A stretch of 64,000 bases of DNA from Sinorhizobium fredii USDA 257 (GTDB lineage Bacteria; Pseudomonadota; Alphaproteobacteria; Rhizobiales; Rhizobiaceae). Below are positions 1 to 64,000 of the stretch, piece by piece. Position numbers and translations under genes: made by a program. Every line of letters starts with the position of its first letter. The stretch's first letter is position 1. The notes below the pieces were generated by a model. It did not search any database, was not told the origin of the DNA, and saw only the letters and a list, made by a program, of their open reading frames with translations. Where the stretch lies: contig NC_018000.1 in the NCBI RefSeq assembly GCF_000265205.3, positions 2,852,001-2,916,000 of the forward strand. Reading direction: 5' to 3'.

Positions 1-88
1 AGTCCGTTGCAGTGGCGAAGGATGTGGTTGTCGAGGCGAGCACAACCGCCAGCGATGCGAGGATTCCCTTGCGAGAAAATTGGTTCAT
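1..88 (-). CDS. exported protein, N-terminal fragment (runs off window)
   Basis: An ATG at 88-86 opens a reading frame that leaves the window at base 1, so only about 29 residues are visible. They begin MNQFSRKGILASLAVVLAS, a short basic start, a hydrophobic core and a small-residue stretch ending near SFATA, which reads as a Sec signal peptide. The mature protein is outside the window, so its function cannot be told. It lies downstream of, and on the same strand as, the small Cys-rich secreted protein at 199-570, with a 110-base gap. Confidence 0.6.
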   Translation of the reverse strand, partial: MNQFSRKGILASLAVVLASTTTSFATATD

Positions 89-198
89 ACGAAATCTCAC
101 CCAGGACGGGCAGGTCGGCCGCGTCCTTGAACAGACAATATGGTCGGATGCACCCGCCGACGCTTGGGCAGGACGAATCCAGCGGATCGAAGGTGAGA

Positions 199-570
199 TC
201 AGGCCTTGGGAGGTCGCGCGGGCGGCTCGATGATAGCCGAGGGCAGATGGCTGTCCTCTAACAAGCCGTGCGACAGTTCGCGGGACTCAAGACTGATGCG
301 CCGGCCGCCCGTGTCCTCATGGGCGAGAATGGTGGAGGAGCATAAGAGTGCGAGCGGACACGCCCTACCGCATTCGTTCTTTTGGGCGGGCTGCTGCTCC
401 GGACAGCAGGACATGTCCTCGGCGCCTTCCATGCCCGGCACGGCTTCCATCTGCATGTCGGACGAAAGTGCCATCGCATTCGCCGCCACGCTCATGCTCA
501 CGGGACCGAACACGACCCCGAGCAGCGCTAACAGACAAAGAAAGCGCCGGAGCGCGACGACAGCGAACAT
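199..570 (-). CDS. small secreted Cys-rich protein (DUF2946-like)
   Basis: A 123-residue frame beginning MFAVVALRRFLCLLALLGVV, a signal peptide or membrane anchor. A Met-rich patch (MQMEAVPGMEGAEDM) and a cysteine cluster (MSCCPEQQ, then ECGRACPLALLC) follow. Small secreted proteins with Met and Cys clusters of this kind are often found near copper or heavy-metal genes, so a metal-related periplasmic role is possible but only inferred. Upstream in-frame ATGs at 600 and a start at 639 exist; the internal start is preferred because it puts the hydrophobic segment at the N terminus. No clear ribosome site supports any of the three. Its neighbours are an exported protein downstream and an orphan Rieske protein upstream. 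Confidence 0.5.
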   Translation of the reverse strand: MFAVVALRRFLCLLALLGVVFGPVSMSVAANAMALSSDMQMEAVPGMEGAEDMSCCPEQQPAQKNECGRACPLALLCSSTILAHEDTGGRRISLESRELSHGLLEDSHLPSAIIEPPARPPKA

Positions 571-674
571 GCGCTTATGCTTGCATAGCGCGCCGTTCAT
601 TGGAAGACGGTCACGGAAAGTTGCGACCGAGGGCCGCATCCGACCTCCACTGGGTTATTTAACCAGGCAGAGGA

Positions 675-1238
675 CTATCCAATCCGCACAACAGTTTCGG
701 ACACGAATTCGAACCGCGGAATCGCAAGGTTCTCCGGTGCGGGTCCCTTGCGGACCCTGCCGGCGGTATCATAGTGCGATCCGTGGCAGGGGCAGAACCA
801 GCCCCCGAAATCGCCGGCCTGTCCTAGAGGCACGCAGCCGAGATGCGTGCAGACGCCAATCATCACGATCCAGTTCTCCTTCGCCTCCCCGGCGGAGCGG
901 GCGACATCGGTCGCAGGCTGGTCGTCGGAAAGGTTGGCGTTCCGGGCGAATGGATCCTTTAGATCATCAAGTGCTGTCGCCTTTGCCGCCTCGATCTCCT
1001 GCTGGGTGCGGTTTCGAATGAAGACCGGCCGACCGCGCCATTTGACGGTCAGAGACATGCCTTCTGCGAGGGATGATACATCCACCTCGATGGAGGCCAT
1101 CGCGAGCGTCGATGCGTCAGGACGCATCTGGTCAATGAATGGCCAGGACGCGGCCCCGACACCGACGGCCCCCGCCATGGCTGTCACCAGATAGAGAAAA
1201 TCGCGTTTGGTTGGCCCGCCTGGTTCGTCTATCGCCAC
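675..1238 (-). CDS. petA: Rieske iron-sulfur protein (cytochrome bc1 iron-sulfur subunit type)
   Basis: A 187-residue protein matching the usual length of ubiquinol-cytochrome c reductase Rieske subunits. The N terminus has a twin-arginine-like [10 protein letters not shown] followed by one hydrophobic anchor (about residues 16-35). The 2Fe-2S binding loops are both intact: CTHLGC near residue 130 and CPCHGSHYD near residue 149, giving two Cys and two His ligands plus the disulfide Cys. In the bc1 complex it passes electrons from ubiquinol to cytochrome c1. No cytochrome b or c1 gene adjoins it here, so it is an orphan copy that must either join a complex encoded elsewhere or serve another oxidoreductase. 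The start is a GTG with GAGG about nine bases upstream. Confidence 0.85.
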
Positions 1239-1477
1239 AGGAATAGTGCCTCGTTATGGCGCTTAGCTGGTCCCGTTGCAAAAGATCGTGGATCGCCCTG
1301 CCCAACCGGGGCGTGGTGACGACGATCTTTCGAGAGAAGCTCTGCGCAGCCATTATACGTCCAAGCCCCAAGCGATGGGAATGGCAACTGAGTCCGGCAA
1401 AAGCCGCCCTCCGGCTCACCGAATTGGACTTCTGCTCACCACCATTCCGCGAGGCTGATGAAGGCGTACTCTCGACT

Positions 1478-1504
1478 GATAGTGTTGAAGAAGTCAGGCT
1501 TGAA
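1478..1504 (+). repeat. left terminal inverted repeat of the IS1182-type element
   Basis: 27 bases beginning GATAGTGTTGAA. They pair with 2986-3012 with one mismatch (position 13, G against A). It is the end downstream of the transposase stop codon. Confidence 0.85.
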
Positions 1505-1561
1505 GCCGGTAGAGTAGCTCGCTCAGGGCGTCGCGATTGAGGTCGACGCGACCTCCTCGGC

Positions 1562-2935
1562 CTAAGTGGCCGGGATTACCGTCCGCGGGGTGCAGATCTT
1601 GGCCAATTTCCTGAGGTTCTGGGCGATGGCGGCGAGGTGGAACTCATCGCGGGCACCGCAGGGGCCGCGTAGTCGCAATCTATCGAGCTTCAGAATGCGT
1701 TTGAGGTGCGCGAAGAGCATCTCCACCTTCTTTCGCTGATAGCGTGACGTCTGGTAAGCGTCGGTTTTGGCAATGTCGCGAGCCATGTCGCGCGCGCCCT
1801 CATAGATTGAGCGCGTTACCTTGCGCGCCGGCGCCTTCGGACAACAGCGAGGCTTAAGTGCGCAGGCGTCGCAGTCATGCTTGCTCGCCCGATAACGTAG
1901 CGTGTTGTCCTTTCCCACACCGGTCCGCGGTGTCGAGAATGGCCGCCGGTAATGCTGAAGAATCTTATCACCTGGGCAGCGGTAGGTATCGCTTGCATGG
2001 TCGTAGGCGAAGTCCTCACGCGAGAAGGTGCCGTCCTTGCGCTTGGAGTTATCGAACACCGGGATATGCGGCTCGATCCCGCGCTCATGCACCAGCCAGT
2101 TCAGCATCTCGGCCGAGCCGTAGCCGGTGTCGGCAATCAGCCGTTCCGGCCACAGGCCGAGTTCCTCGTGAGTGCGCTCGATCATGGTCTTTGCAGCCGT
2201 CACCTCGGCCTGACGCACGGCAGTCGAGGGCTCCACGTCCACGATGATGGCGTGCTCTACATCGATGAGGTAGTTGGTGCAGTAGGCGTACACAGCCGGG
2301 CCGCCCCAAGAGGCGGTCCAGCGTGCCGCTGGGTCGACCGGCGAGATGAACTTGGGCTCCACCGGCGTGGCGGCTCCAAAGGCGGCATCATCCAGGGTGG
2401 CGAGATACTCTCCCACAGCCCGCTTGGCTTTGGGGTCAAGGTCCTCGGCTGTCTCGATCCCGCGTTGACGATGCGCGTCCGCCACGATCATGCTGGCATC
2501 GACGGCAAAACCTTCGCCGCCGACGAGACCTTCTCTCATGCAGCGCCGCACGACGGTCTCAAACAGCTCACGCAGCAGATCGGCATCACGGAAGCGCCCA
2601 TGGCGCGTCTTGGAGAAAGTCGAATGGTCCGGCACATCACCCTCAAGGCCAAGCCGGCAGAACCACCGATAGACCAGGTTCAGGTGGACTTCCTCGCACA
2701 GCCGCCGCTCCGAGCGGATGCCGAAGCAGTAGCCGACAATCAGCATGCGGATCAGCAGTTCGGGATCGATAGAGGGACGGCCGATCGGGCTGTAGTAAGG
2801 CGCAAGGTGCTGGCGGACACCGGAAAGGTCAACGAAGCGGTCGATGGCCCTCAGAAGGTGGTCCGCCGGCACGTGCCGTTCCAGACTGAAGCCATAGAAC
2901 AGCTCCTCCTGCATCACACTTTGCTCACCCATCAT
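1562..2935 (-). CDS. IS1182-family transposase
   Basis: A 457-residue DDE transposase without interruption. The N-terminal region (about 1-100) has the IS5/IS1182-type DUF772 fold with SIGRPSIDPELLIRM-like sequence (here PIGRPSIDPELLIRM). The first catalytic Asp is likely in FAVDASMI (about 141-148) and the second in LIADTGYGSAEM (about 260). A Cys-rich zinc-like patch, CDACALKPRCC, lies near 350, and the C-terminal DDE_Tnp_1_6 region RYQRKKVEMLFAHLKR supplies the catalytic Glu. Its length is normal for the family. It sits inside clear 27-bp inverted repeats, so it is probably functional. Confidence 0.9.
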   Translation of the reverse strand: MMGEQSVMQEELFYGFSLERHVPADHLLRAIDRFVDLSGVRQHLAPYYSPIGRPSIDPELLIRMLIVGYCFGIRSERRLCEEVHLNLVYRWFCRLGLEGDVPDHSTFSKTRHGRFRDADLLRELFETVVRRCMREGLVGGEGFAVDASMIVADAHRQRGIETAEDLDPKAKRAVGEYLATLDDAAFGAATPVEPKFISPVDPAARWTASWGGPAVYAYCTNYLIDVEHAIIVDVEPSTAVRQAEVTAAKTMIERTHEELGLWPERLIADTGYGSAEMLNWLVHERGIEPHIPVFDNSKRKDGTFSREDFAYDHASDTYRCPGDKILQHYRRPFSTPRTGVGKDNTLRYRASKHDCDACALKPRCCPKAPARKVTRSIYEGARDMARDIAKTDAYQTSRYQRKKVEMLFAHLKRILKLDRLRLRGPCGARDEFHLAAIAQNLRKLAKICTPRTVIPAT

Positions 2936-2985
2936 CGACTCAATCTCCTTCCGATAAGAAGACTGAATCAGTGCTTTAGGACTGT

Positions 2986-3012
2986 TTCAAGCCTGACTTT
3001 TTCAACACTATC
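2986..3012 (-). repeat. right terminal inverted repeat of the IS1182-type element
   Basis: Read on the minus strand it begins GATAGTGTTGAA and matches the left end over 27 bases with one mismatch. It lies about 50 bases upstream of the transposase start. Confidence 0.85.
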
Positions 3013-3331
3013 GACCCATTTCGGTCGTTCAGCTACCGGCATCACGACGACCGCTTTTGGCCGCACACACGACATTGAGAACTCGCGGTAAATGCCTCTT
3101 CGCCCGCGTTGCGTCGTCAGGCGCGTCACCGCGATTCGCCGAAATCGATGTCGTCACTCCGCAATCTGCCATCATTCTAAAATGTTCCTTGGAGAAAATT
3201 CGCTTTCAGACGTTCGGTTCCGAATTCGACACTCGCCCCGGCTACGATCACGAAAGTCGTTTTTGCCCTACCACCAGCCACACCGAAAGGTCGTGACTCA
3301 TCACCTTGTTCCTGTGCATGCCTTCCGACCG
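3013..3331. other. intergenic, no gene recognised
   Basis: About 320 bases between the right end of the IS and the monooxygenase gene. Short open frames on the plus strand have no recognisable motif or ribosome site. It may hold debris of whatever gene the IS landed in. Confidence 0.4.
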
Positions 3332-4564
3332 TTAACTCACTGATCGCCTGGCGAGATGGTTCACCAGGCGTGCTGCCTCTTCAGCAATCCCGGGTATGGT
3401 TCCGGACTTCCGTGTCGATGCAAAGTCGAGGCCGGAGAAATACAGTCCGGGAACGAATCCGATTCCGTTCTGGTGAATAGGCTGGCCGTCGTCGTCGATG
3501 GTGTCCGGGATTTTGATCCACTGGAAATCGCCTCTGAAGCCTGTGCACCAGATCACCGACCTTATGCCGCTTGTCGCCAACTCGATTGAGCGGATCGGTG
3601 GACTGGGCAGGCGTGGGGCGATCATCTCGGCTGGGTCATCCTCGGCTGGCGGCGCGTTCAGCCCGGCGCGCCGGATGTAATCGTCAATAAAGCGCTTGAC
3701 GTCGGCTGAGCTCTCGTTGGCAAAGCGCATGTGCTCATCCAGGTTGTCGCCGAACATCAGGCTGCCATTCTCGATACCCAAGAAGCGACCGAGCAACACG
3801 ACGCCCTCAGTGCTCAGCGATTGCAGGCTGATGGTGTGGGTGGCACCGAGCAGGCCTCGCGGCGGCAGCTTCCCAGAAGGCAGGACGATTTCGCTTCGCG
3901 GCACGTCGAGATAGCCGGACAGGGTCATCCAATTGAAGATGTCGCCGCCGCGATAATGGCGGACCAGGCGGCCGGCTCGGCTCGTCGCCAGAAAGACCGA
4001 GCGTCCCGCGAGCGCCAGGTCCTCGGCAATCTGGCCGCCAGATTGGCCGCTGCCGACCACCAAGACAGCACCTTGTTCCAGTTCGGCGGCATTGCGGTAG
4101 GCCGAAGAGTCGAGTTGGCGGAGTGCTGTCGGCAGCTCCGCCGCCGTAGGCGGTCGCTTCGGACAGTTCAGGCTACCGCTCGCTATGACCACGTTGCGGG
4201 CCTGAAGTACACCGCGTGGTGTCGCCACGAGAAAGAGCCCGCGATCCTTGGACAGTTCCTCTACCGGAGCGTCAGTTATCACCGGCAAATGATGCCGCTC
4301 GACATAACTCTCGAGATAGGAGACGAATTGATGCTGTGTGCTGGCCCCCCCGGGGTCAGGCACGTCAGGGGAATCGCCGGGCAGCAACGAGCGGATGTTC
4401 GGCGAGTTCAGACGGAAGGAGTCCCAGCGTTGGGTCCGCCACGTCTCTCCGATCCGGCCCCGTTCGAGCACCCGATGATCGCGACCTCTCTGCTTGAGGA
4501 AGTAGCTGATCCCAAGCCCGGCCGAACCCGCTCCAATGACAACGACATGAAGAATCCCTGCCAT
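3332..4564 (-). CDS. flavin-dependent monooxygenase / CzcO-like oxidoreductase
   Basis: A 410-residue flavoprotein. The FAD-binding Rossmann motif is at the very start, VVVIGAGSAGLGISYFL (residues about 6-22), and a second dinucleotide motif VLVVGSGQSGGQIAEDL (about 165-181) would bind NADPH. WCTGFRGD near 345 matches the ATG-type motif linking the two domains in group B monooxygenases. The family oxidises small substrates with O2 and NADPH; the substrate here cannot be read from sequence. The start at 4564 puts the Rossmann motif at the N terminus and follows a GGCGGGG stretch; an upstream in-frame start at 4681 would add 39 atypical residues. It is monocistronic as far as can be seen. Confidence 0.82.
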   Translation of the reverse strand: MAGILHVVVIGAGSAGLGISYFLKQRGRDHRVLERGRIGETWRTQRWDSFRLNSPNIRSLLPGDSPDVPDPGGASTQHQFVSYLESYVERHHLPVITDAPVEELSKDRGLFLVATPRGVLQARNVVIASGSLNCPKRPPTAAELPTALRQLDSSAYRNAAELEQGAVLVVGSGQSGGQIAEDLALAGRSVFLATSRAGRLVRHYRGGDIFNWMTLSGYLDVPRSEIVLPSGKLPPRGLLGATHTISLQSLSTEGVVLLGRFLGIENGSLMFGDNLDEHMRFANESSADVKRFIDDYIRRAGLNAPPAEDDPAEMIAPRLPSPPIRSIELATSGIRSVIWCTGFRGDFQWIKIPDTIDDDGQPIHQNGIGFVPGLYFSGLDFASTRKSGTIPGIAEEAARLVNHLARRSVS

Positions 4565-4832
4565 GCCCCGCCAGCCTGCCGTGCCGAAATGGACGATTGC
4601 GTTCACAGTAACATGGAAGGCGATCAACTCTAAGGACGAAGGCGTTGTTCGCTTCCGTCCCGCAGGCTCGCAGCATCCCAAATCTCAAGGGAGACCGAAC
4701 TTCAGGAAAACTCTCGGCGCAACGACCGCCGAATGTAGGAAAAGCGCGGTCCTATCTCATGACCGCTCCCGGAACCAGACCAGGCGCTACCCCCTCAGCA
4801 TGAAATAGGCACACTATGCTCTTGTCGGTGGT

Positions 4833-5270
4833 GTGCACGCCAACTCCGTATGGTATTGTGGGCGATCCTGCGGCGGCTGTTTGGAGGGGGATCGCACGCC
4901 AAATGCATCCGCATTGCTCGGAACCTGGCGAATGCTCTCATGGACACGGCAAGTTGTTGCCTCCGGCGAGGTAGCCGATGCCATGGGTCCGGACCCGGTG
5001 GGATTTCTCTCGTATCAGGCGGACGGCCGAGTCATGGCGTTGGTGGTCCGCCGCTGGCGACCGATACCCAAGGGTCCCAGGCTTACGGAGAATGAGAAGG
5101 TCGCCCTTTTCGATGTCATGCTGGCCTATAGTGACTCCTATACGGTCACGGCAGGGTTGCCCATCACGTTGACGCAAGCTGGAATCCGCTTGCGGACTAT
5201 CCAACTTGATCCTGCTTTTTTCGATCAGTGGCGACAGGTTGGTGATCACGCCGCACCGGGCATTTTGTGA
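4833..5270 (+). pseudogene. lipocalin-like domain protein, frameshifted remnant
   Basis: The frame from 4833 encodes a recognisable lipocalin-like (DUF1348/Lipocalin_5 type) core: LLGTWRMLSW, then VGFLSYQADGRVMALV and a MLAYSDSYTV segment. The next expected block, HHVDASWNPLADYPT, is present only in the +1 frame from about 5150. A further GDRLVITP block is in yet another frame near 5235. At least two frameshifts therefore break the gene, and the visible 145-residue product is truncated and partly nonsense. The N-terminal 25 residues also look out of frame. The family is widespread in rhizobia and has no settled function. Confidence 0.6.
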
Positions 5271-5455
5271 CGGGCAAGGAAGTGATCTATCGAATAGAAT
5301 TTCAGAAGCTTGAAGGGGCGGTCAACGATGACCCGCGATGTCGCCATCGCCAAGGCAGCGCGGTCGGGAGGCACACGATACCATGCCACCGCCGCGCCTG
5401 GGTATTTCCAGGTGCAGCGGTCAGTGGGCTTTGACGAACGCTGTGGGGTGCTACC

Positions 5456-5940
5456 ATGACGAGCGCGATCGACATTCCCGAATGGAACGCCGTTCTGGAC
5501 TTCTGGTTTCCCGAGAGGTGCCGGCCGGACTTCGATGTCCGCAGCCACCAGGAATACTGGGTGTGGCGGATGCGTGGAGGGGCGGACGAAGAGATCGTCG
5601 CCCGGTTTACCGAAACGGCTGAAGCAGCTGCACGCGACGAACTTGGCCACTGGGCGGACGATCCTCACGGACGGCTGGCCCTGATCATAGCGCTCGACCA
5701 GTTCCCGCGCTCGATCTGGCGCGATACGCCGCGTGCCTTTTCCCAGGACGGCAAAGCACTCGCCCTGGCGGTCGAAGGCTATTCGAACGGCCACTATGGC
5801 GCATTGGAAACGCCCTGGTACAAGACCATCTACAATTTGCCGCTCGCCCATTGCGAGGGACCCGATCATCTCGAGCGGCTCGACCGGGCGATCGCGCTGG
5901 CACAGGATATCCTTGCCGAGGCACCGGCGCATCTGCAGCG
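5456..5940 (+). pseudogene. DUF924 family protein, cut off by an insertion
   Basis: The frame starts MTSAIDIPEWNAVLDFWFPE and continues with the characteristic DUF924 blocks: ALIIALDQFPRSIWRDTPRA (about 80-99) and the YNLPLAHCEGPDHLER segment (about 123-140). Members are about 180-200 residues of all-helical, TPR-like fold with unknown function. Here the similarity stops at LAEAPAHLQ near 5937, and the remaining C-terminal residues are a low-complexity run read out of frame through transposase DNA. The 3' part of the gene is not found beyond the mobile-element remnant. Confidence 0.75.
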
Positions 5941-7125
5941 ATCCGCGCCGCCTGCGCGCAGTTTGTGGTGCTGTGCCGCCAGCTTAACCTGTTCACCCGA
6001 GCCGTCGTCGCCATCGACGGCAGCAAGTTCAAGGCGGTCAACAACCGCGACAAGAACTTCACGGTCGCCAAGGTCGCCAAGCGCATCGAGCAGGTGGAGG
6101 CCAGCATCGCGCGCTATCTGACGGACTTGGACCGAGCTGACCGGGAGGACGGCGATGTCGCCGGGGCCAAGACGGTGCGCCTCAAGGAGAAGATCGAAGG
6201 CCTGCGCCGGCAGATGCAGTCGCTCAGGGAGATCGGCAAGCAGGTCGAGGTCGCACCGACAAACAAATCTCTCTGACCGATCCCGATGCCCGGTCGATGG
6301 CAACCAGCGGCAAAGGCACCGGCATTGTCGGCTACAATGTCCAGATCGCCGTCGACGCCGAGCATCACCTGATCGTTGCGCATGAGGTGACCAATCTCGG
6401 CAGCGATCGGGCGCAACTGAGCGCGATGGCCGACAAGGCACGCGATGCGACGGGATGCGAGGAGATCACGGTGCTGGCAGACCGGGGTTATTACAACGGT
6501 GACGAGGTGCTGGCCTGCGAGGGCACGGGCATTCTGCCGATAATCCCCAAGACGCGGACATCCGGCAACGCCAAGCGCGGCCTCTTCACCGTGGCAGACT
6601 TCATCTATGACGCCGAGAACGACCGCTACACCTGCCCGGCGGGCGAGCACCTGACGAGGGGAAAGGTGCGCTCGGACCGCCGGGACAACATCGATCAGTA
6701 TCGCAACCTCACCGCCTGCCTGACCTGCGCCCTCAAGTTCCCGATGCACGCCCGACAAGATCAAGCGCCTGAAGCGTTGGCAGCACGAGGGTGTCCTCGA
6801 CAAGATGCAGGCCAGGCTCGACCGCGCACTGGAAGCCATGACCATCCGTCGGCAGACTGTCGAGCATCCCTTCGGAACGCTCAAGGCATGGATGGGCAGT
6901 ACCCATTTCCTGACCAGAACCCTCAACCAGGTGAAAACCGAGATGAGTCTGCAGGTGCTCGCCTACAATATGAAGCGGATGATCAATACCTTCGGCGTCA
7001 AGCCGCTGACGGAGGCGATCGCCGCCTGACCACGCGCGTCCGACAGCGCGCGCCGCCATCACGCGCGCAAAAAGTAGCAGTCATCGACAGTCACGCACCC
7101 GCGTTTTCACACGTCCTCGACCCTT
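5941..7125 (+). mobile_element. decayed IS1182-family element
   Basis: This segment starts where the DUF924 gene breaks off and contains a transposase that has lost its N terminus and carries two frameshifts. A likely right end lies at about 7104-7125, where the GTTTTCACAC-type terminus is seen. No matching left end is found, so the left part has been deleted together with the 3' part of the DUF924 gene. It belongs to a different subgroup from the intact element at 1478-3012. Confidence 0.65.
5943..7029 (+). pseudogene. IS1182-family transposase, N-terminally truncated and frameshifted
   Basis: Three consecutive pieces of one transposase in different frames can be joined. The first (to about 6270) contains AVVAIDGSKFKAVNNRDKNF with the first catalytic Asp and a coiled-coil segment. 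The second (from about 6275) reads SMATSGKGTGIVGYNVQIAV and LADRGYYNGDEVL with the second Asp, then a CTACLTC-like patch. The third (about 6745-7029) contains TVEHPFGTLKAWMG with the catalytic Glu and ends SVKPLTEAIAA-like (here GVKPLTEAIAA). Frame changes fall near 6272 and near 6742. The first roughly 100 residues are missing. It is non-functional as it stands. Confidence 0.75.
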
Positions 7126-7305
7126 CTGCGACATTCGTCGGCCAGGATGTAATCGGGCCAATGCTCGAACAGCGGACACTCCGCGGATAACCAGGACGGT
7201 CCAATCTCCGCACTGGGAGATGGTCGCGGAGGCGGCACTAAGCTATTCTTCCGTGATTTCGGAGTGGCTGGCCATGAGTACCGCACAGTACCAAGGGCCG
7301 AAGAG

Positions 7306-9102
7306 ATGACTAACCACGGAGAACGCAGGCTGGTGGCAGTCTTCGTTGCCGATGTGGTGGGCTACTCTCGCCTTGTAGAACTGGACGAGAGGGCAACGGT
7401 CGCGGCGATCAAAGATTTGCGTCGGGCCTTGTTTGAGCCCTTGCTGGCGGAGCACCGTGGCCGCCTCGTCAAGCTCACCGGCGACGGCCTGATCGCCGAG
7501 TTCGGTTCCGTCGTCGAGGCCGTTGCCTGCGCCGCTGAAATTCAGAAGCAACTGCCTGACCGGCAGGCGGAGATGCCGGTTGAGCGCCGAATTATCTTGC
7601 GTATCGGCATCAACCTGGGCGACGTTTTAGTCGATGGCGATGACCTGCTCGGCGACGGTGTCAACGTGGCGGCCCGATTAGAGCAGGCCTGCACGCCGGG
7701 CGGCGTCCTGATCTCAGGAACGGCCCACGACCAGCTTCCGGGCAAGCTGGATTGTCGCTTCGAGTACGCGGGCGAGCTGCGACTGAAGAACATTGCCCGG
7801 CCTGTGCGGGCCTACCGGATGGTGCTCGACAGCGCCCGTGACGCCGCAGCGGTCGCTTGGCCGTCGGCCGATAAGCCTGCCGTGGCGGTGCTACCGTTCG
7901 ACAACATGAGCGGCGATCCTGAGCAAGACTATTTCAGCGACGGCATCACCGAAGACATCATCACGGAACTCTCGCGCTTCCACGAGCTCATGGTGATTGC
8001 CCGCAACTCCTCCTTTTCGTTCCGCGGGAAAAGCATCGACGTGCGCGAGATCGGCCGCTCGCTCGGGGCCAGGTACCTGGTCGAGGGCAGCATCCGTCGG
8101 GCTGGAGATCGCGTACGTATCACGGCCCAGCTCGTGGATGCCGCCAGCGGAGCCCATTTTTGGGTGGAGCGATACGACCGCGCTCTCGAGGACGTGTTCG
8201 CGGTTCAGGAGGAGATTTCTCAAAGCATTGTCGCGACGGCGGCCCAGCGGATCATCCAGGACAGCGAGGTCGCGGCCCGACGGCGCCAGCCGGAAGACAT
8301 TCGCGCCTATGATCTGTTCCTCCAGGGGAACCGTCTTTCCGACGTGTTCACGCCGGAGGCTCAGGCGAGGGCGCAGGCACTCTTCGAGGCGGCGCTCGAG
8401 ATCGATCCGGGCTTTGCCCGCGCCCATACGGGTCTGGCCTGGGTTTACCTCAACCGTTCGGTCGAGGGCAGCGTCGGGGTGCCGCGGGCGAAGGACCTGG
8501 ACCGGATCGCGGCGCTGCGCCAAGCCGAAGAAGCGCTGGCGAAGGATCCCAACGATCCGCGGGTGCACTCCACTTTCGGATACATGTGTCTGATGTGGCG
8601 CGACTTCGACCGGGCCGAGCGGCACATGGACCTTGCCCGGGCCATGAACCCGAACGATCCCTTGATCCAGATCTTCTGGGCCTGGGTCCAGTCGTGCGTG
8701 GGAAAACCGGAGCGGGCCTTGCACGCGGCCGAGATCGCCTTCCGGCTCAATCCATGTCACCCCAACTGGTACAATTATTATTTTTCGCACATCCTGTTCC
8801 GGCTCGGGCGGGATCGGGAAGCGGCCGACCTTCTGGAACGCCTCATAGTGGACGCGCCGGCACGGCGGCACCCGCGATACATGGCCTTGCGCGCGGCAGC
8901 CTGCGGTCATTTGGGGCGCATCGAGGAGGCGCAGCGATGTGCCAGGATCTCCATCGAAGCGGTGGATAAGTGTTGGCAGGGCGATCCAGCGGCGGGTCCG
9001 CGGGAATATGTGGACTGGCTCGTGGACGCCTTGTACCTGCGGCGCGATGAGGACGCGGAACGGCTACGCGACGGTTTGCGGCGTGCCGGGTTGCCGGCTT
9101 GA
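7306..9102 (+). CDS. class III adenylate cyclase with TolB-like and TPR regions
   Basis: About 598 residues. The cyclase homology domain occupies roughly residues 5-170: FVADVVGYSRL carries the first metal Asp, KLTGDGLIAEFGS the second, and GDGVNVAARLE the Asn/Arg transition-state pair, so it should make cAMP from ATP. Next comes a TolB-like segment AVAVLPFDNMSGDPEQDYFS (about 190-209) and a run of helical TPR repeats to the C terminus. This is the common rhizobial cytosolic cyclase architecture, where the TPR region is thought to sense or bind a partner. The start ATG at 7306 gives the family-typical ERRLVAVF beginning; a GTG at 7264 would add 14 residues. It stands alone between a mobile-element remnant and a degraded region. 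Confidence 0.85.
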   Translation: MTNHGERRLVAVFVADVVGYSRLVELDERATVAAIKDLRRALFEPLLAEHRGRLVKLTGDGLIAEFGSVVEAVACAAEIQKQLPDRQAEMPVERRIILRIGINLGDVLVDGDDLLGDGVNVAARLEQACTPGGVLISGTAHDQLPGKLDCRFEYAGELRLKNIARPVRAYRMVLDSARDAAAVAWPSADKPAVAVLPFDNMSGDPEQDYFSDGITEDIITELSRFHELMVIARNSSFSFRGKSIDVREIGRSLGARYLVEGSIRRAGDRVRITAQLVDAASGAHFWVERYDRALEDVFAVQEEISQSIVATAAQRIIQDSEVAARRRQPEDIRAYDLFLQGNRLSDVFTPEAQARAQALFEAALEIDPGFARAHTGLAWVYLNRSVEGSVGVPRAKDLDRIAALRQAEEALAKDPNDPRVHSTFGYMCLMWRDFDRAERHMDLARAMNPNDPLIQIFWAWVQSCVGKPERALHAAEIAFRLNPCHPNWYNYYFSHILFRLGRDREAADLLERLIVDAPARRHPRYMALRAAACGHLGRIEEAQRCARISIEAVDKCWQGDPAAGPREYVDWLVDALYLRRDEDAERLRDGLRRAGLPA

Positions 9103-9466
9103 GGATGGCTTCCGCGGAACCGCTTTTGCACCAAACGAGCCATTCCGCCAACGGATCCGATGGCAGAGCTCCAACCGTCCGAGACGGACGTGAATTCGAC
9201 GTATCGACCCATTGCGGCCGCTCGCCAACACAACCGCGCATGTCCGGTGCTCGCGGCTTTGGTGACGCCCGATGTCGCGGCTAACTAGCTGTGAAGAAAA
9301 CATCGCTTCACCTGCTTCCCAAAGTGATCCGCAGTATTAACGCTCAGGGTAAATATATGTAGTTAATCGAGGTTTAATCTTTTCTGTCCAATGTCTTGGC
9401 AAGCATCCGGGGCCTACCTGCGGTGTTGTGCAGGTCGGCACAGCGGGTTCTTTCAATGGGTGGGGC
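9103..9466. other. intergenic, no gene recognised
   Basis: About 360 bases downstream of the cyclase. The AT-rich part around 9335-9385 may be the old promoter of the outer-membrane protein gene whose first 44 codons follow. Confidence 0.35.
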
Positions 9467-9601
9467 ATGGAGAAATTTCTGAGTGGCGTTGCGGCCGCTT
9501 TGGTCAGCGGCACGTCGCTTTATGCCGCGGATATCTATCAGCCGCCTGCGGAGGTGCCCTATGTCGAGCAGCCCGCCGAAGTGGTTCAGACGAGCGGCTG
9601 A
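9467..9601 (+). pseudogene. outer-membrane protein (Omp25/RopB-like), N-terminal fragment
   Basis: A 44-codon frame, beginning MEKFLSGVAAALVSGTSLYA, has a complete signal peptide and then the mature start ADIYQPPAEVPYVEQPAE. That is the typical N terminus of rhizobial and Brucella Omp25-type eight-stranded beta-barrel proteins. The frame stops exactly where the first beta strand should begin (after QTSG). The following DNA instead encodes part of an EAL domain. The fragment is therefore what is left of an outer-membrane protein gene after a deletion or recombination joined it to unrelated sequence. Confidence 0.65.
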
Positions 9602-10016
9602 AATCGATCTATCAGCATTTCCCTGCTACAACCTCGTTCCATTTCGTGGAACAGGTCATCGTCGCTGTCGAGGAAAGCGGTGCAAGGCCCGACACCATAT
9701 CTCTCGAATTCACCGAAGGCGTTACCATTCAGTATCGACGATTTTGGCACCGGATATTCAATCGCTGAGCTACCTGCATCAACTTCCGTTCGACACGCTG
9801 AAGATAGACCGCTCTTTCGTAAATGCGCTTCAGCAAAAACCGGACGGAAACCGCATCATCCAGACGATCCTCGATCTGGCGAAAAACCTGAAAATGGATG
9901 TCGTGGCGGAAGGAGCGGAAACGGAGCACCATGTCGACCAACTTCGGGAGATGGGTTGCCGGTTCGCGCAAGGTCACTATTTCTCCCGCCCGGTCGACAC
10001 AGCGATTCTTCAATAG
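9602..10016 (+). pseudogene. EAL (c-di-GMP phosphodiesterase) domain, C-terminal remnant
   Basis: Two frames together give much of an EAL domain. One contains VEESGARPDTISLEFTEG and then FSIDDFGTGYS; the other, from about 9760, reads LSYLHQLPFDTLKIDRSFVN, then ILDLAKNLKMDVVAEGAET and the terminal GCRFAQGHYFSRPV. The N-terminal EAL motif itself, the region between the ITE-like and DDFGTGYS blocks, and everything upstream (usually a GGDEF domain) are absent or deleted. The fragment has no start of its own and cannot give a working phosphodiesterase. Confidence 0.7.
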
Positions 10017-10704
10017 GGACCAGAATATCGCTAGGCAGCGGCATTGGCGCTGATGCGGCAGTCAAAAAGGCGGCAATTGTGCGACGCGGGCCCAGGCAGC
10101 GCAAAATCGAGGGTGGATGAGTTCGATTCGCGAGGTCGACTCAAATCTATGGCCTTTGAAGAGGACACGGAGTGAGCTGGCACCAACACCGAAATCTCCC
10201 ATTTGACCGCGAGCGCAGCGACGCTGGTCGCTGAAGCGGACGAGCAGCGCCTTCGTGCGATCAGATCGCGCTGCTGGCTTATAAAGAGATCTTCAGGAAG
10301 TGAGGGGAACGAGCCCTGCTGCCCTGTCCCCCAGCTATCGGGCGCTGGCAGATGCTTCAATACGGTGGACGGGACAGCTCCGCAGCGTCCGCGTCATGCT
10401 TCGCCAGATCTCGGATCGCTGCAATGCAGCGAAAAATGCCTCAATATTGCGATGCAGCGCCACCACGTTGGCGATTTGTAAATCATTTCGCTGAATTGTC
10501 ATATAGCGATTTTGCAAGTTTAGATTGCCGACTACCACAGTTTGTTTCGATAGCAATTATGCAACCGCCTCCCTTTCCCGGATGGAGGATCTTCTCGTTC
10601 TGCAGCATCAGCCGGCGGGGTGACTCGCGTCGGAATATATTCGAACCACGAACGAACGGCAGGAGTCATGACGACTTCCTATGCTTCGTACACAGGAGTC
10701 CCGG
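10017..10704. other. intergenic, no convincing gene
   Basis: About 690 bases upstream of the chemoreceptor. Open frames on both strands are short and lack motifs and ribosome sites. The stretch from about 10470 to 10570 is AT-richer and could hold the chemoreceptor promoter. Confidence 0.35.
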
Positions 10705-12702
10705 ATGAAATGGAAATCCTTTTCCTTGCAAGCCTCGCTCACGGGAGCCTTCGGCTTGCTGCTGCTGCTTCTGGCCGGACAGGGCCTGTTCGCTCTATCA
10801 TCGATAGGCAGCGTCTACGGTGACGTTCAGACTTTGGCGACCAATTGGGTGCCGAGCGTCGATATCACCAACAAGATCAACATAACGATGGCGGATCTCC
10901 GGGGATCGCAGACGCGCTTGCTCGTCGCCTCCGACGCCGCTGCCGTGGAAAAGACGGAACATGCAATCGGCGAAGACATCGCCGCGCTTCGCGAGCGAAT
11001 GTCGACCTATGAAGCTCTAATTTCAGAGCCGGAGGAGCGCACGACGTACCAGGCGTTCAAGGAAAAAGTGGACGCATACCTGAAGCTCAATGAGCGCGTT
11101 GTTGCACGCTTCAGGGCCGGGCAACGCGAGGAGGCGAGCAAGCTCATATTGGGCGAGGTGCGCAACACCTATCTCGAGATGGAAGAGCTGATCCAACGCC
11201 TCGTCCAGATCAATACTTCCGGCACGGAAAAAAGCTTCGCTAACAGCACCACGGCCTACACGAGCGCCCACGTTACGGCCTTCGCGTTGCTCGGCATCGC
11301 CCTTCTCGCCGGCCTCGGTGTGATGGCCTTTGCCATCGTTGGCATCTCGCGGCCGATCAATCGCACGACCGAGGTGATGCGCACGCTTTCTGACGGCGAT
11401 CTCTCGGTCGAGATCCCCTTCACCGACCGGACCAACGAAATCGGCGAGATGGCGCGGGCCGTCGAGGTGTTCAAGCAGAACGGCATCAAGGTTCGCGAGC
11501 TGAACGCCCAGGAAGCGGCGCTGCAGGCGAAAAGCGCCGACCTGCAGTCGAGCATCGGTCAGGTCGTCTCGGCGGCGGTTGCCGGCGACTTCACCAAGCG
11601 CATCAGCAAGGCCTATGAAAACGCCGATCTCGACCGCTTCGCTGCCCAGGTCAACGAGCTCATCACCTCCGTCGACCGCGGCGTTGCGGAGACCCGCCGC
11701 GTCATCGCGGCGCTGGCCAAGGGTGATCTGACCGAAACGATGCGCGGCGAGTTCCAAGGCGCCTTCGGCAAGCTCAAGGACAACGTCAATCAGACGATGA
11801 CGAATCTGCGCTCGGTGCTCGGTGAGGTACGCACCGCGATCGACACGATCAATGGCGGCGCCGGCGAGATGCGCATTGCCTCGGGCGACCTCTCGAAGCG
11901 CACCGAGCAGCAGGCCGCCTCCCTGGAAGAAACCTCCTCGGCGCTGGAGGAGATCACCGCCGCGGTGAAGAGCTCGACCGAGCGGGCGCTCGAGGCAAGC
12001 CACATGGTCGACGAGGCGCGGAAAAGCACCGAGCAGTCGAGCGCCGTCGTCAAGGATGCGGTCTCGGCGATGGGCAAGATCGAGCAGGCTTCCGGCGAAA
12101 TCGGCCAGATCATCAACGTCATCGACGAGATCGCCTTCCAGACCAATCTCCTGGCGCTCAATGCCGGCGTCGAGGCGGCGCGCGCCGGCGAGGCCGGCAA
12201 GGGCTTCGCCGTCGTTGCCCAGGAGGTGCGCGAGCTGGCACAGCGTTCGGCCAATGCGGCGAAGGATATCAAGGCGCTGATCTCGCGCTCGGGCGAGGAG
12301 GTGACCTCCGGCGTCAAGCTGGTGACGGCAACCGGCGAGGCGCTGTCGATGATCGAACGCCATGTGGTCAAGATCAACGAGCATGTGCATTCGATCGCGA
12401 CCGCGGCACGCGAGCAGTCGACCGGACTGGCGGAGGTCAGCACGGCGGTCAACCAGATGGATCAGGTGACGCAGCAGAATGCGGCGATGGTGGAGGAATC
12501 GACGGCGGCGACCAACCGACTGGCCGACGAGGCGGCGAACCTCGCCCGACTGATCGCCAGCTTCCAGCTCAAGGGCGCGGCCGCGCCGCGGGCAGCGAGC
12601 CATGACAGCAGGCCGGCGGCCTCGCCGGCTCGAGCGCTCACCCGCAAGCTTGCCGGCGCCTTCGGCGGCCGCGGTGCGGCGGCTTCCGCGACGGCCGACT
12701 AG
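10705..12702 (+). CDS. methyl-accepting chemotaxis protein
   Basis: A 665-residue inner-membrane chemoreceptor. Transmembrane helix 1 is at about 11-33. A periplasmic four-helix-bundle sensor follows (about 34-188, with [20 protein letters not shown]), then transmembrane helix 2 at about 190-214. A HAMP domain follows, with a second HAMP-like linker (about 290-365, [20 protein letters not shown]). The signalling hairpin [20 protein letters not shown] at about 474-493 is perfectly conserved. There is no C-terminal NWETF-type tail for CheR/CheB docking; the tail is Ala/Arg-rich. The ligand is unknown. ATG 10705 is chosen over 10681 because AGGAG lies eight bases upstream. Confidence 0.93.
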
Positions 12703-12899
12703 GAGGAGTTCTGATAGCGGCGGCAGCTTCGGCCGGTCAGGCGAGCACGCGGGAGAGAATCGTCCTCCATTTCGGCGGCCAGCAATTCTCCATCAAGACC
12801 ACCCTCGATCCGGGAGAAATGGGGATGGGTAGCGACGAAAGCGGTCATTCCGATCATCGATCTGGCTGCACGTTTCAGATTGTCGGCACGAACGATGGG

Positions 12900-14999
12900 T
12901 CAACGGAGATCGGCGGAAGGGCGTTGCTGGCGGCTGATCGAGCCCGACCGGGTTTGCGCATGCTGCTCCGGCTCATCCGCCAGCATAACGTATTTGGCAT
13001 AATCTGAAATGGGGCGAGGCCGCCCTACCAAATAGCCTTGGACCTGATCGCAGTCCTCCCGGGTCAAGAAAGTAAGTTGATCCGCCGATTCAACACCCTC
13101 TGCGATGATAGGCAGATTCAGCCCCCGACCGAGTCCTATCACCGCTCGAATAATGGCTGCTGACTGAGAACGGCCGATATTACGGACAAACGACTGGTCG
13201 ATCTTAATCTTGTCGAACGGGAAGGCCTGCAGATAGGAGAGCGAGGAATAACCGGTTCCGAAATCGTCAATCGCAATCCGCACACCGAATGCCTTAAGTC
13301 GACCTAATGTCGATATGGTCCGGTCAAAGTCATCGATCAAAACGCTTTCGGTAATCTCGAGCTCCAACCGCGAGGGTTCAAGACCGGTCTCGGCGAGAAC
13401 GGATTGAATAAGGACAGAGAGGTCGCCGTGTTTAAATTGTAAAGGCGACAAGTTGACCGCCACACGAAGTTTACGACCCCATGAAGCCGCCTCCCTGCAG
13501 GCTTCCCGCAGTACCCACTCCCCGATCTCGATCATGAGACTGCTCTCTTCGGCAATCGGTATGAAGACTGTCGGAGGGACATTGCCGCGGGTCGGATGGT
13601 TCCATCGCAACAGGGCTTCGAAGCCGACAATGTCCCCGCCAATGTTCGCCTGCGGCTGATAAACGATCGACAGTTGCTGTTTGGAAATCGCCTCATGCAG
13701 ATCACGTTGCATGGCTCGCTGTTCTCGCAACCACCTGTCCATCTGGGGTTCAAAAAATCGGGCAGCGCCGCGCCCGTCGGCTTTTGCGCGATAGAGCGCC
13801 GCATCGGCATTGCCGACGAGAATACTGGCGCTGTCGCCATCCGCCGGGAACAGCGCTACACCCAGGCTGGTACCCAGTCTGATGCGGGTCCCCTCGATCT
13901 CCGCGTCCTCTCCCAAAGCAGCGACTACCCGCTCAGCGAGCTGTGCGGCAGAGCTTGCGTCGGCTTCTGCGAGAACAATGAATTCATCACCGCCAAGCCG
14001 CGCGACGAACGCACTGTCGGCAACCGCGCAAAGTCGCCTGGCGGCAGTGCAAAGAACCAGATCACCGACATTATGACCGAAGAGGTCGTTCACCTCCTTG
14101 AACCGGTCGAGGTCAAGGCACAGGACCGCAAAGTCCGATCCTTGCGCGCCGTGTTGTTCTAGCAACCCATCGAGTTTGTGCATCAGGGCGGCGCGATTGG
14201 GCAGACCAGTAAGTGGATCGTGCAGCGCCAGATGCGCTATCTGACGTTCCGCGTTTCGATGCTCGGTTATATCCTCGTGCGTAGATACCCATCCACCGTC
14301 GGATGTTCTCTCATGATGAACCAGAATGACCTTGCCCGACTTCAACTCCGCTAACCAGTCCTGGGGAGTTGAGTTGGAGTTAACGGAATCGCACCAAGCC
14401 AGGTACTCATCGTGCGGGACAACCGGACACGCGCCAACGGCGTATCGCAATTCCGAAATCTCGCTCAATGTCATGCCGGGCTTGATCATATCCGGCGGTA
14501 ATCCATACACCTCCGCATATCGTCGATTAGACAGTATCAGCCGTTGGTCGGCGTCAAAAAAACAGACGCCCTGGCCGATATTTTCGAGCGTTGTGGCGAA
14601 TTGCATATTGCGGAGGTCGAGCTGCCCTCGTGTTATGCGCAACTCAAGGTGGGTTTTCACACGCGCCAGGAGTTCCTCGACACAAATTGGCTTAACCAAG
14701 CAGTCCGTGGCGCCGGCCGCAAAAGCGTTTTCTCGATCGTCTGGATGGACGAGGTGGATGATCGGTGTCGCGCCGATATCCTCAATCTCCGGCAGTCTAT
14801 GATCACGACCGTCGGCAACATCATACAGGATCCGGTCCGGCTTGAACCGTTGGATTTGCTGCGCCATGGTTGCGCATTCGGCGACGCGGATCGAGAACCC
14901 GGCGCCTTTCACAGACTCCACTACGGTCGATAGTTTCGGCCCCCGCTCTCCAATGATCAAGACGGCGCTCTCGGAGAATTGAAAAGGATCGGAAGTCAT
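12900..14999 (-). CDS. response-regulator-like GGDEF-EAL protein (c-di-GMP turnover)
   Basis: A 699-residue protein with four regions. A receiver-like domain (about 8-125) has a plausible phospho-acceptor Asp in ILYDVADGRD and the conserved Lys in LVKP. A PAS domain (about 135-260) contains GQGVCFFDADQRLILSNRRY. A GGDEF domain (about 275-430) has an intact LGGDEF active site, so it could make c-di-GMP. An EAL domain (about 445-690) has FEALLRW, LEITES, IDDFGTGYSS and KIDQSFV, so it could degrade it. Both enzymes look competent, and the receiver presumably decides which prevails. The start at 14999 has AAGGAG eight bases upstream; the frame remains open upstream to 15218. There is no adjacent histidine kinase. 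Confidence 0.9.
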   Translation of the reverse strand: MTSDPFQFSESAVLIIGERGPKLSTVVESVKGAGFSIRVAECATMAQQIQRFKPDRILYDVADGRDHRLPEIEDIGATPIIHLVHPDDRENAFAAGATDCLVKPICVEELLARVKTHLELRITRGQLDLRNMQFATTLENIGQGVCFFDADQRLILSNRRYAEVYGLPPDMIKPGMTLSEISELRYAVGACPVVPHDEYLAWCDSVNSNSTPQDWLAELKSGKVILVHHERTSDGGWVSTHEDITEHRNAERQIAHLALHDPLTGLPNRAALMHKLDGLLEQHGAQGSDFAVLCLDLDRFKEVNDLFGHNVGDLVLCTAARRLCAVADSAFVARLGGDEFIVLAEADASSAAQLAERVVAALGEDAEIEGTRIRLGTSLGVALFPADGDSASILVGNADAALYRAKADGRGAARFFEPQMDRWLREQRAMQRDLHEAISKQQLSIVYQPQANIGGDIVGFEALLRWNHPTRGNVPPTVFIPIAEESSLMIEIGEWVLREACREAASWGRKLRVAVNLSPLQFKHGDLSVLIQSVLAETGLEPSRLELEITESVLIDDFDRTISTLGRLKAFGVRIAIDDFGTGYSSLSYLQAFPFDKIKIDQSFVRNIGRSQSAAIIRAVIGLGRGLNLPIIAEGVESADQLTFLTREDCDQVQGYLVGRPRPISDYAKYVMLADEPEQHAQTRSGSISRQQRPSADLR

Positions 15000-15502
15000 C
15001 GTCGCACGCTCCTTATGCATCGCTGCATTGTCATCGAAAGACTGCGGAGGACCTCGCGAGCTCGTCGAGCTGTTCTCACGAGTTGCATTCAGGCGCATCT
15101 CACGCCCACAACGTGTTATTTCTTTGTCGCGATGACAACCCCCGAATTTCAGTGTCGCTGTACCGTCGATGGTCACCGGCGGGGGCGTTGCAGCGGCTAT
15201 GGAGCTTCCGTTCCCCACCCATCCGCGACGGATCGGAACCGGAAAGATGTCCGCTGAGCAGACGGTGGTGCGCAGGACCTAAAAAGGACCACGAGAATGT
15301 GACCACCTGTCGCCAAGTCCTTCGAGTTTATGCCTGTGACCCGGCCTCGACCGAACCTTTCACCGGCACGCGGGGGCTAGGAGATGTGGGTCAGAAGTCG
15401 TCTGGGAAGGCCCAGTAAGCTCCTAGCGAAATACCCAAGGTTCTGAGGATGGCTCGATTCCATCACGACTGCGTCTAAAGATTCGGACAGTTCCTCGCGA
15501 CG
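15000..15502. other. intergenic, no gene recognised
   Basis: About 500 bases between the divergent GGDEF-EAL gene and the first remnant of an ammonia-lyase gene. No protein motif, tRNA-like fold or clear repeat was seen. Confidence 0.35.
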
Positions 15503-15810
15503 ATGTTTAACATGGATGTGCCTTGGTCCAGGGAAAGGATGGTCAAAGGGCTGCTGCGCGCCCACTCCGTCGGCGTCGGCCGGGATACTGCGGTTCCCGT
15601 CGTGCGTGCCGCAATGGCTGCCCGCCTCAACAACATCCCGACGGGCGGCCCCGGTGTTCAGCCTCATGTTGCCGAAATGCTTATCGCCTTCCTGAACAAT
15701 GGTATTACGCCGATCATGCCTTCCCGAGGCTCGGTGGGACAGGCCGACATGACGCTGCTCAGCCATATCGGCCTTGCGATGCTCGGCGAAGGCGAAGTCG
15801 ACTATCGAGG
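15503..15810 (+). pseudogene. histidine/phenylalanine ammonia-lyase family, internal fragment
   Basis: About 100 codons match the N-terminal third of aromatic amino acid lyases. DVPWSRERMVKGLLRAHSVG is followed by AAMAARLNNIPTGGPGVQPH and the strongly conserved FLNNGITPIMPSRGSVGQAD. The similarity ends at GEGEVDYRG, just before the part that includes the active-site Ala-Ser-Gly cofactor-forming triad. The upstream end is also missing. It is a piece of a lyase gene stranded next to an unrelated transporter fragment. Confidence 0.65.
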
Positions 15811-16157
15811 CGATGCTGTGGATTGCCTTCTTCCGGCCGCCGCATGTGCACGGCGAAAGGGAAGGTGTCGCCGTCGGCTTCATGGCCGGCCTGATCCCTT
15901 GTCCGTTGACGCTGTTCGTCATGACCTTCGCCATGTCGCGGCGTGCCCGAAGCCGGGATCATGTTCGCGTTCGTCATGATGACGGGGTGGCACTCCCCCT
16001 CTCCAGCGTGGCACTCGCGACCGTCTTCTTCCGGATGCGGATCGAGAAAGTGCTCGCCACCCGGCACGCTCTGTTGGCCAAGATATCGAAGCTTGTCGAG
16101 GCCCTCACCGGTCTGGTCCTAGTGATCATCGCATTGCGGGAGATCCTCATTCGTTGA
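15811..16157 (+). pseudogene. nickel/cobalt efflux transporter (NreB/RcnA-like), C-terminal fragment
   Basis: The frame reads IAFFRPPHVHGEREGVAVGF and then GLIPCPLTLFVMTFAMSR, the typical membrane segment of NicO/RcnA-family exporters. The expected continuation (GVPEAGIMFAFVMMTG) is in a different frame at about 15940-15990. The C-terminal part, SSVALATVFFRMRIEKVL through LVIIALREILIR, is back in the first frame. Two compensating frameshifts therefore scramble about 17 residues, and the N-terminal half is missing. The junction with the lyase fragment lies near 15808-15812. Confidence 0.65.
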
Positions 16158-16179
16158 AGAGGGTCCGCCGCCGGTTGCG

Positions 16180-17373
16180 TCAGCATTCCTCCGGCGGCTT
16201 CAGCCGCCGGAACTGCATCAGCAACAGCAGATCGTAGACAATCTTCAATGCCCCGCAGATAAGCAGAGGCCATGCTCGGGATGATGCGGCGAAGAGGGCG
16301 CCGGCCAGGACAGGGCTGGCCGAGGCTGCAAGACTGCGCGGCACCGACGTGAAGCTTGCAGCGGCGGCCCGCTCCGCCTCGGTGACAACGGCCATCACGT
16401 AGGACGAGCGCGTCGGCACGTCCATCTGCGACAATGCGGCCCGGACAAGCAGAAAGGCAAGCGCGAGGGCTAGTGTGGGCGCAAATGCCGCCAGCATCAG
16501 AGCGATGCTCGACGGTATGTGCGTGAACACCATCGTGTTGATCAGGCCGATGCGTCGCGACAGCCATGCGGCCACAGGGAACGACAGCGCCGACAACACG
16601 CCCGACCAGAAGAAGAAAACAGCAGCCTCCGAAAGCGACAGGCCAAAACGTTCGAAGAGCCAAAGGGCGAGCAGTGATTGGACGACGAAGCCGCCGGCGA
16701 AGGCATCGAGACTGAACAGGGCCGCGAGCTTGAAAACAAGATGGCGCGAAGGGCCGAGCGCGGCCGTAGCGCCCGCGTCGGCTGCCGGGCGGCTTGGGAT
16801 GCGCGCGTAAAGCAAGCCGCCGAGCAGCCCGAGAAGCGCGTAAACGACGAACATCGCCCTGATGCCGCCAAGACGATCAAGGCCAATTGGGCCAAGAAGG
16901 TCGGGTACCGCTGCTGCGAGGCCGCCTATCGCTCCGGCGAACGCGCCTACGAGGCTATAGCGCGCGAACATCCTGGTTCGCTCACGCTCCGTCACTTCGC
17001 GGGTGAGCACGGCATGCTCCAATGGCACGAACACGCTGACACTGCCGGCCGAGGGATTGATCGTGCCGGCAAATGCGATGACCAGCAGCAGCGCGTAATC
17101 GTGGACAACGGCAAAGGCCACACCTGTTGCAATCATCAAGCTCGCGCCAGCCAGCAGAAGTTGGCGGTGATCGTGCCGGGCCCCGAGGAAGCCGACACAT
17201 ATCGTCAGCAGCGCGGAACCGAGGAGCGATGCGGTCGCGATGACACCGACTTCTAGCGGCGTAAATCCGAGGGCGAGCAGATAGATCGGCAACAGCACGG
17301 CCACGAAGCCGTCGCCGATGTCTCGCAGGGCGCGCGCCGCGAAGAGGAAAGTCGCAGGGTGTATCCGCAGCAC
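16180..17373 (-). CDS. MFS transporter
   Basis: About 397 residues with roughly twelve hydrophobic helices in two six-helix halves. It has the MFS-type loop after helix 2, GFLGARHDHRQLLLAGASLM, and a corresponding WLSRRIGLINTM in the second half. It is an inner-membrane secondary transporter, probably an exporter; the substrate is not evident. It is divergent from the chromate genes with a gap of about 310 bases, so a role in metal or oxyanion export is possible but not shown. The start is uncertain: the frame is open to a GTG at 17499 without a usable ribosome site. The GTG at 17373 begins LRIHPATFLFAARALRDIGD just before helix 1 and is preferred. Confidence 0.75.
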   Translation of the reverse strand: MLRIHPATFLFAARALRDIGDGFVAVLLPIYLLALGFTPLEVGVIATASLLGSALLTICVGFLGARHDHRQLLLAGASLMIATGVAFAVVHDYALLLVIAFAGTINPSAGSVSVFVPLEHAVLTREVTERERTRMFARYSLVGAFAGAIGGLAAAVPDLLGPIGLDRLGGIRAMFVVYALLGLLGGLLYARIPSRPAADAGATAALGPSRHLVFKLAALFSLDAFAGGFVVQSLLALWLFERFGLSLSEAAVFFFWSGVLSALSFPVAAWLSRRIGLINTMVFTHIPSSIALMLAAFAPTLALALAFLLVRAALSQMDVPTRSSYVMAVVTEAERAAAASFTSVPRSLAASASPVLAGALFAASSRAWPLLICGALKIVYDLLLLMQFRRLKPPEEC

Positions 17374-17681
17374 CGTTCTGGTCTCTCGGTCGTTGATAGA
17401 TGCATGAACGGCGAGGCGTTTGCCGCGCCCCACCTGAAGCCGACAAAGATGCCGGAACGAAGTGTCGGTTGCCAGTGGCCGGTGGAGAATCTCGGCCACT
17501 CCCGCGCGCTTGTCGAGCTTGGCGAACCGGCGACTAAGATCAGTCCATCGACGTATAAACCGAGCCGCTTGACAGCGCCGGACAATGAGCGGAAAACACC
17601 TGGTATGGGGTTGCGATCACCCCACGAGGCGACAGCCGAAGCATCGCGTCCATTCAACCGCTCACACGGAGGACGCGTCAT

Positions 17682-18504
17682 ATGTCGTCACGTCTTGAAA
17701 TCTCCCCCGAGAAGCTCGTCCGCCTTATTGGCACCCCGAAATGCCCCGCGCTCATCGATGTCCGCATGGATGAGGATTTTGACGAGGATCCGCGCTTGCT
17801 ACCCGGTTCGGTCCGGCGCGACTATCGCAACGTGCAGGAATGGGCCGCGGAGCTCGATTCAGACTCCGCAGTCGTGATCTGCCATCGCGGCAAGAAGCTC
17901 AGCTGCGGCGTTGCTGCCTGGCTTCGCAACTATGGCATTGCCGCCGACGTTCTCGAAGGCGGCTTCGAGGCCTGGGCCGAGGGCGGCTATGCGGCCGTGC
18001 CAGCTTCTGCAGTTCCGGAGCGGGACGCCAGCGGCCGCACCGTCTGGGTGACAAGGGCGCGGCCGAAGATCGACCGCATCGCCTGCCCCTTGGCTGATTC
18101 GCCGCTTTGTCGATCCACAGGCCGTCTTCCTGTACGTGTCGCCACCCGAGGTCGAGACGGTTGCCGAGCGCTTCGCCGCGACCCCCTTCGACATTGATGC
18201 GCCGATCCGCTGGAGCCACCGGGGCGAGCTTTGCACCTTCGACGTCATGGTCGAAGAGTTCGGCCTGGCGACCGAACCGCTGCTACGGCTCGCGACCATC
18301 GTGCGCGGGGCGGATACGTCCCGCCTCGATCTTGCGCCACAAGCGCCCGGCCTGCTTGCGGCATCTCTCGGCCTGTCGCGCATGTATGCCGACGACCTCG
18401 AGCAATTGGAGGCCGGGATGCTGCTCTACGACGCCTTTTACCGCTGGTGCCGGGATGCTACCGACGAAACGCATAACTGGCCGTCGCCGAAGAAGGATTC
18501 GTGA
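17682..18504 (+). pseudogene. chrB: ChrB-type chromate resistance regulator with rhodanese domain, frameshifted
   Basis: The gene begins at an ATG preceded by GGAGG. Residues about 1-112 form a rhodanese-like domain (LIDVRMDEDF, then VICHRGKKLSCGVAAWLRNY with a Cys at the active-site loop position). The ChrB C-terminal domain starts at GRTVWVTRARPKIDRIACP. One extra T in the run CCCCTT near 18092 shifts the frame. Without it the sequence continues as WLIRRFVDPQAVFLYV into the second frame, which ends normally at 18504. Translation as written stops at 18197 after nonsense. ChrB proteins regulate or assist ChrA, and chrA follows directly. The lesion could be a real mutation or a sequence error. 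Confidence 0.8.
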
Positions 18505-19920
18505 ATGACCGAGACTGCAAACAGGGCCGCGCCGGCTACGGCGCGGCAAGAATACGCTCACGGCATTCCCTTCGGTGAAGCCGTCCGGGTGTGGGCGAGG
18601 ATCGCGGCCCTGAGCTTCGGCGGTCCGGCCGGACAGATCGCGGTGATGCACCGCATCCTCGTCGACGAGAAGCGCTGGATCGGCGAGCACCGTTTTCTGC
18701 ATGCCTTGAACTACTGCATGTTGCTGCCCGGACCCGAGGCGCAGCAGCTTGCCGTCTATATCGGCTGGCTGCTGCACCGCACCGCCGGCGGCCTCGTCGC
18801 CGGGACGCTGTTCGTGCTGCCGGGCTTCCTCGCCATCCTGGGCTTAAGCTACATCTACGCCGCCTTTGGCAATGTCACCGTTGTTGAGGGGCTGTTCTTC
18901 GGCCTGAAGGCCGCGGTGCTCGCCGTCGTCATCCATGCCGTGTTCCGCATCGGTAGCAGGGCGCTCAAGAACCGGCTGATGCTCGGCATCGCCGCAGCCG
19001 CTTTCATCGCCATCTTCTTCTTCCGCGTCCCATTCCCGCTGATTATTCTGGCGGCGGGCATCATCGGCTACATCGGCGGCCGCTCCGGTTCGCCGCTCTT
19101 CCGGATCGGCGGCGGTCACAAGGCGGGGACTGGCCCGGTGCTCAAGGACGAGGATTCGCTGCTCGGCGAGGAAACCCCGGCGCATGCCCGTCCGAACCTT
19201 TCCTGGTCGCTTCGGGTTTCGGCGGTGTTCTTCGCGATCTGGCTCGTCCCACTGGCGCTGCTGACCGCCTTTCTTGGCGTGGACAATGTCTTTACCCAGA
19301 TCGGGCTGTTCTTCAGCCAGATGGCCGTCGTCACCTTCGGCGGAGCCTACGCCGTGCTCGCCTATGTCGCCCAGGAGGCGGTTCAGCATTACGGCTGGCT
19401 GAAACCCGGCGAGATGCTCGACGGCCTCGGCATGGCCGAGACGACACCGGGCCCTCTGATCATGGTCGTCCAGTTCGTCGGATTCATGGGAGCCTACCGT
19501 GATCCGGGATCGCTGAACCCGATGACGGCGGCGACGCTCGCGGCGATCCTGACGACCTGGGTGACCTTCGTGCCGTGCTTCCTCTGGATTTTCCTCGGAG
19601 CGCCCTTCATCGAGCGCCTTCGCAACAACGTAGCGCTGACGGGCGCGATGTCTGCGATCACCGCCGCCGTCGTCGGCGTGATCCTCAACCTTGCTGTCTG
19701 GTTCGGCCTGCACACACTGTTTTCGGAGGTGGTGACGTGGAAGCTCGGATGGTTCGCCCTCGACGTTCCCAATCCATCCTCACTGGTATTGCCATCACTC
19801 CTGCTGACAGCGGCGGCCGCGGTCGCAATCTTCCGCTATCAGGTTTCGATCATCGCGACGCTGCTCGCCTGCGCCATCGCCGGGCTTGTTTGGACAGTCG
19901 GAGCAAATGCCTTGATTTAG
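18505..19920 (+). CDS. chrA: chromate transporter ChrA (two-domain CHR family)
   Basis: A 471-residue integral membrane protein with two CHR halves. The first (about 25-190) has SFGGPAGQIAVM and LLPGPEAQQLAVYIGWL, and the second (about 245-460) has TFGGAYAVLAYVAQEAV and ETTPGPLIMVVQFVGF. These are the signature GGP/PGP motifs of chromate-efflux permeases, which expel chromate using the membrane potential. The ATG immediately follows the chrB stop codon, so the two form one transcript and are probably translationally coupled. If the chrB frameshift is genuine, chrA expression could be altered. Length and motifs indicate an intact transporter. Confidence 0.9.
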   Translation: MTETANRAAPATARQEYAHGIPFGEAVRVWARIAALSFGGPAGQIAVMHRILVDEKRWIGEHRFLHALNYCMLLPGPEAQQLAVYIGWLLHRTAGGLVAGTLFVLPGFLAILGLSYIYAAFGNVTVVEGLFFGLKAAVLAVVIHAVFRIGSRALKNRLMLGIAAAAFIAIFFFRVPFPLIILAAGIIGYIGGRSGSPLFRIGGGHKAGTGPVLKDEDSLLGEETPAHARPNLSWSLRVSAVFFAIWLVPLALLTAFLGVDNVFTQIGLFFSQMAVVTFGGAYAVLAYVAQEAVQHYGWLKPGEMLDGLGMAETTPGPLIMVVQFVGFMGAYRDPGSLNPMTAATLAAILTTWVTFVPCFLWIFLGAPFIERLRNNVALTGAMSAITAAVVGVILNLAVWFGLHTLFSEVVTWKLGWFALDVPNPSSLVLPSLLLTAAAAVAIFRYQVSIIATLLACAIAGLVWTVGANALI

Positions 19921-19929
19921 GTCGATGGC

Positions 19930-20100
19930 TGGCGGCATTTGACGCTTGATGCTGCCGGACTCACGCTCACGACCCGCCGCATCAGCTTCACCGCAAGAGT
20001 GTTCGCTGACCCTGAAATGGCGAGCCGCTCCCCAACGCGAGTAGCCCGCCTCGACAAACGCGACCTTCACGATTGCCTGTTGTAATGTTTGCGCGGCGTC
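19930..20100 (-). pseudogene. IS630-like transposase, N-terminal remnant
   Basis: Minus-strand translation around 20095-19930 shows a helix-turn-helix typical of IS630-family N termini: KVAFVEAGYSRWGAARHFRV. It continues in shifted frames as LAVKLMRR and then ESGSIKRQ, so two small frameshifts are needed to reconstruct it. No catalytic domain remains. It lies between the end of chrA and the nickel-permease operon and probably marks the boundary of a past insertion. Confidence 0.45.
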
Positions 20101-20252
20101 ACGCGGCCGTCGCTCTTTCCAGCCTCGCTCTGCACGCTGGACGCCAGCCGGGGCAAGGCCGGATGCAGGCTCTGAAGACCAGCAAAGCGGCAAGCCATGC
20201 CCGCGAAGACGACCTGTCGCCAGTAAGTCAATATCTCGGCAATGGCACGCAT
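20067..20252 (-). CDS. hypothetical short protein at the operon 3' end, possibly truncated
   Basis: A 61-residue frame beginning MRAIAEILTYWRQVVFAGMA, 25 bases downstream of the HupE/UreJ stop. Its ATG has GAGGAG six bases upstream, a good ribosome site and the main reason for calling it. The C-terminal part runs into IS630-like remnant DNA, so the original protein may have been longer. No domain is recognised. If real, it is the last gene of the guanidine operon. Confidence 0.35.
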   Translation of the reverse strand: MRAIAEILTYWRQVVFAGMACRFAGLQSLHPALPRLASSVQSEAGKSDGRVTPRKHYNRQS

Positions 20253-20276
20253 ATCCATCTCCTCGCGCGCGAAGCG

Positions 20277-20864
20277 TCAGGCGAAATAGGCCAACCCGAT
20301 ACCGGCGCCCATGATCGCCGCGCCGGCGATGCGAAGCGCCGCCGTGGCGACCGCGCCGTATCGGGCAAGCTTAAGGCAAGCGGCGATTCCGGCCACGTGC
20401 AGGGTCGCCGTTCCCCCGATGAAACCGAGGATGTAGCCGACCGGGGCTCCCGCCGGCCCCTCCGCTCCATGAGCGAAACCGTGGAAGCAGCCGAAGGCGG
20501 CTGCGCCCGTGACCGCGAGGGCGAGCGGCACGTTTGCGTTCGCGATCAGCGTCGCGCCCAAGAGAACGACGGAGGCGAGGATCGCCGTTTCGATGAGCGG
20601 CATTGTCATGCCGGCCATGGCAAACGCAGCACCCGTCACCATGGCCGCGATGAAAGCGAGCGGCAGCCGCCACAGCGCCGGTCCGCCGAGCCGCGCGGCG
20701 ATCAGTCCGACGGCGGCCATAGCCAGCGGGTGGTCGACGCCGGAAAAGGGGTGATAGAGGCCGCTCGCCATGCTGTGGACATGGTCGCCGCCGGTATGGG
20801 CCAGGGCCTGAGCGGGCAGGGTGGCGAGAAGGGCGACGAGCGCGGTCAGAATCCTGAAGTTCAT
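20277..20864 (-). CDS. HupE/UreJ family nickel permease
   Basis: A 195-residue membrane protein with a cleavable signal (MNFRILTALVALLATLPAQA). The HupE/UreJ motif follows directly after cleavage: HTGGDHVHSMASGLYHPFSG with VDHPLAMAAVG next to it, where His and Asp residues bind nickel. Six to seven helices complete it, including GCFHGFAHGAEGP. Family members import nickel or cobalt for urease or hydrogenase. Here the gene is the downstream partner of a ureohydrolase of the nickel-dependent guanidine hydrolase type, so it probably supplies nickel to that enzyme. It lies 25 bases after the His-rich gene, in the same operon. The protein looks full length. Confidence 0.85.
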   Translation of the reverse strand: MNFRILTALVALLATLPAQALAHTGGDHVHSMASGLYHPFSGVDHPLAMAAVGLIAARLGGPALWRLPLAFIAAMVTGAAFAMAGMTMPLIETAILASVVLLGATLIANANVPLALAVTGAAAFGCFHGFAHGAEGPAGAPVGYILGFIGGTATLHVAGIAACLKLARYGAVATAALRIAGAAIMGAGIGLAYFA

Positions 20865-20889
20865 GACGTTCCCTTTCTGAAGGAGGAAT

Positions 20890-21429
20890 TCATTCGGTCG
20901 GTTCGATGTCGAAGTGCGAGGCGTCGGTCCGGTCCTCGAGCGTGCGCGCCTCGGCGAAGGAAAGCCGGACGACCGCTTTGCCGTCGTGATAGAGGAATCC
21001 CAGGTCCTGGCGCCGCGAGGTCATGCGTGCGGGCAGCACGTCGTAGCGCACGCCGTTGCCACCGAGGAGCGGCACGACCGCACCGATATCGGTGCGATCC
21101 GCGGTCTCGACACGAAGCAGATGCAGGGCTTTCCCGCAAGCGTCGACGCCGACGAAGGGAATGCCCGCAAGTCTGAGAAAACTCGTCGGATCGCTCGCGC
21201 GGGCGAAGTTCTCGATGAAAGCCGCCTCGACGAGATCGAGATCACGCTGGTGCGGCGGCGATTGGTCCTTGCTTTCGGGGCGATGCGGTACCTGCCATTG
21301 TACGGTGTCACGCTGCCGGTTATGGCCGGGACCCCCATGCTGGTGGCCGTGCTGGTGGTGGTCGTGACCTGGACCGTGATCACGGTCGTGTGAATGCGCG
21401 CCGTGATGGTAATGGTGTCCGCTGTGCAT
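20890..21429 (-). CDS. His-rich protein of the guanidine operon, putative nickel-handling protein
   Basis: A 179-residue protein whose first 36 residues contain 15 histidines (MHSGHHYHHGAHSHDRDHG and onward), followed by a globular region of about 120 residues with no recognised fold (RLAGIPFVGVDACGKALHLL, then VRLSFAEARTLEDRT). His-rich extensions of this sort store or transfer nickel in proteins such as HypB, SlyD and UreE. Placement between the guanidine hydrolase and a nickel permease supports a nickel storage or delivery role, but this is inference. The start has GGAGG before the ATG, and the gene begins 11 bases after the hydrolase stop. Confidence 0.65.
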   Translation of the reverse strand: MHSGHHYHHGAHSHDRDHGPGHDHHQHGHQHGGPGHNRQRDTVQWQVPHRPESKDQSPPHQRDLDLVEAAFIENFARASDPTSFLRLAGIPFVGVDACGKALHLLRVETADRTDIGAVVPLLGGNGVRYDVLPARMTSRRQDLGFLYHDGKAVVRLSFAEARTLEDRTDASHFDIEPTE

Positions 21430-21439
21430 GGTCGCCTCC

Positions 21440-22645
21440 TCAGAAACTCACCGGCTTGTCGATCAGGTGCTTGTGGGAGCCGAGCTTGCCATGCGCTACG
21501 AGCGAGCCAAGCGCCTCCACCACCACCCGTACGCCGAAAAGCGCCGTGATGTCGGAGGTGTCGTACGGCGGGCTGACCTCCACGACCTCAAGGCCGCAGA
21601 GCCCTTCTGCCGCGACCAGGCCGAGAATCTTCAGCGCTTCGCGCGGCAGGAAACCGCCCGGTTCCGGCCAGCCGGTGCCGGGCACGAAGCCGCAATCGAT
21701 ACTGTCGACGTCGAAAGAGATGTAGACGGCGTCCGCGTCCTTCCAGGCGAGTTCGAGCGCAATCTCCGCGGTCTTCTCCGGACCGAGCTTTTCAATGTCG
21801 TCGATCGTCAGCACGTTGGTGCCGCGCTCGCGCGCCACCTTCACGCCGTCGCGCGGCACCTGCCAGCCGCCGATACCGAGCTGGACGAGATTTTTCGGCG
21901 AGACGTTCGGCAGATTGGTCGCCCAGAACCAGGGCGTCGTGTGCATGCGTTCGTCGAGATCCTTTTCCTGGATATCGATGTGGCGATCGAAATGGATGAT
22001 GCCGATGCGTTTCGAGGTGCATTCGGCAATGCCGCGCACGCAGGGAAAGCCGATCGAGTGGTCGCCGCCGAGCATGATCGGCAGCGCGCCGGAGGAAAAG
22101 ACATGGGCGACGCCGCGGGTGATCTGGTCGAAGCTCTTTTCCAGATTGGCCGGAATGGTGAAGACGTCGCCGGCATCGCAGAGCGTCATCTGCTCGCGCA
22201 GATCCACACCCATCTCGTAATTATAGGGTGTATACAGCGCGGAGATCCGACGGATGCCCTGCGGTCCGAAGCGCGTGCCCGGACGATAGGTCGTGCCGCT
22301 GTCGAAAGGGATGCCGAGCACGGCAGCATCGTATTTGCCGACATCGCGCACGTTTTCGACGTAGGGCGCCTTCAGGAACGTGTTGATGCCGGCGAAATGC
22401 GGCAGCTCGCCCCGCGCGAAGGTCGGGATCGACTTGTCCGTCAGACTCTCCGATCCCGGCAGCCCCATGTCGAGTGCCCATTTCTTTTCCCGTCCCCAGC
22501 CCTTGCCGGCAAGCTTTGCTTCCGCCTCGAGCGCCTTCCAGCCCTGGCTGTCGAGCATGTTGAAATCCGGGTGGTGGCGGCGCTCGCGACCTGACGTCGC
22601 GAGTGGGCCGGCGCGACGGGACTGGCGGCTTGGGGGTTCACGCAT
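21440..22645 (-). CDS. gdmH: guanidine hydrolase (guanidinase) of the nickel-dependent ureohydrolase type
   Basis: A 401-residue ureohydrolase, longer than agmatinases (about 320), with the N-terminal extension typical of GdmH. All metal-ligand motifs are present: GGDHS near residue 203, FDRHID near 230 and SFDVDSID near 318. Blocks such as DERMHTTPWFWATNLPNV and VPGTGWPEPGGFLPREALK match my memory of cyanobacterial GdmH (formerly called agmatinase) closely. The enzyme hydrolyses guanidine to urea and ammonia in the cytosol using nickel. The operon is preceded by a guanidine-I riboswitch and followed by a His-rich protein and a nickel permease, which fits this assignment better than agmatinase. 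The start overlaps the upstream ATPase gene by eight bases. Confidence 0.82.
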   Translation of the reverse strand: MREPPSRQSRRAGPLATSGRERRHHPDFNMLDSQGWKALEAEAKLAGKGWGREKKWALDMGLPGSESLTDKSIPTFARGELPHFAGINTFLKAPYVENVRDVGKYDAAVLGIPFDSGTTYRPGTRFGPQGIRRISALYTPYNYEMGVDLREQMTLCDAGDVFTIPANLEKSFDQITRGVAHVFSSGALPIMLGGDHSIGFPCVRGIAECTSKRIGIIHFDRHIDIQEKDLDERMHTTPWFWATNLPNVSPKNLVQLGIGGWQVPRDGVKVARERGTNVLTIDDIEKLGPEKTAEIALELAWKDADAVYISFDVDSIDCGFVPGTGWPEPGGFLPREALKILGLVAAEGLCGLEVVEVSPPYDTSDITALFGVRVVVEALGSLVAHGKLGSHKHLIDKPVSF

Positions 22646-23438
22646 CGGGCATGCTCCTTTTCGTTTCGTGGAATGTCGTTTTGATCGGCCGCGAAAAGCC
22701 GAGAATCGGGACGGGGCCGTCGCGGCTCAAATCGAGGTCGTAGATGATGCGGGCGCCGTAGCGCTCCGGCGCTTGCGGATCGATGCGTGGCTTGTCGAAG
22801 GCGAGCAGCCGCGTGCCGAGGCCGAAGGCTTCCTTGAGATCGTGGGTGACCATGATCACGGTCACGCCGCGCTCGCGCCATAGCGGCTTGATCAGCGCGT
22901 GCATCTGCGCCCGCGTGCCGGGGTCAAGCGCGCCGAAGGGCTCGTCGAGCAGCAGCACTTTCGGTTCCCTGGCGAGCGCCTGGGCGATCGCCAGCCGCTG
23001 CTGCTGACCGCCGGAAAGGGCGCTCGGAAACTTCCGCGCGTGCCCGCTAAGGCCGACCGCTTCGAGAAGCGCCTCCGCCTTCTCGCTCGCCGCCCTTCTC
23101 CTGGTTCCGAACAGCTTGGCCATGAACGGGCTTGCGGCAAATTCGAAGGCGATCAGGACGTTCTCAAGCACGGTGAGATGCGGAAACACCGAGTAGCGCT
23201 GGAAGACCACGCCGCGGTCCGGCCCCGGCTCGGCCGGCAGCGCTACTCCATCGAGCGTTATGATGCCGCGCGTCGGCCGCTCCTGTCCGAGAATCATTCG
23301 GAGGAAGGTGGATTTGCCACAGCCCGAGGGGCCGACGACCGAGACGAATGCACCGGAGGCGATATCGAGCGAGATGCTTTCGAGCACGATCTGGTCGCCA
23401 TATTCCATCCAGATATTATGGACCCGGATATCGCTCAT
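22638..23438 (-). CDS. ABC transporter ATP-binding protein, guanidine operon (SsuB/TauB type)
   Basis: A 266-residue ATPase of the nitrate/sulfonate/taurine class. It has Walker A GPSGCGKST (about 38-46), the Q-loop VVFQRYSVFPHLT, the signature ALSGGQQQRLAIAQAL, Walker B VLLLDEPFGALDP and the switch MVTHDLKEAF, all intact. It energises the adjacent permease. The ATG at 23438 overlaps the permease stop as ATGA, so the two are coupled. Riboswitch control upstream points to guanidine as the substrate, although the protein family alone would suggest sulfonates or nitrate. An upstream start at 23489 would lie inside the permease gene. Confidence 0.85.
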   Translation of the reverse strand: MSDIRVHNIWMEYGDQIVLESISLDIASGAFVSVVGPSGCGKSTFLRMILGQERPTRGIITLDGVALPAEPGPDRGVVFQRYSVFPHLTVLENVLIAFEFAASPFMAKLFGTRRRAASEKAEALLEAVGLSGHARKFPSALSGGQQQRLAIAQALAREPKVLLLDEPFGALDPGTRAQMHALIKPLWRERGVTVIMVTHDLKEAFGLGTRLLAFDKPRIDPQAPERYGARIIYDLDLSRDGPVPILGFSRPIKTTFHETKRSMPDA

Positions 23439-24259
23439 AAGCGGGCCTCCTGGACATAGGCCCAGGGGAAGACACGCCGGGCGAGCCATGCCAGCAGCGA
23501 GTCGAGGAGGTAGGCGATGAGCGTGATCCAGGCGACGTAAGGAAGGATCACGTCCATGGCGAGATAGCGCCGGACGAGGAAAATGCGGTAGCCGAGGCCG
23601 CTCTCGGCGGCGATCGCTTCGGCCGAGATGAGGAAGAGGAAGGCCGGGCCGAGCGAGAGCCTCAAGGCTTCGATAAGCCGCGGCATCGCCTGCGGCAATG
23701 CCACGCGCAACGTCAGTTGCCAGGTCGAGGCGCCGAGCGTCTGCGCCTTGACGATCTGTTCGCGGGGGATGGCGCCAACGGTCATGGCGAGATCGCGGAC
23801 GAGAAAGGGCGCGATGCCGATCACGATCAGCACGATCTTGGAGAGTTCACCGAGGCCGAAGACGATGAAGAGCACCGGCAGGATCGCCATCGGCGGGATC
23901 ATCGAAATGACGGCGACGAGCGGTGACAGACCAGCACTCGCCACTGGCAATAGACCGAGCGTCAACCCAAGCACCAGGCCGACGGCGGCGGCCACACCGA
24001 GGCCGATGAACAGTCGCTGGAGGCTCGCCGCGGTATCCGACCAAAGGGTCAAGTCTCCCGACCGCCGGTCGGGCTCGGTCGCCAGCCGGTCCATGCTTGT
24101 CGCCATTTCCGCGATCGGCGGCAGCAGCTTGTCGCCCGGATTTGCGGTCCGCCGTTCCGCCGAAACGACGACATAGAGGTAGGCGATCAGCAGAAACGGC
24201 AGGAGGGCAAGCAGGATCCGCGTTCCCGATCCCGGGACGATATTGATGGCACGTCGCAT
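23435..24259 (-). CDS. ABC transporter permease, guanidine operon (SsuC/TauC type)
   Basis: A 274-residue inner-membrane permease with about six helices. The cytoplasmic EAA-type loop that contacts the ATPase is visible as VKAQTLGASTWQLTLRVALP (about 174-193), with the next helix pair after RLIEALRLSLGPAF. It belongs to the BPD_transp_1 family of nitrate/sulfonate importers. It lies 76 bases after the binding-protein gene and overlaps the ATPase gene by four bases, giving the usual order of binding protein, permease, ATPase. A guanidinium importer is inferred from the riboswitch. Confidence 0.85.
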   Translation of the reverse strand: MRRAINIVPGSGTRILLALLPFLLIAYLYVVVSAERRTANPGDKLLPPIAEMATSMDRLATEPDRRSGDLTLWSDTAASLQRLFIGLGVAAAVGLVLGLTLGLLPVASAGLSPLVAVISMIPPMAILPVLFIVFGLGELSKIVLIVIGIAPFLVRDLAMTVGAIPREQIVKAQTLGASTWQLTLRVALPQAMPRLIEALRLSLGPAFLFLISAEAIAAESGLGYRIFLVRRYLAMDVILPYVAWITLIAYLLDSLLAWLARRVFPWAYVQEARL

Positions 24260-24335
24260 GGCCGGTTCCTATCCTGGAGAGCACGTCGGACTGCGATCGG
24301 CAGGGGGGCGCCGGCCACCCTGCCTGACCGGAGCA

Positions 24336-25418
24336 TCAGAGCGAGCCTTCGGCGGCGAGCTTCATGTAGCTGGCGTCGAAGCGCAGCTTCACATTGTCGG
24401 CCGAACCCAGCACCTGGCCGCCCGGGAAGGCGATGCCGACGATGTCCTTGTCCGGGGCGCCGTCGCCGAGAAGGCCATGATCGAAGGAGAAGGTGCGCAC
24501 CAGGTCCATGGTCTTGACGAGATCCTCGCTCTCGGCGAATGCGACCGCCTCCTGAGGTGTCGCGAACAGCTTGGTCGCCGCAAGCTGGGCCTCGAAGCCG
24601 GCAAGGTCCGTGCCGGACATCGCTCCCATCGCGGCGCGTGCGGCGTTACCCTTCTCGCCCGGGTCCGTCAGGACCGACATCGTCTCGTACCAGATGCCGG
24701 CGAGTGCCTTGCCGAAGTCGGGATTGTCCTTGAGCACCTCGGTGTTGACCATCAACGTGTCGATGATCTCGCCTGGAATTTGCGTGGAATCGAACAGCGC
24801 GGCGGAACCGGGTTCGGCCTTGACCTCGGCGAGCAGCGGGTTCCAGGTGACCACCGTCGAGGTTTCAGGCGACTTGAAGGCGGCGACCATGTCGGCATCG
24901 GAGGTGTTGACGATCGTCACGTCCTTTTCGGAAAGCCCCGCCGTTTCGAGAGCGCGCGCAAGCAGGTAGTGCGAGACCGACAGTTCGACGAGATTGATGC
25001 TCTCACCCTTGAGCTCGGCGGGCGTATTCGCGGTCCTGGAGACGATGCCGTCATTGCCGTTGGAAAAGTCGCCGATGATCAGGATCGTCGTGTCGACGCC
25101 GCCGGCGGCTGGAATGGTCAGGCCATCCATGTTCGTCGCTGTCACGCCGTCGAAGCCGCCGGCAGTGTACTGGTTGATCGACTCGACGTAGTCGTTGATC
25201 TGCTTGACGTTGATGGTGATGCCGTATTTGTCGGCCCATTTCTTCACGATACCGGCATCCGCCGCATAGGGCCATGGCATCCAACCGACATAGATCGTCC
25301 AGGCGATATTGAATTCCTTCTTCGGCTCCGCATGCGCCCCGCCGGCTAGAAGCGAGAGCGAAAGGCCGAGGGCGGCCGAGAGGGTACGAAAACCGAATCT
25401 GCCATTTCCGAAACGCAT
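24336..25418 (-). CDS. ABC transporter substrate-binding protein, guanidine operon (SsuA/THI5-like)
   Basis: A 360-residue periplasmic protein. The signal peptide runs from MRFGNGRFGFRTLSAALGLS to about AGGAHA (residue 30), and the mature protein starts EPKKEFNIAWTIYVGWMPWP. The fold is the NMT1/THI5-like type II binding protein, as in nitrate, taurine and sulfonate uptake; recognisable blocks include GGFDGVTATNMDGLTIPAAG and TVVTWNPLLAEV. Trp- and Tyr-rich start segments such as WTIYVGWMPW fit a cation-pi pocket for guanidinium, but this is speculation. The start at 25418 has AGGGG upstream; the frame stays open into the riboswitch, which is not coding. It is the first gene of the guanidine operon. 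Confidence 0.83.
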   Translation of the reverse strand: MRFGNGRFGFRTLSAALGLSLSLLAGGAHAEPKKEFNIAWTIYVGWMPWPYAADAGIVKKWADKYGITINVKQINDYVESINQYTAGGFDGVTATNMDGLTIPAAGGVDTTILIIGDFSNGNDGIVSRTANTPAELKGESINLVELSVSHYLLARALETAGLSEKDVTIVNTSDADMVAAFKSPETSTVVTWNPLLAEVKAEPGSAALFDSTQIPGEIIDTLMVNTEVLKDNPDFGKALAGIWYETMSVLTDPGEKGNAARAAMGAMSGTDLAGFEAQLAATKLFATPQEAVAFAESEDLVKTMDLVRTFSFDHGLLGDGAPDKDIVGIAFPGGQVLGSADNVKLRFDASYMKLAAEGSL

Positions 25419-25512
25419 CGTTCTGTTCCCCTGTTCAACTTGGGGCTCACGCTGCGCTCTTTTCTCGGAAATCACAGGCGGGATTCCCAAAGCAACGGCA
25501 CCGCTGCATGAG

Positions 25513-25608
25513 CCTCCCGGGCTTTTATCCCGCCGTGGACCCGGTGGATGTCTCCCCACCGGAGGTTTCTCTCGGTCCAGTCATGCCTTATCGGCATCGG
25601 AACCCTAG
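25513..25608 (-). promoter_or_regulatory. guanidine-I (ykkC class) riboswitch
   Basis: The minus-strand leader contains the consensus landmarks in order: CTAGGGTTCCG at the 5' end (25608-25598), a short variable hairpin (ATGCCGATAAGGCAT), ACTGGACCGAGAGAAAC, a GGTGGGGAGACATCCACC helix, a CCACGGCGG segment and the terminal GGGATAAAAGCCCGGGAGG (25531-25513). This matches the ykkC subtype 1 aptamer, which binds guanidinium and turns on downstream genes. It ends about 95 bases before the first operon gene. An expression platform in the 25419-25512 interval was not resolved. Confidence 0.9.
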
Positions 25609-25618
25609 AAACATTTTC

Positions 25619-25646
25619 AGTATAATTCCATGTCGTCCAAAGTAAA
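25619..25646 (-). promoter_or_regulatory. candidate promoter of the guanidine operon
   Basis: On the minus strand TTTACT (25646-25641) and TATACT (25624-25619) are separated by 16 bases. A transcript starting about seven bases later would begin at about 25612, just ahead of the riboswitch 5' end at 25608. The geometry fits a housekeeping-type promoter, but the -35 box is weak. Confidence 0.45.
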
Positions 25647-25867
25647 GTGGAAGTTTTGCCGATTTCTATGCCTATAATTTGTGCGTTGAATGCTTATAAA
25701 TTAAGCAATTAGACCGTAACTTATTACGATAACATTGGGGCGATCTCGTGCGTTGAGGCGAGTTGCCGAACGGCGAGTTCGGCCGCGACCTGCGAAGAGT
25801 CATCTTGAGCAGGTTCGACGTTTCAAGACTGCTCTCCCTCACCACTCCCCTGTCAGCCCGGAGCGTC

Positions 25868-27673
25868 TCAGGCCGCCAAGCTGGCGATGTAGGCACGCCA
25901 TCCGCCATGGCGGCTGATGTCTGCAGCTCCGGCAAGCCCGGCCGGCTCGACTATAAAGCCCTTGCAGGCCGTTCCGTCGGCAAGCTGGACGGTGCCAATC
26001 GCAAGTGGTGATGGAACGGCTGCGACAAAGAGCCCGAACGCCTCCGCTCGTAACGTCCAGACCTCAACCTCAATCAGGGCACCTTCACTCTCCTGACAAC
26101 GCACGAGACCGGGCTTCGCGGGCTCGGTGCCCGTAAGAGCATAAAGCCTGTAGCATTTGGCCGTCAGCGCCCGCCGGGAAAATCGGGCGCCCAGGTCTCG
26201 CAACTGACCGTTCAAGGGCATGCCGGAAAGATGCGCGCCGACCACGACGAGTTCAATCAGCTCGTCCTCGTCGGTTTCCGCAGAAGGATGGTTCGCTGGC
26301 TGCGGCCACCCGGTGGCGCCGAGCGGCAGGGCGCTTAGCCGATGCAGTTCGCCAGCGAGCAATGCGGTCAGGTGATCCTTGCCGGCAGGCGCGAGCAAGG
26401 TGACGCTCGCGGGCCGGCCGTCGGATCTGCGGCCTGTCGGTACGGTCATGCCGCACATGTCCAGAAGGTTGACGAAATTGGTGTAGGTGCCGAGCCGCGC
26501 GTTTTCGCGGATCGGTTCCGATTCGAGATCGGCGCGCGTGTAGTGTGTAGGCGCGGTTGGGACGCATATCATGTCGACTGTGGCGACGAGCGGAGCGACC
26601 TTTCGTTTCAGCGCCTGCAATGCATAGTGACCCTCGAAGGCATCCGCCGCCGATAATGCCTTGGCGCCGCCATAGATCGTTCGCGTCACCGGATGAAAGC
26701 TCGCCTCCTGCGCATCGAAGAAGTCCTTGACCGCCGCATAGCGCTCGGCGACCCAGGCGCCTTCGTAGAGAAGCGCGGCCGTGGCATAGAAATCGGCAAA
26801 GGGCAGTTCGACGATCTGGTGCCCCAACGAGCGCAGCATCTGGAGCGCCTCATCATAGGCACTCTCCATGAGTACGTCGCCGTAGAAGCGCCGATCCGCT
26901 CCTGCCGGAACGCCGACTTTGAGGACCGGTGGCAAAGAGAGGCCGCCCCTCGACGCAATATCCCGGGAGTAGGGATCGGTCTCATCGGGTCGTGCGGAGA
27001 CTTTGAAGACCCGATAGGCGTCGGCGACGGTCAGGGCGAAGATCGAGACGCAGTCGAGCGTTCGGCAGGCCGGCACGACGCCCGTGGTCGACAGGGCCCC
27101 GATACTCGGCTTGAGGCCGACGATATTGTTGAGCCCGGCCGGTATGCGGCCGGATCCCGCCGTGTCGGTGCCGAGCGCGAAGCTGACGATACCGTGGGCC
27201 GTCGCGACCGCCGAACCGGAGCTCGACCCGCCAGGCACAAGTGCTTGATCAATCGCATTGCGCGGCACCGGATAGGGCGTGCGCACCCCAACCAGACCGG
27301 TTGCGAACTGATCGAGATTGGTCTTGCCGACGACGAGGGCGCCGGCCTCGCGCAACAGTCGCACGACTGTGGCGTCCCCTTCGGCCAGGTAGGCATAGTC
27401 CGGGCAGGCGGCCGTCGTCGGCATGCGGGCGACATCGATATTGTCCTTGACGGCGAAGGGAATGCCCCACAGCGGTTTGGCGACAGGGTCGAAGGCGCCC
27501 AGTGCGGCGGCCGCGTCAAGGAGATCGCTGCTGTCGGCGAGAGTGAGAAAGATGCCGGGGTCGTCGACGGCCGCGATGCGCTCGAAAATCGTCCCGATCA
27601 TCTCAGTTACGGTCCAACCGGAAAGATAGGCCGCGTGAATAGATGCAATGTCGAAAGCCTGTCCGCCTGTCAT
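25868..27673 (-). CDS. atzF: allophanate hydrolase
   Basis: A 601-residue amidase-signature enzyme that splits allophanate into ammonia and CO2. The catalytic Ser-cisSer-Lys triad is intact: Lys in IPFAVKDN (about 76), Ser in PGGSSSGSA (about 151) and the nucleophile Ser in TDTAGSGRIPAG (about 174). The C-terminal third (about 470-601) is the AtzF/DUR1-type domain with LVVVGAHLSGMPLNGQLRDL and GTVQLADGTACKGF, so the protein has the standard two-domain length. It is a free-standing hydrolase with no urea carboxylase partner here. In this operon it completes biuret breakdown. It overlaps the cupin gene by four bases and is the last gene of the transcript. Confidence 0.92.
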   Translation of the reverse strand: MTGGQAFDIASIHAAYLSGWTVTEMIGTIFERIAAVDDPGIFLTLADSSDLLDAAAALGAFDPVAKPLWGIPFAVKDNIDVARMPTTAACPDYAYLAEGDATVVRLLREAGALVVGKTNLDQFATGLVGVRTPYPVPRNAIDQALVPGGSSSGSAVATAHGIVSFALGTDTAGSGRIPAGLNNIVGLKPSIGALSTTGVVPACRTLDCVSIFALTVADAYRVFKVSARPDETDPYSRDIASRGGLSLPPVLKVGVPAGADRRFYGDVLMESAYDEALQMLRSLGHQIVELPFADFYATAALLYEGAWVAERYAAVKDFFDAQEASFHPVTRTIYGGAKALSAADAFEGHYALQALKRKVAPLVATVDMICVPTAPTHYTRADLESEPIRENARLGTYTNFVNLLDMCGMTVPTGRRSDGRPASVTLLAPAGKDHLTALLAGELHRLSALPLGATGWPQPANHPSAETDEDELIELVVVGAHLSGMPLNGQLRDLGARFSRRALTAKCYRLYALTGTEPAKPGLVRCQESEGALIEVEVWTLRAEAFGLFVAAVPSPLAIGTVQLADGTACKGFIVEPAGLAGAADISRHGGWRAYIASLAA

Positions 27674-28029
27674 GGCTCATTTCCTTCAAGCATCGTTACG
27701 GGCCGGTCCCACTGGATCAGCACGACACAGCCGGTGTCGCTCCAGACGGAATGTTCCTTGCCGCCGGCATTCACGATATAGGTCCCGGCTCCGTAGTCGC
27801 CGCTTTCGTCGGACTGCGTGCCGGTAAGCACCAGGATCGTCTCCAGGCCCTCGTGACGGTGACGCGGCACGGAAGCGCCGGCCTCGTAGTGGAGCAGGGC
27901 TACGGCCGGCTGGTCGCCGTCGAAGCGCTTGATCCAGTGGATCATCACGCCGTCGCGAAACGGCTCGAATTGGAGTTCGCGCCAGCTTCCCTGGGTCAGG
28001 CTCTCGCGTGTCGCTTCAGGCATGGGCAA
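27670..28029 (-). CDS. small cupin-domain protein
   Basis: A 119-residue single-domain cupin. The two cupin motifs appear as [17 protein letters not shown] (His-x-His and Glu, about 58-74) and the later [20 protein letters not shown] (His, about 91-110), giving a complete metal site. ChrR-type cupins of this size serve as sensors or small-molecule isomerases; the role here is unknown. It overlaps the upstream hydrolase by 14 bases and the allophanate hydrolase by four. It is therefore tightly bound into the biuret operon and may act on an intermediate or bind it. Confidence 0.75.
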
Positions 28030-28684
28030 TCTCCTTGATCACATCGGCAAGGTGCGCCGTCCACCCGACGATGGCGCCCTGGGCGCGGATCATCGCGAGC
28101 GTCGCGGCCTTGAACTCCGGGAAATAGCTTTCCGTCGCTTCCTCGACGAGCAGGCACTCGTAGCCGCGGTCGTTCGCCTCGCGCATGGTCGTCTGCACGC
28201 AGACTTCCGTCGTGACACCGGCGAAGATGAGCTGGGCGATACGCCGCTCCTTGAGGATGTCGTCGAGCGGCGTCGCATGGAACGCGCCCTTGCCGGGCTT
28301 TTCGATAACCGTCTCGCCCACCACCGGCGCGAGTTCCGGCAGGATCGCGGTGCCCGGTTCGCCAGCAATCAGGATGCGCCCCATCGGCCCCTCGTCGCCG
28401 ATCCTCAAGCGAGGATTGCCGCGCTCGCGCTTGGCGCGCGGCAGATCGGAAAGGTCGGGCCGGTGACATTCCATGGTATGGATCACCGGCAGGCCGGCGG
28501 CGCGAAAGCGCTCGATCAATCGCTTGACGTCCGGCACGATCTTCATCAGCCGCGAGACGTCATTGCCGAGGCTGGCGCCGAAGCCGCCTTCCTCCGTGAA
28601 GTCACGCTGCATGTCGATGACGATGAGTGCGACGGCGTCGCGCCGGAGCCTGAACGGAAAAGGTTCTGCCTTGATCTGCGCCAT
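28016..28684 (-). CDS. second isochorismatase-like cysteine hydrolase of the biuret operon
   Basis: A 222-residue hydrolase with the isochorismatase fold. The catalytic triad is visible: Asp in [10 protein letters not shown] (about 24), Lys in [10 protein letters not shown] (about 129-132) and Cys in [12 protein letters not shown] (162). It resembles the biuret hydrolase encoded nearby in layout and in motifs (HRPDLSDLP against HRPDLADLP) but diverges elsewhere, including the lid region after the Asp. Known relatives act on biuret, triuret, ureidoacrylate and N-carbamoyl compounds. A neighbouring substrate of this pathway, such as triuret or a carboxybiuret, is plausible but not shown. It overlaps the ABC ATPase gene by one base. 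Confidence 0.75.
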
Positions 28685-30231
28685 CAGTGGTGTCCCGCCA
28701 TGTGTGCGCCGATGACGGCGACGTCGGCCACGCGGATCGGCGTCTCGTAGACAAGCTTGCCATCCGACATGACGATGATCCGATCCGACATCTCCATGAG
28801 CTCGTCGAGATCCTCCGACATTAGGAGCACGGCGGCGCCGGCATTGCGCGCCTTCATGATACGGGCGCGGATTTCCGCGACCGCGGAGAAGTCGAGGCCG
28901 AAACAGGGGTTGGAGACGATCAGGAGATCGACGTCGCCCGACAGTTCGCGGGCGAGCACGGCGCGCTGCACATTCCCGCCCGAAAGCGCTGCGATCGGCG
29001 AGGCGGGGGAGGCGGTCTTCACCTTGAAATCGGAAATCAGCGCCGTCGCCCGCTTCCTCATGCCGCGCCCGTCGAGCCAGATCGCGTCGCTGCCGTCCTT
29101 GCGCATGTCGAAGGTCCGGAAGGCGAGATTTTCCGTCACCGTCATTTTCGGCGCGCAGGCATTGTTGAGCGGCTCTTCCGGGATGAAGCGAATGTTGTTC
29201 GCCCGGGCTTCGGGTCGCGTGGCGCTGTAGGGCTTGCCCTTGACCATGACGGCGCCGACTTCCGCCCGGCGCTGGCCGGCAAGCACCTCGGAGAGTTCCT
29301 TCTGGCCGTTACCGGAAATGCCGGCAATGCCGACGATCTCCCCGGCGCGAACGACAAGGTCCTCGATCTCAATGCTCTTCAGGCCGGTTCGGTCCGGAGC
29401 TCTGACCTGCTTGACGGCGAGCACGGGAGCGGCGTGCGGGGGAACGGGCAGGCGTGTGTCGAGCTCGGTAAGCTTGGCGTCGCCAATCATCATCGCTGCC
29501 ATGTCCGCGGTGGAGAGTTCGGAAACCTTGCCGGTGCCCGAAAGCCTGCCGCGCCGGAGCACGGAAACCGCATCGGCGAACTTCGTCACCTCGTGGAACT
29601 TGTGCGAAATCATCAGGACCGTCAGTTCGCCGCGCTCAGTCATGCCGCGCACGAGGCCGAGCATGTCGTCGGCCTCGGCCGGGGTGAGCACGGAGGTCGG
29701 CTCGTCGAGCACCAGGAAGCGGCGTCCGAGATAGAGCTGCTTGATGATCTCGAGCTTCTGCTTCTCGCCGGCTGCGAGTTCGCTCACTGGGCGGTCGAGC
29801 GCGATGTCGAAGGGCATCGTCTCCATGAAGGCGGAGAGCTTCTTCCGCTCCTTCGACCAGTTGATGATCGCGGGCACGCGCACGCGGCTGATGACCAGGT
29901 TTTCAGCGCCGGTCAGCGACGGCACCAGCGTAAAGTGCTGATAGACCATCCCGAGACCGTGAGCCGCGGCATCGCGCGGCGAAGCGATCGCCACTTCTCG
30001 GCCGTCGACCTGCAATTGCCCCAAGGTCGGGTGATAGAAGCCCATGATGCACTTGACGAGCGTCGACTTGCCGGCCCCGTTTTCGCCGAGAAGCGCATGG
30101 AAGGAGCCGGCCGGCACCTTGATAGACACATGATCGAGCGCGGTGAAGGAGCCGAAGCGCATCGTCATCCCAACGGTCTCGATGCCGACGGCGGGCATAG
30201 CCTTTGGGGCGTGGATTTCGCCGATGATCAT
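28684..30231 (-). CDS. BMP-type ABC transporter ATPase (two nucleotide-binding domains)
   Basis: A 515-residue tandem ATPase of the RbsA/YufO class. The first domain has Walker [12 protein letters not shown] (about 49-59), signature [11 protein letters not shown] and Walker [13 protein letters not shown]. The second has a degenerate Walker A-like [13 protein letters not shown] (about 295), signature [17 protein letters not shown] and [11 protein letters not shown]. One strong and one weak site is typical of this family. It energises the two permeases upstream. The ATG at 30231 overlaps the biuret hydrolase stop as ATGA; the frame is open further upstream, but that region codes for the hydrolase in another frame. 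Confidence 0.87.
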
Positions 30232-30944
30232 GGCAGTTGACCGACGAGTGTTGCGGAATTGGACACGGAGCCGAAGACGCCGCCCTGCATCTTCACCATC
30301 CTGATCGCGGCAAGATGGTTGCCGTAGTCGGTCGCCCCGCAGCAATCCTCGAGCAGCAGGCATTCGAAGCCGCGGTCGTTCGCCTCCCGCATCGTCGTGT
30401 GCACGCAGACATCGGTGGTGATGCCCGTCAGGATGATGTTCGCGATGCGCTTCTGATTGAGGATCAGTTCGAGGTCGGTGGCGCAGAAGGAGCCCTTGCC
30501 CGGCTTGTCGATGATCGTTTCGCCCTCGATCGGCTTCAGCTCGTCGATGATCTCCCATCCGGGTTCGCCGCGGACCAGGATGCGCCCGCACGGGCCGGCA
30601 TCGCCGATCCCTGCCTTGATCCGCTGCGAACGCCAGCGCTTGTTGGCAGGAAGGTCGGCCAGATCCGGTCGATGGCCCTCGCGCGTGTGGATGATGTGGT
30701 AGCCCTTGGCCCGCGTCGCCGCGAGCACCGTCTTGATCGGCTTGATCGGCGCGCGTACCAGCGAGAGGTCGTAGCCCATGTGGTCGACATAGCCGCCGGG
30801 ACCGCAGAAGTCCGTCTGCATGTCGATGACGATCAGCGCCGTGTTCTCCGGCCGGAGATCGCCGTTATAGGGCCACGGATAGGGATTGGCATCGATATGG
30901 CTGAGCTTCTGGCATGTGACCGGAAGGGAGGCGAGGCGGCTCAT
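30228..30944 (-). CDS. biuH: biuret amidohydrolase
   Basis: A 238-residue cysteine hydrolase with the isochorismatase fold, which converts biuret to allophanate and ammonia. The catalytic residues are in place: Asp41 in IVIDMQTDF, Lys147/150 in [10 protein letters not shown] and Cys180 in [12 protein letters not shown]. Long stretches such as [20 protein letters not shown] and [20 protein letters not shown] agree, as far as I recall, with the characterised Rhizobium leguminosarum BiuH. The N terminus [20 protein letters not shown] is also typical. Its product is the substrate of the allophanate hydrolase in the same operon. An AGGAG lies nine bases before the ATG. It sits between the permease and ATPase genes of the importer, which ties transport to degradation. 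Confidence 0.85.
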
Positions 30945-30956
30945 GAGGGGTCGCTC

Positions 30957-31883
30957 CTATTTGGTGATCGACAATGCGCCGGGCGCACCGGCGAGCGAGC
31001 GGGTGGGAGAGGATGTGGCGATCATGATCACGAGGGTGAGCATGTAGGGCGCTGCATAGAAGAGGTAGTACCCCTTTGTGACGCCGACCGATTGCAAGGC
31101 CGGCCCAAGCGCGCCCGCGCCGCCGAAGAGTAGCGCGGCGAGGAAGCATCCGATCGGGTTCCAGCGGGCGAAGATGACGAGCGCCACGGCCATGAGGCCC
31201 TGTCCGGACGAGATTCCCTCGTTCCATGAGCCCGGATAGTAGAGCGAAAGATAGGCACCGCCGATCGCGGCCAGCGCTCCGCCGGTGGCCGTTGCGAGCA
31301 GGCGCACCGTGTCAGGGTTCAGGCCCATGGCGCGGGCGGCGTCCGAGCTGTCACCGACGACGCGCAGGATGAGGCCGGTGCGGGTATTGCGGAAGGCCCA
31401 CCAGAGGAAGAGGGCAAGGGCCGCACCGATCAGGAATAGCGCGTTGATGTTGAGCGCGGCCTGGATCTGCGGCAGGTCCGACCAGCCGCCGAAAGGGATG
31501 GCAGGCAGCTTCGGCGCGGCGGGCTGGATGAAGGGTTTTCCGAGGAAGAAGGCGAGGCCGAGACCGAGCTGCATCATGGCGATACCGATGGCGATGTCGT
31601 TCACCTTCGGAAACTTGCAGATAAAGCCGTGGGTGAGGCCGAAACAGGCGCCCGCCGCCATCGCCGCTAGCACGCCGAGCCAGGGCGAGAGCGTAATGAC
31701 TGCGACGGCATAGGCGATCATTGCGCCGAAGACCAGCGTGCCTTCGAGACCGAGATTGATCCGACCGGAGCGTTCCGTGATCGCCTCACCGAGGCTCACG
31801 AAAATGAAGGGCGTGGAGACGCGGATCGCGCCGGCGAAGACCGCAAGGGGAACTCCCCAAATGCCGATACCGGTCCCGTCCAT
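30957..31883 (-). CDS. BMP-type ABC transporter permease (second)
   Basis: A 308-residue membrane protein of the BPD_transp_2 family with about eight to nine helices. Characteristic segments are VSLGEAITERSGRINLGLEG (about 27-46) and FARWNPIGCFLAALLFGGAG near 230. It pairs with the permease just upstream to form the channel of a purine/nucleoside-type (BMP-dependent) importer. The second of two adjacent ATGs (31883) is used because AAGGAG then lies six bases upstream; the first (31886) is too close. The gene overlaps the stop of the upstream permease. Confidence 0.85.
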   Translation of the reverse strand: MDGTGIGIWGVPLAVFAGAIRVSTPFIFVSLGEAITERSGRINLGLEGTLVFGAMIAYAVAVITLSPWLGVLAAMAAGACFGLTHGFICKFPKVNDIAIGIAMMQLGLGLAFFLGKPFIQPAAPKLPAIPFGGWSDLPQIQAALNINALFLIGAALALFLWWAFRNTRTGLILRVVGDSSDAARAMGLNPDTVRLLATATGGALAAIGGAYLSLYYPGSWNEGISSGQGLMAVALVIFARWNPIGCFLAALLFGGAGALGPALQSVGVTKGYYLFYAAPYMLTLVIMIATSSPTRSLAGAPGALSITK

Positions 31884-33013
31884 CATGCGCTCCTTTTCCA
31901 GAGGTCCGGATTGAAGATCCTGAAGCGACCGTAGAAGGTCTCGCAAAACAGGATCACGATGAAAAGCGTGCCCTGAAGGACGAGGACGGTCGCGTCCGGC
32001 AGGCCCATGCGGCGCTGGATCAGGCCGCCGGAGGCATCAATGCCGCCGAGCAGGATGGCGACGGGGATGATTGCCAGCGGATTGTGGCGCGCGAGGAATG
32101 CGACAAGGATGCCGGTGTAGCCGTAACCTGCGGCAAGCGAGCCGTTGGCGCTGCCCTGCACGGCGGCGACTTCGATCGTGCCGGCAAGACCGGCGAAGCA
32201 ACCGGCGAGCGCGGTGAAGCCGACGATCAGCTTGCCGACGGCAAGTCCCTGTATCTGCGCGGCGCGGACATTGCCGCCGGCAATGCGCGCGGCGAAGCCG
32301 AAACTCGTCGCCTCGATCAGGACCCAGGAAGCAATGCAGGCGACTATGCCGACGGCGAGGCCCCAATGCACGTCCATGCCGGGGATGCTGCCGAGCATGT
32401 AGTCCGGCGGCAGCGGCGCGGTCGAGGGCTTGTTGAGGCTGGCAGGATCGCGCAGCGGCCCCTCGATCAGATGGTTCATCAAGGCAATGGCGATGTAGGC
32501 GAGCAGCAGCGAGGCGATCGTCTCGTTGACACCGCGATTGTGCCTGAGCAGGCCGGTAAGCCCGATCCAGATTGCGCCGACGAGCATGCCGGCAAGCGCC
32601 ATGAAGAGCCAGACGAGCGGAGGGGGTGCGCCGCCGACGAGGGGCAGGGCGATCGCCGCTCCGGCAACGCCGCCGAGCACGACAGCGCCCTCCGCGCCGA
32701 TAACCACGAGGCCGAGCCTGGCTGGAAGAGCGACGCAGAGCGCGGTCAGGAGGAGCGGTGCGGCTCGGCTGAGTGAATTCTGGATCGAAAACCAGGTGCC
32801 GAAGCCGCCGGCGTACATGAGCTGAAAGAGCGCGATCGGCGACTTGCCGATCAGTGCGATGAACATCGAGAACAGCGCGAGTCCGATGAGGATGGCAAAG
32901 AGCGTAATCGTCAGCGGTTCCGCGCGCCGGGCCAGCCATTCGAGGAAGGGCCGCAAATTACCGGCCCGCCCGTCGAGTGTTGGCAGAGTGTGGGAGTTGG
33001 CCTCCAGGGTCAT
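31883..33013 (-). CDS. BMP-type ABC transporter permease (first)
   Basis: A 376-residue inner-membrane protein of the BPD_transp_2 family. A cytosolic N-terminal tail of about 30 residues precedes about ten helices. Family blocks include LGLVVIGAEGAVVLGGVAGA (about 100-119), RGVNETIASLLLAYIAIALM near 158 and GYGYTGILVAFLARHNPLAI near 298. It is the partner of the permease at 30957-31883. It lies 15 bases after the binding-protein gene. Substrate is not visible in the sequence; the operon context suggests biuret or a related ureide. Confidence 0.86.
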   Translation of the reverse strand: MTLEANSHTLPTLDGRAGNLRPFLEWLARRAEPLTITLFAILIGLALFSMFIALIGKSPIALFQLMYAGGFGTWFSIQNSLSRAAPLLLTALCVALPARLGLVVIGAEGAVVLGGVAGAAIALPLVGGAPPPLVWLFMALAGMLVGAIWIGLTGLLRHNRGVNETIASLLLAYIAIALMNHLIEGPLRDPASLNKPSTAPLPPDYMLGSIPGMDVHWGLAVGIVACIASWVLIEATSFGFAARIAGGNVRAAQIQGLAVGKLIVGFTALAGCFAGLAGTIEVAAVQGSANGSLAAGYGYTGILVAFLARHNPLAIIPVAILLGGIDASGGLIQRRMGLPDATVLVLQGTLFIVILFCETFYGRFRIFNPDLWKRSA

Positions 33014-33028
33014 GATGCCGACGCTCCC

Positions 33029-34174
33029 TCAAGCGGCCGAGCCGACGACGCCCTCAACCAGATAGGCCATGCTCTCGAGCTCGATGGCGTCCTCCGCGAA
33101 GGCCTGACCGTCGGTCACAACGACATTGCCTTTGTTGTCCCTGATGGGCCCTTTGAAGACCGAGAAGCCGGCGGTCATCATTTCCCCAAGCGTCGCCTCG
33201 AACTTCCTGCGTGCTTCCTCCGAGACCGCCGGGCCGAGCGGGCTCATCTTGACGAAGCCCTCCTTGAGTCCGCCGCGCACGAAGTTGCCGAGCTTTTCCC
33301 CGGCCTGGGCCTTCTTCACGAAGTCCGCGTAGACATTGCCCCATGCCCATTCGGCGCCGGTCAGATATTTTTCCGGAGCCAGCGGACCTTGGTTGGCGTG
33401 ATAGCCGCAGATGAATGCGCCCCGGCCCGCGGCCGTCTCGACCACGACCTTGGGGCTATCCACATGGCAAGTGACGACGTCCACGCCCTGGTCGATGAGC
33501 GCGTTGGTGGCTTCCGCCTCCTTGACGGCAAGCGACCACTCGCCGGTGAAGATGACCTGGCAGGTGATGGCCGGATCGACGGAGCGGGCGCCGAGCAGGA
33601 AGGAATTGATGTTCTGCAGCACCTGCGGAATGGGCTTGGCGGCGACGAAACCGATCTTCTTGCTCCTGGTCGCGTAGCCAGCAGCGATGCCGTTGAGATA
33701 CTGCCCCTGGCCGATATAGCCGAAATAGGATCCGGTGTTCGCCGGATGCTTGCCCTCCTGCCAGAGGCCGCCGCAATGGCGGAAATGGATGTCGGGATAT
33801 TTCTTGGACATTTCCAGCATGTGGGGATCGAAATAGCCGAAGGAGGTGGGGAAGAGCAGTGCCGCTCCGTCGAGGTTGATCATCGATTCCATCGTCTTTT
33901 GAACGTCGACGGTCTCGGGGACGTTCTCTTCCTCGACAACGGTAACGCCCGGCAGGGCCTTGATCGCGGTCGCGCCCTCCGCATGGGCCTGGTTGTAGCC
34001 ATAGTCGTCCTTGGGGCCGACATAAATGAAGCCGACGGTCAGTGCGCTCTGGGCGGCGGCGGGGGAAAAGACAAGGCCCGGCGCGAGGCTCGCCACGGCG
34101 GCACCCACGGCAGATGATTGGAGAAATGCGCGGCGGGATAGGGGACGGGAGGAGGCATGAAGGAGTTTGGTCAT
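33029..34174 (-). CDS. BMP family ABC substrate-binding protein
   Basis: A 381-residue periplasmic binding protein. The N terminus has a twin-arginine motif, SRRAFLQSSAVGAAVASLAP, so it is exported folded through the Tat system. The mature part starts near ALTVGFIYVGPKDDYGYNQA, the standard opening of the BMP/PnrA (Med) family, and contains FRHCGGLWQEGKHPANTGSY and GVDVVTCHVDSPKVV. Family members usually bind nucleosides; since the operon encodes biuret and allophanate hydrolases, this one may bind biuret or another ureide. ATG 34174 has AGGAG eight bases upstream; an upstream start at 34279 would place the signal too far in. Confidence 0.87.
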   Translation of the reverse strand: MTKLLHASSRPLSRRAFLQSSAVGAAVASLAPGLVFSPAAAQSALTVGFIYVGPKDDYGYNQAHAEGATAIKALPGVTVVEEENVPETVDVQKTMESMINLDGAALLFPTSFGYFDPHMLEMSKKYPDIHFRHCGGLWQEGKHPANTGSYFGYIGQGQYLNGIAAGYATRSKKIGFVAAKPIPQVLQNINSFLLGARSVDPAITCQVIFTGEWSLAVKEAEATNALIDQGVDVVTCHVDSPKVVVETAAGRGAFICGYHANQGPLAPEKYLTGAEWAWGNVYADFVKKAQAGEKLGNFVRGGLKEGFVKMSPLGPAVSEEARRKFEATLGEMMTAGFSVFKGPIRDNKGNVVVTDGQAFAEDAIELESMAYLVEGVVGSAA

Positions 34175-34302
34175 CGGAAATGCTCCTGAGTGGCGGAGGT
34201 CGGGTTCGAGATCGACGCAATAGGAAGTGCATGCAATGTGCGTGCCAAGATGTAAGTATCGGATATTATTGAGGTACACTATTCGTGAAGATGGCCATTG
34301 AC

Positions 34303-34320
34303 GAAACTGTATGCAGTTTC
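34303..34320. promoter_or_regulatory. candidate GntR operator 1 (GAAACTG-TATG-CAGTTTC)
   Basis: A perfect 7-bp inverted repeat with a 4-base spacer, 130 bases upstream of the binding-protein gene of the biuret operon. Its core CTGTATGCAG recurs at 34484-34493 next to the GntR gene. FCD-type GntR proteins commonly bind short palindromes of about this size. Confidence 0.6.
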
Positions 34321-34481
34321 CTCCAAGAGCATGATGGTTTTTTATGCGATGCTAACGAAATGAGCCAACCAGTATTATGTCTGGCCACGATTGGGGCAGA
34401 GCCAGGCTTGATAATCTGCGTAAATAGCAACAAATTTCAATTGATTGCGCTGGCAGTTTGACTTGTGAATCATGTGCGCGC

Positions 34482-34495
34482 ATCTGTATGCAGAT
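34482..34495. promoter_or_regulatory. candidate GntR operator 2 (ATCTG-TATG-CAGAT)
   Basis: A 5-bp perfect inverted repeat with the same TATG spacer as operator 1, so both share CTGTATGCAG. It lies about 20 bases before the preferred GTG start of the GntR regulator, suitable for autoregulation. Confidence 0.6.
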
Positions 34496-34515
34496 TACGT
34501 GATAATGAGTCGCGC

Positions 34516-35193
34516 GTGAAACAGCTAAGAAGACGAGAGATCATTCGAGCAGGTACGACCGTCGAGCAGATGGTACGGGCGATCGCCGACATGATCGTCA
34601 CCGGCAAGATGCAGCCCGGCGAAAAACTCGATGAATTCTCGCTCGCCGGCCGCTTCGAGGTTTCGCGTACTCCGGTGCGGGAAGCGCTGCGGCAACTCTG
34701 CGCCATGGGTCTTGTGGAGCGGCAACCCAATCGCAGCGCAGTGATCACAAATGTGACCGGTGGATATCTCGCCTCGATGTTCGAGGCGATGGCCGAACTT
34801 GAGAGGATCTGTGCCCGGCTTTCGGCCGAGCGTATGACGGTCGACGAGCGCCGCGCGCTGGAAAAGATGCACCGGGATTCCATGCGCCTGGTTCACGCGG
34901 CTGCAGACGAGGAATATGCGGCGCATAATGTCGACTTCCATACCAGGCTTTATCGGGGCGCGCACAACGACCACATCTTCGAACTGGTCACGCAGACCCG
35001 CGCTCGACTTGCGCCCTTCCGCCGGGCTCAATTCCGTCTGCCGGGGCGGCTCGCGAAGTCCTATCAGGAACATCAGAGCATCGTCACCGCAATCCTTCGT
35101 GCCGATGCCGAAGAGGCGGGCAAGGCCGCCTATTGGCACGTATCAAACGTCAGCGACGCAAGCACGGTCTTCGTGAGCCACAACACAGACTGA
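34516..35193 (+). CDS. GntR-family (FCD) transcriptional regulator
   Basis: About 225 residues. The N-terminal winged helix-turn-helix (about 20-85) contains LDEFSLAGRFEVSRTPVREA and the wing segment VERQPNRSAVITNV. The C-terminal all-helical FCD ligand domain has the expected metal-binding positions (HNVDFHTRLYRG and YQEHQSIVTAI). It is divergent from the biuret operon, and two CTGTATGCAG palindromes lie in the shared upstream region, so it probably controls that operon and itself, with a pathway compound as effector. The GTG at 34516 is preferred because an earlier GTG at 34465 would put operator 2 inside the coding region; no strong ribosome site marks either. It could also act on the plus-strand sugar operon 200 bases downstream. 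Confidence 0.82.
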   Translation: MKQLRRREIIRAGTTVEQMVRAIADMIVTGKMQPGEKLDEFSLAGRFEVSRTPVREALRQLCAMGLVERQPNRSAVITNVTGGYLASMFEAMAELERICARLSAERMTVDERRALEKMHRDSMRLVHAAADEEYAAHNVDFHTRLYRGAHNDHIFELVTQTRARLAPFRRAQFRLPGRLAKSYQEHQSIVTAILRADAEEAGKAAYWHVSNVSDASTVFVSHNTD

Positions 35194-35274
35194 CCGGGCG
35201 CGGCGGCACGCTCCTCCATCTGGACCTTCTCTCGTTGCACGTGCTGCGTTGCAGCGACGAATTGCACTTGAAGT

Positions 35275-35300
35275 GTTTAGTATAATGTATATCACTAAAC
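35275..35300. promoter_or_regulatory. inverted repeat in the promoter region of the sugar ABC operon
   Basis: GTTTAGT (35275-35281) and ACTAAAC (35294-35300) form a perfect 7-bp inverted repeat with a 12-base AT-rich spacer containing a TATAAT-like box. It lies about 95 bases upstream of the binding-protein gene. A regulator operator is likely, but the protein is not identified. Confidence 0.45.
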
Positions 35301-35395
35301 ATATTGCTCAACATGGGGAGTACGGCTTGGGCATGTGAGCAAGGGAGAATTTTCCGAGGCCGATGTCGGTCGGTTCTGTATCTGGGAGGAATACT

Positions 35396-36721
35396 ATGCG
35401 GAAGATGACGAAGGCCCTGATGGGCATGTCGTCGGCACTCTTGCTGTCGACGGCGATACCGGGAATGGCCAAGGCCGATGATTTGACGCTGTGCTGGGCA
35501 GCCTGGGATCCGGCGAATGCGCTGGTCGAGCTGTCCAAGGATTTTACCGCAGCGACCGGCACCACGATGAAGTTTGAGTTCGTGCCGTGGCCGAATTTCG
35601 CCGACCGCATTCTCAACGAGCTCAATTCGGGCGGCAAGCTCTGCGATCTCCTGATCGGCGACAGCCAGTGGCTCGGCGGCTCCGCCGAGAACGGTTACTA
35701 CGTCAAGCTCAACGATTTCTTCGACAAGGAAGGGATCAAGATGAGCGACTTCGCCGAAGCCGCGGTCAATGCCTACTCCACCTGGCCGAAGGGTACGCCG
35801 ACCTATTGGGCGTTGCCGGCCATGGGCGACGCCAACGGCTGGTTCTATCGCAAGGATTGGTTCGCCAAGCCCGAATTGCAGGCCGAGTTCAAAGGGAAGT
35901 ACGGTCGTGACCTCGGCCCGCCGCAGACCTGGAACGAACTGAAGCAGGTCGCCGAATTCTTCACCGGTCGCGAAATCGATGGCCAGAAGGTCTACGGCGC
36001 GGCGATCTTTACCGAACGTGCCTCCGAGGGCGTTACCATGGGCGCGACCTCGGCGCTCTATCCCTATGGCTTCAAATACGAGACGACACCGGGCAAATAC
36101 GATATGGACGGCGCCGTCAATTCGCCCGACTCCGTTGCCGGCCTCGAGGCCTACAAGGCGCTTTACAAGTGCTGCCAGCCGCCCGGCTATACCGACAGCT
36201 ACATGGGCGAGGGGCTCGATGCCTTCAAATCCGGCCAGGTGGCGATGGCGATGAACTGGTTCGCCTTCTTCCCCGGCCTTTACAAGGACGAGAAGGTCGG
36301 CGGCGACAAGATCGGCTTCTTCGTCAATCCCAAGCAGAAGGTCGCCGCCTCGACGCTCGGCGGGCAGGGGATGTCCGTCGTCGCCAATACCGACAACATG
36401 GACGGCGCGCTCGCCTACATCAAATGGTTCGCCCAGCCCGACGTCCAGAAGAAATGGTGGTCGCTCGGCGGCTACGCCGTGCACGACGCAGTCCTAAATG
36501 ATCCGTCCTTCAAGGCCAGCCAGCCTTTTGCGGCCGACTTCCTCGTCGCAATGAACCAGGTTCAGGACTTCTGGCAGGAGCCCTCCTACGCGATCCTGCT
36601 GCAGGCCATGCAGAAGCGCCTGCACGATTATGTCGTCGCCGACCAGGGCACCGCACAAGAGGCGCTCGATGCTCTCGTCAACGACTGGAAGGAAATCTTC
36701 GAGGACGAAGGCAAGCTCTAG
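35396..36721 (+). CDS. carbohydrate ABC transporter substrate-binding protein
   Basis: A 441-residue periplasmic binding protein of the CUT1 (MalE-like) family. A signal peptide runs from MRKMTKALMGMSSALLLSTA to about residue 27 (KADDLTLCW follows). Recognisable features are LSKDFTAATGTTMKFEFVPW (about 44-63) and the sugar-pocket segments LIGDSQWLGG and GLDAFKSGQVAMAMNWFAFF. ATG 35396 has GGGAGGA six bases upstream. It is the first gene of a long operon that includes dihydroxyacetone kinase components, so the ligand is probably a short ketose, a polyol or a compound yielding one. It is followed by a strong intercistronic hairpin. Confidence 0.87.
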   Translation: MRKMTKALMGMSSALLLSTAIPGMAKADDLTLCWAAWDPANALVELSKDFTAATGTTMKFEFVPWPNFADRILNELNSGGKLCDLLIGDSQWLGGSAENGYYVKLNDFFDKEGIKMSDFAEAAVNAYSTWPKGTPTYWALPAMGDANGWFYRKDWFAKPELQAEFKGKYGRDLGPPQTWNELKQVAEFFTGREIDGQKVYGAAIFTERASEGVTMGATSALYPYGFKYETTPGKYDMDGAVNSPDSVAGLEAYKALYKCCQPPGYTDSYMGEGLDAFKSGQVAMAMNWFAFFPGLYKDEKVGGDKIGFFVNPKQKVAASTLGGQGMSVVANTDNMDGALAYIKWFAQPDVQKKWWSLGGYAVHDAVLNDPSFKASQPFAADFLVAMNQVQDFWQEPSYAILLQAMQKRLHDYVVADQGTAQEALDALVNDWKEIFEDEGKL

Positions 36722-36735
36722 TCTTGCCTCAGGAA

Positions 36736-36763
36736 ACGGCCCGGCTGCGAAAGTCCGGGCCGT
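36736..36763 (+). other. intercistronic hairpin after the binding-protein gene
   Basis: ACGGCCCGG (36736-36744) and CCGGGCCGT (36755-36763) form a perfect 9-bp stem with a 10-base loop, 15 bases after the stop codon. There is no following U-run, so it is more likely an mRNA-stabilising structure than a terminator, a known way to keep binding-protein levels above permease levels. Confidence 0.6.
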
Positions 36764-36793
36764 CGGCCCCGAACCGATCCTCCTTGAATTCAG

Positions 36794-37771
36794 GTGACGA
36801 TAGTGACCGATGCCCCTTCGACCATTTCGGAGCGATCCGCCGACATGCTTGCCCGTGCGACGCCGACAACGATCGCGGTTCGGGTGCGCGGCCTTTCGGA
36901 CCGCGCCATCGCCTGGCTCTTCATAACGCCCACGATCGCCTTGCTGCTCGCGATTAATATCTTTCCGCTGATCTGGGCGGTCTATCTGTCCTTCACGAAC
37001 TTCCGTGCGAACCGCCCCAATGCCGAAGTCGAGGGCGTCGGCCTGCGCAACTACCAGCGCGTGCTGAACGACCCGGACATCTGGATCGCCATGCAGACGA
37101 CGGCGCATTTCGTCTTCTGGACGATTCTCCTGCAGACGGTCATCGGCTTCGCGCTCGCCTATCTGATCGACCGCAAGTTCCGCGGCCACGCCTTCTGGAC
37201 GACGGTCATCCTCATTCCGATGATGCTGTCGCCGGCGGTCGTCGGCAATTTCTGGCGGTTCCTGTACCAACCGCAGATCGGCCTCTTCAATTATATCGTC
37301 TCGTTCTTCACGGGCATCCCGCCGTCATCCTTCGAGATGCTCGGTTCTGTAACCTTGGCACCCTGGGCGATCATCATCGTCGATACTTGGATGTGGGCGC
37401 CTTACGTCATGCTGATCTGCCTCGCCGGCCTCAGATCCATACCGGACTACATCTACGAGGCGGCCGAGGTCGACCGCGCCTCCGCCTGGCGGCAATTCTG
37501 GTCGATCACCGTGCCGATGGCCCTGCCCTTCATCATGCTCGCCGTGCTCTTCCGCGGCATCGAGAACTTCAAGATGTTCGACATGGTGATGCTCTTGACC
37601 GGCGGGGGGCCCGGTTCGACCACCGAGGTCGCGTCGATCACGCTGAAGCGGGAGGCCTTCGAAAGCTGGCTCACCGGACGATCGTCCGCCTTCGCGATCA
37701 TCCTTTTCGTGGCGGTGTTCGGCCTCGCCAACATCTACGTCAAAGCGCTCAACAAGGTGAAACAGCGATGA
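36794..37771 (+). CDS. sugar ABC transporter permease 1
   Basis: A 325-residue CUT1-family permease with six to seven helices (first at about 42-62). The conserved cytoplasmic EAA loop reads EAAEVDRASAWRQFWSITVP (about 222-241) and is followed by LTGGGPGSTTEVASI, typical of MalF/UgpA proteins. It uses GTG as start; a second GTG at 36803 with AGGTG six bases upstream is an equally good choice and would remove three residues. The stop overlaps the next permease start as ATGA. Confidence 0.86.
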   Translation: MTIVTDAPSTISERSADMLARATPTTIAVRVRGLSDRAIAWLFITPTIALLLAINIFPLIWAVYLSFTNFRANRPNAEVEGVGLRNYQRVLNDPDIWIAMQTTAHFVFWTILLQTVIGFALAYLIDRKFRGHAFWTTVILIPMMLSPAVVGNFWRFLYQPQIGLFNYIVSFFTGIPPSSFEMLGSVTLAPWAIIIVDTWMWAPYVMLICLAGLRSIPDYIYEAAEVDRASAWRQFWSITVPMALPFIMLAVLFRGIENFKMFDMVMLLTGGGPGSTTEVASITLKREAFESWLTGRSSAFAIILFVAVFGLANIYVKALNKVKQR

Positions 37772-38724
37772 GCTCGGTCAAAACCACCGCCCATTCCGTG
37801 GTCGAGCCGACGCCGACCGTAAAGCGCATCGCCGGCGCGATCGTCATCCTCTATGCGCTGGTGACGATGATCCCGCTCGCCTGGATCTTCCTGACGAGCA
37901 TCAAGTCGCCGCCGGATTCGATCAGCTACCCGCCGAAGATCGTCTTCACGCCGACGCTCGAGGGCTTCTGCAACCTCTTCACGACGCGTACAAGGCAGAC
38001 GCCGGACTATATCCAGGCGCTCCCCGCCCCGAGCAGTACCTGCGACGAGATCACCCGCAGCCGCAACATGGTCATCGCGGGTCCCTCGAACTATTGGCCG
38101 CGCTTCGGCAATTCGCTGCTGATCGCTTTCGGCTCGACCTTCCTCGCCGTCTCGCTCGGAACGCTTGCTGCCTATGGATTCTCCCGTTTCCGCGTGCCGC
38201 TCGCCGACGATCTCCTGTTCTTCATTCTTTCGACCCGGATGATGCCGCCGATCGCGGTGGCGATCCCGATCTACCTCATGTATCGCCAGTTCGGACTGTC
38301 CGACACGGCGCTCGGCATGATCCTCCTCTATACCGCCGTCAATGTCTCGCTCGCGGTCTGGCTGCTCAAGGGCTTTATCGACGAGATTCCGCGCGAATAC
38401 GAGGAGGCGGCGATGATCGACGGATATACCCGCCTGCAGGCCTTCTGGAAGGTCGTGCTGCCGCAGGCGACGACCGGCATCGCGGCAACCGCGATCTTCT
38501 GCCTGATCTTTGCCTGGAACGAATATGCCTTCGCGGTGCTGCTCACGTCTGGCTCTGCGCAGACCGCGCCGCCCTTCATACCGACGATCATCGGCGAAGG
38601 CGGCCAGGACTGGCCGGCGGTCGCCGCCGGCACGACGATCTTCCTGGTGCCGATCCTCGTCTTCACCATCATCCTGCGCAAGCAATTGCTGCGCGGCATC
38701 ACCTTCGGAGCGGTACGCAAATGA
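37768..38724 (+). CDS. sugar ABC transporter permease 2
   Basis: A 318-residue CUT1-family (MalG/UgpE-like) permease. The EAA loop EYEEAAMIDGYTRLQAFWKV (about 210-229) is intact. An unusually long periplasmic loop between the first two helices (about 45-105) carries two cysteines (EGFCNLF and SSTCDEITRS) that may form a disulfide, seen in a subset of these importers. The start overlaps the previous stop (ATGA) and its own stop overlaps the next small gene (ATGA), showing tight coupling. Confidence 0.87.
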   Translation: MSSVKTTAHSVVEPTPTVKRIAGAIVILYALVTMIPLAWIFLTSIKSPPDSISYPPKIVFTPTLEGFCNLFTTRTRQTPDYIQALPAPSSTCDEITRSRNMVIAGPSNYWPRFGNSLLIAFGSTFLAVSLGTLAAYGFSRFRVPLADDLLFFILSTRMMPPIAVAIPIYLMYRQFGLSDTALGMILLYTAVNVSLAVWLLKGFIDEIPREYEEAAMIDGYTRLQAFWKVVLPQATTGIAATAIFCLIFAWNEYAFAVLLTSGSAQTAPPFIPTIIGEGGQDWPAVAAGTTIFLVPILVFTIILRKQLLRGITFGAVRK

Positions 38725-38930
38725 CGAACCCGCGAGAAATGACCCGTCCTCGGCAGAAGCGGCCGTTCTTCCTCAGGCGCGGCCCGATGGAAAACATCGC
38801 GACGGTGCTGATCGCCGCAGGCTTCCTGATGTTGTTCCAGCCGTTCCTCCTGGCGCTCTACACCTATTCGCTCACCATGCTGCTGGCTGGAACCGTCCTG
38901 TTCATCATCGTCTCGAAATTTCCGGAGTGA
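38721..38930 (+). CDS. small two-helix membrane protein of the ABC operon
   Basis: A 69-residue protein beginning MTNPREMTRPRQKRPFFLRR, a basic cytosolic tail, followed by two hydrophobic segments (about 26-44 and 46-64, containing IATVLIAAGFLMLFQPFLLA). Its start overlaps the permease stop as ATGA, and the next ATPase gene begins four bases after its stop, so it is surely part of the operon. No family is recalled with certainty; similar small membrane proteins accompany some rhizobial sugar/polyol importers. It might act as an accessory or stabilising subunit of the permease. Confidence 0.7.
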   Translation: MTNPREMTRPRQKRPFFLRRGPMENIATVLIAAGFLMLFQPFLLALYTYSLTMLLAGTVLFIIVSKFPE

Positions 38931-38933
38931 GAG

Positions 38934-40031
38934 ATGTCCGAGATCAAGATCGTAAACCTCCGCAAGCAGTTCGGCGATTTCGTCGCCGTCGAGGATTCGA
39001 GCTTCACCGTCGAGGACGGCGAGTTCTTGGCGCTGCTCGGTCCCTCCGGATGCGGCAAGACGACGACGCTGCGGATGATCGCCGGGCTCGAACTGCCGAC
39101 CAGCGGCAGGATCTATCTGGACGGCAAGGACGTCACCTTCAACCGCGCGAGCGCCCGCGACATCGCCTTCGTCTTCCAGCTCTTCGCCCTCTATCCGCAC
39201 ATGAATGTGCGCCGGAACATTGGCTTCCCGCTCCTGTCCCAGGGCGTCGCCAAGCCGGAAATCCGCACCCGAGTCGAGGAAACCGCGAAGCTCTTGAGGA
39301 TCGACCATATCCTTGACCGCTCGGTTTCCGGCCTCGCCGGCGGCGACCGCCAGCGTGTCGCGCTCGGCCGGGCGATCGTCCGGCGTCCGAAATGCTTCCT
39401 GATGGACGAGCCGCTCGGCACGCTCGACGCCGAATTCCGCGAGGTGATGGTTCATGAACTGCGAGAACTGCACAATCGCATCCATGCCACGACCGTCTAC
39501 GTCACCCACGACCAGCACGAGGCGATGGCGATGGCCGACAAGATCGCCGTGATGAACCATGGCGTCATCGAGCAGTTCGGCACGCCGCAGGAAATCTACA
39601 ATCGTCCCACGTCGATGTATGTCGCCGACTTTATCGGCTCGCCGCCGATGAATTTCATGCGCTTCAATTCGGGGCTCAGGCGGGGGACGCGGTCGATCGT
39701 CCTCGACGGTCACGAAGTCGCCGTGCCGGAGGTGGGGGAGGACGTCGCGCCGGGCGAAATGGCGCTCGGCGTGCGTCCGGAACATATCCGCTTCAGCGAT
39801 CAATCTCCCATCCGCGGCGCTGTCTATGGCAGCGAATATCTCGGCACCAACCAGATCGTCGCCGTGGAGACCTCCGCCGGCATCGTCAAGGCACGCGTTT
39901 CGGCGGACCGCAGCTTCAGTCTTGGCGAGACCGTCGGGCTCGAATTCAATCCGGCAAAGCTCGCCGTCTTCGACTGTGCCTCGGGCCGGGCGATCGCCTC
40001 CTCCCTCTATGCGGGCGCGCGCCATGTCTGA
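38934..40031 (+). CDS. sugar ABC transporter ATP-binding protein 1 (UgpC/MalK type)
   Basis: A 365-residue ATPase with an N-terminal nucleotide-binding domain and a C-terminal TOBE/OB domain (about 240-365). Walker A is GPSGCGKTT (about 38-46), Walker B CFLMDEPLGTLD and the switch YVTHDQHEAMAMA. The signature is the non-standard LAGGDRQRVALGRA rather than LSGGQQQR, and the Q-loop is FVFQLFALYPHMN. The pair of non-identical ATPases in this operon suggests a heterodimer. GAGAG precedes the ATG. Confidence 0.85.
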   Translation: MSEIKIVNLRKQFGDFVAVEDSSFTVEDGEFLALLGPSGCGKTTTLRMIAGLELPTSGRIYLDGKDVTFNRASARDIAFVFQLFALYPHMNVRRNIGFPLLSQGVAKPEIRTRVEETAKLLRIDHILDRSVSGLAGGDRQRVALGRAIVRRPKCFLMDEPLGTLDAEFREVMVHELRELHNRIHATTVYVTHDQHEAMAMADKIAVMNHGVIEQFGTPQEIYNRPTSMYVADFIGSPPMNFMRFNSGLRRGTRSIVLDGHEVAVPEVGEDVAPGEMALGVRPEHIRFSDQSPIRGAVYGSEYLGTNQIVAVETSAGIVKARVSADRSFSLGETVGLEFNPAKLAVFDCASGRAIASSLYAGARHV

Positions 40032-41031
40032 GGTCGTTCTTCACCGTATGGGCAAGACTTTCGACGACACGGTCGCGGTCGAAGATCTGTCGCTGACCAT
40101 CAGGGACGGCGAATTCGTCGTCCTCCTCGGGCCGACGGGCGCCGGCAAGACGACGACCCTGCGTTTGATCGCCGGGCTCGAAAGGCCGGATTGTGGGCGG
40201 GTGACGATTGCCGGTCGCGATGTCGGCCGGCAATCGTCGGCCGAGCGGGACGTGGCCTTCGTCTTCCAGCAATATTCGCTTTATCCGCATTTGAGCGTCT
40301 ACGACAATCTCGCCTTCCCCCTGCGCTCCCCGGCCCGGCGGCTGAATAGTGACGAGATCGATCGGCGGGTGCGCGAGGTGGCGCGCATGGTTCGGATCGA
40401 GCACAAGCTCCAAAGCCGCTCGACGCGGCTTTCGGGCGGTGAGATGCAGCGCGTCGCGATCGGCCGCGCGCTCGTTCGCCGGCCGGCGATTTATCTGATG
40501 GACGAGCCGCTGTCGTCGCTGGACGCCAAGCTGCGCGCCGAACTCCGGCTGGAACTGAAGCGCATCCAGAAGGAGCTGGGCTCCACGCTGCTCTATGTCA
40601 CCCACGACCAGGTGGAGGCGATGACGATGGCCGATCGCATCGGCATCCTGTGCGAAGGGCGGCTCGTGCAGATCGGCACGCCGCGGGAGATCTACGCGGA
40701 CCCGGCCAATTTGCACGTCGCGGCGCGCCTCGGCCAGCCGCACATAAACCTGCTGCCGACCGATCTCCTCCCAGGCGCGGCGCCACCCTCGGGCGCCAGA
40801 ACGATCGGCGCGCGAACCGAACATCTGGAGATCGCCACGGACGCTCAGGGCAATGCCGAGGTGGACTGGATCGAGCACCTCGGCGACCAGAACCACCTGC
40901 ACATACGGGTGAGGGGCCACAAGCTCGTCACGCTGGCAGATCCATATCTCTCCATCAAGCCGGGCGACCGGATCAACCTGACGCTGAGACAGCCCCTTTA
41001 TTTCGGGTCGGACGGCGAGCGGCTGCGCTGA
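40024..41031 (+). CDS. sugar ABC transporter ATP-binding protein 2 (UgpC/MalK type)
   Basis: A 335-residue ATPase. Walker A GPTGAGKTT (about 37-45), Q-loop FVFQQYSLYPHLS, canonical signature RLSGGEMQRVAIGRAL, Walker B YLMDEPLSSLDAKL and switch YVTHDQVEAMTMAD are all present. A TOBE domain fills the last 90 residues. It overlaps the first ATPase gene by eight bases. This copy has the conventional signature, unlike its partner. Confidence 0.87.
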   Translation: MSEVVLHRMGKTFDDTVAVEDLSLTIRDGEFVVLLGPTGAGKTTTLRLIAGLERPDCGRVTIAGRDVGRQSSAERDVAFVFQQYSLYPHLSVYDNLAFPLRSPARRLNSDEIDRRVREVARMVRIEHKLQSRSTRLSGGEMQRVAIGRALVRRPAIYLMDEPLSSLDAKLRAELRLELKRIQKELGSTLLYVTHDQVEAMTMADRIGILCEGRLVQIGTPREIYADPANLHVAARLGQPHINLLPTDLLPGAAPPSGARTIGARTEHLEIATDAQGNAEVDWIEHLGDQNHLHIRVRGHKLVTLADPYLSIKPGDRINLTLRQPLYFGSDGERLR

Positions 41032-41070
41032 TGCCGCTGCGACCAATCGACAAGCAATTGGATGACCACG

Positions 41071-42705
41071 ATGAAGCATTTTTTCAACCGCAGGGAAAAC
41101 ATCGTTACCGAAGCGCTGGATGGCTTGATGCAGACGGCGCCGGCGGGGAGCCTCGCGCGCCTCGACACCTACCCCGATATCAAGGTCGTCATGCGCGGCG
41201 ACTGGGACAAGGCGAAGGTTGCGGTCATATCGGGAGGCGGAGCCGGCCATGAACCATCGCATGCGGGCTTCGTCGGGAGAGGCATGTTGAGCGCGGCGGT
41301 TTCCGGCGAGATCTTTGCCTCGCCAAGCGTCGAGGCGGTGCTGACGGCGATCCGCGCGGTGACCGGGTCGAAGGGCTGCCTGCTGATCGTCAAGAACTAT
41401 ACCGGCGATCGCCTCAACTTCGGGCTCGCAGCTGAAAAGGCGCGCGTCGAAGGCTTTCGAGTCGAGATGGTCATCGTTGCCGATGACATCGCGCTCCCGG
41501 ATATCATCCAGCCACGCGGTGTCGCGGGAACGCTCTTCGTCCACAAGATCGCCGGTCACCTCGCCGAGTGCGGCGCCGATCTCGAGACCGTTACCGCCAC
41601 CGCCCGCTCGGCGGCGCGCGATATTGTTTCGCTCGGCGTTTCGCTCTCCTCGTGCTCGATCCCCGGCCAGGCCCATGCGGAACGGCTCGAGGCGGACGAG
41701 GGGGAACTGGGACTCGGCATCCACGGCGAACCCGGTGTCGAACGGATCGCCCTGCAGGAGGCGCGCAGCATCGTTGCGACCATGTCCGAGCGGCTTTCCC
41801 GGGCTTTGCCGGGAGACGGCGGCTATGCGCTTCTCATCAACAATCTCGGTGCCGTGCCGCCGATCGAGATGGGACTGATCGCCCACACGGTCCTTTCCTC
41901 TTCACTCGCCGAGCGTGTGAAGCTGACGATAGGCCCGGCGCCGCTGATGACGGCGCTCAACATGAACGGCTTTTCGCTTTCCCTGATGCGGCTTGACGGT
42001 GCGCGTGAGGCAGCATTGAAGGCGCCCGTCGGGCCGCACGCCTGGGTACCCGCAGTCGAGCGGCATGACGTCACCGTGCTGCCGGCGATTGCCGTGCCGG
42101 CCACCCAGTCCATGGCGGCCAGTCACGATCCGGCCGCCGACCGGCTGATCGCGGCGATCTGCGATCACCTGCTCTCGCTCGAAACTGAGCTCAACCACCT
42201 CGACGCACGCGCCGGCGACGGCGATACCGGCTCGACCGTGGCGACAGGCTCGCGCAGCGTCCTGGCGCAGATCGAAAGGCTGCCGCTGAAGGACGTCGCC
42301 GCGACGCTCTCGTCGATCGGCAGCATTCTCAGCACCAGCATGGGCGGCTCGAGCGGCGTGCTTCTGTCGATCTTCTTCACCGCCGCCGCCAAGGCATATT
42401 CGGACACGAGAGACATGGCGGGGGCGCTGCTGGCGGGACTGGAACGGATGACCTTCTACGGGGGGGCAGGCGTCGGCGACCGCACCATGGTGGATGCTTT
42501 GGACCCGGCACTGCGCGCCCTCAAGGACGGCGGTCTGGCCGCGGCCGCGTCCGCTGCGCGTGCCGGCGCCGACGCGACAAGGGCGATGAAGAAGGCGAAG
42601 GCCGGGCGCGCATCTTATGTCGGCGAAAGAGATCTCGACGGCATACCCGATCCGGGAGCCATGGCGGTGGCCGCGGTCTTCGAAGTCGCAGCAGGGCTTC
42701 GTTAA
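41071..42705 (+). CDS. dihydroxyacetone kinase, ATP-type DhaK-DhaL fusion
   Basis: About 544 residues. The N-terminal DhaK domain (1-330) has SGGGAGHEPSHAGFVGRGML and the substrate-binding His at about 218 in LGIHGEPGVER, which forms the hemiaminal link to the ketone. The C-terminal DhaL domain (about 350-544) carries the ADP/ATP-Mg site as LDARAGDGDTGSTV. The GDGDTG form and the fusion are typical of ATP-dependent Dak enzymes, which phosphorylate dihydroxyacetone or related ketoses such as erythrulose in the cytosol. It lies 39 bases after the second ATPase. ATG 41071 is chosen over 41062 to match the usual MKHFFNRRE start. Confidence 0.85.
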   Translation: MKHFFNRRENIVTEALDGLMQTAPAGSLARLDTYPDIKVVMRGDWDKAKVAVISGGGAGHEPSHAGFVGRGMLSAAVSGEIFASPSVEAVLTAIRAVTGSKGCLLIVKNYTGDRLNFGLAAEKARVEGFRVEMVIVADDIALPDIIQPRGVAGTLFVHKIAGHLAECGADLETVTATARSAARDIVSLGVSLSSCSIPGQAHAERLEADEGELGLGIHGEPGVERIALQEARSIVATMSERLSRALPGDGGYALLINNLGAVPPIEMGLIAHTVLSSSLAERVKLTIGPAPLMTALNMNGFSLSLMRLDGAREAALKAPVGPHAWVPAVERHDVTVLPAIAVPATQSMAASHDPAADRLIAAICDHLLSLETELNHLDARAGDGDTGSTVATGSRSVLAQIERLPLKDVAATLSSIGSILSTSMGGSSGVLLSIFFTAAAKAYSDTRDMAGALLAGLERMTFYGGAGVGDRTMVDALDPALRALKDGGLAAAASAARAGADATRAMKKAKAGRASYVGERDLDGIPDPGAMAVAAVFEVAAGLR

Positions 42706-42868
42706 TGCACGTCGCGCAAGACGGTGCAGCCGTTTGGGGATGACGACATGCATGGAAACGAAGACTGAAAGCGCGTGGCACGAACCCGTTGGAATGCAAC
42801 GCGCCTTTGGCATGTGCTCTAACGATGGCGGCCGATCGCGAGTATGATCGAGCGAGGGTTGGTAAAAG

Positions 42869-43492
42869 GTGTTGGTCGTGCTGGCGAATGCTGCGCTCAT
42901 AGGCGGGTTGATCGAGGTCTGCCGCGAGGCGATTGCCGCCAATGCCGATCATCTGTCGGAGCTCGACAGGGCGATCGGCGACGGAGACCACGGCATCAAT
43001 ATGCGTCGCGGCTTGGAGGCGGTCTATGCCGAGCGAAGCCGGCTCGCAGAGCTTGCCCTGCCGAAAGCCCTGGAGGAGATCGGCTTCACGCTCGTCATGA
43101 GCGTTGGCGGCGCGGCCGGTCCGCTCTACGGGACGCTGCTGATCGCGATCGGCCGCCAGCTGGACGGTGCGAACGGCCAGCATGACTTCGCACGCGCGCT
43201 CGAGCACGCCATCGATGCCGTCGCCCGGCGCGGCCGCGCCAGCCCCGGCGACAAGACGCTGCTCGACGTGCTTTACCCTGTGCATGCCGAAGTGGTAAGG
43301 CGCGCGGGACTGGCAGGTATTTCCGAGCAGGCGGAAAGGGCGGCAAGGCTCACTTTCGGCATGAGGGCGATGCGCGGGCGTGCCGCGTTTCTCGGCGACC
43401 GGTCGATCGGGCATGTCGATCCAGGCGCCAAGAGTTGTGCGCTGATGACGGCAGCGATCTGTCGTTTCTTGGAGGAGCAATGTCCGGCTTGA
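42869..43492 (+). CDS. dhaL: PTS-dependent dihydroxyacetone kinase subunit DhaL
   Basis: A 207-residue, all-helical DhaL. The nucleotide/Mg site reads ELDRAIGDGDHGINMRRG (about 31-48), the GDGDHG form characteristic of PTS-type DhaL that keeps ADP bound as a cofactor and is rephosphorylated by DhaM. Later blocks FTLVMSVGGAAGPLYGTLL and SPGDKTLLDVLYPV match the family. It starts at a GTG 163 bases after the Dak fusion and overlaps dhaM by 13 bases. It transfers phosphate to the ketone held by the DhaK encoded at 46354-47349. Confidence 0.87.
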   Translation: MLVVLANAALIGGLIEVCREAIAANADHLSELDRAIGDGDHGINMRRGLEAVYAERSRLAELALPKALEEIGFTLVMSVGGAAGPLYGTLLIAIGRQLDGANGQHDFARALEHAIDAVARRGRASPGDKTLLDVLYPVHAEVVRRAGLAGISEQAERAARLTFGMRAMRGRAAFLGDRSIGHVDPGAKSCALMTAAICRFLEEQCPA

Positions 43493-43887
43493 ACCCGAAA
43501 TCCGCAAATGTCGGCATCGTCATCGTCTCGCATTCTCCGCTCGTCGCTGAGGGCGCCGCCGACATGGTGCGCCAGATGGTCGGCGATTGCGTGCCGCTCG
43601 CCTGGTCGGGCGGCAACGCCGAAGGCGGCCTCGGGACGCATGCAGCCGGAATATTGGCAGCGATCGAACGGGCCTGGTCGGATGCGGGCGTCGCCGTCTT
43701 CGTCGATCTCGGCGGGGCGGAGACCAATAGCGAAATGGCGATTGAAATGCTCGGCGAGCCGCGTTCTGGAAGGGTGATCATTTGCAACGCGCCTCTGGTC
43801 GAGGGGGCGGTGATGGCCGCCGCTGAAGCGTCGGGCGGTGCGGTTCTCGCCCGCGTCGTTGCGACCGCGCAGGAGCTGTCGCCGTGA
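43480..43887 (+). CDS. dhaM: PTS-dependent dihydroxyacetone kinase phosphotransfer subunit DhaM (EIIA domain only)
   Basis: A 135-residue EIIA-Man-like protein. The phosphorylated His is at 18 in GIVIVSHSPLVAEG. Downstream blocks AWSGGNAEGGLGTHAAGI and DLGGAETNSEMAIEMLG match DhaM. In Escherichia coli, DhaM also contains HPr and partial EI domains; here those functions are separate genes that follow immediately. GGAGGAG lies just upstream of the ATG, which overlaps the end of dhaL. Its role is to pass phosphate from HPr to the ADP on DhaL. Confidence 0.87.
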   Translation: MSGLNPKSANVGIVIVSHSPLVAEGAADMVRQMVGDCVPLAWSGGNAEGGLGTHAAGILAAIERAWSDAGVAVFVDLGGAETNSEMAIEMLGEPRSGRVIICNAPLVEGAVMAAAEASGGAVLARVVATAQELSP

Positions 43888-44231
43888 TGGATAACAGGTC
43901 GCGACGGGAAACGCCGGAGGCGGTCGATACGCACGGTTACTGCCAAGCGGAGATCGAGGTGACGCACGGCTTCGGGCTGCATGCTCGTCCGTCGGTCATC
44001 TTCACGCGGCTCGCCAAGTCGTTTCCCTGCACCGTCGAGATCGAGGTCAACGACAGCCACGTCTGGCTTAACGGCAAGAGCATCGTCAAGATCATGGGGG
44101 CGAGGATTCGCACGGGCTCGATACTGAAGATCCGCGCCCGAGGTTTACGCGCCGCAGAAGCGATCCATGCCCTCAAGGCGCTTGTCGAGCGCGACTTCGA
44201 TGAAGAAAAAAAGCATGGCCGAAGCGCTTGA
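43887..44231 (+). CDS. ptsH: HPr-like phosphocarrier protein
   Basis: A 114-residue HPr domain with about 20 extra N-terminal residues. The phosphorylated His is at 32 in FGLHARPSVIF, and the regulatory-serine region appears as NGKSIVKIMGARIRTGS. It accepts phosphate from the EI encoded next and hands it to DhaM. The ATG overlaps the dhaM stop by one base (TGATG), so translation is coupled. Most rhizobia have only a regulatory nitrogen PTS, so a dedicated copy inside a kinase operon is notable. Confidence 0.87.
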   Translation: MDNRSRRETPEAVDTHGYCQAEIEVTHGFGLHARPSVIFTRLAKSFPCTVEIEVNDSHVWLNGKSIVKIMGARIRTGSILKIRARGLRAAEAIHALKALVERDFDEEKKHGRSA

Positions 44232-45822
44232 AATCGCCGGAACCGCCGCCTCTCCCGGCGTGGGGCTCGGGCCTGTCCATCGCGCCGCCGATGTACCGGC
44301 AGAGGTGTTTGCGCTACGCGACACCGTGGCCGCGGAGCGCGACAAGCTGCGGCAGGCCATCGCTACTGCCATTGCGGAGCTCCGGGCTCTCGCGGACCGG
44401 TCGGACGAGGAGAGCGCCGGCATTCTCGATTTCCAGATCGAGATGCTGCTCGATCCGGCTCTCGTCGAAATGGCCGAGGGTCGGATCGTCGCCGGCGACG
44501 GCGCCGCTCTCGCCTGGGTCGGGGCACTCGACGACTATATCGCCGGTATCGAGGAGGCGCCCGATGAGCAGCTGCGCGCCCGCGCGGTCGACATCGTCGA
44601 TATACGCAATCGCGTCGTGAGCGCGCTCACGGGTCTTCCTCTGGAGAATTTCGCGCCGGGTTCGGTCTTCGTCGGCAAGGACCTTGAGCCAAGCCGCTTC
44701 CTTGCGCATGACTGGACCGCCGGCGGCGGCATCGTCCTCTTTGAAGGTAGCGTTTCAAGCCACGTGGCAATGCTTGCGCGCGGCCGGTCGGTGCCCATGG
44801 TCGTGGCCACGGGGCGGTTCGAAGTGGCCGACGGCGCACGCGTGCTCGTCGATGCGAATAACGCCCGGGTCGTTGTTGCGCCCGACGATGAGCATGTTCG
44901 CGAGGCGAAACCGATAAAAGCTGAAGCAAGGCCAATCGCCGCGCGCCGCGCCGGCGGAGTGGTCGAAACCGCCGACGGCGTTGCGATCCGGCTGTCCGCC
45001 ATCATCAACGATCCAACGGAGCTCAGGGCCATTGACCCCGCGTCCTTCGCGGGCATAGGTCTGATGCGGACCGAATTTCTGGTGGCTTCGTCTGCGGATG
45101 CCGTCGACGAGCAAAGGCATTACGACATCTATCGGCATACACTGGAATGGGCCGGCGACGCGCCGGCGATCGTGCGCATGCTCGATTTAGGCGGTGACAA
45201 GACATTGCCGGGTCTAGGGGCCAGGAAGAGCGAATCCTTCATGGGCCTCAGAGGCATCCGGTTGCTCCTGGCACGGCCGGAGCTTGCCCGCGCCCAGGTG
45301 CGCGCGCTGTTGCGCGCCGCCGTGCACGGCAATCTTGGCGTCCTCCTGCCGATGGTGACTGTGCCGGACGAGCTCGATGCGATGCGGACCTACTTCGAAG
45401 AGGAGCGCGCCGTTCTCTTGAGGCGCGGGGTGGAGGCGCGCATGCCGGAGATCGGTATGATGGTGGAGGTTCCGGCGGCGGCGCTGATGCTCGAGCGCTT
45501 TTCGCGCTCGGCGTTTTTCTCTTTCGGCACGAATGATCTGGCGCAATATCTGATGGCTGCCGCAAGAGACGACCAAAGCGTCGCCGCCCTTTACGACGCG
45601 GCCACGCCAGCCGTCCTGAGGGTGATCGCTCAGGGCGTGGACCTTGCCGAGGCGATGAAAAAACCGATCGGGATCTGCGGCGAGATGGCCTCCGACCCCC
45701 GACATGTACCGGCGCTCATGGCCGCGGGCCTTCGCCACTTCTCTGTGGCGCCCAATCGCGTGACTGACATACGATCGATAATCAGCGGCTTGTGCACGGA
45801 CGGCAGGCCGCGGCGGAGATGA
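44200..45822 (+). CDS. ptsI: PTS enzyme I (PEP-protein phosphotransferase)
   Basis: About 540 residues, normal for a stand-alone EI without the GAF domain of PtsP. The phosphohistidine loop is GSVSSHVAMLARGRSVPMVV (His near 188; Ser replaces the usual Thr before SH). The PEP-binding barrel has IGLMRTEFLV, DLGGDKTLPG, FFSFGTNDLAQYLMA and the catalytic Cys in GICGEMASDP (about 492). It takes phosphate from phosphoenolpyruvate and charges the HPr encoded upstream. It overlaps HPr by 32 bases; starts at 44200 or 44215 are both possible, and neither has a strong ribosome site. Confidence 0.87.
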   Translation: MKKKSMAEALEIAGTAASPGVGLGPVHRAADVPAEVFALRDTVAAERDKLRQAIATAIAELRALADRSDEESAGILDFQIEMLLDPALVEMAEGRIVAGDGAALAWVGALDDYIAGIEEAPDEQLRARAVDIVDIRNRVVSALTGLPLENFAPGSVFVGKDLEPSRFLAHDWTAGGGIVLFEGSVSSHVAMLARGRSVPMVVATGRFEVADGARVLVDANNARVVVAPDDEHVREAKPIKAEARPIAARRAGGVVETADGVAIRLSAIINDPTELRAIDPASFAGIGLMRTEFLVASSADAVDEQRHYDIYRHTLEWAGDAPAIVRMLDLGGDKTLPGLGARKSESFMGLRGIRLLLARPELARAQVRALLRAAVHGNLGVLLPMVTVPDELDAMRTYFEEERAVLLRRGVEARMPEIGMMVEVPAAALMLERFSRSAFFSFGTNDLAQYLMAAARDDQSVAALYDAATPAVLRVIAQGVDLAEAMKKPIGICGEMASDPRHVPALMAAGLRHFSVAPNRVTDIRSIISGLCTDGRPRRR

Positions 45823-45827
45823 AATGA

Positions 45828-46238
45828 ATGTCGCGCGAGACGGTTGAGGACCCCATCATCGCCTACAAGACGATCTTGGCGCAGATTATCGACAATCGGC
45901 CGTCAGGAACCCGTCAGCGCCTCGCCGAGGCACTCGGCAAGCATCGCAGCTTCGTCACTCAGGTGACGAGTCCAACCTATTCGACCCCGCTGCCGGTGCG
46001 CCACCTCGCGACGATCTTCCGCGTCTGCCATTTCAGCCCGGGCGAGCAGGACCGCTTTCTTCAGGCCTATCAGTCCGCGCACCCGGGAAAGCTGCCGGAT
46101 TTCGCAAGTGCGGAGAAGCTGCGCCAGCTCTCGCTGATCGTTCCCGATCTCGGCGATGAAAAGAAGAACCGCCTGTTCGACGAAGCGATCGAGGAGCTCG
46201 TCCGGAATATGGCGAAACTGGTCGGAATGATGGATTAG
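45828..46238 (+). CDS. XRE-like DNA-binding protein of the dihydroxyacetone kinase operon
   Basis: A 136-residue protein. A helix-turn-helix is suggested at about 26-65 by GTRQRLAEALGKHRSFVTQV followed by LPVRHLATIFRVC, as in XRE/Cro-type regulators. A helical tail of about 60 residues follows (AEKLRQLSLIVPDLGDEKKN). It begins five bases after the EI stop and precedes a second dhaK. It may regulate the operon in response to PTS state, or be a protein partner; nothing in the sequence decides this. Confidence 0.65.
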   Translation: MSRETVEDPIIAYKTILAQIIDNRPSGTRQRLAEALGKHRSFVTQVTSPTYSTPLPVRHLATIFRVCHFSPGEQDRFLQAYQSAHPGKLPDFASAEKLRQLSLIVPDLGDEKKNRLFDEAIEELVRNMAKLVGMMD

Positions 46239-46353
46239 AGGGTCGTGGTGTGTTTCAGTATGTCGCTGCCTCCGGCAGAACCCCCTATGTTCCTGTCCGA
46301 TCGAGCGGCGATTTGCGCAAGGCAGGAGAGCACGGCGTCGTGGGAGGGGCAGG

Positions 46354-47349
46354 ATGAAGAAATTCATGAACCGAGCCGAGACGCTGGTTGCTGAGAGCCT
46401 GGCGGGCCTGGTGGCGGCCCACGAACGGCTGGTGACCTTCGGAGCCGACGGGAAGTTCGTTCGCAGGCGCAGCCTTCGGCCGGGCAAGGTCTCGCTCATT
46501 TCGGGCGGCGGCGCCGGGCACGAGCCGATGCATGTCGGCTTTGTCGGGAGAGGTATGTTGGATGCCGCGTGCACTGGGCATGTCTTCACTTCTCCAACGC
46601 CAGACCAGATTGTCGCCGCGATCCGGGAAACGGACGGTGGCGAGGGATGTCTGCTCATCGTCAAGAACTATGACGGCGATGTCATGAATTTCGAGATGGC
46701 CGCCGAACTCGTCGCGGCGGAGCACCGGATCGCTACCGTCGTGGTGCGCGATGACGTCGATCCCGGCGGGTCGAAGCGCAGCCAAGGCAGGAGAGGCGTT
46801 GCAGGAACCATCGTGGTGGAGAAGCTGCTCGGGGCGGCGGCGGAGGCCGGCTGGCGGCTCGATGAACTGAGTGCGCTCGGCGAGAGCCTGAACGGCCGCA
46901 TCCGCACGATGGGGGTTTCGCTGCGTGGTGTTGCCGTGCCCGACACGGCGCGGGAGACCTTCGTTCTGGCTGAAGATGAAATGGAGATCGGGGTCGGCAT
47001 TCACGGAGAGCCAGGCCGCGCACGGGTCACGTTCGCCACCGCCGACGAAATTGTGAAAACTATGCTCGAGGCAATCTTAGGCGAGCTGGCATCGGAGCGC
47101 GACAAAAAACTCCTCATGTTCATCAATGGCTACGGTGGTACACCGGCGGCCGAGCTTTACCTCGTATACAATGCTGCGAAAGCGCAGTGCGAGCGCCTCG
47201 GCCTTACGATCGCCCGGCCGCTGGTTGGGACCTATGTGACCTCTTTGGACATGGCGGGCCTGTCAATCACCGTTGCGGGCCTCGAGGAACGAGAGCTTTC
47301 GCTATGGGACGCGCCGGTAGACACGGCGGCGTTGCGTTGGGGAGGCTGA
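46354..47349 (+). CDS. dhaK: PTS-type dihydroxyacetone kinase subunit DhaK
   Basis: A 331-residue stand-alone DhaK. SLISGGGAGHEPMHVGFVGR (about 48-67) and the substrate-binding His at 217 in GVGIHGEPGRAR are intact. NGYGGTPAAELYLVYNAAK near 256 matches the family. It binds the ketone covalently while DhaL donates phosphate. Together with dhaL, dhaM, HPr and EI it completes a PTS-driven kinase. It is separated from the XRE-like gene by 115 bases and has a GGGAGGGG stretch before the ATG. It is the last gene of the operon. Confidence 0.88.
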   Translation: MKKFMNRAETLVAESLAGLVAAHERLVTFGADGKFVRRRSLRPGKVSLISGGGAGHEPMHVGFVGRGMLDAACTGHVFTSPTPDQIVAAIRETDGGEGCLLIVKNYDGDVMNFEMAAELVAAEHRIATVVVRDDVDPGGSKRSQGRRGVAGTIVVEKLLGAAAEAGWRLDELSALGESLNGRIRTMGVSLRGVAVPDTARETFVLAEDEMEIGVGIHGEPGRARVTFATADEIVKTMLEAILGELASERDKKLLMFINGYGGTPAAELYLVYNAAKAQCERLGLTIARPLVGTYVTSLDMAGLSITVAGLEERELSLWDAPVDTAALRWGG

Positions 47350-47501
47350 TCGGATCTTTCACCTCTGGGCGCTTCGGCCTGTGCTTTGAAGGTCGCATTA
47401 GTGTACTGAGGGGACCTGCCGGCGCCACAGAGCATCGACCTGTGCCGGTCAGTCTCGGTGGGTTGGATATAATTCGGCCGTAGCCAATCCTGCGACCGAA
47501 T

Positions 47502-48121
47502 GAACTTCAACCGAACTTCACGCGCCGGCAGCGGCCCACCTGGGAATTGGACGAGCCATCCGCCAATCGAGATCGGCCCAAGGTCGATGCCAGTGAGGCC
47601 GAGCTTGGCGATTAGTGAACCGACCTCCGCCTTAGATCGCGGATCGTCGCCAGAGTAGAAGAGCACGCGGCTTGCACCTTCGGAGTGTGGTCGCCGGAAA
47701 GAAGGTGCGGCTGGAGGTGATTGAATGCCTTCACGACGCGAGCGCCCGGCACTAGACTTGCGAAGATTTCCGTCGACAGACGGCCGTTGAGCTCGGCCGG
47801 CTTGAACAGAGGTCCCTCGATCGGATTGTTGGCGTCAATCACGGTCCCGCCCGCCCACTCTGGAAGACCAGCCAATGCCTGGGGAAGCTTCGACAAGGGG
47901 ACTGCGATGAGGACGATGTCCACCTTTGCCGCCTCTTCGATCGATCCTGTCTTGATATGCGGCGACATCTCCAGGGAAAGGTCTTGAAGAGTTTCGGGAC
48001 CACGACTGTTCGAGATGGTGGCAGCGATGCCGTTGCGGGCAAGGGCGCGGGCGAAGGCGGAGCCGATCTGGCCGGCTCCTATGATACCAATGGACATGGA
48101 ATTGTTCGTTGCTGTGGCCAT
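47502..48121 (-). pseudogene. NADP-dependent F420-reductase-like oxidoreductase, frameshifted
   Basis: The frame from 48121 starts with a Rossmann motif, MSIGIIGAGQIGSAFARALA, and continues through DIVLIAVPLSKLPQALAGLP and TVIDANNPIEGP to VKAFNHLQPHLLSGDHT. Near 47680 the sense continues in another frame as GASRVLFYSGDDPRSKAEVG and IDLGPISIGGWLVQFPGGPL, the C terminus of the family. One base is therefore missing or added. The first ATG begins four bases after the stop of a truncated SDR gene, so both once belonged to one operon. These enzymes are NAD(P)-dependent reductases of uncertain substrate in rhizobia. Confidence 0.75.
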
Positions 48122-48124
48122 GGG

Positions 48125-48250
48125 TCAGGCGGTGAAGCCGCCATCCGCGACGATGTCGGCGCCCGTCACGAACGCGGCCTCCGGGCTGGCGAGGTAAGCA
48201 ACGACGCTGGCGATCTCGTAATCCTTGCCGTAGCGGCCGATCGCCATGCC
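48125..48250 (-). pseudogene. short-chain dehydrogenase, C-terminal fragment
   Basis: About 41 codons read AIGRYGKDYEIASVVAYLAS and AAFVTGADIVADGGFTA before the stop, the typical end of SDR oxidoreductases. Upstream of MAIGRYG the frame runs into unrelated sequence that codes for a regulator on the opposite strand, so the catalytic Ser-Tyr-Lys part and the NAD site have been lost. Confidence 0.7.
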
Positions 48251-48260
48251 GAGACACCCT

Positions 48261-49012
48261 ATGATACTGTGATGTTCGGCGCCGGCGCGACGATCGAGCC
48301 GATGACGCCTGGGCTGATCGCCTTTTCGCGTCGGGCGCTTGAAACGTCGCGCCGGGTGGCAGCGCCCTGCACCGGCGCCTTCGTTCTTGCGGAGGCCGGT
48401 CTGCTGGATGGGCGCCGTGCGACCACGCACTGGGCCTTCGCGCGCCGGCTGCAGGAGCGATTCCCGGCCGTGAAGGTCGAGGACGATCGCATTTTCATCG
48501 TCGACGGAAGCGTGTGGACGTCTGCCGGGATGACCGCGACCATCGATCTTGCGCTTGCGATGATCGAGAAGGACCACGGGCAGGACGTTGCGCGCTCAGT
48601 CGCCCGCAAGCTCGTCGTCTATCACCGGCGCGCCGGCGGCCAGTCGCAGTTCTCGGCCTTGCTCGAGCTCGAGCCGAAGTCCGACCGGATCCAGAAATCT
48701 ATCGACTACGCCAAGGCGAATCTCGACGGCGTGTTGTCGGTGGAAGAACTGGCGGAAGCGGCAGGGCTGAGCCCGCGCCAGTTCAGCCGGGCGTTCCGGG
48801 CTGAAACAGGACAGTCGCCCGCCAAAGCCGTGGAGAATCTCCGCGTGGAGGCGGCCCGGCTGATGATGGAGCAGGGCCGGCACTCCATGGACGTCATCGC
48901 AGTGGAGACGGGTTTCGCCGATCCCGATCGCATGCGCCGTGCCTTTCTTCGCACGCTCGGCCAGCCGCCGCAGACGATCCGGCGGAATGCGCGCGAGAGT
49001 GCGTCCGCATAA
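48261..49012 (+). pseudogene. GlxA-type AraC-family regulator, N-terminally truncated
   Basis: About 250 codons cover the second half of a DJ-1/PfpI-like domain (CTGAFVLAEAGLLDGRRATT, with the Cys region intact) and a complete AraC DNA-binding domain (LSVEELAEAAGLSPRQFSRA and the second helix-turn-helix [20 protein letters not shown]). The first roughly 80 residues that should precede TIEPMTPGLIAF are missing. The break at about 48255 abuts the SDR fragment on the other strand. No proper start codon with a ribosome site is seen. Confidence 0.65.
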
Positions 49013-49098
49013 TGAGAGCTGACGCAGCGGATCTGAAACCTATCGTATCTGGATCGTGCAGCGACACGTCGCTTTCATCAGCTTGCCATCTCACCGCG

Positions 49099-49308
49099 AC
49101 GCTGCATACCCTGCTCCACAGCTTCGCCACGCATCTGCTGGAGGCGAACACCGACGTGCGGGTGATCCAGGTTCTGCTCGGCCATGTCAAGCTGAGCAGC
49201 ACCGCCCGTTACACCCACGTCGCCACCAAGCTGATCCGCGACACCATCAGCCCGTTCGAGCGCCTGCAGCAGTTGGAGGATCTGGCCCTGAGGCGTCGGC
49301 TGGAATGA
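49099..49308 (+). pseudogene. IS91-associated tyrosine recombinase, C-terminal fragment
   Basis: About 68 codons match the end of a phage-type integrase: [20 protein letters not shown], then [19 protein letters not shown] with the nucleophile Tyr. The preceding box reads HTLLHSF where HTLRHSF is normal, so the catalytic Arg is replaced by Leu. The N-terminal two-thirds are gone. It cannot be an active recombinase. Confidence 0.7.
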
Positions 49309-49321
49309 AGCGCGCGCCGGG

Positions 49322-50510
49322 GTGTCCCGGCAAAAGCTGGAGGTCGCTGACATCTTCCGGGCCTATGGTCCTGCGTGGCGGCGAGCCAATGCCGGGCATG
49401 TCAGCCTGACCCAGCTCAAGGTCATGGCGGCGATCGAAGCCTGCCGAACCGAGGCGCTCGGCGGGCATGTGGCGGCTTGCACCAAGTGCGGGCATAACCA
49501 CATCGCCTATAATTCCTGCAAGAACCAGCACTGTCCGAAGTGCCAAGGACCTGCGGCACGGGACTGGATGGCCGCCGGCGCCGCGGACCTGCTGCCGGTC
49601 GAGTATTTCCACGTGGTTTTCAGCCTGCCGGCCGAGATCGCCCAGATCGCTGACTGGAACAAGAAGGTTGCCTACGACCTGCTGTTTCGGGTATCGGCCG
49701 AGACGCTGAGCACCATCGCCGCCGATCCTCGGCACCTTGGCGCGCGCATCGGTATGACCAGCGTGCTACACACTTGGGATCGGCGCTGACCCATCACCCG
49801 CATGTGCACATCATCATGCCCGGCGGGGGGCTGTCGCCGGATGGCACACGGTGGATTTCATGCCGCGCCGGGTTCTTCCTGCCGGTGCGGGTTCTGTCGC
49901 GCCTGTTCCGGCGATTGTTTATCGCAGGGCTGCTGGCACTCCATTGCGCGGGCGATCTGAGGTTCTACGCTGATCTGGCAGCTCTCGCAGAGGCTGACGT
50001 GTTCGCCGCCTGGCTGGCTCCCTTGCGCAAATCCGACTGGGTGGTCTATGCCAAGCCGCCGTTCGGCGGTCCCGAGGCCGTGCTGGCCTATCTCAGCCGC
50101 TATACCCACCGGGTGGCGATCTCCAACAGCCGCCTGATCAGCGCCGATGCCGAGGCGGTCACCCGCTGGAAGGACTACCGGATCAAGACCGGCGACCGTC
50201 AGAAGGTGATGCGGCTGGCCACCGACGAGTTCATCCGCCGCTTCCTGCTCCATGTGCTGCCCGACGGGTTCTACCGCATCCGCCATTATGGCCTGCTGGC
50301 CAGTGCGGGCCGCAAGACCAACGTCGCAAAATCCGCGCTCTGCTTGGAGCGGAAACGGCCAAACAAGATGGTCCGCCAAGCGCTGAGGCGATCCCGCTCA
50401 CTCTGAGAGAGCCATGCCCCGACTGCGGTGGCCCGATGCGCATCATCGAGATCTTCCGACGCGGCCAGAAACCCAGATGCCGTGCGCCACCGAGAAAGCC
50501 GGCCACATGA
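49322..50510 (+). pseudogene. IS91-family transposase, frameshifted
   Basis: The first frame (to about 49787) has the N-terminal zinc finger CTKCGHNHIAYNSCKNQHCP and LLPVEYFHVVFSLPAEIAQI. The second (about 49780-50400) has the HUH metal motif in HPHVHIIMPGGGLSPDG and the Tyr motif YLSRYTHRVAISNSR. A third piece (about 50385-50510) ends with CPDCGGPMRIIEIFRRGQKP, the usual C terminus. Two frame changes, near 49787 and 50390, disrupt it. Otherwise the full length of the transposase is represented. Confidence 0.78.
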
Positions 50511-51008
50511 CAAGACGCCCGTCACATTGGCCAAAGCCGATCCGGAAACAGGCCGCATGCCGAGATTGCATCGCTTTGCGCGCAATCACGTTGAGCATCG
50601 CAAAAGCGGCGAAATCGGCAGCAACGAGACCGCCAGATCTGCTTCCGATCATCTCCTCCCACGCCCTCAGGTCGGCCCTTATGCTTCTGCCGCCAGGGCC
50701 GAAGTCCACAACAGACGCCCGCAGCCCCGCGCTTTCCCCATAGTCCCCGCCCAGCCTCCGCGGCTTCCTCCTTCCAAGGTTTGTCAACGCGGGCCGCCAA
50801 CGCCAGCGGCAAACGTCGAACTCCGGCCCGCATCGAAGAACCTTCAGGTGAGCGGAAGTTCGGAAGCCCCTCGGCTGAGGTCTGCTCCCGGCCGGGTTGC
50901 AGTCGTTGCGTGGCTCCCTATACTGCGACATCGCAACAACAAATGTCGGAGTTAGAATCATCGCTCCATCGGGGGATTACGACAAAGTCGCTGCAGCGGA
51001 GAAAGTGT
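50511..51008. other. non-coding 3' flank of the IS91 element and intergenic DNA
   Basis: About 500 bases with no convincing gene. The part up to about 50800 probably belongs to the mobile element. The rest separates it from the convergent large regulator gene. No clear hairpin terminator was found. Confidence 0.35.
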
Positions 51009-54000
51009 TCAGGTGCTCAATTTACTACCTCCGCAGCTCTCAAGGACCGCTTGAGCATCCTGAAGATCGAGCGTCCCGTGGCCGTTAGAGAGACAGCCGA
51101 GGAGCGGCATGAGCAGCTCGCAGGCCTGCGCTCTAAGACCCTGTGCTCGCCAAAGCCGGGCCAGACTCACCGCCGAGCGCAGTTCCCACATCTTCGCATT
51201 CTGCATGCGGGCGACGTCGAGCGCATGGCGGAAGCACGCCTCGATTTCGGCAGGATCGCACTCTGAGCTCGATGATATGAGTTCGCCCTTGAGCCGATGC
51301 AGCTCCGCCTCGCACCAGCGGTTGCCAGTGCGCGCGACAATGGTAAGCGCCTCGTCAATCAAGGTGCTACCCTCGGCAAAACGATCAGCCTTTCCATGCG
51401 CCTCCGCGAGTAAGCCCATCGCCCAAGGCGCCGTCATTCCTGACCCGATCGCCTGCATCCCAGCTAACCCGTCTCTCAACCGCTGAATGCCTTCCGCGAT
51501 CAGGCCCCGCTCTGCCAGCACCCATCCCTGCAGGAAGACTCCCTGGGTGTGCCAGAATGGAAATTCATGTTCGGCCGCGAACGCCAACGCCAACTCCGCC
51601 GCCTCTTGCGCCTTGGCGATGTCGCGTCGATGCACATGCAGAATCGCCGCCCATGTCAGTACATAGGCACGGCTGAACAAATGGCCGAGGCTCGCCGTCA
51701 TGGCGAGCGCCTCGTCCATCAGCTCCAGCGCCCGGTCATCGTGGCCGAGATACCACAGCGCCATGCCGCCACGGCACAGGCAGATCGGTCCTCCATCCTG
51801 TCCATAGAGTGCTAGATGGGCCCGGTGCTGGGCGATGTCGTACTGGCTGATCCCGTGCTCGAAGTGCGTCCATGCCGAGGCGAATTCGCCGCGCCAGGAG
51901 CAGGTAATGCCCAAAGCATAGGACGCTTCCACCACGAGCACTGGATCCGAGATCTGCTGCGCCAACCTCAGAAGCCGTTCGCCAAGGTCCCGCGCCGCGG
52001 AAAGTTCGGACCGCACCGCATGATGAATGGTGAGACCGAGGAGCACCGGGAACAGCCTGGGCGTTTCCTTGATCCGCTCCGCCAGGATGAGAGCACGGTT
52101 GTAGACGCGCTCAACCTCCGGGTGGCCATAGCCCTTCGCGGCGGTAAGCACTCGTCCCATGGTGATCAACAACGTCAGCTCAAGCTCGAGGCGCTCCGGA
52201 TTCTCGGGCATCTGGGCGAGCAGGTCGAGTGCCTTGGCCAAATGGCCGACGGCCTCGGCATTCGCCGCCCGCTCGTTTGCATGCTCGGCGGCCCGGTGCC
52301 AGAACACGACGGCTTGCGGCAGCTCTCCTGCCTCCGTCAGATGATGGGCCATGAGCTCCGGCTGAGCGGACACGACATGTGGGGCGAGTTCTTCGAAGAC
52401 CTGCGCAATGCGGCGATGTAGTTCCCGGCGGCGGCTCTTGAGGAGCGACTGATATGCGGTATCTCGCACGAGCGCGTGCTTGAAGCTGTAGATCGCTTTA
52501 GGGGGACTTCCGCGCCGAAAAATCAGCTCAGTAGCAACCAGTTGATCAAGCCTCCTCTGCAGCTCATGCTCATCGAGCACTGCTAATGCCGCAATCAGCT
52601 CATAGGAGAACTCGCGCCCAATGCAGGCGCCGATCTGGGCCACCACCTTGGCCCTGCCGAGGCGGTCGAGGCGGGCCATGAGTGAGTCGTGTAGCGTTAC
52701 CGGGATCGCCAGCGGTGGCATATGTGCAGCCAGTCCAAACTGATCGCCGGCCACTCCTAGGAGACCAGATTCGAGCATGGTTTTGGTCAACTCCTCAAGG
52801 TACAGCGGTACGCCATCGGTGCTGGCCAGGATGTAATCGAGCACTCTGGCAGGCAGTGCCTTTCCGCCGGTCAGCCGTTCGACCAGCGATTGAGCGTGCA
52901 CCCGGTCGAGACGATTCAGGACCACCTTTGTCACGTGCCGGTAACTACGCCAAGGCGGGACGAACTCGGGCCTGTGGGTAATGACCAGCAGCACCGGGAG
53001 CTGCCGGATGCGGTTCACGAACAAGCCGAACAGCTCAAAGCTACTCGCGTCCAGCCAGTGAGCGTCCTCAAGCACCAGGAGCACCGGCTGCTTCGCAGCC
53101 AGTCTGGTAAGCTGGGCGATGAGCACGTTGAAGGTTCGATTCTTACGCTGTTGGGGCGCAAGATCCAGTATTGGACAGCGGCCGGTGGCTGGAATTCCAA
53201 GAAGCTCAGCCAACAATGGGAGCGCTTCGCTCACCTCACCCATCTGTTCCGCGATCAGCGCCTGGAGTTTGGCGAGCTTCACGACCGATGAATCCTCGCG
53301 TTCAAATCCCGCTTCCTGTTCAAGCTGGGCAATCACCGGACGAAGCGCGCTGTTGACGTGGTATGGCGAGGAGAAGTAGCGGCGCAACCTGTGTGGTTCT
53401 CGAAAGAGACGCTCGCGAAGGGCTAAGGCGAGACGCGACTTGCCGATTCCGGCCTCACCCTCGAGCAGGACGACCTGACCTTCGTTGGTCTTGGCCTGAG
53501 TCCAGCGATCGACCATCAATGCGAGTTCCGGGTCACGGCCGACCAACGGCAGAATGGTCGCGTGACCGACCTCGAAGCGGTCGTCGCTACGCACTTCGCC
53601 GAGCACCCGAAACGCTTCAGCCGCCCCGGAAAAACCTTTGATCGGCCGCAGTCCGATGCTTTCGAGCTTGAACTGACCCCGCAGCAGTGCGCGCGTCGCT
53701 TCGGCAATGACCACTGTGCCGGATCCGGCCAACGCCTGTAGGCGGGCCGCCAGGTTCGGCGTTTCACCTACGACGCTGCATTCCTCGGCCTCGCCGGTGC
53801 CGATGATGTCACCCACCACGACCAGGCCAGTGGCGATTCCGATCCTAACAGCCAGGTGTTCGCCTGCCGCATCCAGCCGGTCGACGGCCTCAACGACCGC
53901 GAGGCCGGCCCTCACGGCCCGCTCGGCATCTTCCTCGTGAGCCTGCGGATAGCCGAAGTATACGAGGACGCCGTCGCCCATATACTTGGCAACAAAACCG

Positions 54001-54377
54001 TCGTACCGGCCGACGATCTCGGTGGCGCAAGCACGGTACGCAACGATCGACTGCCGTAGGTCTTCTGGATCGAGGCGGGCGGAGAGTGCTGTCGATCCAA
54101 CGAGATCGCAGAACATCACCGTAAGCTGTCGCCGTTCCGCCTCGCTGTGGACCGGTGATACGGAGGGACGTCGTGCCGCCGTGGGCAGCGGCGACTGCTG
54201 AGCCAGGGTCGCGGCCGCCCTGAGAAAACGCTTGCGGTCACCAAGTGACAGTCCGAGTTCCTTGAGCTCGGCATCGGTGAGATCGTCAACGACATCGAGA
54301 TCGATGCCGTTCTTCAAGAAAGTTTGGCGATACCGCTCAAGCCTGATGCTGGCGAGCCAGTCTCCGATGTCGGGCAT
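51009..54377 (-). CDS. SAM domain, class III cyclase, AAA-type ATPase and TPR multidomain protein
   Basis: A 1122-residue cytosolic protein. Residues about 3-62 form a SAM domain (IGDWLASIRLERYRQTFLKN). A class III cyclase domain follows (about 83-255): VMFCDLVGSTALSARLDPED with the metal Asp, KYMGDGVLVYFGYP, and VVGETPNLAARLQ with Asn/Arg. A STAND/AAA-type ATPase (about 280-560) has Walker A EGEAGIGKSRLAL near 309 and Walker B LLVLEDAHWLD. The last 450 residues are TPR-like helices. It would make cAMP under control of an ATP-driven switch. It is full length, and no partner gene is adjacent. The ATG is the first in the frame. Confidence 0.87.
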   Translation of the reverse strand: MPDIGDWLASIRLERYRQTFLKNGIDLDVVDDLTDAELKELGLSLGDRKRFLRAAATLAQQSPLPTAARRPSVSPVHSEAERRQLTVMFCDLVGSTALSARLDPEDLRQSIVAYRACATEIVGRYDGFVAKYMGDGVLVYFGYPQAHEEDAERAVRAGLAVVEAVDRLDAAGEHLAVRIGIATGLVVVGDIIGTGEAEECSVVGETPNLAARLQALAGSGTVVIAEATRALLRGQFKLESIGLRPIKGFSGAAEAFRVLGEVRSDDRFEVGHATILPLVGRDPELALMVDRWTQAKTNEGQVVLLEGEAGIGKSRLALALRERLFREPHRLRRYFSSPYHVNSALRPVIAQLEQEAGFEREDSSVVKLAKLQALIAEQMGEVSEALPLLAELLGIPATGRCPILDLAPQQRKNRTFNVLIAQLTRLAAKQPVLLVLEDAHWLDASSFELFGLFVNRIRQLPVLLVITHRPEFVPPWRSYRHVTKVVLNRLDRVHAQSLVERLTGGKALPARVLDYILASTDGVPLYLEELTKTMLESGLLGVAGDQFGLAAHMPPLAIPVTLHDSLMARLDRLGRAKVVAQIGACIGREFSYELIAALAVLDEHELQRRLDQLVATELIFRRGSPPKAIYSFKHALVRDTAYQSLLKSRRRELHRRIAQVFEELAPHVVSAQPELMAHHLTEAGELPQAVVFWHRAAEHANERAANAEAVGHLAKALDLLAQMPENPERLELELTLLITMGRVLTAAKGYGHPEVERVYNRALILAERIKETPRLFPVLLGLTIHHAVRSELSAARDLGERLLRLAQQISDPVLVVEASYALGITCSWRGEFASAWTHFEHGISQYDIAQHRAHLALYGQDGGPICLCRGGMALWYLGHDDRALELMDEALAMTASLGHLFSRAYVLTWAAILHVHRRDIAKAQEAAELALAFAAEHEFPFWHTQGVFLQGWVLAERGLIAEGIQRLRDGLAGMQAIGSGMTAPWAMGLLAEAHGKADRFAEGSTLIDEALTIVARTGNRWCEAELHRLKGELISSSSECDPAEIEACFRHALDVARMQNAKMWELRSAVSLARLWRAQGLRAQACELLMPLLGCLSNGHGTLDLQDAQAVLESCGGSKLST

Positions 54378-54831
54378 GACCTAGCATCCTCTGACATGGT
54401 CGAATTCGGCTTGTTCTGAGGCGCTTTCCCACGAGTCGAGGATATACAGCTTACACCCGTGGCCCTGATCAGTCCTCGACAATTCAGTCCCACCAGCAGC
54501 AAGCGGTCGACCACCACCGCCTTTCGTGAAGGCTCGCCCGGGTTCACGATTAGCCCGCGTGAAGCTAAATTCCCGGAGCTGGAGGAAAGCATCGGAAATG
54601 CTGTGCCCGTCTGATCTGAGCCGATTGCCAGTTTATTGTAAGAACGCGGCCGTTTCAGTTACCTTGGGCACTTCATGACGAGAATTAGTTGCCACAATCG
54701 GTCTTGGCGTGTTCGATCGGCTGGCACCGACCGACAAGCGCCGCAAGTAGCATCGCATTTTTGCTGCCGTGAAATTCCCGGCGGGGAACTTTTCCGCCCC
54801 GGCTAGAAGTTGGCGAGCGGAGAGGAGCGCT
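54378..54831. other. intergenic, no gene recognised
   Basis: About 450 bases upstream of the large cyclase gene. A GGAAC box at 54785-54789 resembles the -35 of general-stress ECF promoters, but the spacing to a GTT is one or two bases too long. Confidence 0.3.
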
Positions 54832-54939
54832 ATGCGTCCGACCGAGCGTGCCAAGCTGATTGAGTGGATTGCGGCTTTCGCTAGCCGGTCACGCAACAGG
54901 TCTGCTTTGCGCAGATACATCGGAAGTCCCGGACGCTAG
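54832..54939 (+). CDS. possible very small protein
   Basis: A 35-residue frame, MRPTERAKLIEWIAAFASRS and onward, ending RRYIGSPGR. The ATG is preceded by AGAGGAG with good spacing, which is the main support. The product would be basic and helical with one amphipathic segment. No family is known to me. It stands alone between the large cyclase (divergent) and an integrase remnant (convergent). Confidence 0.3.
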   Translation: MRPTERAKLIEWIAAFASRSRNRSALRRYIGSPGR

Positions 54940-55024
54940 AAGCGTATGACCGCTCAGGGTCGGCTTCGGCCTTCAGCGGGGCCAAAGAGCGGCGCTTCAA
55001 TGAGAAGCGCCGCTCTTTGCGCTA

Positions 55025-55619
55025 TTAGAATTCAACCTGTTCAGAGATAGCGAGCGCGTCGTCGACCTCGATTCCGAGGTATTGTACGGTGCTCTCCAGC
55101 TTATTGTGGCCGAGCAAGAGCTGGACGGCGCGCAAGTTGCCTGTCTTTTTGTAGATGTGTGCCGCCTTCGTCCGCCTCATTGAATGCGTGCCGTAGCGTT
55201 TGGGATCAAGTCCGATGCTCGACACCCATCGCTCGACAATCCGGGCATATTGCCGCGTCGACGGATGCGGCTTTGTGTGAACTCGACTTGGAAACAAATA
55301 ATCCCGTTCACCTAGTCTGCGACTTGCGATCCAAGCAACGATGGCCTCCCTTGTCTGGTCGGTCGATTCGAATTGCACTGGTCGGCCGGTCTTCTTCTGA
55401 ATGATAATCGCCCGGTCGCGAACCCTCCCGGAGATCGAAACGTCGCCAACTGAGATCGCGACGAGATCACAAGCTCGTAGTTTGCTGTCGATCGCGAGAT
55501 TGAACAGCGCCAGGTCGCGCATCGCCCAACATCTGAAGGCGGGTTCGGATGGCCCAGACCTCCTTCGGCTTCAATGGGGGCTTCTGACCGATGATGCGGC
55601 CCGAGTTCCAGCTAGACAT
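55025..55619 (-). pseudogene. small tyrosine recombinase/integrase, frameshifted
   Basis: The N-terminal part from ATG 55619, MSSWNSGRIIGQKPPLKPKE then VWAIRTRLQML, is in one frame. From about 55522 the sense switches to another frame with RDLALFNLAIDSKLRACDLV, containing the first catalytic Arg. The rest of the active site is present: HSMRRTKAAHIYKKTG (His and Arg), LLLGHNKLESTVQYLG (His and the nucleophile Tyr). A single-base deletion near 55525 explains the break, and the total length of 595 bases is not a multiple of three. The repaired protein would be about 198 residues, as in a small integrase family common in rhizobia. Confidence 0.75.
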
Positions 55620-55823
55620 AGCCTTCCTCCCAACAGCCTCCCTCCACACCGCAGCGCTCACCTTCGAGCGGACGGATCGTACTTCCGGAAGCGATTTTTT
55701 AGGTGGGAGGCGGAAGTTCGTGCAAGCACCATCTACGTCGGCACTTGCGCCGACCGGAAAAGGTCGCGGCGTCTTATGCGCTCGTGCTCTGGCGAAGATG
55801 CGGGATCGCTGCGATCCGCCTCT

Positions 55824-56636
55824 TCAGATACGGTTCTGGGCGTCGTTAAAGCGCTCCACGAACCGGATAATGTCGTCGACCATCGGTGCGTCCCAAAGAT
55901 CATTATGACCGAAGCCGTCGTAGATCAGCATTTGCTTGGGCTTGGGTGCGATTTCATATAGCGCCTCGCCCGAGGAAAGCGGAATGACAGGGTCACGTCG
56001 CCCGTGGATAAACAGCTTCGGTTGCCTGACCTTCGCTATTCTCAGATCGGAGCGGAACGGATCCTTTATAAGGAGTGCAACCGGGAAGTAGGGGTAGATC
56101 GACTGAGCGAGCGACAGCACCGACAGGTAGCCAGAAACGAGAATGCCGGCGATAGCCGGTCTTCGCCGCGCAATATCGACCGAGACGCCGCTTCCCAACG
56201 ATTGGCCTAGAAGAATGATCTGGCTTTCAGATTCTGCGGCAAGCCAGTCGAATGCGGCAACTCCGTCGGTGAGTAGCCCGACCTCGCTCGGTGTCCCCGT
56301 CGACCCGGGATAGCCGCGATAAGAAATTGCGAGCAGGCCGATCCCCCGTGAGGCCAGCGCTTGGGCGAGAAAGCTATAGTTGTCGACCCGGTCAGCGTTG
56401 CCAAGAAAGAATAGCACGGCCGGCCTGCGGGGTTTGCCCCGGCTGTAGAGTCCGAAGAGCGTCTCTGCATCGGGCGTCCCAATATAGACAACGTCGCCCC
56501 AGCTTGCGTGCACCGGCGCCTGTCGCGCACCAGGGTAGAGGAGGGCTCTCTGGGAGAGGTAGGTCGCGCCGAGGAGGGACACATAGGCGATAATCGCCAC
56601 AGTCAAGAACATCAGCAGGAGTTTTGCGGTGCTCAC
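55824..56636 (-). CDS. membrane-anchored alpha/beta hydrolase (BEM46-like)
   Basis: A 270-residue hydrolase with an N-terminal membrane anchor (about 5-27, LLLMFLTVAIIAYVSLLGAT). The nucleophile elbow is LGQSLGSGVS (Ser about 145), the acid Asp is in HGRRDPVIPLSS (about 213) and the His in DGFGHNDLWD (about 241), so the triad is complete. The oxyanion region FFLGNADRVDNYSF and RGYPGSTGTPSE match the BEM46/YfhR-type family. Such proteins face the periplasm or membrane; natural substrates are unknown. It lies alone upstream of an integrase remnant on the same strand. Confidence 0.85.
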   Translation of the reverse strand: MSTAKLLLMFLTVAIIAYVSLLGATYLSQRALLYPGARQAPVHASWGDVVYIGTPDAETLFGLYSRGKPRRPAVLFFLGNADRVDNYSFLAQALASRGIGLLAISYRGYPGSTGTPSEVGLLTDGVAAFDWLAAESESQIILLGQSLGSGVSVDIARRRPAIAGILVSGYLSVLSLAQSIYPYFPVALLIKDPFRSDLRIAKVRQPKLFIHGRRDPVIPLSSGEALYEIAPKPKQMLIYDGFGHNDLWDAPMVDDIIRFVERFNDAQNRI

Positions 56637-56699
56637 GACGCCATCCCCGGACGCCCAACCGAGTCCCTCAGCGCCAGAGTGATCGGCTTGCAGGGAGCC

Positions 56700-56906
56700 T
56701 CAACACCGCTTCGCTGCGGCCGCTAAACCTGTGGTGTCGCGGATCCCGGACTGGTAGGCATCGATCAGCTTCGCAGCAAGGACTTGAGCTTCCTCCGACT
56801 TCAGCGGCAGAGCCCGCAATTGCAGTTCGCTTCGGAAAATTCTCTCGATCATCTTGAGCTCGTCAGGCCCGATTGGGTCGAAGCTCCAAACTCGCTCGGA
56901 TTTCAT
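56700..56906 (-). CDS. hypothetical protein
   Basis: A 68-residue frame beginning MKSERVWSFDPIGPDELKMI, with helices predicted from IERIFRSELQLRALPLKSEE to the end. ATG 56906 has GAGGAAAAG upstream; the longer start at 56975 adds 23 residues without such support. No domain is recognised. It lies 63 bases upstream of the alpha/beta hydrolase gene on the same strand and could be co-transcribed. Confidence 0.45.
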   Translation of the reverse strand: MKSERVWSFDPIGPDELKMIERIFRSELQLRALPLKSEEAQVLAAKLIDAYQSGIRDTTGLAAAAKRC

Positions 56907-57042
56907 CAGCTTTTCCTCTGTGCCCGGCAACGCCGAAGGGTCGATGCTGGCGCAAAGTCTACGCCACTTCACCAATATGGCGAGTCATTAGAGCGCCTAG
57001 CGGATCAAGGGTCCGGAACCGTACGAACGAGGAGATCAGTCT

Positions 57043-57150
57043 GATGGGAAAAACAAAATTAGCCGACGGTGGCTCTGCTATTCCAATTACTCGGGGCGCA
57101 GATTGGCGGCGCGCAGCCGGCATGCTAATGTGCTATCCGTTTCGGTTATA
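57043..57150 (+). CDS. possible very small protein
   Basis: A 35-residue frame starting MGKTKLADGGSAIPITRGAD with GAGGAG about ten bases upstream. It ends just before the promoter region of the Crp-type regulator. Support is only the ribosome-like site, and it could equally be leader DNA of the next gene. Confidence 0.2.
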
Positions 57151-57206
57151 GCGGAGCGGTCGGCGAGGCGCTGCGGTGGCCGGCTCCGCAGCCTAGGGGA
57201 GCGGCT

Positions 57207-57923
57207 ATGGCAGTTCCTTCCCAAGCTTCGCTCAACAATCAGTTGCTGACCCTGCTCCCAGAGGCCGACTTTCGCCAGATCGCGCCCGATCTCGCCTCTT
57301 TCAATGTGGCGCGAGGGGCGTTGCTGGCAAGGGCTGGCGATCCCATCGAGCATGTCTACTATCTCACATCCGGCATAGGCTCGCTGGTCGCCTCCACGCC
57401 TGAAGGCAACAGAGCAGAGGCGGGCATCTTCGGGCGTGAAGGTTACATTCCGACCTCTGCCGCGATGGGTGTTGAGCTCAGCGTCCACGACGTCATCATG
57501 CAGATCCAGGGAGATGCTTACCGGATGGAGTTCACCGCATTCCGGAAGTGGATGGATCATAATCGGAACTTCGCCAGGGTCATGATCCGATGCATCGAGG
57601 CCTTCTCGATTCAGCTTACGTACACTGCCATTTCGAACGCCGTGCACGGGGTAGACGAGAGATTGGCGAGATGGCTGCTGATGTGTCATGACCGTGTATC
57701 AGGCGACGAAATTCCTCTGACGCATGAATTCATTTCGCTGATGCTCGCCGTTCGTCGTCCAAGCGTCACCACGGCGCTGCATGTTTTGGAAGGAAACGGC
57801 TTCATTCGCTCCGTCAGGGGGAACATCATCATCCGGAACAGACAGGCCCTCGAGGAGTTCGCCCGGGACGCTTATGGTAAGCCGGAAGCGGAATACCAGC
57901 GGCTTATGACAGGGCTTTTCTGA
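57207..57923 (+). CDS. Crp/Fnr-family transcriptional regulator
   Basis: A 238-residue protein. The N-terminal cyclic-nucleotide-binding-like beta barrel spans about 15-135 (VARGALLARAGDPIEHVYYL and GIFGREGYIPTSAAMGV). The C-terminal winged helix (about 150-225) has LTHEFISLMLAVRRPSVTTA as the recognition region and LEGNGFIRSVRGNIII as the wing. The usual cAMP-binding Arg/Ser pair is not evident and there is no N-terminal Cys cluster for an iron-sulfur centre, so the signal is unknown. GGGGAG precedes the ATG. Neighbours give no target; two cyclases elsewhere in the window could supply cAMP if it binds it. Confidence 0.85.
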   Translation: MAVPSQASLNNQLLTLLPEADFRQIAPDLASFNVARGALLARAGDPIEHVYYLTSGIGSLVASTPEGNRAEAGIFGREGYIPTSAAMGVELSVHDVIMQIQGDAYRMEFTAFRKWMDHNRNFARVMIRCIEAFSIQLTYTAISNAVHGVDERLARWLLMCHDRVSGDEIPLTHEFISLMLAVRRPSVTTALHVLEGNGFIRSVRGNIIIRNRQALEEFARDAYGKPEAEYQRLMTGLF

Positions 57924-57985
57924 TTCCGGAAGAAGGTCCCCAAGTCGCTCGCCAGCAGATGTCGTCGCGCTCACCCTCAGCGCTC

Positions 57986-58018
57986 AAAAAAAGCCCCTCG
58001 GAACATTTGCCGAGGGGC
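57986..58018 (-). terminator. rho-independent terminator for a minus-strand transcript
   Basis: A perfect 9-bp stem, GCCCCTCGG (57993-58001) with CCGAGGGGC (58010-58018), with an 8-base loop. On the minus strand it is followed by seven T residues (57992-57986). On the plus strand there is no T-run. It would end a transcript coming from the right, where no minus-strand gene is seen. Confidence 0.75.
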
Positions 58019-58186
58019 AGGCCATCAACGTGCAAGCCATTAGTGTGCGGTTTTGTAAAGTAGGGCACGAATCGAAATTGCTCCATCCTCGCTCGTCCTG
58101 CGTACGAAATCGGACCAAAGGCTCGCGCGGTGGAACGACACGTGCGCCTCCTGGTTGGATAGCAGGTTCATAGAAGGGAGGTCTCA

Positions 58187-58486
58187 ATGAAGGAGATCCC
58201 CTGGCGCATAGCCCTTTCGGTAAGACTTCAAAACGGCATAGAGCGACGGTTCTGTGGCCCGTATGACGCCCTCGACTTCCTCGAACACGAGTGGCCGAAC
58301 CACGGAAGACGTTACTACCAAGCAGTCAAAGATTGCCGTGCGGCGTTGTCGAGGCTTCAAACAGCCGAGGTGGCAAGGCTATCATTTATCGATGCCTGTA
58401 TAGAGGCATCGATGCCATTTGCGGAGACCCGTGGCAGTCACACTCCGGCTCTACTTAAGGGCACGTCTGCGCGTCGGCGGTACTGA
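58187..58486 (+). CDS. DUF982 domain protein
   Basis: A 99-residue protein typical of the DUF982 family that is abundant in rhizobia. The pattern RRFCGPYDALDFLEHEWPNH (about 20-39), then YYQAVKDCRAALSRLQTAEV, matches the family. Function is unknown, and members are small soluble proteins often in multiple copies on accessory replicons. AAGGGAGG before the ATG gives a strong ribosome site. It lies alone upstream of the IS256 element. Confidence 0.75.
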   Translation: MKEIPWRIALSVRLQNGIERRFCGPYDALDFLEHEWPNHGRRYYQAVKDCRAALSRLQTAEVARLSFIDACIEASMPFAETRGSHTPALLKGTSARRRY

Positions 58487-58592
58487 CACGAAACTAGCGT
58501 GAATTCCCGACCGCACCCTCGAGCCTCTTTGAAGCTACGCAGACGATTTCACGCTCATTTGTATACGCATAGTCTGAATTCGAATTGGTTGT

Positions 58593-60005
58593 GTCCCGTC
58601 GAGTGGTGTAACTCGGCGGTAGCGAAGCCGCTCGGGAGCGCGCCCTCAACAGCGCTGTAGCGAGCGAGCGGCTAGCAGCGGTCATCGATGTTCCCCGGTA
58701 GGGTCGGGTTGCTCACACCAACCTGATTCGAAGGAAGCACCGATGACCGATGCCATGATGAACCTGCGCATGCTCGTGGAGAAGACCCCCGACGCCGATA
58801 TTCTGCGCGAGATGATCGGCTTTGCCGCTGAACGGCTGATGGAGATGGAGGTGGGTGCCTCCACCGGCGCCGGCTATGGCGAGAAGAACCCGTTGCGCAC
58901 GGCCCAGCGCAACGGATATCGCGACCGGGACTGGGAGACGCGAGCCGGCACCGTCGAGCTGCGCATCCCCAAGCTCAGGAAAGGCACCTACTTCCCTTCG
59001 TTCCTGGAGCCGCGGCGCATGGCTGAGAAGGCGCTGACGGCGGTGATCCAGGAGGCTTACATTCAGGGCATCTCGACCCGCTCGGTCGACGACCTGGTCA
59101 AGGCCATGGGCATGAGCGGCGTCTCCAAGAGCCAGGTCAGCCGGCTCTGCGAGGAGATCGACGGCAAGGTGAAGGCCTTTCTCGACCGGCCGATCGAGGG
59201 CGACTGGCCATATCTGTGGGTCGATGCCACCTACCTGAAGGTGCGCCGCGGCGGCCGCATCGTCTCCGTCGCTGTGATCATCGCCGTCGGCGTCAACACG
59301 GACGGCCGGCGCGAGGTGCTGGGCATGGAGGTCGGCACATCGGAAGCCGAGCCGATCTGGACAGAGTTCCTGCGCAAGCTAACTCGGCGTGGCCTGCGCG
59401 GCGTCAGGCTCGTCGTTTCCGATGCCCACGAAGGCATCAAGGCGGCGGTTTCCAAAGTTCTGTGCGCCACCTGGCAGCGCTGCAGGGTTCATTTCGCTCG
59501 CAACGTGCTGGCGCATGCCGGAAAGAGTGGCCGTCGTGTCGTGTCGGCCTTCATTGCCACCGCCTTCGCCCAGGAGACGGCAGAGGCGGCAAGCCTGCAA
59601 TGGCGCGCCGTCGCCGACCAGATCCGCCCGAAAGTGCCGAAGCTCGCCGCCATCATGGACGAGGCCGAGCACGACGTCCTCGCCTACATGAGCTTCCCCA
59701 AGGAGCACCGCGTCAAGCTACACTCGATCAATCCGATCGAGCGACTCAATGGCGAGATCAAGCGGCGCACCGAGGTCGTTGGCATCTTTCCCAACGACGA
59801 TGCCATCGTCCGCCTCGTCGGCGCATTGCTGCTTGAACAAAATGACGAGTGGGCCGTGCAGCGGGCTCGCTACATGACACTGGAAACTATTAGCCAGATG
59901 AGTGATGATCCGCTCATCAGCCTGCCGGCAGTGGCACGCTGATCAGTCCGGCCTACGCCGGAGAGCACGGCGACCAAAGCCGTCAGTTACACCACTCCAG
60001 TGGGC
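58593..60005 (+). mobile_element. IS256-family insertion sequence
   Basis: An intact transposase gene is flanked by imperfect inverted ends that share a perfect 13-bp core, GAGTGGTGTAACT, at 58601-58613 and as the reverse complement at 59985-59997. Exact outer limits and the target duplication could not be fixed by eye; the coordinates are approximate. The right end lies about 65 bases from the ohr stop codon. Confidence 0.75.
58743..59942 (+). CDS. IS256-family transposase
   Basis: A 399-residue transposase, uninterrupted and of normal length. The DDE residues appear in [14 protein letters not shown] (first Asp, about 160), [13 protein letters not shown] (second Asp, about 226) and [18 protein letters not shown] (Glu, about 330). 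The N terminus has the family block [20 protein letters not shown] and [30 protein letters not shown] is the usual His-containing motif. The ATG follows GAAGGAAG. It is probably active. Confidence 0.92.
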
Positions 60006-60069
60006 ACGATCGAAAAACGCTGCACATTGTTCCTGAAATTGCCCTTAGCCTGCAGACCCGACCGATCTA

Positions 60070-60465
60070 TCAGACGAGGTTGATCGAAACGTCGATGTTG
60101 CCGCGCGTCGCCTTGGAGTAGGGGCAGATGCCGTGCGCCGCATCGACCAGTTCACGTGCCAGTTCGCGATCGACGCCCGGCACGCTGACATTGAGGCGCG
60201 CCCGCAGGAAGTAGGAGCCGTCGCCGACGTTCAGATCGATCTCGGTATCGATCTCCGCATCGGCGGGGAGCTTGATCTTTCTCTGCGAGGCGGCGACCCC
60301 GACGGCTGCGATGAAACAGGCCGACCAGGCGGCGCCGAACAGCTGCTCGGCGGCCGGGTGCGGCTGCGCCAGCCTGAGGTCGAGCTGTCCGTCGCTGCTC
60401 CGCGTGCCGCCGTTACGGCCGCCGGTGTTGTGAGTCTTGCCGGTGAAAAGAAGCTTCTCGGTCAT
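60070..60465 (-). CDS. ohr: organic hydroperoxide resistance protein Ohr
   Basis: A 131-residue thiol peroxidase of the OsmC/Ohr family. The two redox cysteines are in FGAAWSACFIAAVG (about 50) and AAHGICPYSKATRG (about 115), and the family C terminus NIDVSINLV is intact. It reduces organic hydroperoxides in the cytosol using lipoylated partners. ATG 60465 has AAGGA nine bases upstream; a start at 60492 is possible but less typical. Its promoter region holds palindromic repeats that look like OhrR sites, although no ohrR gene is seen in the window. Confidence 0.92.
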   Translation of the reverse strand: MTEKLLFTGKTHNTGGRNGGTRSSDGQLDLRLAQPHPAAEQLFGAAWSACFIAAVGVAASQRKIKLPADAEIDTEIDLNVGDGSYFLRARLNVSVPGVDRELARELVDAAHGICPYSKATRGNIDVSINLV

Positions 60466-60497
60466 GCTGAAATCCTTTCTTGTTCGTTCCATTCGTT

Positions 60498-60517
60498 CCG
60501 ATTTAATCGGATGCGAG
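60498..60517. promoter_or_regulatory. candidate OhrR operator, copy 1
   Basis: CCGATTTAATCGG (60498-60510) is a perfect palindrome around a central T. The 18-base string GATTTAATCGGATGCGAG (60500-60517) recurs exactly at 60556-60573. It lies 33 bases upstream of the ohr start. Confidence 0.6.
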
Positions 60518-60554
60518 CTAAGTAGCCGACGTAAGAGCCCATGTCAAGCGGATA

Positions 60555-60573
60555 CGATTTAATCGGATGCGAG
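60555..60573. promoter_or_regulatory. candidate OhrR operator, copy 2
   Basis: CGATTTAATCG (60555-60565) is the palindrome core, and 60556-60573 repeats copy 1 exactly, with 56 bases between copy starts. It overlaps the ATG of the divergent small secreted-protein gene, so binding could affect both directions. Confidence 0.6.
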
Positions 60574-60921
60574 TATCCCTAACACTGTCCGCCATCGCCA
60601 TTGCCGTCATACCGATGGTTCTTGTCGTGCCCGGCAACGCCCACCAGGCCGGCAGCGGCTGGACCTATCCTCCAGCCTGTTGCAAGGACAAGGATCTCGG
60701 AGGAGACTGCGCCGCCATACCCAGCTCAGATGTAAGAAAAGGCACCCGCGGCTTCTCCGTCACCCTGCTTCCAGGGGACCATCACCTCGCCACGAGAAGC
60801 CACCGGTTCTTTCATCCCCTATGGTGACGAGATTCCGTCCGGGGACGGCAACTATCACATCTGCCTTCATCCGACCGAGGACAACCTAAACTGCTTTTTC
60901 GCGCCGCCTGATAATGTGTGA
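60567..60921 (+). pseudogene. small secreted Cys-containing protein, frameshifted
   Basis: The first frame has a signal peptide (MRVSLTLSAIAIAVIPMVLV) and GWTYPPACCKDKDLGGDC, matching a rhizobial family of about 110-120 residues of unknown function. After GFSVTLL the frame turns to nonsense and stops at 60827. The expected end, GSFIPYGDEIPSGDGNYHIC then LNCFFAPPDNV, is present in the +1 frame and stops at 60921. One small indel between about 60770 and 60795 explains it. Its ATG lies inside operator copy 2, divergent from ohr. Confidence 0.65.
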
Positions 60922-61031
60922 CGTGATGGGAGACGCATGATTTGCGAACCGGTGTGGTTGAAATTAAATCTGTGTTCAATTTTTAGAGATATTCGTGCGA
61001 GGCATTGTTGATTTCACATGAGTTGATATTG

Positions 61032-61349
61032 ATGAGCGTATTTCAAAACAAAGCTGTTCGCCTGATGGCTGCCTGTGAAGCGGGGTCTTTGAATGATCTG
61101 GCAGAGCGCCGGAGGAAACTCTTGCTTTCGGCACTGGAACTCTACCGAGCGATAGGGGGATCGTTCGAGCAGCTCGAGGCGGTGATAATGCGCGATGAAG
61201 CGGAAATTCCCCGGCGCGTTGACGTGGTTCTCGGCGATCTGATGAGCGAATTGGCGGCTATTGGCTACGTCTATGACCTGGACATCATGCAGGCCGCGCA
61301 CAACACGCTTGACAGCAGACGCCAAGAGGCGGCTGATCTCGCAGGCTGA
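61032..61349 (+). CDS. hypothetical helical protein
   Basis: A 105-residue, largely helical protein beginning MSVFQNKAVRLMAACEAGSL. Segments such as VVLGDLMSELAAIGYVYDLD vaguely recall MazG-like helical folds, but the acidic ExxE metal site is not convincing. No signal peptide or membrane segment. A non-ATG start at 61005 would extend it by nine residues. The ribosome site is poor. No operon partner is evident. Confidence 0.5.
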   Translation: MSVFQNKAVRLMAACEAGSLNDLAERRRKLLLSALELYRAIGGSFEQLEAVIMRDEAEIPRRVDVVLGDLMSELAAIGYVYDLDIMQAAHNTLDSRRQEAADLAG

Positions 61350-61666
61350 CCGCCCTCCAGTGCCGCGCTCATTGTGAACGCATGAGAACATCACCGTTCG
61401 GTAGACGGCAAGCAGGCTTCAAGATCAAGGGAACTAAGCGGCTATAGAACAGCATTTGACGGTGGACTTCATCAATTCTTAAATCGCCCAGTTTTACTCT
61501 GAGTTGTCTGATCGGGGCATCTAGCGCCAATATAACCGCATGAACGCGGGTCGGACACGACACTTCCTGCCGCCGTAAAATCCTATGCGAGGTCCTGGCC
61601 TCACGCCTACCCGTTCGACGTCGTCATGGGCGCCATTGCCTGCGACGTTCCTTTGAAAGGCGCTGC
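61350..61666. other. intergenic, no gene recognised
   Basis: About 317 bases. Includes the likely promoter of the degenerate GGDEF gene. Short frames on either strand show no motif. Confidence 0.35.
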
Positions 61667-62737
61667 ATGATGGCAATTGTGAATTCCTCTTCCAAACAAC
61701 TTGCGCTGCAGAATCGCAAGGAACTTTTCTACAATGTATTTGCAACCTTGAACCGGCTGGAGATCGACGCATCTCCGGTGAACTACGAGCTCCTGTACGA
61801 GATCGTCAGCGGCAATAATCCGGAACTTCGTGAGAAATTCGCGCGGCTAAACAAGCCGATTTCCGAAGAGGAACTCGAGACGCTGGCACGAACCTATCTG
61901 CCGCATCACTTCGGGAAATCAATCCATGACCAGTCCGCAAATCGCCTGCAGAGCGAATTGACGACGTTGAAGGAGTCGCTGCTGTCGGGCCAGAACTCGC
62001 TATCCACCTACACCAGCATGCTTGGCCAGGCGACCGGCAAGATCTCCGCGGTCGATCCGCGCGACATGAATACAATACGGTCGGAGCTTCAGGCGATCCG
62101 GCAGTTGACGGAAGTGCAGCACTCGGCGAACACGCAGATCCTCGAGCGCGTATCGAACCAGATATCGGCCGTCGCGGAAATCACGAGCGATGTGGATGAG
62201 TTCGAGCGGACAAAGTTCACGCATCTCGTCACCAGTCTCGCCAACCGGCGTGGCTTCAACAAGAAGCTGGCCGAACTCTATGGTGGCCAACACTATCCCG
62301 ACGGGGTGTCACTTCTTCTCTGCAATCTTCTGGTCCTCGAGCCCTTCGACGCCAAGGAACTCATCAAGGTAAAGGAAGCCATTTTGGAGCGCTTAGGATT
62401 CGCTGTGTCGCGCGCAGTCCAGGCCACCGACTTTGCCGCCTGGCTCGAGCGGCCACAGATTGGCATCCTCGTCTGGATGACCGCAGAGGCGGAAATCCAG
62501 AAAATGGCGGACCACCTTCGCAAGAGCTGCCTTGCGGCATTCGACAGCCGCCAAGCGAAGATGCCAGCCGTCGTCGCCCGGTTCGGCTGCAGCACCACCT
62601 ATGACGCGAACACGGCCTCGGAACTGGTCGGCCACGCGGAAAAGGCCCTGCAGACCGCCACAGACGCGGCAAGCGACAAGGTTGCGTTCTTTTCTGCCGG
62701 CGGCGCCCGCAAAGATTGGATGCTCTACCGCGGATGA
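61667..62737 (+). CDS. degenerate GGDEF-domain protein
   Basis: A 356-residue cytosolic protein. Residues about 1-180 are helical, with FATLNRLEIDASPVNYELLY and a region resembling the N-terminal part of diguanylate cyclases common in alphaproteobacteria. Residues about 185-345 follow the GGDEF fold: FTHLVTSLANRRGFNKKLAE replaces the usual DPLTGLANRR, and the end VVARFGCSTTYDANTASELV with HAEKALQTATDAASDKVAFF mirrors the substrate helix and final strand. The active-site position reads QIGILVWMTAE, with no GG[DE]EF, so it cannot make c-di-GMP. It may bind GTP or act as a c-di-GMP-pathway scaffold. The PilZ gene follows about 300 bases downstream. Confidence 0.7.
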   Translation: MMAIVNSSSKQLALQNRKELFYNVFATLNRLEIDASPVNYELLYEIVSGNNPELREKFARLNKPISEEELETLARTYLPHHFGKSIHDQSANRLQSELTTLKESLLSGQNSLSTYTSMLGQATGKISAVDPRDMNTIRSELQAIRQLTEVQHSANTQILERVSNQISAVAEITSDVDEFERTKFTHLVTSLANRRGFNKKLAELYGGQHYPDGVSLLLCNLLVLEPFDAKELIKVKEAILERLGFAVSRAVQATDFAAWLERPQIGILVWMTAEAEIQKMADHLRKSCLAAFDSRQAKMPAVVARFGCSTTYDANTASELVGHAEKALQTATDAASDKVAFFSAGGARKDWMLYRG

Positions 62738-63040
62738 CCGACAGGACGGGGCCTTCCTGCATTATAGTAAAATCATGTCGAATTGCAGTTCGGCCAAGCG
62801 AATAGGTGAGTAGGCGCGAACATGTCTGCGAACTCAGGAACCTAGGTTCGGATCGGGCCTAATGTAACGATGTGTTGCTTTGGATAAAGTGCAATAACGA
62901 TGAATCGGTAGCTGCACGGCGATAAGGTGCAAGAACTATATAATTGATTTATGTTGGTTAGAGTAATCTCAAGGATTATTCGTTGATTGACGATTTTAAC
63001 ATAGAATATAAGACTACCAAAATAAATCAGCGAGGAAGCT
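62738..63040. other. AT-rich intergenic region upstream of the PilZ gene
   Basis: About 300 bases. The last 150 are distinctly AT-rich for this genome and probably contain the promoter of the PilZ gene. No repeat or gene was recognised. Confidence 0.4.
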
Positions 63041-63349
63041 ATGCCGTACAAAGACAGCGTTCAGCGTGTTTCTCCGAGAAACGCGACTCAGATAACCGGG
63101 AACGTCAGTTGCAAGACAGGATCGAGCAACGGGATCGTCAAGGATCTTTCTGAAGAGGGGATCTGCTTTCAGCTCTTTTTCGACATCGGCGCCCGCACCG
63201 GACAGGAGGTCACGATCCGCAGCGCAGAGCTCGGCCTTCTGACCGGCATTGTCCGGTGGAACAGGGGAGACCGCATAGGTATCAAGCTCAAGCTCTCATC
63301 CAACACAGCGGCGCAGATCGCGTCATACTATAAGTTCTTCAAAGGCTGA
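63041..63349 (+). CDS. PilZ-domain protein (c-di-GMP binding)
   Basis: A 102-residue single PilZ domain. The c-di-GMP motif RxxxR is visible as RVSPRNAT (about 9-16) and the second motif as KDLSEEGICF (about 34-43). The remainder forms the expected beta barrel ending TGIVRWNRGDRIGIKL. It would bind c-di-GMP and regulate a partner, commonly motility or secretion in rhizobia. GAGGAAG precedes the ATG. It is convergent with the ThuA-like gene. Confidence 0.85.
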   Translation: MPYKDSVQRVSPRNATQITGNVSCKTGSSNGIVKDLSEEGICFQLFFDIGARTGQEVTIRSAELGLLTGIVRWNRGDRIGIKLKLSSNTAAQIASYYKFFKG

Positions 63350-63404
63350 CGAGGATACAGGCCCGTTTCTCGACTAGCCGATCGGCTGCTTCGATCGGGC
63401 TCCA

Positions 63405-64000
63405 TTATCGGGCCGCCCAGTTGGCGCCGCGGCGGAAGAGCGTCCTCATTTGCGGGACATCGAACTCCTTTGCCTGGTGGCCAAGCGAGGAATAAAAGAC
63501 GCGGCCACGACCATGCTTCCGCTTCCAGGCGACGGGCATGACAACGCCATCGATCCAGTAGGAGTGATCGCCCGTGAACTTCGTCGTTGCCAGCACCTCG
63601 TTCGATGGGTCGACATGCATGTAGTATTGCTCTGACCTATAGGGAAAGTCGGTGATCCCTTCCATCACCGGATCGTCCGGCCGCGTGATGTTGACCGTGT
63701 AGTCGATGATGTTGCCGGGATGGGCGACCCATTGGCCACCGATGATGAACTGATATTCGACGCATTCGCGGAAGCTGTCGCCTGCACCGCCATGGTAGCC
63801 GGCAAGGCCGACGCCGTTCTCGATTGCGGCCGCCAGATTCTGGATCTCCTCCTTCTCAATCTTCGACATGGTGACGATCGGCACGACGAGGCTCAAATCA
63901 TGCACGGATGGATCGGCGAAGGCTTCGCTGCCGTGCTCGACATGGACCTTGAAGCCGTCCTCCTCGAGCATGTCCTTGATGATGGCCGCGCATTGCTGCG
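63405..64000 (-). CDS. ThuA-like domain protein (C-terminal part; 5' end outside window)
   Basis: The last 198 codons of a ThuA-type protein. Visible family features are LAGYHGGAGDSFRECVEYQF, a HPGNIIDYTVNI segment, then SEQYYMHVDPSNEVLATTKF and the glutamine-amidotransferase-like end GRGRVFYSSLGHQAKEFDVP. The frame continues past base 64000 with QQCAAIIKD before the first visible Met, so the start is not in the window. ThuA proteins act in trehalose or related disaccharide use; in rhizobia they accompany sugar ABC importers and oxidoreductases. Its operon lies beyond the window. Confidence 0.85.
   Translation of the reverse strand, partial: QQCAAIIKDMLEEDGFKVHVEHGSEAFADPSVHDLSLVVPIVTMSKIEKEEIQNLAAAIENGVGLAGYHGGAGDSFRECVEYQFIIGGQWVAHPGNIIDYTVNITRPDDPVMEGITDFPYRSEQYYMHVDPSNEVLATTKFTGDHSYWIDGVVMPVAWKRKHGRGRVFYSSLGHQAKEFDVPQMRTLFRRGANWAAR

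What the first reader, a model, noticed from the sequence alone, without database searches (positions are those of the whole stretch)
20277..25608. Guanidine-I riboswitch controls an importer plus a nickel guanidine hydrolase
The leader at 25608-25513 (minus) has the ykkC-class landmarks CTAGGGTTCCG, ACTGGACCGAGAGAAAC and GGGATAAAAGCCCGGGAGG. The genes behind it are a nitrate/sulfonate-type ABC importer and a 401-residue ureohydrolase with GdmH-like blocks, then nickel-related genes. Annotation pipelines would call these sulfonate transporter and agmatinase. Together they make a guanidine uptake and hydrolysis operon.
Basis: partly seen in the sequence, partly recalled or inferred. Interest (0 to 1): 0.88.

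Follow-up and report, generated by a model that had tools for sequence, protein, structure and literature searches.

The report
Guanidine-eating operon, unnamed histidine-rich partner
A Sinorhizobium operon, switched by a guanidine-sensing RNA, probably imports guanidine and splits it with a nickel enzyme; the operon type is known, but next to the enzyme gene sits an undescribed histidine-rich protein that accompanies it in related bacteria and may load its nickel.

Summary
Rfam's Guanidine-I model hits 25619-25512(-) at 85 bits. The ureohydrolase matches two solved guanidine hydrolases at 546 and 521 bits (next best 174) and has all ten residues listed for guanidinases. The importer's binding protein passes the cut-off of NCBI's 'putative urea ABC' family. 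This operon type is in print, so as stated the finding is a new member of a known kind.

What looks new is the gene directly behind gdmH (20890-21429), called HisR here: a His-rich tail plus a conserved core, no Pfam, NCBIfam or PDB match. In overlapping samples of 397, 398 and 115 genomes (order, phylum, class), 44 genomes have a GdmH with the guanidinase Trp, and all 44 have HisR directly behind it. Three GdmH-like enzymes without the Trp lack it; a fourth was cut off. None of 80 GdmH loci from Nitrospira, Actinobacteria and others shows it within 7 kb. HypA, used by cyanobacterial operons, is missing in 32 of 42 genomes and not near gdmH in the other ten. Best reading: HisR is a dedicated nickel-handling partner of alphaproteobacterial GdmH. 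Its nickel role is inferred; nothing was tested at the bench.

The parts
25512..25619 (-). Guanidine-I (ykkC) riboswitch aptamer
   Evidence: RF00442, 85.2 bits, E 8.5e-14
25419..25511 (-). leader between aptamer and first gene; presumed expression platform
   Evidence: MFE and centroid folds pair the 5' strand of P3 with a downstream segment; 8-nt complement GGCGGGAT/ATCCCGCC 28 nt downstream, not above shuffles on its own (26 of 60 reach it)
24336..25418 (-). ABC importer, substrate-binding protein; guanidine as substrate is inferred
   Evidence: TIGR03427 540.4 bits, cut-off 333.9 (run on the longer ORF to 25559); ATG with GGGGA upstream
23435..24259 (-). ABC importer permease
   Evidence: PF00528
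22638..23489 (-). ABC importer ATPase (ORF; likely start at 23438, by eye)
   Evidence: PF00005
21440..22645 (-). gdmH, Ni-dependent guanidine hydrolase by sequence (401 aa)
   Evidence: 546 bits to 7esr/7oi1, 521 bits to 9fek; T119 H196 D220 H222 D224 H235 D312 D314 W326 E356
20890..21429 (-). HisR: His-rich N-terminal tail plus conserved core, undescribed family, proposed nickel partner of GdmH
   Evidence: no significant Pfam/NCBIfam/PDB match
20277..20864 (-). HupE/UreJ membrane protein, putative nickel importer
   Evidence: PF04955 156.5 bits; behind HisR in 13 of 38 fetched HisR regions

Best explanation
An inducible guanidine-nitrogen operon of Sinorhizobium/Ensifer. Guanidine binds the Guanidine-I aptamer and turns on an ABC importer (binding protein, permease, ATPase), a Ni-dependent guanidine hydrolase (GdmH: guanidine to urea plus ammonia), HisR and a HupE/UreJ permease. 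Urea is finished by the urease encoded elsewhere in the genome. HupE would bring in nickel; HisR would hold nickel on its histidine tail and hand it to, or insert it into, GdmH, taking the place of the HypA/HypB-type chaperones of the cyanobacterial operon. Shown by computation: the RNA family, the enzyme family and signature residues, the gene order, the HisR-GdmH association and the lack of HypA. Inferred: induction, guanidine transport, enzyme activity, nickel binding and delivery by HisR.
For: Riboswitch. Enzyme. Importer. Urease: one strong urease-alpha hit in the own genome. HisR-gdmH link: in the order sample all 40 genomes with HisR have gdmH directly 5' of it, same strand, gap -5 to 480 nt; in the phylum sample the same 7 of 398 genomes have both; in the class sample all 3 genomes with HisR have both; two of two Rhodobacterales plasmids with gdmH have it. 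HisR is absent in three genomes whose GdmH-like protein has Ser or Thr for the guanidinase Trp: G140, G368, G816. HypA in 10 of 42 GdmH-bearing genomes, none near gdmH; HypB over cut-off in 9 of 42, none near gdmH. gdmH-HisR stay together where no importer gene lies between riboswitch and gdmH (G077, G326) and where no riboswitch or urease was found (G031). HisR-GdmH distance correlation 0.92 against 0.53 for HisR with the binding protein, 32 loci.
Against: HisR has no detectable homologue of known function, so the nickel role rests on histidine content, neighbours and missing alternatives. His-rich tails also occur in zinc and cobalt proteins (recalled; weak composition hits include both). 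One relative (G695) has a short tail with few histidines. The comammox regions lack nickel chaperones (passage) and the two Rubrobacter plasmids show neither HisR nor an annotated chaperone beside gdmH, so GdmH may not need one everywhere. Most GdmH genomes have urease and a UreG-like GTPase below the HypB cut-off; in four genomes of one family (G142, G252, G170, G076) such a gene lies within about 5 kb of gdmH and could serve GdmH. HupE follows HisR in only 13 of 38 fetched HisR regions. Guanidine-versus-urea specificity of the importer is not shown.
Confidence: 0.8

Rival explanations
1. The enzyme is an agmatinase, guanidinobutyrase or other Mn-dependent ureohydrolase, as pipelines name it.
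For: PF00491 family; NCBIfam agmatinase models are the best matches among named families, though below cut-off; relatives are annotated 'agmatinase family protein'.
Against: 546/521 bits to guanidine hydrolases against 174 to guanidinobutyrase. Thr and Trp signature present. Guanidine riboswitch on the operon.
Confidence: 0.04
2. The enzyme acts on a substituted guanidine (dimethylguanidine, metformin) like the DmgH/MefH pairs, DmgH being known from Hyphomicrobiales.
For: MefH/DmgH loci also carry nickel genes and HupE (PMC11399263, passages).
Against: MefH/DmgH are active only as complexes of two subunits encoded in tandem; here there is one gene. PDB scores of metformin hydrolase subunits are 130-138 bits. 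Trp signature present.
Confidence: 0.04
3. HisR is not a GdmH chaperone but nickel storage or a urease helper that happens to be co-expressed.
For: 41 of 42 GdmH genomes have some urease-alpha hit (weak only in G140 and G368, partial in G214); His-rich storage proteins are known (recalled).
Against: In the order sample HisR occurs in 40 of 397 genomes and all 40 have GdmH. G031 has gdmH and HisR but no urease-alpha match and no strong UreG/HypB-like hit. HisR divergence follows GdmH.
Confidence: 0.2
4. HisR is a small structural or regulatory subunit of GdmH rather than a metal-delivery protein.
For: Conserved core beside the tail; strict adjacency and parallel divergence.
Against: The N. inopinata enzyme was purified as a homohexamer with activity (PMC11410670 passage), though it comes from a branch without HisR. 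A His-rich start is kept in all 38 translated relatives of alignment A2 although its sequence is not.
Confidence: 0.12

Closest known systems
Synechocystis sp. PCC 6803 gdmH (sll1077) operon
   Same: Guanidine-I riboswitch, SsuA/TM_PBP2/NrtD-type ABC importer, Ni-dependent GdmH (passages of PMC12186494 and PMC8390497); PDB 7esr/7oi1 is the best match (organism of these entries).
   Different: There two nickel-loading accessory genes (hypA/hypB-type) are in the operon; here neither is near gdmH and a gene of another family stands behind it; HupE added.
Nitrospira inopinata guanidinase operon
   Same: Guanidine-I riboswitch and same enzyme family with the same T/W signature.
   Different: APC permease instead of an ABC importer; no nickel chaperone found by its authors; no HisR hit in the Nitrospira loci scanned.
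Metformin / dimethylguanidine hydrolase loci (MefH/DmgH)
   Same: Ni-dependent ureohydrolases with nickel genes and a HupE homologue downstream (passages).
   Different: Two-subunit enzymes, HypA and HypB upstream, distant sequence (130-138 bits for metformin hydrolase subunits).
Guanidine carboxylase operons
   Same: Guanidine riboswitch and ABC importer (passages).
   Different: ATP-dependent carboxylase route instead of a ureohydrolase.

Membership tests
Guanidine-I riboswitch (RF00442) | covariance-model score above gathering | tested here: met
   85.2 against 63 bits
Guanidine-I riboswitch (RF00442) | guanidine binding and gene induction | not testable with these tools
   needs in-line probing or a reporter
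GdmH guanidine hydrolase | same clade as characterised guanidinases | tested here: met
   (a 47-row group holds it with 7esr and 9fek, support 95/91; long-branch warnings apply; only four outgroup paralogues)
GdmH guanidine hydrolase | Thr (T105) and Trp (W313, N. inopinata numbering) specificity residues | tested here: met
   T119 and W326 (criterion from PMC11410670 passages; chain numbering shifted by 2)
GdmH guanidine hydrolase | six metal ligands H/D/H/D/D/D | tested here: met
   H196 D220 H222 D224 D312 D314
GdmH guanidine hydrolase | nickel content and guanidine turnover | not testable with these tools
   needs purified enzyme
TIGR03427 putative urea ABC substrate-binding protein | score above curated cut-off | tested here: met
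   540.4 against 333.9
HypA/HypB-type nickel chaperones of guanidinase | HypA (PF01155) or HypB (TIGR00073) gene near gdmH | tested here: not met
   own genome: no HypA, HypB-like hits below cut-off and far away; HisR has no significant match to either
HupE/UreJ | PF04955 above cut-off | tested here: met
   156.5 against 23 bits
Agmatinase (TIGR01230 / NF002564) | score above curated cut-off | tested here: not met
   159.4 against 174.3; 206.8 against 302
Metformin/dimethylguanidine hydrolase | tandem alpha and beta subunit genes | tested here: not met
   a single ureohydrolase gene in the operon

The most novel reading that the evidence does not exclude
HisR founds a new family of dedicated nickel metallochaperones: the third arrangement for loading GdmH (HypA/HypB in cyanobacteria, none found in comammox, HisR in Alphaproteobacteria), with gdmH-hisR the minimal inherited unit and co-evolving partners.
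Probability: 0.55. Interest if true: 0.65.

Novelty: new variant of a known kind. Interest (0 to 1): 0.5.

Why it matters
The comammox paper states that the nickel-loading mechanism of its guanidinase is unclear (passage). HisR is a concrete and easily tested candidate for nickel delivery in a bacterial group most of whose sampled GdmH genomes lack HypA. It also gives a sequence marker: among the Alphaproteobacteria sampled, an 'agmatinase family protein' followed by a His-rich 'hypothetical protein' marks a GdmH with the guanidinase signature, so annotations can be corrected.

Tried and rejected
Intrinsic terminator as expression platform: 5 of the 35 leaders examined have a run of four or more T within 130 nt of the aptamer, so termination at a U-run is unlikely as the common mechanism. 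A complement to the 3' strand of P3 is enriched 10-40 nt downstream (6 or more bp in 30 of 35, against 14 and 7 of 35 in the two control windows), consistent with an anti-aptamer helix. Against it: in the window's own leader this match is only CCCGGG/TTTGGG (6 bp), and the alternative pairing of the P3 5' strand is not above shuffles; a shuffle test over all leaders found only 3 of 35 clearly above chance. The step from helix to translation or Rho control is open.

Remote homology of HisR: the PDB profile search gave 0 matches at E up to 10. Pfam and NCBIfam gave only sporadic weak hits (best E 0.087 and 0.028); the NCBIfam ones include several His-rich metal proteins and are read as composition.

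Conserved-neighbour clustering in the 80 named GdmH loci was swamped by spurious ORFs in GC-rich DNA; only its HisR count was used. Those 80 are the best of 567 by likeness to the Nitrospira sequence (itself a capped list), so they are no random sample, and four of them have under 1 kb downstream of gdmH.

The upstream allophanate hydrolase/cupin/cysteine-hydrolase genes were considered as part of the guanidine route (guanylurea to guanidine). The hydrolase is closest to 6xix/6xj4 'cysteine hydrolase', then to a 'putative amidase' and a biuret hydrolase; no homologue of these three genes was found in the 40 fetched gdmH regions (about 7 kb upstream and 3 kb downstream where the contig allows); and they lie upstream of the riboswitch. 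They were left out.

Dropped or incomplete rows: HisR alignment A2 holds the window and 38 of the 39 other HisR genomes of the order sample (G358 left out, its gene is split between two frames; starts chosen by hand). The distance test used 32 of these 39. G072's GdmH does not cover the Thr; G063's GdmH is split, one piece used; G804's GdmH ends before the Trp. G214 was missed and checked. GdmH was sought at E up to 1e-100 or 1e-80, so fragments may be missed. The riboswitch search over 42 genomes used stricter filters that lose weak matches. Of the 11 plasmid records with gdmH two, Nonomuraea and Embleya, were not looked at further.

The key 2022 Nature paper on GdmH (Funck et al.) is not held; whether it or its supplement mentions the His-rich gene could not be seen. 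Supplementary files were not opened (the cap for them is zero). No mention was seen in the listings (20 of 444 listed; 20 of 24; 15 of 80), 68 and 69, which show titles and abstract starts only, nor in the passages read of eight papers.
Full report
Observation. The Rfam scan of the whole window gives Guanidine-I at 25619-25512 on the minus strand with 85.2 bits (E 8.5e-14), full model length. The quoted motifs are in the sequence. Behind it, all on the minus strand, lie a binding protein, a permease, an ATPase, a 401-residue arginase-family enzyme, a 179-residue protein with a histidine-rich start, and a HupE/UreJ protein. The closest named relatives of the 179-residue protein are from Ensifer and Sinorhizobium.

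The enzyme. Against the PDB its two best matches are 7esr/7oi1 (546 bits, Synechocystis) and 9fek (521 bits, N. inopinata), aligned over residues 33-389 and 33-392; the next is a guanidinobutyrase at 174 bits (organisms). The comammox paper (PMC11410670, passages) uses Thr105 and Trp313 of the N. inopinata enzyme to infer guanidinases and lists the metal ligands. On an alignment of 53 rows the window protein has all ten positions (T119, H196, D220, H222, D224, H235, D312, D314, W326, E356). Four paralogues in the same genome have Thr or Val for the Trp and fall outside the GdmH group, on very long branches. NCBI's agmatinase models match only below their cut-offs. By the sequence tests made here the enzyme is a guanidine hydrolase; activity was not tested.

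The importer and the rest of the pathway. The binding protein passes the cut-off of TIGR03427, named 'putative urea ABC transporter substrate-binding protein'; that this family goes with guanidine operons is recalled, and ABC importers are described in guanidine operons (passages). The genome has one strong urease-alpha hit elsewhere. In four sampled genomes (G235, G363, G326, G375) a urease-alpha hit lies within 12 kb of gdmH.

The gene behind gdmH. This is where the finding goes beyond what is known. The 179-aa protein, HisR here, has 309 relatives at E up to 0.01 in the large protein set (120 listed; those with a source name are 'hypothetical' or 'uncharacterized'), and 1930 with the wider profile (120 listed; candidates capped at 8000). 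It has no significant Pfam, NCBIfam or PDB match. In 397 genomes of the order, 40 have HisR and 42 a GdmH at E up to 1e-100. All 40 HisR genes lie directly 3' of gdmH on the same strand, gap -5 to 480 nt. The two GdmH-like proteins without HisR (G140, G368) have Ser for the Trp. In 398 genomes of the phylum the same seven genomes have both, four of them already counted. In 115 genomes of the class three have both, one of them new (G833), and two GdmH-like proteins lack HisR: G816 has Thr for Trp, G804 is cut off before the position. Together: 44 distinct genomes with a GdmH carrying the Trp (43 with the Thr too, not covered in G072), and 44 with HisR adjacent. In the plasmid collection 11 records have gdmH: in five S. 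fredii records HisR matches at adjacent coordinates, and in two Rhodobacterales records the 'hypothetical protein' behind 'agmatinase family protein' is HisR; two Rubrobacter records have none; two more were not looked at.

Outside Alphaproteobacteria. A scan of named genomes with a GdmH profile kept the best 80 of 567 loci (Nitrospira, Actinobacteria, Chloroflexi and a few others). All 80 have the full signature and none has a HisR-profile hit within 7 kb (four have under 1 kb downstream). So HisR appears to belong to one branch of GdmH.

Sequence of HisR. The 38 translated relatives keep a histidine-rich start (8 to 31 His in the first 60 residues, starts chosen by hand) with at most one cysteine; in G695 the tail is short with few histidines. 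The core falls by eye into two subfamilies; mean identity is 31% between them and 58% within (32 loci). The 13 members of the second subfamily that are in the GdmH tree fall into one supported GdmH clade of 17 rows; its other four rows are two genomes (G606, G695) whose HisR looks like that subfamily too. Over 32 loci, pairwise distances of HisR and GdmH correlate at 0.92, HisR and binding protein at 0.53, GdmH and binding protein at 0.48. Shared ancestry contributes to all three, so this shows that HisR and GdmH are inherited together more tightly than either with the importer; it does not prove contact.

Unit of inheritance. In G077 and G326 the riboswitch sits about 100 nt before gdmH without the importer in between; G031 has gdmH-HisR with no riboswitch hit, no urease-alpha match and no strong UreG/HypB-like hit. 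The binding protein is found in 32 of 38 fetched HisR regions (three of the six misses are at contig ends), HupE behind HisR in 13 of 38. In 22 regions without HupE that were examined, no common next gene stands out by eye.

Nickel. Published cyanobacterial gdmH operons carry hypA/hypB-type genes (passages), and the metformin hydrolase loci carry hypA, hypB and hupE (passages). In the 42 GdmH genomes HypA occurs in 10 and HypB over cut-off in 9, in each case away from gdmH; the own genome has no HypA. Against an exclusive role of HisR, UreG-like genes below the HypB cut-off occur in most of these genomes and lie within about 5 kb of gdmH in four of one family. The simplest reading is that HisR does the nickel job here. 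That it binds nickel, and gives it to GdmH, is inference.

Riboswitch action. [quoted passage not shown] Of the 35 leaders on the same contig as gdmH, 5 have a T-run; a segment complementary to the 3' strand of P3 lies 10-40 nt downstream in 30 of 35 (14 and 7 of 35 in control windows), so ligand-stabilised P3 and a downstream helix probably exclude each other. For the window's own leader the free fold pairs the other P3 strand downstream, a match not above shuffles by itself.

Novelty. The HisR family and its tie to alphaproteobacterial GdmH were not seen in the listings or in the passages read, but the 2022 Nature paper could not be read. I rate the whole as a new variant of a known kind.

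Noticed in passing
window 17602-17682 (+): chrB-a RNA (RF03078, 76.9 bits, gathering 43.9) ahead of a rhodanese/ChrB-like ORF and a chromate-transporter-like ORF at 18505-19920; the two gene names are by eye, no family search was run on them.
   Followed up: no
window 25868-34279 (-): Next genes upstream, same strand: allophanate hydrolase (TIGR02713 824.5 bits), cupin, cysteine hydrolase closest to PDB 6xix/6xj4 and then to a putative amidase and a biuret hydrolase, a second isochorismatase-like ORF at 30228-30944, ABC genes and a binding-protein-like ORF at 33029-34279 (the last three by eye). Looks like a triuret/biuret nitrogen operon (triuret name recalled); no homologue of the first three in the 40 fetched gdmH regions.
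   Followed up: partly
L100 (G140), L101 (G368), L202 (G816): GdmH-like ureohydrolases with Thr kept but Ser or Thr for the guanidinase Trp, no HisR; a HupE match directly behind in G140 and G368. Substrate unknown; perhaps a substituted guanidine.
   Followed up: partly
L102 (G031): gdmH-HisR with no Guanidine-I hit, no urease-alpha match and no strong HypB/UreG-like hit in a genome listed as 100% complete: it would release urea or use it otherwise.
   Followed up: no
L065 (G358) 8281-8750: HisR split between two frames behind a GdmH that reads through in one frame; a disrupted gene or a sequencing error.
   Followed up: no
G000 contig C1: The window lies in a 6.48 Mb contig, while in five S. 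fredii records the operon is on replicons of 2.2-2.5 Mb: replicon fusion, relocation or an assembly join is possible.
   Followed up: no
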